From a virus: DNA of 33,442 bases. Below are positions 1 through 33,442 of this stretch, piece by piece; the first letter of the stretch is position 1, and every line of letters starts with the position of its first letter. Location of the stretch: positions 1-33,442 of IMG/VR virus record IMGVR_UViG_3300025120_000262; one strand, 5' to 3'. The notes below the pieces were generated by a model. It did not search any database. It saw only the letters and a list, made by a program, of their open reading frames with translations, and was not told where the DNA came from. A program made the position numbers and the translations under genes.

Positions 1-155
1 TGTTAGCATATGATTTATATGGAGATGCAAACCTTTGGTGGGTATTTTCACAACGAAACCCAAACCAGTTACAAGATCCTTTGGGAGATTTTGTCACAGG
101 AACAACTATATATCTACCTCAGGAATCTACATTGAAATCAGTATTAGGAATCTAA
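1..155 (+). CDS. gp53: Baseplate wedge protein, gp53/LysM-like, 3' end only
   Basis: The reading frame is open from the first complete codon at position 3 to a TAA at 153-155, so this is the C-terminal end (about 50 residues) of a gene that begins before the window. The visible residues include YGDANLWWVFSQRNP followed by a short GTTIYLP segment. That is the pattern of LysM-like C-termini in T4 gp53 and P2 gpX-type baseplate proteins (YG-x-LWW-x-I-x-x-N-P, then G-x-x-I-x-x-P). In T4, gp53 joins baseplate wedges together. The next gene starts one base after the stop, which suggests translational coupling, and the downstream hub, gp5, gp25 and gp6 genes support a baseplate role. The call rests on a short motif plus context; a LysM tail protein of another name is the main alternative. 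Confidence 0.7.
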   Translation, partial: LAYDLYGDANLWWVFSQRNPNQLQDPLGDFVTGTTIYLPQESTLKSVLGI

Positions 156-156
156 T

Positions 157-3100
157 ATGACAAATCCTGCAGAATTAAATGCAAAAAGATTAACTCAACA
201 ACTTGAGATTAATAAACTAAAGCCAATAGTCAGTGATCTTGAAGCTGAAACTGAGAACGGTAAGTCATGGGATGATATTAGTTCGGATTGGAACAGTGCT
301 AAAAGTAGAATAGACAGTACACGTAGCACATTACAGAATCTCAAAGGACAGAATTCTGGATTTAAAGGACAAACTGGGTATGTCAGTACTGAATCACAGT
401 TAACAGTTAACATTGTTGAAACAAATGCATTAGGCTCACGGTTAACAACAGTTCAAACCACAGCATATAGTAATCAAAATATTAGCAATGTACGAAATAA
501 CGTAGCAAAAACTTCTTCAGGAGAAGAAGTATTAAATAATCAGATAGGTGCAATTGAAAATTCAAGATTTATAAGTCCAATTGCTGGCAATCGTCAACTA
601 TTTGATGATGTTACACAAGAAGTTAAGCCAGTTGTTGCCAGTCTAAACAAACCTACCAATGCACGTGTATCAACACTGAGTACATCTGCAGACGCACAAC
701 TTGGAGATGTAAAAGGTTCAGGTGCAGAAAGTACAGTTGGTGGTGCAGCACCAGTTCGAAATACTGTCCAGACCGGCGCCGCAAACCCAAACCAAAGAAT
801 TGATGATGATGCAACACAAAAGGTTAATAATAGTATTGGCAATGCGAGTCAAACAGTTGAAGGTAGAACTGAAATTGCCGCAGAGTTTTTACAAACTATT
901 GTGCCAACTGCAAATCCGTTAGCAGGACTTGCCAGTCAAACATATACAATTTCAATTTATCTAATGGACAAAGATGAATTTAAACAGTTCTTATTCTCAG
1001 ATAAAAAAACATTACCAACACAACAATTACTCATGTCAAGCGGTGGAGCACCAATTGGACAACGCAACAAATATTTTGATTTGGACTTCTACCCAGAGAA
1101 TTTAGAGTTCAAAGCAATGATTGGAACACAGGCTACAGGTAGTCCTCATAACGTTGTAACCATGAGCTTTGAAGTGCTAGAACCACAAGGAATTACTTTT
1201 TTGGAAAGGTTGCGTCAAGCAGTATGGGATCACACAGGAGATCAAAGTAATACCATCAATGCACAAAATTACCTAATGGTAATTAGATTCTTTGGGTACG
1301 ATGAGCAAGGCAACTTGGTTACGAAACAATCAAAGAAACAGAAAACTGGTACTGGTAGTGAAGAAGAAACCAGTGACCCAAATGCTTTAGTAGAGAAGTT
1401 TATTCCTTTTCAAATAGCAAACCTCAATTATAAGATAGCAACTGAAGCAGTAAATTACCAAATAAAATGTGTAATTCCTCAACTGAATGTTGGATACAGT
1501 ACTGCACGAGGTACAATACCTTTTAATTTCCAATTAGCTGCTTCTGATGTACAATCATTGTTGAATGGTGATAGTGAATTAGCACCTATCACTCCAATAG
1601 TAACCACCAGAGCCAACGGAGGGCCTCCCAATCAAAATACAGTAGTTAATGACACAATAACTGCTGAACAACAACGTGCTGGTAAAATTGGACTTAAAGG
1701 AAGAACAGTTACTTCAGGCCTTGCTGACGCATTGAACAAACATCAACAAGCTCTGTGTACAGGAAAGAATGCTTTTAATTTTCCAGACAGGTATATCATT
1801 GAGCTTGAAGATGTTCCTGGTCTTAAAGACGCAAAAATGCGTATGGATGGAACGGTTGATAAAAGACGTGTCGACATGCAAAAAAATAGTGATCCTAATC
1901 AAAAACTAAATCAAAAGAAACAGAATTTTGATGCTGATTCTAGAAACTACAGTGTAAGTGCAGGAACACAAATTGTACAACTGATTGATCAGGTTATGAA
2001 AAATAGTACGTATGTCACTGCTCAACAAACTATTGCCTTTGATGAAATAACCAACAAAGAAATTATAAATGAAGCAGTAAAAACTGTACAATGGTATAAA
2101 ATATCACAAACTGCAACGCCAATTCAATGGGACGATAAGCGGGGTGATTATAATTATGAGATAAAATTTAAGGTTAGTAGATATCAAATTAACTCACCCC
2201 GTTCTGAATACTTTCCAGCAGCCATGTATAGAGGTGTACACAAGTTGTACGAGTATTGGTTTACAGGAAAAAACACAGAACTAATGAATTTTGAAATTGA
2301 TGTAAACACAAACTATCTTCAACCAATAGGCAATGACGGTAGGAATAAAAGTGTTAAAGGAAATGCACGTTTTGCTGAAAAGAAGTTTTTTCAAGCAAGT
2401 GCAGAAGAAAGTACACAAGGTGGAACCGGACAAAGCACAATGCCAGCGGCACAATTGGCATCAAGACTGTATGGTCCAGCAGATGTTGCCAAATGTGATT
2501 TTGAAATAGTTGGAGATCCAGACTGGATTACGCAAAGTGAAGTATTTTACAGTACTTCTAACTTAGCACCATTTGAGCCAGACGGAAGTTGTAACACAAG
2601 TTCCAGTGAAGTACTCGCTGAAATAAGATTTAACAGAGTGGTAGACTATGATTTAGCAACTGGCCTAACACCAGTGTTTAAGAATAACATGGCACAAAGT
2701 AATATCACAGGGGAAACCAACTTAGCCGAAGAAGCATTGGTTTTTAATATCATTGAAGTACGGAATACGTTTAAAGCAGGTAAGTTTACACAAACACTGA
2801 AAGGAGTTGCCAGAGATTTTGACACTGCAATTGATTCTCCTGCAATGAAGAAAGAAGAAAAAAATAAAATAGAACGCACTCCAAAACAGATACAAGAAGA
2901 AAAAGATGTGACTGAAAGTATATCTCCAAGAACAAGTAAACTGCCTGTAGGAAGTAGAGGAAGTGGAAAGTTTCTTGATACCCGCGGAACACAAAGTAAT
3001 TCTACAGGAACTGGAGGAGAAACACGACGTCCAGATTACATAACTGGTAGTACTCGCCCAAGTGGACTTAGACCAGATACAACACCAACACCTTATAGTA

Positions 3101-3399
3101 GTACAACAGTGAATAACGAAACCACTGCTAAAATAGCCAAACAAGTAGATAAGAGTATAAATTATACTGACGAAACAATGGATACAACTGCAAATAATTG
3201 GTTACCTCCAGTCAAGCCAAAACCAGGTAGTAATACAGTTAGTGATGATGCTGGTAGCACAGTAGATCCTTGGGCGTCTTCTTTGTTAGCAAAGAAAAAT
3301 AGGCTTGCTCGTGAAAGATCAAAAGCAAGAATAGACGCTGGTGCAAAAGTAGTAGGCACCACTGGCGGTGGTACAAGAGCATCAGACGCATTTAGATAG
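157..3399 (+). CDS. Large baseplate hub-like structural protein
   Basis: This 1080-residue protein starts at an ATG preceded by AGGA with a 7-base spacer. Residues 1-260 are Ser/Thr/Asn/Gln-rich without a recognisable fold. Residues about 262-445 look like a tail-tube-type beta domain: YTISIYLMDKDEF, then a segment with MSFEVLEPQGITFLERLRQA, then YLMVIRFFGYDEQG and a closing IPFQI...YQIKC stretch. Residues about 655-725 carry a second conserved block containing HKLYEYWFTGKNTELMNFEI, which resembles hub proteins of the gp27 type in large myoviruses. The last 190 residues are low-complexity and charged. It lies directly upstream of the gp5-like spike, where a hub partner would be expected. The gp27-like role is inference from motif pattern and position, and the protein is far longer than T4 gp27 (391 aa). 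A tube-cap protein (gp48/gp54 type) is the alternative. Confidence 0.6.
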   Translation: MTNPAELNAKRLTQQLEINKLKPIVSDLEAETENGKSWDDISSDWNSAKSRIDSTRSTLQNLKGQNSGFKGQTGYVSTESQLTVNIVETNALGSRLTTVQTTAYSNQNISNVRNNVAKTSSGEEVLNNQIGAIENSRFISPIAGNRQLFDDVTQEVKPVVASLNKPTNARVSTLSTSADAQLGDVKGSGAESTVGGAAPVRNTVQTGAANPNQRIDDDATQKVNNSIGNASQTVEGRTEIAAEFLQTIVPTANPLAGLASQTYTISIYLMDKDEFKQFLFSDKKTLPTQQLLMSSGGAPIGQRNKYFDLDFYPENLEFKAMIGTQATGSPHNVVTMSFEVLEPQGITFLERLRQAVWDHTGDQSNTINAQNYLMVIRFFGYDEQGNLVTKQSKKQKTGTGSEEETSDPNALVEKFIPFQIANLNYKIATEAVNYQIKCVIPQLNVGYSTARGTIPFNFQLAASDVQSLLNGDSELAPITPIVTTRANGGPPNQNTVVNDTITAEQQRAGKIGLKGRTVTSGLADALNKHQQALCTGKNAFNFPDRYIIELEDVPGLKDAKMRMDGTVDKRRVDMQKNSDPNQKLNQKKQNFDADSRNYSVSAGTQIVQLIDQVMKNSTYVTAQQTIAFDEITNKEIINEAVKTVQWYKISQTATPIQWDDKRGDYNYEIKFKVSRYQINSPRSEYFPAAMYRGVHKLYEYWFTGKNTELMNFEIDVNTNYLQPIGNDGRNKSVKGNARFAEKKFFQASAEESTQGGTGQSTMPAAQLASRLYGPADVAKCDFEIVGDPDWITQSEVFYSTSNLAPFEPDGSCNTSSSEVLAEIRFNRVVDYDLATGLTPVFKNNMAQSNITGETNLAEEALVFNIIEVRNTFKAGKFTQTLKGVARDFDTAIDSPAMKKEEKNKIERTPKQIQEEKDVTESISPRTSKLPVGSRGSGKFLDTRGTQSNSTGTGGETRRPDYITGSTRPSGLRPDTTPTPYSSTTVNNETTAKIAKQVDKSINYTDETMDTTANNWLPPVKPKPGSNTVSDDAGSTVDPWASSLLAKKNRLARERSKARIDAGAKVVGTTGGGTRASDAFR

Positions 3400-3408
3400 G
3401 AACTATAA

Positions 3409-5643
3409 ATGGCAGAGAATTACTTTAGAAGTAAAGGTACACCGAGAGCTTATAAAATAGACAAAGGTGGAACACCAGCTCAAACTGGACCGTTCATAGG
3501 CGAAGTGACAAACAATGTTGACCCAACACGAGCAGGCAGATTACAAGTTTACATTGAGTATATTGCTGGTGATGATAGAAATAACAAAGATTTGTGGCGT
3601 ACTGTAAGTTATATTACACCTTATTATGGACATACTCAACAAAGTGCTCCGCAACCAACAGGACCAGGAAGTTTTACAGGTAATAATCATGCCTATGGTT
3701 TTTGGGGAACTCCTCCTGATGTTGGAACAAAAGTTCTTTGTTTTTTTGCAAATGGAGATCCAACACAAGGATACTATCTTGGTATGCCTATTGAACCAGG
3801 ACTTAACCATATGATGCCTGCAATAGGCTCCAGCGACAACTATGTTGATGATAGTGGCAGTCCTTACTATACTGGCAAGAAGAAATTACCAGTTGTTGAA
3901 ATCAATAACGCTAATCCTCAAATTGCAGAAAATCCAAGGTTCTTTGATGAAACTAAACCAGTACACAGTGTTCTTGCTGGGCAACTTCTCAGTCAAGGAG
4001 TAATTGCTGATCCATTACTCGGACCTATTGGCTCAAATAGCCAAAGAGAATCTCCTTCAACTGTTGTTGGTATCAGTACTGCTGGAAGACCTATATATTC
4101 TGGAGGATTAACTGATGAACAGCTAATAGAAAAACTTAATAGTTCTACTTTACAAGCAAACGAAACAAACGTTATAGCACGTAAAGGTGGACATAGCATT
4201 GTATTGGACGACGGTAGTCAAACCAACGAAGATAATCTGGTACGGTTTAGAACCAGTGCTGGACATCAGATTATGATGAATGATACTCCAGATGGAAAAA
4301 CAATTCATATTATGCATGCTAATGGGCAATCTTGGATTGAACTTGGTGAAGAAGGTACCATTGACATGTATGCGTCAAACAGTGTAAACATAAGAAGTGC
4401 CGGCGAACTAAATTTACATGCTGACAGAAATGTTAACATCAATAGCGAAAATGGAAGTATTAATATGCATGCCAAAGGCTCAATGAGTTTAGAAAGTTCT
4501 AGTCTAAATCTCACCGGAACCAACAGTCTGCTTGCCTACAGTAAAAGTATGATAGGTTTGAAAAGTGATAGCACGCTCATGCTAAAGAGTAATACAGGTA
4601 GTTGGGGAGCTGGAAGCGGACTTATCTTAGAAGCAGGATGTATCAAATTAAATTCAGGTGCAGCCAGTGACGTTCCTAAAGCACAAGAAATTCCAAAAAA
4701 ACGTTTACCTGATACCAAGTTTGAAACAGATGTTGGATGGGTTCCAGAACCAGCAGCAATTGAGACAATTGTTACCAGAGCACCAACACACGAACCTTTT
4801 GCTGAACGAGGAAAAGGTATTAATGTATCAACCAGTTTGGTTAGTACTAGTGCAGAAGTTCCACTGGACGAGAAGACTGAAGAAGCAGTTAAAAAAGCAG
4901 AAACAACAGAAATTAGCAAAATTGACAAAGGCGATTACGAAGCACAATCTAGTGCAACTACTGGTGTTGGTAAAATTGCACCAGAAAAAGTTACTGGAAT
5001 GGTAGCACAGTCAAGTAAGTTAGTAGAGCAAAAAGCAGATGAAATATCAAACAAGAATGGAGTTGGTAAGTTTGGCTTTGGTGCAGTTGAATTAGAGACT
5101 GCTGGATTTCTGAAACCTGGAACTGCAGACTTCTTCCTTAAAGATAGCACTGCTGATATTAGCACAGTGCTAGGAAGTGCAAGTGTGTGGAGTGGTAACC
5201 AAGGTATAAACGGAGTTAGCGATTTTTTAAACAATGAAGCAATACAAGATGTAACAAAAACTGATTTGTTTAACAAAGGATTAACCTCTCTGCAAAATGC
5301 AGGCATTGTTACCGGACTAGAAAATGAAGCCTCCCTTGCAGGATTAGTTAGTGGCGCAAGTAAATTTGGAGTTGATGCAGTTAAAAAATGGACAGAAGGC
5401 AGTGCTATACTTGGCGAAACCTTAGCAGGTTCATTTAGTGCAAAAATCACAAGCGGTGATATGGATGCACTAGTTAGAGGCGGGCAGTATGCAGTTAGTT
5501 TGACACAGGAAAAGATTAGTGATGCAGTGCAAGGGTTTTCGACAGGTACAGTTGGCGTTACTAGTACAAATATTAGAACCACAATTGATAGTGCAGTACA
5601 ATCTGGTATATCAAATAAAAAAGTTAATGGAATTAGTACCTAG
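3409..5643 (+). CDS. gp5: gp5-like baseplate central spike protein without visible lysozyme domain
   Basis: This 744-residue protein forms the membrane-piercing spike under the hub. Residues about 25-135 match the gp5/VgrG OB fold: GPFIGEVTNNVDPTRAGRLQ, and then GFWGTPPDVGTKVLCFFANG with GYYLGMP. Residues about 261-400 are a spike beta-helix, with short alternating repeats such as GHSIVLDDG, RFRTSAGHQIMMND, IELGEEGTIDMYA and VNIRSAGELNLHADRNVNI. T4 gp5 carries a lysozyme domain between these parts; here residues 135-260 show no lysozyme-like sequence. Residues about 550-665 form a separate helical-looking module (KFGFGAVELETAGFLKPG, SVWSGNQGI), followed by a Ser/Thr-rich tail. The start has AGGA 7 bases upstream; its ATG is the end of a TATAAATG string. 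Family assignment is strong. Confidence 0.88.
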   Translation: MAENYFRSKGTPRAYKIDKGGTPAQTGPFIGEVTNNVDPTRAGRLQVYIEYIAGDDRNNKDLWRTVSYITPYYGHTQQSAPQPTGPGSFTGNNHAYGFWGTPPDVGTKVLCFFANGDPTQGYYLGMPIEPGLNHMMPAIGSSDNYVDDSGSPYYTGKKKLPVVEINNANPQIAENPRFFDETKPVHSVLAGQLLSQGVIADPLLGPIGSNSQRESPSTVVGISTAGRPIYSGGLTDEQLIEKLNSSTLQANETNVIARKGGHSIVLDDGSQTNEDNLVRFRTSAGHQIMMNDTPDGKTIHIMHANGQSWIELGEEGTIDMYASNSVNIRSAGELNLHADRNVNINSENGSINMHAKGSMSLESSSLNLTGTNSLLAYSKSMIGLKSDSTLMLKSNTGSWGAGSGLILEAGCIKLNSGAASDVPKAQEIPKKRLPDTKFETDVGWVPEPAAIETIVTRAPTHEPFAERGKGINVSTSLVSTSAEVPLDEKTEEAVKKAETTEISKIDKGDYEAQSSATTGVGKIAPEKVTGMVAQSSKLVEQKADEISNKNGVGKFGFGAVELETAGFLKPGTADFFLKDSTADISTVLGSASVWSGNQGINGVSDFLNNEAIQDVTKTDLFNKGLTSLQNAGIVTGLENEASLAGLVSGASKFGVDAVKKWTEGSAILGETLAGSFSAKITSGDMDALVRGGQYAVSLTQEKISDAVQGFSTGTVGVTSTNIRTTIDSAVQSGISNKKVNGIST

Positions 5644-5651
5644 ACTAGGAC

Positions 5652-5659
5652 TATAAATA
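5652..5659 (+). promoter_or_regulatory. TATAAATA, T4-type late promoter octamer
   Basis: An exact match to the T4 late promoter octamer, read by the gp55-type sigma in T4. It lies only 4 bases before the gp25 start. With T4 spacing the transcript would begin about at the ATG, giving a leaderless or truncated message, so use as a promoter for gp25 itself is uncertain. Confidence 0.5.
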
Positions 5660-5663
5660 CAGT

Positions 5664-6044
5664 ATGGCAGAGATAATCGGATATAGCACAATAGACAGGT
5701 ATAAAACATACACTGTTACAGATTTTGAAATAATAAAACAAGATCTATCCAACGCTTTAAACATACGTCAAGGTGAAGTGCCAGGGAGACCTGATGTTGG
5801 TACTATCATGTGGAGTTTTATATACGAACCACAAAATGCACAAACCTCGCAAGCAGTTATAAACGAAATACAGAGAGTTGTTGCACAAGATCCGAGAATT
5901 CAAGTAGCAGATATAAATGTGTTTTCGCAAGAAAATGGAATACTAGTTGAATTAGAGGTACAAACCATACAAGGACAAGATGCCCGGTTGCTAACAGTAT
6001 TCTTTGATAATCAAACACAACGAGCCTCTCTGTCAGACGTGTAG
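5664..6044 (+). CDS. gp25: Baseplate wedge protein gp25 (GPW/gp25 family)
   Basis: At 126 residues this is close to T4 gp25 (132 aa). It shows the family pattern: DFEIIKQDLSNALNIRQGE, then RPDVGTIMWSFIYEP, where the G-x-x-x-W-x-x-x-x-EP element corresponds to the conserved core of gp25/GPW proteins. A C-terminal LEVQTIQGQDARLLTVFFD strand region follows. In T4-like phages gp25 is a sheath-like wedge component that contacts gp6 and gp53 and helps trigger sheath contraction. It lies between gp5 and gp6, whereas T4 keeps gene 25 in a different cluster. No other in-frame ATG fits; an AGGA is present, but 13 bases upstream, further than usual. Confidence 0.9.
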   Translation: MAEIIGYSTIDRYKTYTVTDFEIIKQDLSNALNIRQGEVPGRPDVGTIMWSFIYEPQNAQTSQAVINEIQRVVAQDPRIQVADINVFSQENGILVELEVQTIQGQDARLLTVFFDNQTQRASLSDV

Positions 6045-6069
6045 TATAAACTACCCAGTTTATAATGTT

Positions 6070-6077
6070 CATAAATA
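6070..6077 (+). promoter_or_regulatory. CATAAATA, probable late promoter for gp6
   Basis: One mismatch from the T4 late octamer, in the 53-base gap before gp6. Its predicted transcript start (about 6083) leaves a 15-base leader that begins with an AAGGA ribosome-binding site at 6084-6088, so the geometry suits a working late promoter. Confidence 0.6.
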
Positions 6078-6097
6078 CTAGGTAAGGATAGATACAC

Positions 6098-9000
6098 ATG
6101 GCTAAAACTACAAGACAGACCAGTATATTTGGTGTTGAAGATTGGAAGAGAATCTACCAAACTTATCGTGAAGCAGACTTTCAGAGCTATGACTTTGAAA
6201 CACTTCGCAAGAGCTTTATAGATTACATTCGCTTGTATTATCCAGAAAGTTTTAATGACTATATCGAGTCAAGTGAGTTTATTGCTCTGCTCGATGTTAT
6301 GGCGTTTATGGGACAAGCAGGTAGTTTTAGAAATGACCTGAACACCAGAGAAAACTTCATTGATACTGCTGAACGAAGAGATAGCGTAGTACGTCTTGCT
6401 GAACTAGTAAGTTACACTCCAAAACGTAACACCGCAGCATCTGGTTTTTTAAAAGTACAAAGTATTAGCACCACAGAAGGTGTAATTGATTTTACCGGTG
6501 TAAACCTTTCAAATATCACAGTTAACTGGAACGATACCACTAATGCAAACTGGTTAGAACAATTTACAGTTATTGTTAATTCCTGTTTAGATAACACACA
6601 AAGATTTGGACGTCCAGGAAACTCACAGACAATACTTGGTGTGCAAACAGAAGAGTATGGTATCAATCTTATACAAGGGTTTCTACCTGTAATACCATTT
6701 ACTAATACAGTGAATGGTACTACTATGTCATTCGAAGCAGTATGTGCCACATCGCAAGATCAAACATATTTGTACGAACCAGCACCTGCTCCAAACGGTG
6801 CATTTAATATACTTTACAGAAACGACAAACAAGGGTATGCCAGTGCTGACACAGGTTTCTTTTTCTTATTCAAGCAAGGCAGTTTACAAGACCTAGATTT
6901 TAATCTTGGAGAACGTATATCAAATAGAGTTGTAAATGTTAATATCGAAGGTATTAATAACGAAGACACATGGTTATATCAGCTAGACTCAGAGGGCAAT
7001 ATTCAAAACCAATGGACTCTTGTAGAAAACATTTATAGCGGAGCAGTTGAAGAATTAACTCCAGAACAACGTAGATATTTTACTACCACATCAAGAACTA
7101 ACGACCAAATTAATTTAAACTTTGGCGATGGTGTGTTCAGTAGTATACCAGTTGGATCGTTTAGAACTTATGTAAGAGCATCAAATGGTTTAAGTTATAT
7201 TATAAATCAAGATGAGATGCAAAATGTAACTATTTCAATTGGCTATGTGTCAAGGACTGGACGTAATGAAACACTTACGTTGACTTGTGCATTGACTCAA
7301 CCAGTTAGCAATGCTGCCAATAGAGAAAACATTGACGACATTAAACAAAGAGCTCCTGCAAGATTCTATACACAAAACAGAATGGTTAACGGAGAAGACT
7401 ACAACAATTTTCCATATACACTTTATTCAACTATAATCAAGTCCAAGGCAGTTAATCGTAGCTCAATTGGTACTAGTAGGTACTTGGATTTAGTTGATAT
7501 CACTGGAAAATACTCAAGTACCAATATTTTTGCCAGTGATGGTATGATATACGAAAATACTGCTGTTCCAAGTTTTACTTTTACATTTATTGATCAAAAC
7601 GATATTACAGATGTAATTGTAAATGAAGTTGAACCTGTACTAGCAAGCCGCGGTATGCAAGAGTTTTATTATGAAAACTTCATTCGACCAAGTCTTACAA
7701 GTTTAAATTTAAACTGGAGTCAGAGTACAACTGCAAACAATGAAACAACCGGTTATTTTAAATTTGTTTCAAGTGGTGCACCAGCACCAGTTGGACCACA
7801 AGCAAGTGACAACAAACAATATATTGCATTAGGCGGTTTAATTAAGTTTGTACCACCAGCAGGGCAATACTTCAATAAGTTTAACAGGTTAATTGCAGGA
7901 TCTCCTACTCTTCCAGGAGATAAAATGGTATTATGGGCAACTGTAACTGCATTAGAACTTGATGGAACAAATCAAGGAGTCGGTAATAATGCAGATGGCA
8001 CTGGACCTGTAACACTTAACAATTTTATTCCTACTAATGCAGTACCAACTGAAGTTATTCCAAACTTTATTACAGACTTACCAACTGCAATCGAAACCAC
8101 AATTCGTGAAAACATTGAACTATATAGAAATTTTGGTTTAGGATATGATAATCTAACAGGCACTTGGTACGTAATTACAACAACTAATTTGAATTCAGCA
8201 ACTACGTTTAGTCTTGCAAACGCACAAAGTACAACAGGAACTGGACAAGACAATTCCTGGTTAGTAGCATTTGAAACAGATGGAGTAACATATACTGTCA
8301 GTTCAAGAAGTTTGCAACGTTTTTGGGCCAGTGTGCTTGAAACAAGATTCTTCTATGATGGCACACAAAAAGTTTACGATCCTAAAACAGGAACGGTAAT
8401 CAATGACTTTATCAACGTTTTAAAAACAAACAGCTTGCCAGATTCAAGTGCAACACTAAACAGTGATGAAATACTTGATATTATTGATCAACCTGTGGAA
8501 ACAGATGGGTTTATTGATGACTTCCGTGTTAGAATATCATACAAAGATTCTGATAATGACGGTGTACCAGACAATCCAGATTATTTCCAAACTCTAGTTG
8601 ATCCAACTGTGAATCCAAATAATAAAAGAATTTACCTACAACAAACAATTGATTTTGATAATCTTGAAAGATATCTTCCACTTGCAGACGGTGTTGTAAA
8701 TGGCACACTAGCAACTGAAGCAGCGATTGAATTAGTTAAAAGTGAATACCCAGACAAGCAAGTATTTTATGCGTACACTGATGCAAAATTTTATCAACTA
8801 ACAGTTGCTTATGATGGTCTTAGAACTATTGCACAGGTTACTGGTTATATAACATATGTTGGTCGACAAGGATTGTCCTTTCAATATAGACACAATGCAC
8901 CGTTAAGTAGACGAATTGATCCAGGCACCACTAATATTATTGACATTTATCTTGTGACACAAGCATACTACATTGCATATCAAAATTATGTTACTGATTC

Positions 9001-9505
9001 AACAGGAACTGTACCAGAACCTGCACAACCAACAATTGATGAACTTACCACAAGTTATTCAACACTAGATCAATACAAAATGATCTCAGATAATATTATT
9101 TTAAACAGTGCAACCTTTAAACCATTATTTGGAACCAAAGCCGCAGTTGAACTAAGAGCAACACTCAAGTGTGTTAAGAATCCGTCAAGTACTGCAAGCG
9201 TTAGTGAAATTAAAAGTCAGGTTGTATCAGCTATGAATACGTACTTTACTATTGACAATTGGGACTTTGGAGACACATTCTTCTTCTCAGAACTAAGTGC
9301 TTACTTGCACGACCAATTAGGAAGTATTATTTCAACAGTGGTTCTTGTTCCAGTAGATCCATTAAAGTCATTTGGTGATTTATATGAAATTCGCAGCCAA
9401 GCAAATGAAATATTTGTAAATTCAGCCACAGTCAACGACGTTGAAGTAATTGACGCATTAACCAGTAGCCAACTGCGTACTGCATCAAACAGCGGAGTAG
9501 TATAA
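6098..9505 (+). CDS. gp6: Baseplate wedge protein gp6-like
   Basis: This 1135-residue protein carries the gp6 N-terminus typical of T4-like marine phages: FETLRKSFIDYIRLYYPESF, then SEFIALLDVMAFMGQAG, then RNDLNTRENFIDTAERRDSV and a SYTPKRN motif (residues about 25-110). A central INLNFGDGVFSSIPVGSFRT segment (residues about 340-360) resembles the J-like domain shared by phage baseplate wedges. gp6 forms the dimer ring that couples the hub to sheath contraction. It is much longer than T4 gp6 (660 aa); the extra length is mainly in the middle and includes a DSDNDGVPD acidic loop at residues 817-825. The AAGGA at 6084-6088 supports this start. It is followed after 3 bases by the giant gene. Confidence 0.88.
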   Translation: MAKTTRQTSIFGVEDWKRIYQTYREADFQSYDFETLRKSFIDYIRLYYPESFNDYIESSEFIALLDVMAFMGQAGSFRNDLNTRENFIDTAERRDSVVRLAELVSYTPKRNTAASGFLKVQSISTTEGVIDFTGVNLSNITVNWNDTTNANWLEQFTVIVNSCLDNTQRFGRPGNSQTILGVQTEEYGINLIQGFLPVIPFTNTVNGTTMSFEAVCATSQDQTYLYEPAPAPNGAFNILYRNDKQGYASADTGFFFLFKQGSLQDLDFNLGERISNRVVNVNIEGINNEDTWLYQLDSEGNIQNQWTLVENIYSGAVEELTPEQRRYFTTTSRTNDQINLNFGDGVFSSIPVGSFRTYVRASNGLSYIINQDEMQNVTISIGYVSRTGRNETLTLTCALTQPVSNAANRENIDDIKQRAPARFYTQNRMVNGEDYNNFPYTLYSTIIKSKAVNRSSIGTSRYLDLVDITGKYSSTNIFASDGMIYENTAVPSFTFTFIDQNDITDVIVNEVEPVLASRGMQEFYYENFIRPSLTSLNLNWSQSTTANNETTGYFKFVSSGAPAPVGPQASDNKQYIALGGLIKFVPPAGQYFNKFNRLIAGSPTLPGDKMVLWATVTALELDGTNQGVGNNADGTGPVTLNNFIPTNAVPTEVIPNFITDLPTAIETTIRENIELYRNFGLGYDNLTGTWYVITTTNLNSATTFSLANAQSTTGTGQDNSWLVAFETDGVTYTVSSRSLQRFWASVLETRFFYDGTQKVYDPKTGTVINDFINVLKTNSLPDSSATLNSDEILDIIDQPVETDGFIDDFRVRISYKDSDNDGVPDNPDYFQTLVDPTVNPNNKRIYLQQTIDFDNLERYLPLADGVVNGTLATEAAIELVKSEYPDKQVFYAYTDAKFYQLTVAYDGLRTIAQVTGYITYVGRQGLSFQYRHNAPLSRRIDPGTTNIIDIYLVTQAYYIAYQNYVTDSTGTVPEPAQPTIDELTTSYSTLDQYKMISDNIILNSATFKPLFGTKAAVELRATLKCVKNPSSTASVSEIKSQVVSAMNTYFTIDNWDFGDTFFFSELSAYLHDQLGSIISTVVLVPVDPLKSFGDLYEIRSQANEIFVNSATVNDVEVIDALTSSQLRTASNSGVV

Positions 9506-9508
9506 GTT

Positions 9509-12500
9509 ATGGCTAAGAGAATTCGCTCAGAAGACTTTCTACCAGAAATATTTCAAACTGCTGCTAACAAGCAATTGCTTCGTAGTACTCTTGACCAACT
9601 TACACAAAACCCAAAATTAAAGCCAACTGAAGGTTATATTGGACGTAAGATTGGCCCTGGTGTTACTGCATCTGACAGTTATGTATTAGAACCAACTGCT
9701 AATAGAACCGATTATCAACTTGAACCTGGAGTGGTACAACTTAGACCAAATACCAATACTGTTTCAAATGCAATAACCTATCCAGGAATAATTGATAGTC
9801 TTGAGTTACAAGGTGCAGACGTTACACGTGATGATAGACTTTTTGATAGTGAGCATTATAGTTTTGATCCTTTTGTAGACTTTGACAAATATGTAAATTT
9901 TAGTCAGTATTACTGGGTGCCAGAAGGCCCAAATAGCGTTGATGTATTTGGAAATGCAATTCCAATTAGAGATACATTTGATGTTGCATATACCCAAGAT
10001 GGTTATACTTTTTCAGGAGAACCAGGAGCATTACCTACATTAACATTTGTTCGTCAAGGCGAATATACATTTGATGTCAATGCAAGTGGTCATCCATTTT
10101 TCATACAAAGTGTCCCAGGAACATCAGGAGTACTTCCACAACAACCGAACCAAAGTTCGCGTGATGTACTAGGAGTAACAAACAATGGTGATGATGTTGG
10201 AACAGTTGTTTTTACTGTGCCAAATAAAACAGATCAAAACTTTTATTTTACACTAGCAGATATTGGATCAACAGATTTAGTCGAAGACACATTACAGTTC
10301 AATCAAATTAACAATGTGTTTGTTGATGTATTTTTAGAAGAGCATGGTGGCATTGACGGCATCACTGACTTACAAAACCGAACACTTATTATTACAACAG
10401 ACACTGATACTGGTTGGGAAGTACTTACTCCTTTTGATGATACACTATTTGATCAGGACAATCCAGGAATACCAAACGCCGCATTTGACAACAGTGTTGC
10501 AATTGCAACTAATCCAGAGCGTTATGTGCAGTGGAGAATAAATTTTAACTATGCAGATCCTCTACGTCCTTTTATGGAACTTACAAAAGTACAAGATGTT
10601 GCAAACCTAAGCAAAACTAACATAGAATACGGAACTGAATATGCTGGTGTAACTATGTACAAGGATGCAGAAGGTGACTTTGTAAGACAACCATTGCTCA
10701 CTGCAAATCTTGATATACTTTATTACCAAGATGGAAACGCTGAAGGAAATTTTGGTGTTATTCGTCTTGTTGAACAAGCAAATTCATCAGACCTTTTAAT
10801 CGAAGACATTATTGGTAAAACAGTTTATACATCACCAAACGGTGTTGTTTTTACAAACGGACTTAAAGTACAATTTATTGGAAGTGTTGTTCCAACAAGT
10901 TATGAGAATAAAGAATACTATATCGAAGGAGTTGGTACTTCTATTGAACTTCTTCCAGTAACTGATTTTATTACTCCAGAAACATATACAATTTCAACCA
11001 CTGTACCTTTCGACAGTACAGCGTTTGACGAAGGAAACTTTGACTCAACAAATAATGCTCCAACTGTACAAGATTATATGATAATAAACAGAGCCAGTAT
11101 AGATCAAAATGCTTGGAGCAGAGGTAATAGATGGTTTCATATTGGTGTGCTAGAAGCAACTGCTATCTATAATAATATTGCTCTAGTAATAAACAATGAT
11201 AATCGAGCTAAACGTCCAATACTTGAATTCAGAAAAAGTCTTAAACTTTTTAATTATGGAACACTAGCAACACCCGCAGTTGACATAATTGATTTTACTG
11301 AAACAGATGCATTTTCAAACATCAACGGCACAATTGGTTACAGTGTAGATGGTTATGATTTTGTTGCAGGATCAAGAGTAATTTTTGCAAACGATCTTGA
11401 TGCAGAAGTGCGTAACAAGATTTACACAGTAAGTTTTGTAGATTTTGGAGATAGTAGTGTTGATGTGATAGACTTGCAACCAGCAAGTTTGACAACACCT
11501 GATATTCCAACCAATACAAATGTCATAGTAACATCAGGCATTACACTTCAAGGAAAATCATATTGGTTTAACGGAACAACCTGGATATCAGGACAGCAAA
11601 AAACTGGTGTAAATCAAGCACCACTATTTGATATATTTGATAGTAGTGGTTATAGTTTTAGCGATACAACAGTGTATCCAAGTACAACTTTTGCCGGAAC
11701 TAAACTTTTTAGTTATGCAGTTGGCACAGGCACCACTGATAGCATAATTGATCAGCCGTTAAAATATCTAACTATTGCCAATGTTGGTGATATTGTTTTT
11801 GATAACAATTTATATGTCGACACATTTGTGTATGTCAACGGAACAGTTAGTGTTACAAAAAATATTGACACAGGAACAGTTAGACAGTATAATACTATAA
11901 GCACATTTGATAAGTTACTTGGATGGCAAACATCATTTGAAACAAACACACAACGACAGAGTTTTAATTTTGATTATAATGGAACTCCCTTGGTATTGGA
12001 TATTGAGGTATTAAGCGATACATCAAAAATTCCAGTTAAGGTATTTGTTGAAGGACAGTTTGTTCTTCCAAACACATATACATATGCAACCAATAGTGAT
12101 AATGTAACAGTAATTACTTTCAATCCTAATGTATTAGGACAACCTGATACAGTACCAGTTACTGGTGCTATTGTTGAAGCTCAAGTGCTCAGCAACAGTC
12201 CGAGCAGTATTGCATTTTATACTATTCCATCAAACCTAGAATCAAATGCTATGAATGAAAATAGCAAGGACTTTACACTAGGTACAGTGCGTACACATTA
12301 TGAAAGTATTTGTCAAAATTTAGAAAACTTTACAGGTAAAATACACGGTAACAATAATGTAAGAGATTTAGGCAATGTTGTTCCTTATGGAGATCTAATA
12401 CTCCAACAAAGTGCGCCAGTTACTATGATGACAAATTTCATCAATGGCAGAGACTATGAATTTTTCCGTGCTATAGAATTTAATAGTTCAGAATATAACA

Positions 12501-15500
12501 AGACTAAAAACAAGATTTTAGATTATGTTGCAAACAATGATTGGTCAGGAAAAACTACTGCACAGATACTTGATGCTACGCTATTGGGAATTAATGCAGG
12601 AAAAACTGAATCTAGTCCTTTTTATTGGACAGATGCAATTCCAAGTGGTAACACCTTTGAAACTACAACATACACAATAACACCAATTACAACCTATGTA
12701 TTTGATACTCTTAACAGTTATGACTTAACCTCTGCAAACTACAAAGGTATATTAGTATATTATACTCCTAAGAGCACTGGTATACAAACTATACTTGTTG
12801 GAGACGGACATGAATACACTGTAGCAACCGATGGTCCAAGAATTACAATCAATAGTACAGAGATAACACTTAGCATTGGTGACATAATTACCATAAACGA
12901 ATATGCTACAACTTACGGAAGTTATGTACCAGCAACTCCTAGTATGATGGGATTATATAGCATATATCGTCCGCAAGAATTCTTAGACAATACCTATGTA
13001 ACACCAACAAATGTCATACAAGGACATGATGGTAGTTTAACTGTAGCATTTGAAAACGGTGATTTTAGAAATAATGTTTTATTAGAATTTGAAAAGAGAA
13101 TTTTCAATAACATCAAAATAAATGAAGTCGAAAGATACGATCCACCACTTCAAGCAGTTGATGTTATCCCAGGACAGTTCAGAACAACTGATTACACTCT
13201 TACTGAAGTTAATAATATATTAAATGTTAGTTTCTTGGCGTGGGTTGGTGAGAATCGTGTTCCTTATAAAAATCAAACTTATATCAAAGACGACGCATTT
13301 ACTTGGAATTATAGTCAAAGTGAAAACAGATTATCTGATGTTCCTCTATTAGGTTTCTGGAGAGGTATATATTTTGATCTCTATGATACTGATTCACCTC
13401 ACACTCGTCCATGGGAAATGGTAGGACTAAGTGTAAAGCCAACTTGGTGGCAAACAACTTACGGACCAGCTCCATACACATCAGGTAATACTGTTCTATG
13501 GAATGACATGGCACAAGGTATTGTTGCATACCCAACTGGAAATGTGATAAGAACACAATATATTCGTCCTGAATTATTACAATGTATCCCAACTGATTCA
13601 CAAGGAAATCTAGTACCTCCAATTGATAGTATTGTTGGTAGTTACGATGTAGACAGCTTTGAAAAATCGTGGGTAGCAGGAGACATGGGACCTACTGAAG
13701 ATGCTTGGAGAAGAAGTAGTTACTACCCTTTTGCAATACAACGATTACTAGCATTAACAAAACCTGCACAGTATTTCTCACTATTTGCTGATAGAGATCT
13801 ATGGAAATACAATACAGAATTCAACCAATACTTGTATAATAATAGATTCCGCATTGATCCAAGTGTGATAAGCGTGTATGGTAATGGAACAAGCAAAAAC
13901 AGTTATATTAACTTTATTGTTGATTACAATAGAATCACAGGTTTAGATAGTACCACTGCACTAACAGCCACTCTAGCCAATATGGATATTCGATTGTGTT
14001 ATCGAATGGCTGCATTTAGTGATCAAGGATACTTAAAAATATTTTCTGAAAAGTCGTCACCAAACAGTCTAAACAGTAGTTTGTTACTACCAGATGAAAG
14101 TTATCAACTATTTCTCTATCAGAATCCAAGTTTTGCTGAAGTACAATATTCAAGTGTTACAGTTCAAAGGACCAGTGGTGGATGGTCAGTGTCGGGTTAT
14201 TCAACAGTAAAACCTTACTTTGAAATATTACAAAGTACCATTGCTGGAACTTTTAGTACCATAACAGTAAATGGAAACACAGTTCGTATTGCCGAAAGTT
14301 TTACAAAAAATGTAATTCAAGTTCCTTATGGTTATGTATTTGCAACTGCAAATGCAGTGGTTGATTTTTTAGTCAGTTACGGTCAGTTATTGACACAACA
14401 AGGACTAACCTTTGATACTACAGAGAATCAAGTTATTCTTGACTGGACACAAATGGCAAAGGAATTTCTATACTGGGTAGGACAGGATTGGATTGTAGGA
14501 AGTATTATCAATCTTAACCCTGCGGCAAATGTTTTGAAATTAGAAAAGCCAAACAGTGTTGTTGAAAGCCTGGCTAATGAAAATATCAACGATGTGATGT
14601 TAAACCAAAACTTTGGTCCGTTGCTTGGCAAAGATTATGCCGTTGAAAGACTTGGTAACGAACTGAAACTAATTGGAGTTAACAATCAAACATTTAGTTT
14701 GTTGTCAGCAAGGTTTACCTCATATGAACATATTATTGTATTTGATAACGTTAGTATCTTTAATGATTTGATATATCAACCAATAACTGGTGCAAGACAA
14801 AATAGATTATTATTAAATGGAAATACAGTTTTTGATTGGAATGGTACACTTGATGCACAAGGTTTCATTCTCAATCAAGATAATATAGAAGAATGGGTAG
14901 CAAATACTTCTTATACTAAAGGACAAATTGTACTTTATAAAAATGCATATTGGAGTGCAACAAGATTACTATCACCAAGTGAAACATTTGTTTTTGCTGA
15001 TTGGATCAAGAGTGATTATGCACAAATACAAACAGGATTGTTGCCTAACCTTGCAACCAAAGCAGATAGCCTACGTGAAAATTATGATATACACACTGCC
15101 AACCTTGAGAAGGATTCAACACTACTAGGACTAGGACTTATTGGATTCCGTCCAAGGCAGTATATGCAAAACTTGAACCTAGATGATATTTCACAAGCTG
15201 GCTTGTACTCGCAGTTCTTAGGAACAAAAGGAACAATCACTGCCGCAGAAAATTTTACTAGTGCAAATCTTGGCAAAGAAGAAGCAGAGTATGAGATTTT
15301 TGAAAACTGGGCAATACAACGTGGTATCTATGGTGCAAATGCAAACAGAAGTTATTTTGAATTACGCACAGACGAAAGTAAATTATTAAGTAATCCAAGT
15401 ACTATTGCAGTTATTGATCCGCAAGAGGTATCAACTGCTAATCAGACAGTATTAGTTGAAGATATTTGGAAACAAAGTTATAATATTACAAATAAAAATA

Positions 15501-18500
15501 TTTTACCAACAGTTACAACAATTCCAGAAGATGTTAGCCTGCCGTCAGCTGGTTATGTAAACTATGACGATGTTGATATCAAAGTTTTTGATTATAACGA
15601 TTTAACAAACATACTTGCTAATTTAGATACCATATCACTTGGTACAAATATTTGGGTAGCCAAAGCAAACTCATACGATTGGAATATATTTAGAACCAAC
15701 CTAGTACCAGCTAGTGTGATATCAGTTATTGACAATCTAAATGAAACAAGTACTATAACATTTGATGTCAATCACGGCTTATCTGTTAACGATAGAATAA
15801 TAATCAAGTACTTTAGTGCGGCAGTTGATGGTGCTTATATTGTTGGTACTGTTCCGGGGTTAAAAACTATAACACTAACACTTAGTCTTGCTGGTGAAAC
15901 AGTGTCGGTAACAGGTGATGGTCGTGCATTTATTCTTGAAAGTGTACGTGTTGCACAAGCGAGTGATGTTGCTAATTTAAGTTTTGCAAATAATATTGTG
16001 CCAGGAAATCAAGCCTGGGTAGATAACAATGGAAATGACAAATGGACAGTTTTACAAAAAATCAATCCATTTTCTACACCAACTGACCTTGAAGCAACTA
16101 CTCCGGTTATTAACGACTTATATGGTACAACAGTTTCACAAGGATTAAGAAATCAAGGTTTATTAATTGGAGCACCTGGGCATAATTCTAGTAAAGGTGG
16201 ATTGTATGCACTAGGCAAGGATACCTCTGGTTCATATATACAAGTTGCTCTTATAGCACCCACTACAACAGGATTTGTAGGATTTGGAACTAGTCTCAGT
16301 GTTGGAAAATCTGATTGGGCAGTAGCCGGTGCTCCTGCTAGTGATACCAACAAAGGTTATGCACTAGCAGTTAACAGAAACAGTACAGATGGAACTTATA
16401 CTCAACAACAATTGTTTAATACTGGTACCAATGATGCAGACAAGTTTGGAACAAGTGTAGCAATCAGTGCAGATGAACGTTGGATGTACATCGGTGCACC
16501 AGCAGACAACAAAGTATACGCCTACAGTAAAGTTGAAGTACAATCACAAAAGTTAGAATACACTGGAGATGGTTCTACAACTGCTTTTGTTATTGAACCA
16601 ACTATTGTTGTTAATGCCAGTGATGCAACAGCAACTACACAAATTGGTGTCACAGTTAATAATATACCACAAACAGGAGGTGGAGTTGACTGGACTTTAA
16701 GCACTGTTAGTGGAGTTCAGAGAATAACATTTAATACTGCACTCAACCAAGGAGATGAGTTACGTATTATTAGACTACAGAGTGCTACGTATTTTCCATC
16801 AGTCTCAACCACAGACTTTAGTTTTAGTACATTGTTTACTGCTAGTGACATTTATTCATTTTCAGTGTATCATGACAATATTCTACTACGTCCATTCTTT
16901 GATTATACAATCGTAGGAACAGACGTTGTACTTGGTAGCGGAGTAACAGGAACAGTTCTTATATCAGCAAATACACATTGGGATTTTGTAAACACTTTCA
17001 CGGCAGCAGGACTTGATGCAACTGACCAATTTGGTTACGATATTTCAACTACTACAGATGGCAGACAAGTTATTATTGGTACACCTGATGCAACCATTGG
17101 AACAAATACACTTGCTGGTGAAAGTTATATAATTGATAGAAGTGTTGAAAGATTTCAAGTTACCACTGCTTCTACCACAACACAAAACTTTACAGTAACA
17201 GAAACTCCAACTGCACCGATAGCAGTTACACTTAATGGAACGTTCCTGAATCCAACTGGGAATGCAAATGACGCACAGTTTAGTGTTGCAGGTAGTGTAG
17301 TTACAATAGGAACAACTGCCAATCCAGTAACATTACAAATTGGTGACATCATTGAAGTTGAAACAAACATTTTTAAAACCATACAACAATTTAATTCAAC
17401 ACTAAACGGTGCTAGTTATTACTTTGGTCAAACTGTAGATATATGTTCAACAAATTGTAGTGCATACATTGCTATGCCAAATGACAGTGTAGTTGTTCCA
17501 GAAGGTGGTAGTGTCGAGCGTTGGATAAATCAAAATAGATTATTTGGAACTATTACTGGAACTGTAGCAAACCCAGTGTTGACTGCAACTGACTCAATTA
17601 GAATCAACAACTATTACGTAACACTCACAGGCACAACTGTTGCTAGTTTAGTTACAGATATTACCACTGCTAATCTTCCAAACATCACTGCACAAAGCGT
17701 TGACGGTGCATTGCAGATTACATTGGAAAATGTTATTGCTGGTGAACAGTTCATTAAATTACAAGTAGCTCCAGGAGAAGGAACGGCATTTGCAGATCTT
17801 GGATTAACACCATGGGTATATGCACAAACAATTACAGCGCCAATTGCACAAGTATATGGACATTTTGGTACTAGTTTAAAGATTGATGACAGTGCAACTA
17901 CATTGGTAGTTGGTGCTCCTGATGCTACTGCAAGTTTACCAACAACATTTGATACAGACACAACATATTTTGATTCAAGAAGCACAACAGTTATTGACCC
18001 ATTGGATCAATCAGGAGTGGCTTACACCTATAATTACTTGAGTTCAGCAAATTCCAGTGCTACAAATCCAGGTAAGTTTGTATTTGGTCAACAGATTTAT
18101 GATACAACTATGACAAGTCTAGATAAATTTGGTTCAGCAGTTGACTATTATGACGGCATATTATTAGTTGGTGCTCCAAATGACGATCTAAACGATAGCT
18201 CTGGCGATTTTGGCAGAGTAACTCAATTAACAAACACAAATAAAGAATCAGCATGGAAACCAATTTATACACAACAACCAATTGTTAATGCCTCATTGCT
18301 TAACAGTGTGTTTACATATAACAAAGGCACCAACGAAGTTACTACCTACTTAGATTTCATTGATCCTCTGCAAGGCAAGATATTAGGAGCAGCACAAGCA
18401 AATATTGATTACACAGGTGGTATTGATCCAGCAGCCTACAACACAGGAACTGTAAACAATTATGGTTCGCAGTGGACGACTACTCATCTAGGTGAAATGT

Positions 18501-21500
18501 GGTGGGACCTATCAACTGTACGTTTTATCGACTATCATCAAGATACTATCGAATACAAAGCACGTCGTTGGGGACAGTTGTTTGACGGATCGTCAGTAGA
18601 CATTTATCAATGGACTAAAAATACAGTAGCACCAGCAGATTACACAGGCGAAGGCGAAGTTTACACTACTGAAAGTTATGTAATAACCAGCGAACTTGAT
18701 AGTGCAGGCACATTTATTACCTATTATTACTATTGGGTTAAAGGGTTATTAGCAGTCAGTCCAAACAAAACCTTAAGCTCAGTTGGCATTGCACAATATA
18801 TTTCTAATCCACGATCAAGTGGAATATCATATACCGCAGCTATCAGTCCAAGTACAATAAGTTTGTATAATTGTAGGAATTTATTTTCAGCAAAAGATAC
18901 AATACTACATGTAGAATTTGACAAGATTGAAAACAACGATAACGTTCACAGTGAATATGATTTAATTACTGTTGGCAATGCAAAGAGTTTCTTAGGTGGT
19001 AACCTTTATAGAAAATTCTTAGATAGTTACTGTGGTGAAGACACCCTTGGTAATCTTGTACCAGATGCAACATTAAGCGTTGCAGACAAGTATGGTGTTA
19101 GTTTTCGTCCAAGACAAAGTTTCTTTATTAACAGATTTCTTGCACTTGAAAACTATATGGATCGTGCAAATAGGATAATGAAACTATATCCTATATCTGA
19201 TAGCAAGAGTTTTAAATTGCTCAACAGTGAAGAACCAGAACCAACTTCAGCAAGTGGAGAATGGGACAAACGTTTATTAACCTACGCTGAACTTACATAT
19301 CAAGACCTACGTCAAGTAGCAGTGGGTTACAAATATCTTATAGCAAGTGATAGTACACAAGAAGGATTGTGGACAATTTATACGGTACAAGCAGAACAAA
19401 CACTGCTATTGTCAAGAGTACAAAACTACGATACAAAACTATACTGGAGTTACGTAGATTGGAATGGTACAAACGCAGATTTTACAACCTATAGTAGTGC
19501 AAATGCCAGCACTTATGATGTAAAGGTATACAGTGATCTATTAGCATTAACTGATGTAGCAGATGGAGTTTGGGCAACAGTAGAAGCAAACAGTTTTGGA
19601 AAGAAAGAAGTATATCAGTATAGCACAACAACCAGTGAATGGACAAGAGTTTTCTTAGAAGATGGTACTGTTGCAATTGATACTACTGTTTGGAATTATG
19701 CAGATGGTAACTTTGGCTTTGATGTTGAAGTTTTTGATGCACAACGTTTTTCACAAGCACCAAATATTGAAACAAGACAAATACTTAAAGCTCTAAACGA
19801 AGAAATATTTACTACTGATCTACAAAAATTTAGAAATGAACTGCTCATACTTACATTTGAATTTATAATGAGTGAGCAACCAGCTCCAGATTGGTTATTC
19901 AAAACAAGTTTAATTGATGTAAATCATAAAATACGTGACCTAATTGAATATCCAATTTATAGACGCGATAACCAAGACTTTGTTAGTGAGTATATTAACG
20001 AAGTGAAGCCGTATCATGTTCAAGTCAGAGAATTTAACTTGCGTTACGAAGGCGAAGATACGTACAACGGTAGCATAACAGACTTTGACTTACCGGCATA
20101 CTATGATAGTCTTAGAGGACAGTTTGTATCACCTATATTAGATGATAGCGAAAATCCAAAATCATTAAGTGCAGTACCAAGCACTAGTGCAGTGTGGCAA
20201 ACATTTCCATGGAGTCAATGGTATGACAACTATAAACTAGTAGTTAAGAGTGTAACGGTTCTGACATCAGGATCAGGTTACACAGTTGCACCTCAGGTGA
20301 TTGTAACTGGTGATGCAACAACACAAGCAACCATGAGTGCAACTGTTAATACTGCTGGCGAAGTAATAAGAATAAACTTAGTAACTGCTGGTAGTGGTTA
20401 TATAACAACACCAACCCTGACAATATCAGGTGGTAATGGCACAGGGGCTACTGCAATAGCAGTGTTGGAACCACAACAAGTACGTGATTTTACAACCACT
20501 ATAGCATATGACAGAATAACATACACAAGTCAGGTTGTTGATTGGACTGCAAATACTGCATATACTGCAAATCAATTGGTACGTTTTCCTGTACCAACTG
20601 TTGGAGTAATTAATGCTTCTTTACCTCAAGTATACAATGTAACAACTAACTTCACAAGCGGAACTGCATTTGATCCAGACAACTATACTGTGGTTGATCC
20701 AGCTACATTAGATGGTGCAGATAGAACAATCGGATTGTACACACCCGAGGCAAACGAACCAGGACGTGAATTAGCACAAGTTATGTCTGGAATTGACTAT
20801 CCAGGAGTACAAGTTGAAGGACCAAATTTTAATCAAAACACAGGTTTTGATGTTGGAAATTTTGATATTAATCCATATGACAACATAGATATTGGTCCAG
20901 AAGGATTACCAACATACGATCCAGGAATACTTGATGTTATATACGAAAGTCAATTTAGTGATACATACCTAGGTACAAGATCCACTGATATTAATATCGA
21001 AGGTGGCGGATTTATTGACACATACAGTTCACATGCTCCAGAAGAATTGATTCCTGGTAGTGAATTTGACACACTCGATTTGAAGGTTTACACTCGTCCA
21101 GGCAGTGATTGGAATGCAGATGGACACGGCTTTGACATTGCTACAATAAACGTAGTGTACAACGGCGCAGGAACCACATTAGACTTTACCAGTGCAATGT
21201 TACATCCATTTGGTATACAGGTGATAGATATTACCACTGGCATTGTTACACCTCCTTCTGCTTACACTATTGACTGGGTAAACAAAGTTGTAACACTTGG
21301 TGCAACCATGCCAAGTTCAGTAGGTAACAGTATCGCAGTAAAAGTTTATGGTATAGGCGGCGGTTCACAAATATACAAAGAAAGTATTGTTGGCACAGAT
21401 GTTGTTAGCAATGTAGCAAGTATTCCTGTTGTGTTTTCTCAAATACATGAAATGGTTATTTTTGTTAACGGGGCAGTAATTACAGATTACACGTTTGCCG

Positions 21501-23083
21501 CAAGTGGTAGTTTTGCAACTGCAATAACATTTGATAGCACATATGGTGCAACTGATTGGATTACGTTTGTGGCACTAGGTACAACTACACCAACACAGTA
21601 TTCATGGAGTACACCACTAGTACAATATATCATATACGATGGTTCTAGTTTACTTGATGCTCTTACAAATGAATTAGGTGGTACAAATCAAGCCAATATG
21701 GTTGTGACTCGAGAAGGGCAAAGACTTCGTCCACCAGAAGGTATCGAATACACAGGCGATGGTTCAAGCGCCGGTCCATATTATATAAGCACAACCGGTC
21801 TTAGCAATCAAGGATTGGTATCTGACAATGATATGCTAGTATATGTGGATAATGTAAAACAAACTCTTGCAGTTGATTATAATCTAAGTGCATGGGATGG
21901 ATCAAGCGATAGATATATTGAATTTACTGTAGGTAGTATGCCTCCTGCTAATAGTGATATAAAGATTTTCACAACCACTGAAGCTGATTATATCTTGCTT
22001 GGCGATCAACTAGACCTACGTGTTAGTGCGGCTGCTAATGCACAGTTTGGAGTGTACACTTACAATGATACTGCTCAACAAAACATACTTACAAAAGTAT
22101 TTGTTGGACCAACAACCGAAGGTGTTACAACTGGCGACGCTTTTGACGAGGTGCCTTTTGACAGTGCAGAGTTTGATAAAACAATTGGAACAACTATACA
22201 AACTAATAACTTTGCACTTGGTAGACTAGTAACAAGTCCTGAAAGACTCGTGGTTACACTTAATGGTTTCTATATTGAACAAACTGAATACAGTTTATCT
22301 ACTGACGCAAATGATAAAACAACTTTAATCTTGGATAGAAGTATTTTAAACGCCGCTGATGTGTTAGCCGTAACAATGACAACGAATACAGTTGTACCTA
22401 ACAGTTTGAATTTTAGAATTTTCCAGGACATGCTAGGAAATCAAAAGTTGTTGAGAATGAACACTAAAAATACAACACAACTTACACAAGATTTAACTGC
22501 TAGTGCAGATGTTATATATTTCCAAAATGTAAGCAAACTTAGTGAACCAAATCTAGGATCAAATATATTTGGTCAGGTAATGATTGGTGCAGAAAGAATT
22601 ACATATAGAACAAGAGATACAGGCAACAACACAATTAGTGGATTGCGTAGAGGAGTAGCTGGCACAAGTGCAATGGCTCACAGTACAGGCACTATTGCAA
22701 GTGATATTGGTCCCGGAGAACAATTGCCTAGTGCATATCAACAGAGCACCACGACAGACAAAACAAATGTTGGTGATGGTACAACCACTAGATTTACAAC
22801 AAGCATAACAGTACCAACTGGTTTAGACAGTACAGAACTTGCGGAATCAATTACAGTAACAGTTGCAGGAGCAGTGTTAGTTCCAGAAACTGATTACACA
22901 GTAACAGGCGTAGATACAACATCTACAGAAATAACATTAACTGTTGCTCCAGATCCTAATGTAGAAGTTTGGTTTAGCCAGGTAACTGCAAAGGTAATGT
23001 ACGCACAAGGTACTAATACTGCAAGTAATGGAATTGCACTGCAAGATCAGACCACTGCAGCAGTATTATTCCTTAAGAGTTAA
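9509..23083 (+). CDS. Giant mosaic tail/baseplate structural protein (4524 aa)
   Basis: A single uninterrupted frame of 4524 codons. The N-terminus (SEDFLPEIFQTAANKQLLRS, then a TEGYIGRKIGPG motif, and DLDKY-type text ending YYWVPEGP) matches the pattern of very large virion proteins encoded just after gp6 in T4-like marine phages; position corresponds to T4 gp7. In order: a cupredoxin-like segment (about 180-250), acidic PFD-x-x-x-FD motifs, a chitin-binding-like module (about 1795-1835), FG-GAP repeats (about 2210-2900), a conserved block with SEQPAPDWLFKTSLIDV and VSEYINEVKPYHVQVREF (about 3455-3515), paired GSGY repeats (about 3590-3650), a second chitin-binding-like module (about 3675), and several strand-rich 'YTGDGS...V-x-VNG' modules to the end. 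It likely forms outer wedge, pin or adsorption structure. GGAG at 9494-9497 supports the start. The family is clear; the exact T4 equivalent is not. Confidence 0.8.
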   Translation: MAKRIRSEDFLPEIFQTAANKQLLRSTLDQLTQNPKLKPTEGYIGRKIGPGVTASDSYVLEPTANRTDYQLEPGVVQLRPNTNTVSNAITYPGIIDSLELQGADVTRDDRLFDSEHYSFDPFVDFDKYVNFSQYYWVPEGPNSVDVFGNAIPIRDTFDVAYTQDGYTFSGEPGALPTLTFVRQGEYTFDVNASGHPFFIQSVPGTSGVLPQQPNQSSRDVLGVTNNGDDVGTVVFTVPNKTDQNFYFTLADIGSTDLVEDTLQFNQINNVFVDVFLEEHGGIDGITDLQNRTLIITTDTDTGWEVLTPFDDTLFDQDNPGIPNAAFDNSVAIATNPERYVQWRINFNYADPLRPFMELTKVQDVANLSKTNIEYGTEYAGVTMYKDAEGDFVRQPLLTANLDILYYQDGNAEGNFGVIRLVEQANSSDLLIEDIIGKTVYTSPNGVVFTNGLKVQFIGSVVPTSYENKEYYIEGVGTSIELLPVTDFITPETYTISTTVPFDSTAFDEGNFDSTNNAPTVQDYMIINRASIDQNAWSRGNRWFHIGVLEATAIYNNIALVINNDNRAKRPILEFRKSLKLFNYGTLATPAVDIIDFTETDAFSNINGTIGYSVDGYDFVAGSRVIFANDLDAEVRNKIYTVSFVDFGDSSVDVIDLQPASLTTPDIPTNTNVIVTSGITLQGKSYWFNGTTWISGQQKTGVNQAPLFDIFDSSGYSFSDTTVYPSTTFAGTKLFSYAVGTGTTDSIIDQPLKYLTIANVGDIVFDNNLYVDTFVYVNGTVSVTKNIDTGTVRQYNTISTFDKLLGWQTSFETNTQRQSFNFDYNGTPLVLDIEVLSDTSKIPVKVFVEGQFVLPNTYTYATNSDNVTVITFNPNVLGQPDTVPVTGAIVEAQVLSNSPSSIAFYTIPSNLESNAMNENSKDFTLGTVRTHYESICQNLENFTGKIHGNNNVRDLGNVVPYGDLILQQSAPVTMMTNFINGRDYEFFRAIEFNSSEYNKTKNKILDYVANNDWSGKTTAQILDATLLGINAGKTESSPFYWTDAIPSGNTFETTTYTITPITTYVFDTLNSYDLTSANYKGILVYYTPKSTGIQTILVGDGHEYTVATDGPRITINSTEITLSIGDIITINEYATTYGSYVPATPSMMGLYSIYRPQEFLDNTYVTPTNVIQGHDGSLTVAFENGDFRNNVLLEFEKRIFNNIKINEVERYDPPLQAVDVIPGQFRTTDYTLTEVNNILNVSFLAWVGENRVPYKNQTYIKDDAFTWNYSQSENRLSDVPLLGFWRGIYFDLYDTDSPHTRPWEMVGLSVKPTWWQTTYGPAPYTSGNTVLWNDMAQGIVAYPTGNVIRTQYIRPELLQCIPTDSQGNLVPPIDSIVGSYDVDSFEKSWVAGDMGPTEDAWRRSSYYPFAIQRLLALTKPAQYFSLFADRDLWKYNTEFNQYLYNNRFRIDPSVISVYGNGTSKNSYINFIVDYNRITGLDSTTALTATLANMDIRLCYRMAAFSDQGYLKIFSEKSSPNSLNSSLLLPDESYQLFLYQNPSFAEVQYSSVTVQRTSGGWSVSGYSTVKPYFEILQSTIAGTFSTITVNGNTVRIAESFTKNVIQVPYGYVFATANAVVDFLVSYGQLLTQQGLTFDTTENQVILDWTQMAKEFLYWVGQDWIVGSIINLNPAANVLKLEKPNSVVESLANENINDVMLNQNFGPLLGKDYAVERLGNELKLIGVNNQTFSLLSARFTSYEHIIVFDNVSIFNDLIYQPITGARQNRLLLNGNTVFDWNGTLDAQGFILNQDNIEEWVANTSYTKGQIVLYKNAYWSATRLLSPSETFVFADWIKSDYAQIQTGLLPNLATKADSLRENYDIHTANLEKDSTLLGLGLIGFRPRQYMQNLNLDDISQAGLYSQFLGTKGTITAAENFTSANLGKEEAEYEIFENWAIQRGIYGANANRSYFELRTDESKLLSNPSTIAVIDPQEVSTANQTVLVEDIWKQSYNITNKNILPTVTTIPEDVSLPSAGYVNYDDVDIKVFDYNDLTNILANLDTISLGTNIWVAKANSYDWNIFRTNLVPASVISVIDNLNETSTITFDVNHGLSVNDRIIIKYFSAAVDGAYIVGTVPGLKTITLTLSLAGETVSVTGDGRAFILESVRVAQASDVANLSFANNIVPGNQAWVDNNGNDKWTVLQKINPFSTPTDLEATTPVINDLYGTTVSQGLRNQGLLIGAPGHNSSKGGLYALGKDTSGSYIQVALIAPTTTGFVGFGTSLSVGKSDWAVAGAPASDTNKGYALAVNRNSTDGTYTQQQLFNTGTNDADKFGTSVAISADERWMYIGAPADNKVYAYSKVEVQSQKLEYTGDGSTTAFVIEPTIVVNASDATATTQIGVTVNNIPQTGGGVDWTLSTVSGVQRITFNTALNQGDELRIIRLQSATYFPSVSTTDFSFSTLFTASDIYSFSVYHDNILLRPFFDYTIVGTDVVLGSGVTGTVLISANTHWDFVNTFTAAGLDATDQFGYDISTTTDGRQVIIGTPDATIGTNTLAGESYIIDRSVERFQVTTASTTTQNFTVTETPTAPIAVTLNGTFLNPTGNANDAQFSVAGSVVTIGTTANPVTLQIGDIIEVETNIFKTIQQFNSTLNGASYYFGQTVDICSTNCSAYIAMPNDSVVVPEGGSVERWINQNRLFGTITGTVANPVLTATDSIRINNYYVTLTGTTVASLVTDITTANLPNITAQSVDGALQITLENVIAGEQFIKLQVAPGEGTAFADLGLTPWVYAQTITAPIAQVYGHFGTSLKIDDSATTLVVGAPDATASLPTTFDTDTTYFDSRSTTVIDPLDQSGVAYTYNYLSSANSSATNPGKFVFGQQIYDTTMTSLDKFGSAVDYYDGILLVGAPNDDLNDSSGDFGRVTQLTNTNKESAWKPIYTQQPIVNASLLNSVFTYNKGTNEVTTYLDFIDPLQGKILGAAQANIDYTGGIDPAAYNTGTVNNYGSQWTTTHLGEMWWDLSTVRFIDYHQDTIEYKARRWGQLFDGSSVDIYQWTKNTVAPADYTGEGEVYTTESYVITSELDSAGTFITYYYYWVKGLLAVSPNKTLSSVGIAQYISNPRSSGISYTAAISPSTISLYNCRNLFSAKDTILHVEFDKIENNDNVHSEYDLITVGNAKSFLGGNLYRKFLDSYCGEDTLGNLVPDATLSVADKYGVSFRPRQSFFINRFLALENYMDRANRIMKLYPISDSKSFKLLNSEEPEPTSASGEWDKRLLTYAELTYQDLRQVAVGYKYLIASDSTQEGLWTIYTVQAEQTLLLSRVQNYDTKLYWSYVDWNGTNADFTTYSSANASTYDVKVYSDLLALTDVADGVWATVEANSFGKKEVYQYSTTTSEWTRVFLEDGTVAIDTTVWNYADGNFGFDVEVFDAQRFSQAPNIETRQILKALNEEIFTTDLQKFRNELLILTFEFIMSEQPAPDWLFKTSLIDVNHKIRDLIEYPIYRRDNQDFVSEYINEVKPYHVQVREFNLRYEGEDTYNGSITDFDLPAYYDSLRGQFVSPILDDSENPKSLSAVPSTSAVWQTFPWSQWYDNYKLVVKSVTVLTSGSGYTVAPQVIVTGDATTQATMSATVNTAGEVIRINLVTAGSGYITTPTLTISGGNGTGATAIAVLEPQQVRDFTTTIAYDRITYTSQVVDWTANTAYTANQLVRFPVPTVGVINASLPQVYNVTTNFTSGTAFDPDNYTVVDPATLDGADRTIGLYTPEANEPGRELAQVMSGIDYPGVQVEGPNFNQNTGFDVGNFDINPYDNIDIGPEGLPTYDPGILDVIYESQFSDTYLGTRSTDINIEGGGFIDTYSSHAPEELIPGSEFDTLDLKVYTRPGSDWNADGHGFDIATINVVYNGAGTTLDFTSAMLHPFGIQVIDITTGIVTPPSAYTIDWVNKVVTLGATMPSSVGNSIAVKVYGIGGGSQIYKESIVGTDVVSNVASIPVVFSQIHEMVIFVNGAVITDYTFAASGSFATAITFDSTYGATDWITFVALGTTTPTQYSWSTPLVQYIIYDGSSLLDALTNELGGTNQANMVVTREGQRLRPPEGIEYTGDGSSAGPYYISTTGLSNQGLVSDNDMLVYVDNVKQTLAVDYNLSAWDGSSDRYIEFTVGSMPPANSDIKIFTTTEADYILLGDQLDLRVSAAANAQFGVYTYNDTAQQNILTKVFVGPTTEGVTTGDAFDEVPFDSAEFDKTIGTTIQTNNFALGRLVTSPERLVVTLNGFYIEQTEYSLSTDANDKTTLILDRSILNAADVLAVTMTTNTVVPNSLNFRIFQDMLGNQKLLRMNTKNTTQLTQDLTASADVIYFQNVSKLSEPNLGSNIFGQVMIGAERITYRTRDTGNNTISGLRRGVAGTSAMAHSTGTIASDIGPGEQLPSAYQQSTTTDKTNVGDGTTTRFTTSITVPTGLDSTELAESITVTVAGAVLVPETDYTVTGVDTTSTEITLTVAPDPNVEVWFSQVTAKVMYAQGTNTASNGIALQDQTTAAVLFLKS
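16140..18200 (+). repeat. FG-GAP-like repeats inside the giant protein
   Basis: Translated repeats, not DNA repeats. Six GAP-type cores are visible at protein positions about 2210-2900: LLIGAPGHNSSKGG, WAVAGAPASDTNKG, DKFGTSVAIS with WMYIGAPADNK, DQFGYDIS with VIIGTPDATIG, HFGTSLKIDDS with LVVGAPDATAS, and DKFGSAVDYYDG with LLVGAPNDD. This is the FG...GAP pattern of integrin-alpha-type beta-propeller blades. Two strand-rich modules separate the third, fourth and fifth cores, so the blades are not strictly contiguous. Confidence 0.7.
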
Positions 23084-23102
23084 AACCCAGGTTAAGTAGT
23101 AA

Positions 23103-23110
23103 GGTAAATA
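23103..23110 (+). promoter_or_regulatory. GGTAAATA, weak late-promoter-like element
   Basis: Two mismatches from the T4 late octamer. It is followed by CAGT and then the ATG, the same arrangement as before gp25. AAGG at 23101-23104 overlaps it and could instead act as a distant ribosome-binding site. Confidence 0.3.
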
Positions 23111-23114
23111 CAGT

Positions 23115-23774
23115 ATGGAACAAGAAACAAACAATGAGGCCATAGTGGATCAAGAAGACGAAAAACGTCCAAATGAAGCAGGACAACTTGCTATAAGCGG
23201 GCATATCAAAATCTTTGACCCTAACAGCGGCGAAGTTATTGTTGACAAAAGAAATGCCATTCACTATGAAAATATTAGTGAAGCATTGGCAAACAGTTTG
23301 GCCAACAAAACAGTTGGACAAATTTACAGTATGGCTTTTGGCAATGGCGGTAGTAGTGTTGACCCAACTGGTGTTATCACATACTTGCCACCTAACACAA
23401 CAGGACAAAACGCTAACCTGTATAATCCAACCTACTCAAAGGTAGTAGATGATAACAGTGCAAGTAACACTGATGCTAGTAGTAATAATTTAACTGTCAC
23501 ACATACCACTGGTAAGGTGTATACAGATATACTAGTCAGTTGTTTGTTAGACTATGGTGAACCATCAGGGCAACAGGCCTTTGATAACTCAACAGATTTT
23601 AACGGCGACTACGTATTTGACGAACTAGGATTAAAGACTTGGAACGGAAGTGCAACAGACCTTAGATTGATAACACATGTTATCTTTCATCCTGTTCAAA
23701 AATCACTGAATAGACAAATACAAATTGACTACACAGTGCGAATACAAACATTAACTAATCTTAGTGCAACATAA
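23115..23774 (+). CDS. Conserved tail/baseplate structural protein
   Basis: A 219-residue protein with an acidic, Asn/Glu-rich first 20 residues followed by a conserved-looking body: GHIKIFDPNSGEVIVDKRNA, then HYENISEALANSLANK, then a MAFGNGGSSVDPTG loop, and near the C-terminus SCLLDYGEPSGQQAFDN and HVIFHPVQKSLNRQIQIDYT. I recognise this pattern as a small structural protein encoded near fibre genes in T4-like marine phages, but I cannot name a T4 equivalent (the gp8-gp10 region is where it would fall). No signal peptide or membrane segment is seen. It sits 31 bases after the giant gene and 28 bases before the fibre-like gene, in the same late block. Structural assignment is by pattern and context. 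Confidence 0.6.
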   Translation: MEQETNNEAIVDQEDEKRPNEAGQLAISGHIKIFDPNSGEVIVDKRNAIHYENISEALANSLANKTVGQIYSMAFGNGGSSVDPTGVITYLPPNTTGQNANLYNPTYSKVVDDNSASNTDASSNNLTVTHTTGKVYTDILVSCLLDYGEPSGQQAFDNSTDFNGDYVFDELGLKTWNGSATDLRLITHVIFHPVQKSLNRQIQIDYTVRIQTLTNLSAT

Positions 23775-23777
23775 ATA
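23770..23777 (+). promoter_or_regulatory. CATAAATA, probable late promoter
   Basis: One mismatch from the late octamer, and it contains the TAA stop of the preceding gene. The predicted start near 23783 leaves a 20-base leader with GGAG at 23790-23793, 9 bases before the next ATG, a normal arrangement for an expressed late gene. Confidence 0.6.
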
Positions 23778-23802
23778 CACTTAGAAAACGGAGTAAAACA
23801 AG

Positions 23803-25194
23803 ATGTCATATACCATTAACCTAACAGATGGTACAATATTTGCAGTAGTTGCGGATGGTACTATTAACACAGATTCGAGCCAAACGCTAGTCGGAAAAAA
23901 CTACGCTGGATACGGTGAGTTCATAAATGAAAACTATGTACGGTTGCTAGAAAATGCATCCAATACATCAGCGCCAGGAGCACCTTTAACAGGACAACTT
24001 TGGTGGGATAAAACAAACAACGTAATGAAAGTTTACAATGGTACAGTTTTTAAAGTTATATCGGCAGCAACTGCATCAGCATCTCAGCCATCTTCAAATG
24101 TAACAGGTGATTTATGGTTTGACACTACAAACGATCAGTTAAAAGCATATAATGGAAGTTCATTTATAACCATTGGTCCTGCATCAACAAGCGGTGAAGG
24201 AACATCAGGTGCTATTGTTACAACAATCACAGATAGTGCACCAGGTAGTGATCATGTTATTGTACAGATGTATGTTAACAATGTTATTGTTTCAATATTT
24301 TCAAAAGATGCAACGTTTACTCCAGCAGCATCTATATCAGGATTTGCAACAATTGGTCCAGGTTTGAACATGAGTACAACAGTAGCAAACGCAGTATTCA
24401 ACGGAACCGCAACAAACGCTGATACATTAGACACATTAAATTCGACATCTTTTATGAGATCTGATGCAGCCACAAGCAACAATACAAGTATTAGTATTAC
24501 AAGTGATACTGGATTGTATGTTGGCGGAGACAGTGATGCAAGAATATTTGTTAGTGGAACAGATGTATACCATAACAATCAAACACAAGACGGTGATATA
24601 ATTTTTCAAGTCAACGATGGTGGTGTTACAACAACTGCTCTAACACTTGACGGTGCAACTGCTGACGCAGCCATTGCTAAAACACTTACAATTAATTCAG
24701 GCGACGCGGCCACTGCTTTATTAAATGGTGGTACAGCCGGCGTTGGAAATATTGGTACTGCTAGTTTTCCATTCAACATAGTTCATGCTAGAGCAACATC
24801 AGCAGAATATGCTGATATGGCTGAGCGTTTTCATGCAGATGCAGAATATGCCGCAGGAACAATTGTGGAACTAGGCGGTGTAAACGAAGTCACACTTTGC
24901 GTTGAAGAATTAAGTGAAAAAGTATTTGGTGTTGTGTCAACAAAGGCAGCCTACTTAATGAACGGCAGTGCTGGAACAAACGAAACACATCCACCAATTG
25001 CAATGACAGGAAGAGTTCCTGTTAACGTAATGGGATTTGTAACAAAAGGTGATAGACTAGTGAGTGCTGGAAATGGCGTAGCAAGGTCAGCAAACTTGGA
25101 TGAGCTAACAAGTTTTAATGTAATTGGCCGTGCTCTAGAAAGCAAAACAGACGAAGGTCTTGGCAGTATAGAAGCGATTGTTAAGATAGCATAG
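23803..25194 (+). CDS. Tail fibre-like protein with C-terminal autoprocessing/chaperone-like domain
   Basis: A 463-residue protein. The N-terminal 60 residues (MSYTINLTDGTIFAVVADGT, GKNYAGYGEFINENYVRLLE) match a conserved head of fibre proteins in T4-like marine phages. Two copies of a G-x-LW(W/F)D-x-TN-x-x-x-K-x-YNG motif follow (residues about 65-130), then a Ser/Thr/Asn-rich strand-repeat shaft. The C-terminus from about residue 330 (RATSAEYADMAERFHADAEY, VFGVVSTKAAYLMNG, GRVPVNVMGFVTKGDRLVSA) resembles Peptidase_G2-like or similar C-terminal domains that help fibre folding or maturation. It likely acts in adsorption. The start has GGAG 9 bases upstream. Fibre assignment is good; autoproteolysis is only a possibility because no catalytic residue could be identified by eye. 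Confidence 0.7.
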   Translation: MSYTINLTDGTIFAVVADGTINTDSSQTLVGKNYAGYGEFINENYVRLLENASNTSAPGAPLTGQLWWDKTNNVMKVYNGTVFKVISAATASASQPSSNVTGDLWFDTTNDQLKAYNGSSFITIGPASTSGEGTSGAIVTTITDSAPGSDHVIVQMYVNNVIVSIFSKDATFTPAASISGFATIGPGLNMSTTVANAVFNGTATNADTLDTLNSTSFMRSDAATSNNTSISITSDTGLYVGGDSDARIFVSGTDVYHNNQTQDGDIIFQVNDGGVTTTALTLDGATADAAIAKTLTINSGDAATALLNGGTAGVGNIGTASFPFNIVHARATSAEYADMAERFHADAEYAAGTIVELGGVNEVTLCVEELSEKVFGVVSTKAAYLMNGSAGTNETHPPIAMTGRVPVNVMGFVTKGDRLVSAGNGVARSANLDELTSFNVIGRALESKTDEGLGSIEAIVKIA

Positions 25195-25198
25195 TTAC

Positions 25199-25206
25199 TA
25201 TAAATA
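25199..25206 (+). promoter_or_regulatory. TATAAATA, strong late promoter candidate
   Basis: An exact T4 late octamer just after the preceding stop codon. The transcript would start near 25212, giving an unusually long leader of about 120 bases before the ATG at 25335. That leader contains the fold described at 25227-25300. Confidence 0.7.
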
Positions 25207-25226
25207 CAAGCAGACACAAAAACCCA

Positions 25227-25300
25227 GCTATGGTGGAATCAACGACGTGGTGAAAACTAAGGTATAAACTGACTCGCAAGAGGACGCCGTAAACTATAGC
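25227..25300 (+). ncRNA. Candidate structured 5' leader RNA
   Basis: Hand folding shows three nested helices. P1 is 8 bp (25227-25234 with 25293-25300: GCUAUGGU/ACUAUAGC, one G-U). P2 is 7 positions with one A-C mismatch (25242-25248 with 25284-25290: ACGACGU/ACGCCGU). P3 is a 3-bp CUC/GAG stem capped by a GCAA (GNRA) tetraloop at 25273-25282. The P2-P3 internal strand is purine-rich. I do not recognise a known riboswitch, ribozyme or tRNA. It lies in the long leader of a tail gene, downstream of a late promoter; a translation-control or RNA-stability role is inference. Confidence 0.4.
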
Positions 25301-25334
25301 GTAGAAATACTAATACAAAGGAAAAGATAAAGAA

Positions 25335-26294
25335 ATGACATACTCATCAGGCAACACCATTGTAGACGACGACTACAATATTTTCGCTACAGGTAACGCC
25401 GCAGGTACAGGCGATCAATCAGTAGCCAATATTAACTCCATAATTGGACAAGGAAGTAACGAATTTGGATACGGGCAAGGAACTGAGATAACAGCAGTGG
25501 CTGCTGGCGCAGTTGTACAAGCAACAGACTGGGCTACCTTGTTAACAAGAAATACCACACTTGCAAACCACCAAGGAACAACAATTACATCAATTACAAA
25601 TCCATCAACTGGTGATACGATTGCAGCATATGCGGCATTGAGTGCAAATGTCACTGCAACATTTAACGGAAAATTAAATGCTGCAGGTTCAGGATCAGAT
25701 ATCACACGTACTACTTCAACAACAACTAGTTGGAATACAAGTGCAGTACTGACACAAACAGTTACCTTTCCAAGTAGAGCTCAATTGAGATACTTTTTTA
25801 ACGCAGGCGGAATGATTCGTTGTAGTTGGTCAAGGTCAGGTGGTACAACAAGTGATCAAAACACTTCATGGACTAACACACTTACTGCTGCTGGAACAAT
25901 CGCTCTCACAAGTGATGGAGCATCAAAAACTATTGCAGGTACATCCTACACAGGAATAACAAAAATTGGTGGATCAGGTACAAACCAAATATTATTAACA
26001 ACAAATGGAATATATGATATATCTTCTACACCAACAATACAATTTAAACAAATTCCACCTACAGGATATGGCGATAACGAAATTGAATATTATATGAGTA
26101 TTCCAAACGATGGAACAGTGCTTACAATAAAAACAGACTTGTCAGATGATTATACTCCACCAGATCCTGGATCACCAGATTTAGTTGATGGTACACTAAC
26201 GCAGACTTTAGTAGTACGACCACCAAGTACAACTTATTTGTCAGATTCATGGGGAACTCCAGTAATAAGTTCTAACAGTTGGGTACAGTCATAA
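25335..26294 (+). CDS. Putative tail fibre or tail-associated structural protein
   Basis: A 319-residue protein, rich in Thr, Ser, Asn and Gly, with few charged residues and no signal peptide. The N-terminus (YSSGNTIVDDDYNIFATGNA) is followed by an Ala/Thr-rich stretch with coiled-coil-like spacing. The core FPSRAQLRYFFNAGGMIRCS with the neighbouring SRSGGTTSDQNTSW resembles a motif common in myovirus fibre or adhesin-type proteins (R-x-FFNAGG-x-I-x-x-S). A Pro-rich DDYTPPDPGSPDLVDG linker precedes the C-terminal strand segment. It is the last gene before an intrinsic terminator and has its own late promoter and folded leader, so it may be expressed at a separate level from its neighbours. 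AAGGA at 25318-25322 lies about 12 bases before the ATG. Receptor binding is plausible but not shown. Confidence 0.6.
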   Translation: MTYSSGNTIVDDDYNIFATGNAAGTGDQSVANINSIIGQGSNEFGYGQGTEITAVAAGAVVQATDWATLLTRNTTLANHQGTTITSITNPSTGDTIAAYAALSANVTATFNGKLNAAGSGSDITRTTSTTTSWNTSAVLTQTVTFPSRAQLRYFFNAGGMIRCSWSRSGGTTSDQNTSWTNTLTAAGTIALTSDGASKTIAGTSYTGITKIGGSGTNQILLTTNGIYDISSTPTIQFKQIPPTGYGDNEIEYYMSIPNDGTVLTIKTDLSDDYTPPDPGSPDLVDGTLTQTLVVRPPSTTYLSDSWGTPVISSNSWVQS

Positions 26295-26315
26295 TAATTG
26301 GCTAACAAATACTAT

Positions 26316-26347
26316 AAACCCTAGTTTTTATTAACTAGGGTTTTTTT
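26316..26347 (+). terminator. Intrinsic terminator after the tail block
   Basis: An 11-bp perfect stem (AAACCCTAGTT with AACTAGGGTTT, 26316-26326 and 26333-26343) with a 6-base loop, its 3' arm running into T at 26341-26347. It ends 16 bases before the next ATG and separates virion genes from the modification-type cassette. Confidence 0.88.
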
Positions 26348-26363
26348 GTGACTAAGTAAAAAT

Positions 26364-26666
26364 ATGAACACAGAAAACCTCATTAAAAAAATAAGAACTA
26401 GATTTGATCACCAACAGGCAAGAATTGTACTGCGTGAAACATATCAAGCCAAAATGCTTTTTGCACACAATGGCGGTATGTGGCGAGCTTCTCCAGAATT
26501 AATAATGTTGTGCAGTGCATGCTCAGGAGAAGTGGTATTAGAAGATCACTACAATACTCCAGTCAGTGTAGACATTGACGAACTCAAACAACTAGCAATG
26601 CAACTTTGGCAAGAACAAATGAACGCTTGGCAATCAGAATACAACGAAATTTCCAAAAACAGATGA
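26364..26666 (+). CDS. Small conserved-looking phage protein of unknown function
   Basis: A 100-residue protein I cannot assign. It has a basic N-terminus (KKIRTRFDHQQARIVLRE), a YQAKMLFAHNGGMWRASPEL core and an acidic, helical C-terminal half with VVLEDHYNTPVSVDIDELKQ and a Trp/Glu/Gln-rich end. Small proteins of this pattern (AHNGG-x-(F/W), then VLED-x-YN-x-PV) seem to recur near tail genes in T4-like marine phages, from memory. There is no signal peptide, membrane segment or obvious DNA-binding motif. Its TGA overlaps the next ATG (ATGA), so the two are probably translated together. No clear Shine-Dalgarno sequence precedes it, and no good promoter lies in the short space after the terminator, so it may depend on read-through. 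Confidence 0.6.
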   Translation: MNTENLIKKIRTRFDHQQARIVLRETYQAKMLFAHNGGMWRASPELIMLCSACSGEVVLEDHYNTPVSVDIDELKQLAMQLWQEQMNAWQSEYNEISKNR

Positions 26667-27436
26667 CTATAGGTGCTTTACTTTTTGCATTTGATAGTGA
26701 GATTAAGTATACCAAACTTGCTATTGAATGTGCAAAACGCATAAAAAAATATTTAGATATACCAGTGAGTTTAGTAACAGATATTAATATAGAAACTGAT
26801 ATATTTGATCAACAAATTATTGTAGAAAAACCCAGTGATACAAACAAAAAATATCATTTTGATCTAGGAGGATCATCAGCATGGTATAACTTTGGAAGAA
26901 ACAGTGCAATAGATCACACACCATATGATAGAACACTACTAGTTGACACAGACTACATGGTAAACAGTGCAGACTTATCAACTATGCTAGAATGTTCACA
27001 ACCATTTCTTGCTCATAGATCAGTTCAAGAGGTGTTTAAAAATAAAAAACGCATAGATAGATTTGGCACTAAAAATACACAAATGTGGTGGGCAACTGTG
27101 ATTATATTTGATAAAAGCACATTCTCGCAAGATGTATTTGCAGTATGGAAGATGGTGGAACAAAACTATCGTCACTATTCGAATATCTTTGGTTTTGATC
27201 CAAGAAAATTTCGCAATGATTTTGCACTTAGCATTTCATTGTTGCTTTGCAATGGAAATACTATTCCAACACAGTGTGATATTCCATGGCCTTTGTTTAA
27301 TGTAGACCCAGACATCAAAGTAGAACTACTAGATAATAAATGGTGGATAGAACACACAACAAGGCGTATATGTATAGAACATCACGATTTACACGTCATG
27401 GGAAAAACCTATCTGGAGAACTTGTATGCAGTATGA
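26663..27436 (+). CDS. Putative GT-A-type glycosyltransferase (DTD motif)
   Basis: A 257-residue protein. I chose the ATG at 26663 because it overlaps the preceding stop as ATGA; a longer in-frame start at 26606 would overlap that gene by 61 bases and add sequence unlike the family. The N-terminal beta-alpha-beta pattern (IGALLFAFDSEIKYTKLAIE, IPVSLVTD) and the RTLLVDTDYMV segment with D95-T96-D97 fit a nucleotide-diphospho-sugar transferase fold, where a DxD motif binds the metal and sugar nucleotide. A WWATVIIFDKS strand and a Trp-rich C-terminus follow. The substrate is unknown. The next gene has a similar N-terminal layout (LLTD in place of LVTD), so they may be diverged paralogues. It could also be a transferase-fold protein without activity. 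Confidence 0.55.
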   Translation: MTIGALLFAFDSEIKYTKLAIECAKRIKKYLDIPVSLVTDINIETDIFDQQIIVEKPSDTNKKYHFDLGGSSAWYNFGRNSAIDHTPYDRTLLVDTDYMVNSADLSTMLECSQPFLAHRSVQEVFKNKKRIDRFGTKNTQMWWATVIIFDKSTFSQDVFAVWKMVEQNYRHYSNIFGFDPRKFRNDFALSISLLLCNGNTIPTQCDIPWPLFNVDPDIKVELLDNKWWIEHTTRRICIEHHDLHVMGKTYLENLYAV

Positions 27437-28196
27437 AGCAGACAGAGGATACCTCATAGTAGGTAGTGAAGATTATATTGCATGTGCAGAAACGCTTGCA
27501 AAGAGTTTGAGGCACTGGCATCCTGATGTGAACATTTGTTTGCTCACTGATGTTGAATATAGTAATACACTGTTTGATTATGTAAAACAGTTTCCTTATG
27601 GTAATACTGGTGGCTGGACGACTGATTGGCAAGTGTTTGATGCTAGTCCTTTTCATGAAACAGTAAAATTGGAAGCAGACATGGTAGTAAGCGGACCAGT
27701 TGATCATTGGTGGAACCTATATCGCACCAAACCAGTTTGGATATCAACGGGTTGTAGAAACTATCATAACACCACATCGAATAATCGTCGTTATAGAAAA
27801 ATATTTGATAGAAACAATTTACCTGATGTATACAATGCGATAACTTACTGGAGAATGAGTCGTGAAGCTAAGGAATTTTTTACTACTGTAAGACATTTGT
27901 TTGAGTCTTGGAATGAAATTAAAGTAAACATACAAGGTGCTCAAAATGAAAACCCAAACACTGATTTGATCTATGCATTGTGTGCAGATGAATTTGTTAC
28001 TCCAGACGTAGGTCCACAGATTGTACATATGAAACCAGATATATTAGGAACCAGTGCATCTGATTGGAACAAAGAATTAATATGGGAAATAGTTAATGGT
28101 GTAATACGTATCAACGGGCATAACCAACATGGGTTTGTGCATTATCATCAAAAGTATCTAGCCAAGAAACTAGGAGAGTGTTATGATAAATCCTGA
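27426..28196 (+). CDS. Putative GT-A-like glycosyltransferase, related to its neighbour
   Basis: A 256-residue protein overlapping the previous gene by 11 bases, with GGAG 8 bases before the ATG. The N-terminus reads GYLIVGSEDYIACAETLAKS, then WHPDVNICLLTDVE, the Rossmann-like opening of GT8-like or related GT-A proteins. In place of a DxD there is E83-A84-D85 in KLEADMVVSGPVDHWW, a known type of variation at the metal site. The middle is rich in aromatic, Arg and Asn residues (STGCRNYHNTTSNNRRYRKI). The C-terminal part has VHMKPDILG and NGHNQHGFVHYHQKYLAKK, with several His that might be metal or substrate ligands. It overlaps the following small gene by 14 bases, so this run is tightly coupled. 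Glycosyltransferase is an inference from fold pattern; donor and acceptor are unknown. Confidence 0.5.
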   Translation: MQYEADRGYLIVGSEDYIACAETLAKSLRHWHPDVNICLLTDVEYSNTLFDYVKQFPYGNTGGWTTDWQVFDASPFHETVKLEADMVVSGPVDHWWNLYRTKPVWISTGCRNYHNTTSNNRRYRKIFDRNNLPDVYNAITYWRMSREAKEFFTTVRHLFESWNEIKVNIQGAQNENPNTDLIYALCADEFVTPDVGPQIVHMKPDILGTSASDWNKELIWEIVNGVIRINGHNQHGFVHYHQKYLAKKLGECYDKS

Positions 28197-28530
28197 TGAA
28201 TTTAATCAACTGTTTGCAAATATAGTTAAACCAAAAAAACCGGTTGACATCAACTACAGACTATACTATAATAAAGAAACAGGTAAACCTTTACAGTTTA
28301 CAATAGATGAGCAAATTGGTGATTATATTGTAATAACAAAACAACAGTATGCTGAGAGTCGTTATGATAGTGTGGTTATTAATGGAAAATTAACCACAGT
28401 AAATAATGCAGTACGTTGGTCTAAATTAGTTCCAAGCAATGAAGGAGTAGCCTGTGCAGTTAACAATGTAATGATTGTTGATCGTGATAGTTCAACTAAG
28501 TGGAAAATTAAAACCCACGACGCTGAGTAA
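28183..28530 (+). CDS. Small protein of unknown function
   Basis: A 115-residue protein with a strong ribosome-binding site (AGGAGAG) upstream of its ATG, which overlaps the previous gene. The central region (YRLYYNKETGKPLQFTIDEQ, then GDYIVITKQQYAESRYD and VVINGKLTTVNN) is strand-rich, with the look of a small beta-barrel. The C-terminus has KWKIKTHDAE. From memory, similar short proteins occur beside tail genes in T4-like marine phages, but I know no function. There is no signal peptide, membrane segment or catalytic motif. It lies within the cassette, and the next gene starts 23 bases later behind its own ribosome-binding site. Confidence 0.6.
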   Translation: MINPDEFNQLFANIVKPKKPVDINYRLYYNKETGKPLQFTIDEQIGDYIVITKQQYAESRYDSVVINGKLTTVNNAVRWSKLVPSNEGVACAVNNVMIVDRDSSTKWKIKTHDAE

Positions 28531-28533
28531 ATA
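28527..28533 (+). promoter_or_regulatory. GTAAATA, weak late-promoter-like element
   Basis: Matches the last part of the late octamer and overlaps the TAA of the previous gene. It is followed by AGAGGA at 28541-28546, 7 bases before the next ATG. It could drive the secreted-protein gene, but the match is poor. Confidence 0.3.
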
Positions 28534-28553
28534 TAGTTTTAGAGGAAACTATT

Positions 28554-28931
28554 ATGATAAAATTTCTTATACCTATATTTGTAATTCTTTTTGCATACAA
28601 CGCACAAGCACAAACACCGCCACCTAAAGATGGTTCTAAAACACAACTATTGTTAAACATGCAGGTACCATGCAGTGAACAAGGCATTGATTATCTTTCA
28701 GATATAGTAAACAAGCATGGCGAACAAGAGTTCGCAAGTGGAGTAGTAAAAATCAAGCCATTGATGCAACCTGATATGGTTACTGTTGATTTGCTTATGT
28801 ATGTAAATCCTAAAACCAGTACATTTACAATTTTCAGTTATCAAAAAGTTGGTGACTATAACGTTGCCTGCGTAATTGCTGGTGGTAATAAGTTTACACC
28901 ATTCTCAGGAGAATATAGAAAGAATGATTGA
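28554..28931 (+). CDS. Small exported protein with signal peptide, function unknown
   Basis: A 125-residue protein. The N-terminus is a clear Sec signal peptide: a Lys at position 3, a hydrophobic core (FLIPIFVILFAY) and an A-x-A site (A17-Q18-A19) before QTPPP, so the mature part is about 106 residues. It has an exact AGAGGA ribosome-binding site 7 bases upstream. The mature part is soluble-looking with two Cys (C39 in MQVPCSEQG and C106 in NVACVIAGG) that could form a disulphide in the periplasm. The FTIFSYQKVGDYNVACVIAG segment is strand-rich and might be a lipocalin- or beta-domain-like fold. It overlaps the next gene by 8 bases. A role in the host periplasm, such as superinfection control or envelope modification, is a guess. 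Confidence 0.65.
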   Translation: MIKFLIPIFVILFAYNAQAQTPPPKDGSKTQLLLNMQVPCSEQGIDYLSDIVNKHGEQEFASGVVKIKPLMQPDMVTVDLLMYVNPKTSTFTIFSYQKVGDYNVACVIAGGNKFTPFSGEYRKND

Positions 28932-29844
28932 CGTTGCTGATTTAGATTGCATATACTTGAGCTACGACGAACCTCAAAAAGAAGAGTTCTGGATTAAGAT
29001 ACGCAACATGGTGCCATGGGCTAAACGTGTAGACGGTGTACATGGATCAGATGCGGCTCACAAAGCGGCTGCTGATGCCAGCGATACTGAACGTTTTATC
29101 TTGATCGATGGTGATAATTTGCCACAAGAAAGTTTTTTTAACGAAACAATTGAATACAAAGATGAACACTATGAACAAGCAGTGTATCGTTGGAGAGCAA
29201 GGAACAACGTCAATGGACTGATGTATGGCAATGGCGGAATCAGTAGTTGGACTAAAACATTTGTACAGAATATGCGTACACACGAAGCAAGTGCGGGTGC
29301 TGATGACACTGATATAGAATTTTGCTTTGATGATCTGTACTGGCCAATGTACAACTGCTATTCAACAACATACCCAGATGGCAGTGAAAAGCATGCGTTC
29401 CGTGCTGGTTTTAGAGAAGGCGTAAAAATGTGCCTCAATAGAGGAACTAAACCTAGTGCAAGTGACTTTAGAGAAAGTGTACACAATAGAAACTTGGATC
29501 ATTTGACCATATGGCACAATGTAGGTAGTGATACAGAACATGGCTTGTGGGCAATAGCAGGTGCAAGGCTTGGTACATGGAAAACAATGATGAGTAGTTG
29601 GGATTATAAAGAAGTACAGGATTTTGCAAAGTTGGATGCTATCTGGGAAGATGTAAAACATTTACCACCCGGTGAGCTAACAAATTTAAAAGCAAATGAC
29701 CTCAGTCGATCATTAGCACTGCCAATGAATATCTACACACCTGTACAAAGTAAGTTTTTTAAACATCATTACCGTAGTAATTGGCATAATAAAAATATTA
29801 TGACAAAGGAAATTGACATAATTAAGATGCAAGAGGGATGGTAA
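28924..29844 (+). CDS. Putative glycosyltransferase-like protein (DGD motif)
   Basis: A 306-residue protein, started at ATG 28924 rather than 28876: the family-like sequence begins with MIDVADLDCIYLSYDEPQK, AGGAG lies 12 bases upstream, and the longer start would run 56 bases into the signal-peptide gene. The opening CIYLSYDEPQ, then WAKRVDGVHGSDAAHKAA and FILIDGDNLP (D62-G63-D64) resemble glycosyltransferase-like proteins in marine phages, where DxD lies on a GT-A-like fold. The rest is rich in Asn, Trp and His (YGNGGISSWTK, LDHLTIWHNVGSDTEHG). I could not find a clear catalytic base, so activity is not certain. Its stop is one base from the oxygenase-like start, suggesting coupled expression. 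Substrates are unknown. Confidence 0.5.
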   Translation: MIDVADLDCIYLSYDEPQKEEFWIKIRNMVPWAKRVDGVHGSDAAHKAAADASDTERFILIDGDNLPQESFFNETIEYKDEHYEQAVYRWRARNNVNGLMYGNGGISSWTKTFVQNMRTHEASAGADDTDIEFCFDDLYWPMYNCYSTTYPDGSEKHAFRAGFREGVKMCLNRGTKPSASDFRESVHNRNLDHLTIWHNVGSDTEHGLWAIAGARLGTWKTMMSSWDYKEVQDFAKLDAIWEDVKHLPPGELTNLKANDLSRSLALPMNIYTPVQSKFFKHHYRSNWHNKNIMTKEIDIIKMQEGW

Positions 29845-29845
29845 A

Positions 29846-30382
29846 ATGATTGAAGCAGTTAAACTAGATTACGATTATGATATATTTACAAGTGCAGATT
29901 ATAGTGTGCATAGTGGAAGTTGTATTAGTCACCAAGTACATGAACTAACAGATATACATGAACGTTTTGGCGGGTTTCCTGACAGTTACGACTTAGGTAA
30001 CACACTTATTAGACAACTATGGTGGACCAGAGAGCAAGTTGACTTTGAGAAACTAGGCAAGCAATTTGGCATTGAAGTTATAACTGTAAGCAGCATACTT
30101 CAACCTCCAGGCAATATGATTCCAGTACATAGAGATACTTTCTTTCAGATTAAGAAAGCACATCCTAATGATACTAGATTAAAAGTAAGAGCAAATATTT
30201 ACTTGCAAGACTGGGCTATTGGTGAGTTTCTGCAATATGAAAAAGAGGAGGAATGGCATAATTCAACACACTGGAAAGCTGGTGAAGGTTGGATATGGGA
30301 TAGCAAGCACTTACACTTGAGTGCCAATGCAGGCATGAGAGACAAGTACACATTACAAGTAAGCGGTTTTTATAACAGATAA
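29846..30382 (+). CDS. 2-oxoglutarate/Fe(II) oxygenase-like protein
   Basis: A 178-residue protein with a GAGGG ribosome-binding site upstream. It shows the pattern of the double-stranded beta-helix hydroxylases: VHRDTFFQIK gives an H-x-D (H95-x-D97), and HLHLSANAGMRDKYTLQVSG near the C-terminus offers a distal His (H155 or H157) followed by Arg/Lys that could hold 2-oxoglutarate. The strand RANIYLQDWAIGEFLQYEKE between them fits the aspartyl/asparaginyl hydroxylase type. Such enzymes are common in T4-like cyanophages. It shares one base with the next start and follows the DGD protein after one base. Hydroxylation of a peptide or sugar-linked substrate is likely, but the substrate is unknown. 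The distal motif assignment is not certain. Confidence 0.6.
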   Translation: MIEAVKLDYDYDIFTSADYSVHSGSCISHQVHELTDIHERFGGFPDSYDLGNTLIRQLWWTREQVDFEKLGKQFGIEVITVSSILQPPGNMIPVHRDTFFQIKKAHPNDTRLKVRANIYLQDWAIGEFLQYEKEEEWHNSTHWKAGEGWIWDSKHLHLSANAGMRDKYTLQVSGFYNR

Positions 30383-31023
30383 TGCAGGTAAGTTTAATAT
30401 TATTTCCTGTGGGTGCAGGTGGAAATTTTATGTCAAGGGTGTTTAGTTTAGATGAAACTACTGTACCAATTGGCGGGTACCAAGAAGGTACAAACTTTCT
30501 TAACGTACAAGATCGTTACAACAGATATCATTATGATCAGGTTTTAGAAAATACAGGCCAAGACTACAATAAGTTACTAAAAAGCGGACTCACAAAATGG
30601 GTTGACTATGAACTAAACCACATGTATTTTCCGCTAACGTTTGGTATGGAAAAACTTGCTAAACTTAATCAACACATTGTCGAACCATTGCACTTGTGGC
30701 ATCTTGAAGACAAGATGCAATTATTTGGCAAAGACGATCTTATTAAAATATACTATGTAGATTGTACAGATGTTGAAGAATGGGTGTATCGGCAGGCAAT
30801 TACAAAAGGCGGAATGGCAGGCAGTACCATTGCAGATATATCTATTGGATGTAACGCACTACACCAATATGCAAATGAAAAAAAGTTGCAGAGTATTCAA
30901 TTAAAAAGCATCTTATACGACTTTGAAACAGAATACCCTCGTGTGTGCAAAATCATTGGTATTCAGGCACACAAGCAGTATGCGAAACAAATTTTTGACT
31001 CCTGGAAACAAACATGGCAGTAA
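30382..31023 (+). CDS. Small protein with P-loop-like start, possibly sulfotransferase-like
   Basis: A 213-residue protein whose ATG overlaps the preceding TAA by one base. It opens with a strand and then FPVGAGGNFMSRVFSLDE, where P9 to F16 looks like a nucleotide- or PAPS-binding loop of sulfotransferase-type proteins (GAGG-x-F at the end of beta-1). The C-terminus ILYDFETEYPRVCKIIGIQA, followed by a Trp/Gln-rich end, has the helix-strand pattern that closes sulfotransferase-like or kinase-like small domains. The middle (LTKWVDYELNHMYFPLTFGM, EDKMQLFGKDDLIKIYYVDC) is helical. I could not see a second diagnostic motif, so function is a guess, and a kinase-like or purely structural role remains possible. 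Its position between the oxygenase and the GT10-like gene favours a modifying enzyme. Confidence 0.45.
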   Translation: MQVSLILFPVGAGGNFMSRVFSLDETTVPIGGYQEGTNFLNVQDRYNRYHYDQVLENTGQDYNKLLKSGLTKWVDYELNHMYFPLTFGMEKLAKLNQHIVEPLHLWHLEDKMQLFGKDDLIKIYYVDCTDVEEWVYRQAITKGGMAGSTIADISIGCNALHQYANEKKLQSIQLKSILYDFETEYPRVCKIIGIQAHKQYAKQIFDSWKQTWQ

Positions 31024-31031
31024 ATTAGGAA

Positions 31032-32027
31032 ATGATTGAGGTAGTTACAAGCAATACTCAAATCTGGAATATCAACGACGTATGTTCTAAAATTACTGAA
31101 GCAATGGTTACGGACCAAGACATATTAATTGATCTATTCCCTGAAGGACCGGACATCAGCGAAACAGTGCTCGACACACTTATACCTGAATTAGCAAACA
31201 AATATCATTATGATACAAAACGTATAACGGTTGTTACTGCAAACCAAGTGCAAACACACAATGTATTTCAAATTGAATACGGTTCACTAATGCACTTACA
31301 AAAAAATTCACTTGAGTACGAATATAACTATACTAAAAATATTTGTAAACATTTTGGTATCTTTATTGGTCGTAGCAATGGTCCAAGACTAGACTTAGCA
31401 AGTCATCTATACTACGAATTTCAAGATAAAAGTTGTATTTCATATCACTATAGTTTATCAAGTGAGTATCATAGAAGTAATATAGGACTTGAGGAGCTGA
31501 TTACTGATTTTAATCAGTTAGACGTAAGTGTACCAGCACGTTTTTTGAAACACTGTCCTATTGTTGAATCAACAATAGAACCAGTAGTAAATATAGATCT
31601 AAATCCGGCACAGCAATTATTAGAAAATGATAATGAAAAATTTTTAGCAAACTATTGTAACTTTTTGGTTGAAATTGTGTGTGAAACATGTTATAATGGT
31701 AACACATTTTTTCCAACAGAGAAGACCTGGAGGCCAATGCTATTAGAAACACCATTTATTGTACAAGGACCGCAGTGGTATCTACAAAGACTACGAGACC
31801 TGGGTTTTCAAACATTTGATCGTTGGTGGGACGAAGGATATAGTGAAGACCCTGCTAACTGGCAAAATACTGAAATAAAAAAAGTGATTAACTCAGTAAG
31901 TGAATTATCTCTAGAAAAATTACAAGAAATGTATACTGAAATGAAACCAGTGTTAGCACACAACAAGAAACGTTTTTTAGAGCTAACAAGCAAAGATTTT
32001 GATATTTTTAAAAATGACAAACACTAA
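31032..32027 (+). CDS. GT10-like glycosyltransferase family protein
   Basis: A 331-residue protein. The C-terminal half contains FFPTEKTWRPMLLETPFIVQ and a following LQRLRDLGFQTFDRWWDEGY; the T-E-K (229-231) and the PFIV-x-G element are the pattern of the C-terminal donor-binding region in GT10-like and related GT-B phage proteins. The N-terminal half (ILIDLFPEGPDISETVLDTL, HFGIFIGRSNGPRLDLASHL) could hold the acceptor side. No signal peptide or membrane segment is visible. AGGA ends one base before the ATG, too close to be a good ribosome-binding site, so coupling to the preceding gene (8 bases away) may help. It overlaps the radical SAM gene by 14 bases. A sugar transferase role is reasonable; fucosyl specificity is not supported. 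Confidence 0.6.
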   Translation: MIEVVTSNTQIWNINDVCSKITEAMVTDQDILIDLFPEGPDISETVLDTLIPELANKYHYDTKRITVVTANQVQTHNVFQIEYGSLMHLQKNSLEYEYNYTKNICKHFGIFIGRSNGPRLDLASHLYYEFQDKSCISYHYSLSSEYHRSNIGLEELITDFNQLDVSVPARFLKHCPIVESTIEPVVNIDLNPAQQLLENDNEKFLANYCNFLVEIVCETCYNGNTFFPTEKTWRPMLLETPFIVQGPQWYLQRLRDLGFQTFDRWWDEGYSEDPANWQNTEIKKVINSVSELSLEKLQEMYTEMKPVLAHNKKRFLELTSKDFDIFKNDKH

Positions 32028-33442
32028 ACAAAATAAAGGCGATGGCGTTGATGAGAATTTTAAAAGTGATTTTCTTACTGATGCTGAGCAAGCACAACTG
32101 AAATTAGACACAGTGTCTCCTAGCATGTGCTTGGCTAAATGGAAGCAACTGAGTTTGCATTTAACAACAGGTATGAACAACAGTTGTTATCATCCACCTT
32201 TGCATAGAGCAGATGCTGAAGCAATTAAATCTAATCCTGGTGCATTGCACAACACAGAACACAAAAAGCAACAACGTAAAATGATGCTAGAAGGAACACG
32301 CCCGCCAGAGTGTAGTTATTGTTGGGCTATGGAAGACAACGACAAACTCAGTGACAGACACTATCGTTCAGGCGAGCCCTGGGCAATGAAGGACTTCGAA
32401 ACTATAAAAAATGCACAGTGGGACCAAGATATAACTCCAAGTTATGTCGAAGTAGACTTTAACAGTGCTTGTAATCTTAGTTGTAGTTATTGTTCGCCAC
32501 AGTATAGCAGTAGTTGGATGAAAGAAACTACACGCGAAGGTGCATGGCCGACATCAACACCGCACAACGACCCAAGTCATTTTGTAGGCGAAAGACGCCC
32601 TATACCTGCAAGAGAACACAATCCTTATGTTGAAGCATTTTGGAAATGGTGGCCTACACTTTATCCAGAACTTGAACATTTTAGAATGACTGGCGGCGAA
32701 CCAATGATGGATAAGAATACGTACCGTGTATTTGATTATGTGTTAATGAATCCAAGTCCAAAACTACACCTAAGCACAACTTCAAACTTCAGCGTTGAAG
32801 AAAAACTTTGGCAACGCTACAAAGGCTATGTTACTATGCTATGTGAAGTCCCTGATCGTGTTGAACACTTTATGCAGTATGTAAGCCTGGACGGTATGTT
32901 TGAACCAGCAGAATACATGCGACACGGTTTAGACTTTAATCTGCTTTGGGATAGAGTAAACCAGTTTCTAAACGATATACCAGAACGCAATAGTATAACA
33001 TTTATTATTACAATGAACAACCTCAGTCTTACTTCATTACAAAAACTTTTTACAGGCATACTTGGATTGCGACAAATTTATAGTAATACGTATCAACGTG
33101 TTTGGTTTGATACCCCCGTGTTACGTACACCTACTTGGCAGAGTATGCAAATACTTCCAGAGAGTTATGTCCATGAACTTGAAGTAATTAAAACTTGGAT
33201 GAATGCGAATTTAGAAACAGAAGCTACACGTTTTAAAGGTTTCAAGGATTATGAAGTAGCACGGTTAGACAGAGACATTGCTTGGATGCGTGATGGACAA
33301 AAACTAGATCCTGCATACATTAACAAAAACAAAGCAGACTTTTATCGTTTTTTCAATGAACACGATAGACGTAGGGATACGGACTTTTTAAAAACTTTTC
33401 CTGAAATGTCCACCTGGTGGGCCGAGTGTAAATATCTAGCCG
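32014..33442 (+). CDS. Radical SAM protein with SPASM/twitch-like cysteines, 3' truncated by window
   Basis: The frame is open from ATG 32014 to the window end (476 full codons); an in-frame TAA at 31984 and only a TTG between support this start. SACNLSCSYC gives the radical SAM CxxxCxxC at C153, C157 and C160, which bind the 4Fe-4S cluster, and MTGGEPMM (G227-G228-E229) is the SAM-contacting GGE. Before the core lies a set of Cys usually found after it: MCLAKWKQLSLHLTTG (C39), SCYHPP (C58), ALHNTEHKKQQRKMMLEG and PPECSYCW (C100, C103). This resembles a SPASM/twitch auxiliary cluster domain in N-terminal position. The family occurs in marine phages and pelagic bacteria, from memory. It probably modifies a peptide or sugar; the substrate is unknown. 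Confidence 0.75.
   Translation, partial: MTNTKQNKGDGVDENFKSDFLTDAEQAQLKLDTVSPSMCLAKWKQLSLHLTTGMNNSCYHPPLHRADAEAIKSNPGALHNTEHKKQQRKMMLEGTRPPECSYCWAMEDNDKLSDRHYRSGEPWAMKDFETIKNAQWDQDITPSYVEVDFNSACNLSCSYCSPQYSSSWMKETTREGAWPTSTPHNDPSHFVGERRPIPAREHNPYVEAFWKWWPTLYPELEHFRMTGGEPMMDKNTYRVFDYVLMNPSPKLHLSTTSNFSVEEKLWQRYKGYVTMLCEVPDRVEHFMQYVSLDGMFEPAEYMRHGLDFNLLWDRVNQFLNDIPERNSITFIITMNNLSLTSLQKLFTGILGLRQIYSNTYQRVWFDTPVLRTPTWQSMQILPESYVHELEVIKTWMNANLETEATRFKGFKDYEVARLDRDIAWMRDGQKLDPAYINKNKADFYRFFNEHDRRRDTDFLKTFPEMSTWWAECKYLA

Follow-up and report, generated by a model that had tools for sequence, protein, structure and literature searches.

The window, by which we mean the whole stretch of DNA analysed here, is an entire IMG/VR record of 33,442 bp and consists of a single linear contig. 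Genes for gp25-like and gp6-like baseplate components are followed by a gene for a 4,524-aa protein and then by three fibre or structural genes on the plus strand: F1 (23115-23774), F2 (23803-25194, with a weakly Peptidase_G2-like C-terminus) and F3 (25335-26294). Directly 3' of them lie ten plus-strand open reading frames, g1 to g10, most of which overlap and whose intergenic gaps range from -14 to +23 nt, a tight packing that the original prediction had described correctly. It had also called the unit terminator-bounded. This holds upstream, where an intrinsic terminator of the fibre operon (an 11-bp stem and a T-tract on the plus strand, 26316-26343) follows F3, but not downstream, where no terminator is visible because the contig stops within a radical SAM gene. 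In the nearest relative, contig L002 (92-93% identity in g2, g3, g6, g8 and g10), g10 is followed by genes for a sugar-nucleotide SDR, another g9-like protein, three further radical SAM enzymes and an MTAN-like protein.

The first gene of the unit, g1 (26364-26666), encodes a conserved 100-aa protein and overlaps g2 by 4 nt. It is followed by two candidate glycosyltransferase genes, g2 (26663-27436; DTD motif) and g3 (27426-28196; EAD motif; phrog_1903), by g4 (28183-28530), which encodes a small protein of 115 aa, and by g5 (28554-28931), whose 125-aa product has, as judged by eye, a signal-peptide-like N-terminus. Next come g6 (28924-29844), another candidate glycosyltransferase gene, then g7 (29846-30382), g8 (30382-31023) and g9 (31032-32027), and finally g10, which starts at 32014 and is cut by the contig end at 33442. 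We corrected the starts of g2 (from 26606 to 26663) and g6 (from 28876 to 28924), since the homologues align from these positions.

Relatives were collected by scans with g9, g7, g3, g8 and g6, which gave at least 149 loci, including that of the window itself, in 95 sequence clusters. The g6 scan used the best 80 of 596 confirmed matches, a set that leans towards close relatives; the core was counted in the non-redundant loci of this set that had at least 5.5 kb upstream and at least 7 kb downstream. All 47 of them (from the best 80 of 596 matches) contain the C-terminal part of the 4,524-aa protein, F1, F2, F3, g1, g2, g3 and a radical SAM gene of the same lineage as g10, called A below; g4 is present in 42, a strong match to g9 in 14, and g5 and g7 in four each. 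The core was also found in 7/7 loci seeded with g3. The overlaps recur together with the gene order: g1 and g2 overlap by 4 nt in 42/46 loci, while g2 and g3 overlap by 17 nt in 32/50 and by 11 nt, as in the window, in six. The most conserved protein of the unit is g6. In four contigs that were binned in bacterial metagenome-assembled genomes (L150, L151, L152 and L156), the series F2, F3, g1, two glycosyltransferase genes, a small gene, g6 and radical SAM is kept at about 28-60% identity. These four contigs, from (marine) bacterial bins, themselves resemble phage contigs.

Among the phages of INPHARED, neither blastn with the cassette nor tblastn with g1, g3, g6, g7 and g10 gave a match, and thus no annotated isolate relative was found; the searches as such worked, since the gp6-like baseplate protein did find a match there. 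We considered the Moraphages (PMC12619734) as the lineage, for which four core glycosyltransferase groups are reported; the term radical SAM is absent from that paper, and we did not adopt this assignment.

Between g6 and radical SAM A there is a slot which is empty in 16/51 loci and holds one to five genes in the others. In the window it is filled by g7, g8 and g9, and its contents differ widely among relatives, in which paralogues of g9 also recur further 3'. The proposal that all ten genes form one modification pathway, to be checked by their co-occurrence, can therefore be kept in part: the core stays together in 47/47 loci, but none of g5, g7, g8 and g9 is an obligate partner. For example, g6 is present in 7/19 loci seeded with g7 and absent from the other 12, so that g7 is a widely shared enzyme rather than a partner of the core; outside the core it occurs in many phages beside genes for IscU/A-type carriers or carbamoyltransferases. 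A single pathway is thus a supported reading for the core and a weak one for g7 to g9, and the fixed gene order could also reflect joint inheritance of the region.

The radical SAM assignment of g10 in the original prediction is well borne out. With 299.1 bits against a cut-off of 170 and positions 1-397 of the 398-residue model aligned, g10 can be assigned to the NCBIfam family NF033640 (N_Twi_rSAM), enzymes with an N-terminal twitch domain; its CX3CX2C motif (C153-C157-C160) is invariant, as are C39, C58, C100 and C103. All 262 family ORFs of at least 330 aa retain CX3CX2C and the upstream CxxC. Members of the family were found in 24/24 larger contigs, with 2 to 19 in each. Where 9 kb downstream of g6 were available (51 loci), this stretch contains five radical SAM genes in 28 cases and four in 12. 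In a tree of 132 of these proteins we see five lineages which track the positions A to E, with 19 label changes against a mean of 80.5 after shuffling (0/200 shuffles were as low). The tree is a quick one with long branches, which leaves the exact relations between the lineages unsure, and in three of the contigs from bacterial bins the last two lineages appear swapped. As judged from the protein sequences, the five lineages diverged anciently and recur in a nearly fixed order. We found no member of NF033640 with a known substrate, and no precursor-like gene was recognised beside the array. A defence role for g10 was not supported, as its radical SAM core had just a weak viperin-type match in PADLOC.

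For the glycosyltransferases, the evidence comes from folds and weak profiles, and all assignments are to candidates. In the AlphaFold model of g6 (pLDDT 88.5), residues 1-153, which include an invariant DGDN, adopt a GT-A fold, and residues 154-306 form a helical half. Its top Foldseek match is the PBCV-1 glycosyltransferase linked to capsid glycosylation (PDB 2p6w, 2p72, 2p73; E 1.2e-4); the two have the GT-A fold in common and nothing beyond it, with 11-14% identity, a TM of 0.3-0.4 and the extra helical half in g6. VIA matches reach Z 9.6 and mix glycosyltransferases with nucleotidyltransferases, so that g6, by its modelled fold and DxD-type motif, qualifies as a glycosyltransferase candidate in a fold that nucleotidyltransferases match too. 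The g3 profile matches glycogenin with E 0.0015 over about 90 residues. The profile search with g2 gave no match to glycogenin, but the g2 family is homologous to that of g3 (hhalign probability 99.4%). Neither has a Pfam match; we tentatively regard g3 as a GT8-like (glycogenin-like) candidate and g2, its paralogue, as a candidate of GT-A type. For g9, said to be GT10-like, a GT-B fold is supported by the model (pLDDT 89.0), but the GT10 family is not singled out: FucT (Z 8.7) scores on a par with T4 BGT, exostosins and further proteins, and there is no Pfam match at E 0.1. Profile searches against solved structures with g2, g6, g7 and g9 returned nothing credible. As the predicted core folds are of the glycosyltransferase or radical SAM type, the objection that the genes might encode unrelated, non-enzymatic proteins fails for the core.

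Of the remaining slot genes, g7 was correctly seen as an H-x-D oxygenase candidate: the triad H95, D97 and H157 is invariant in 23 sequences, which points to an Fe(II)/2-oxoglutarate oxygenase, and its Pfam match, Asp_Arg_Hydrox, lies below the cut-off of that family. On the other hand, the P-loop proposed for g8 was not borne out, since the protein reads VGAGGNF without GK[ST], lacks the Walker A motif GxxxxGK[ST] and had no match in the profile libraries.

Among the relatives, the cargo of the slot and of the region downstream includes dTDP-glucose 4,6-dehydratase-like SDRs, UDP-glucose dehydrogenase, DegT aminotransferases, a GHMP kinase, hexapeptide transferases and additional radical SAM proteins. 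We considered one cargo protein (L046:8947-9996) as an amidinotransferase but gave up this idea, because neither Pfam nor NCBIfam contained a match to it. Within the unit, we recognised no flippase, polymerase or lipid-carrier transferase. In the window's clade, a gene for an MTAN-like nucleosidase comes after radical SAM D. Since only 7/22 large contigs have a match to the phosphorylase superfamily, this link is specific to the clade and not general.

Terminator-like hairpins are found at the junction of F3 and g1 in most relatives. In most non-redundant relatives the terminator is followed by TTTAC[TC]-17 nt-TATAAT-6 nt-ATG of g1; the -35 hexamer frequently falls within the T-tract of the terminator. 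We see such a sigma70-type promoter sequence before g1 in about 40 of 53 relatives; 27/53 upstream regions of g1 score at least 10 of 12, against 0.8% of shuffles, and of the further genes tested, F3 alone has regions that reach this score (3/59). The short distance to the ATG would put the transcript start near the AUG, so that a leaderless g1 mRNA is likely in these relatives. The clade of the window is without the promoter hexamers and has TG[AG]CTAA[GT]TA where most others have TATAAT; in the window this is TGACTAAGTA (26349-26358, plus strand), conserved about 16 nt 5' of the g1 start, and we can only guess that it acts as a promoter in this clade. Furthermore, 30 of the 44 occurrences of TATAAATA lie within 60 nt upstream of F2. 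This sequence contains TATAAAT, the T4 late promoter motif according to the accessible text of PMC3037559. Since in most relatives the unit starts with a predicted sigma70-type promoter and F2 often has predicted T4-type late promoters, the unit looks to be transcribed separately from the fibre genes in the relatives.

What, then, does the unit do? The target could be any of those originally proposed, that is a fibre protein, a capsid protein or a host glycan. The explanation we prefer, and to which we give about an even chance, is that an operon devoted to modification begins here, within the region for host recognition of a large, uncultivated aquatic phage related to T4, that the modification is of the glycan type and that the fibre is its likeliest target. 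The glycosyltransferases g2, g3 and g6 would assemble a short glycan, the radical SAM enzymes would carry out C-H chemistry on this glycan or on its carrier peptide, and the slot genes would diversify the finished structure from phage to phage. In the window's clade, the linked MTAN-like nucleosidase may clear 5'-deoxyadenosine, a radical SAM by-product that inhibits these enzymes according to the accessible part of PMC8102628. The substrate would most likely be the adjoining fibre proteins, with remodelling of the host envelope during infection as a close second: fibres are slightly ahead, because the fibre genes constantly adjoin the unit (47/47 core loci), while the envelope is favoured by the unit's own sigma70-type promoter and by the pelagimyophage precedent (PMC7029224, as far as its accessible text goes).

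This close second can be taken as an explanation of its own, namely that during infection the operon remodels a surface glycan of the host, LPS core or O-chain, and might in this way, for example, block co-infecting phages; we consider it a serious possibility, though a less probable one. A sigma70-type promoter before the unit, set against late promoters before F2, is at least as compatible with an earlier role directed at the host as with decoration of the virion. In the available text of PMC7029224, GT8-type glycosyltransferases are tied to such a role in pelagimyophages, and the slot carries sugar-nucleotide genes. However, the linkage to the fibre genes is invariable, a membrane or lipid-carrier enzyme was not recognised in the unit, and host-glycan remodelling alone leaves five conserved radical SAM enzymes unexplained.

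These enzymes could form an ordered assembly line which, together with g2, g3 and g6, equips the fibre proteins with a modification made by radical chemistry, be it an altered sugar, an epimerised residue or a cross-link, the slot altering the outer decoration. We find this possible but rather doubtful; if true, it would be a phage-encoded system for radical post-translational modification of the virion. A glycan need not be the substrate, because peptides are what many of the SPASM/twitch radical SAM enzymes characterised so far act upon. It is even conceivable, if improbable, that the array serves to mature a ribosomal peptide or a small protein, such as g1, g4 or a fibre tip, by cross-linking or epimerisation and that the glycosyltransferases are separate and merely adjacent. 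The core does hold the small conserved proteins g1 and g4, and peptide maturases are among the SPASM/twitch enzymes treated in the accessible parts of PMC8326336 and PMC6231123. But in g1 and g4 we saw no Cys-rich or repeated core-peptide pattern, the array has no recognised precursor-like gene beside it, and radical SAM A and the glycosyltransferases occur together in 47/47 loci (from the best 80 of 596 g6 matches). Least probable, and very unlikely in our view, is that there is no common product and that the region is hypervariable, with slot genes and array as loosely linked cargo retained for metabolic reasons of different kinds: g7 does occur in many phages without the core and the slot varies widely, but the core is universal, anciently diverged paralogues stand in fixed order, and overlaps and promoter are conserved.

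In T4-like phages of aquatic habitats, genes for glycosyltransferases and radical SAM enzymes have previously been noted as variable cargo. A fixed, fibre-linked core and five ancient radical SAM lineages with intact cysteines suggest instead a chemistry under strong selection in a widespread lineage of large phages, and they narrow the genes and candidate substrates for modification of the phage virion or the host surface to a few that can be tested. In the literature searched, which was mostly non-subscription and in part accessible as excerpts, we found no description of such a fixed core, of an ordered array, of a single variable slot or of the junction between terminator and promoter.

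Several known systems come close. The T4-like marine phage TARA_ERS488813_N000010 resembles ours in its many radical SAM genes (12, along with Fe-S genes; PMC5332604); the accessible part of that report gives only counts and describes no operon, order of paralogues or link to glycosyltransferases. The LPS gene clusters of the cyanophages P-SSM2, S-SM2 and S-SSM7 are likewise big blocks of glycan-synthesis genes in T4-like phages, located near hli03 or phoH and given as of unknown function in the available text of PMC3037559; in contrast, our unit adjoins fibre genes and has radical SAM enzymes. The closest likeness is to the host recognition cluster of pelagimyophages, which infect SAR11 hosts. 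As far as the accessible text of PMC7029224 describes it, this cluster lies between the VrlC and gp14 genes, is a variable, non-syntenic island of these T4-related aquatic phages and contains tail fibres, several GT8-type glycosyltransferases and radical SAM cassettes. By gene content, the unit is a variant of this cluster, as it too joins tail fibres, GT8-type candidates (tentatively assigned) and radical SAM genes; unlike the island described there, it has a fixed core, an ordered array of five radical SAM genes and one definable slot.

In relatives of the window, the junction 5' of g1, the first gene of the putative modification cassette, consists of a terminator whose T-tract bears the -35 element, followed by a 17-nt spacer, a TATAAT, 6 nt and the ATG. 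We see that this arrangement of terminator, -35 and TATAAT is kept in L094, L109, L133 (for example, L133:7447-7522), L142 and other relatives. With the TATAAT only 6 nt from the ATG, this conserved junction suggests that the g1 mRNA is leaderless. In the window's own clade, the place where a sigma70-type -10 would be is taken by TG[AG]CTAA[GT]TA, conserved about 16 nt 5' of g1 (26349-26358 in the window) and found at the equivalent place in L002, L052, L054, L085, L070 and L093.

Homologues of g7, the oxygenase candidate, also occur in other settings: one is flanked by genes for an IscU-like protein and an A-type Fe-S carrier (L028:9631-10854), and in L031, L033 and L039 the homologue follows a carbamoyltransferase-family gene. 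In the window's clade, the gene of the fourth radical SAM lineage, D, is directly followed by an MTAN-like nucleosidase gene (L002:15485-16054, L004:20096-20668). A tandem trio of radical SAM genes of the cassette's family is found in a Bdellovibrionaceae chromosome, on a 3.26-Mb bacterial contig (L162:7357-11374), with no recognised cassette neighbours there.

Between the baseplate and fibre genes, the window encodes a 4,524-aa protein (9509-23083) with FG-GAP repeats and a weak match to a carbohydrate-binding module. The motif TATAAATA, found in the window at 5652 and 25199, has the pattern of a T4-type late promoter, and 30 of its 44 occurrences lie upstream of the fibre/structural gene F2 in relatives.
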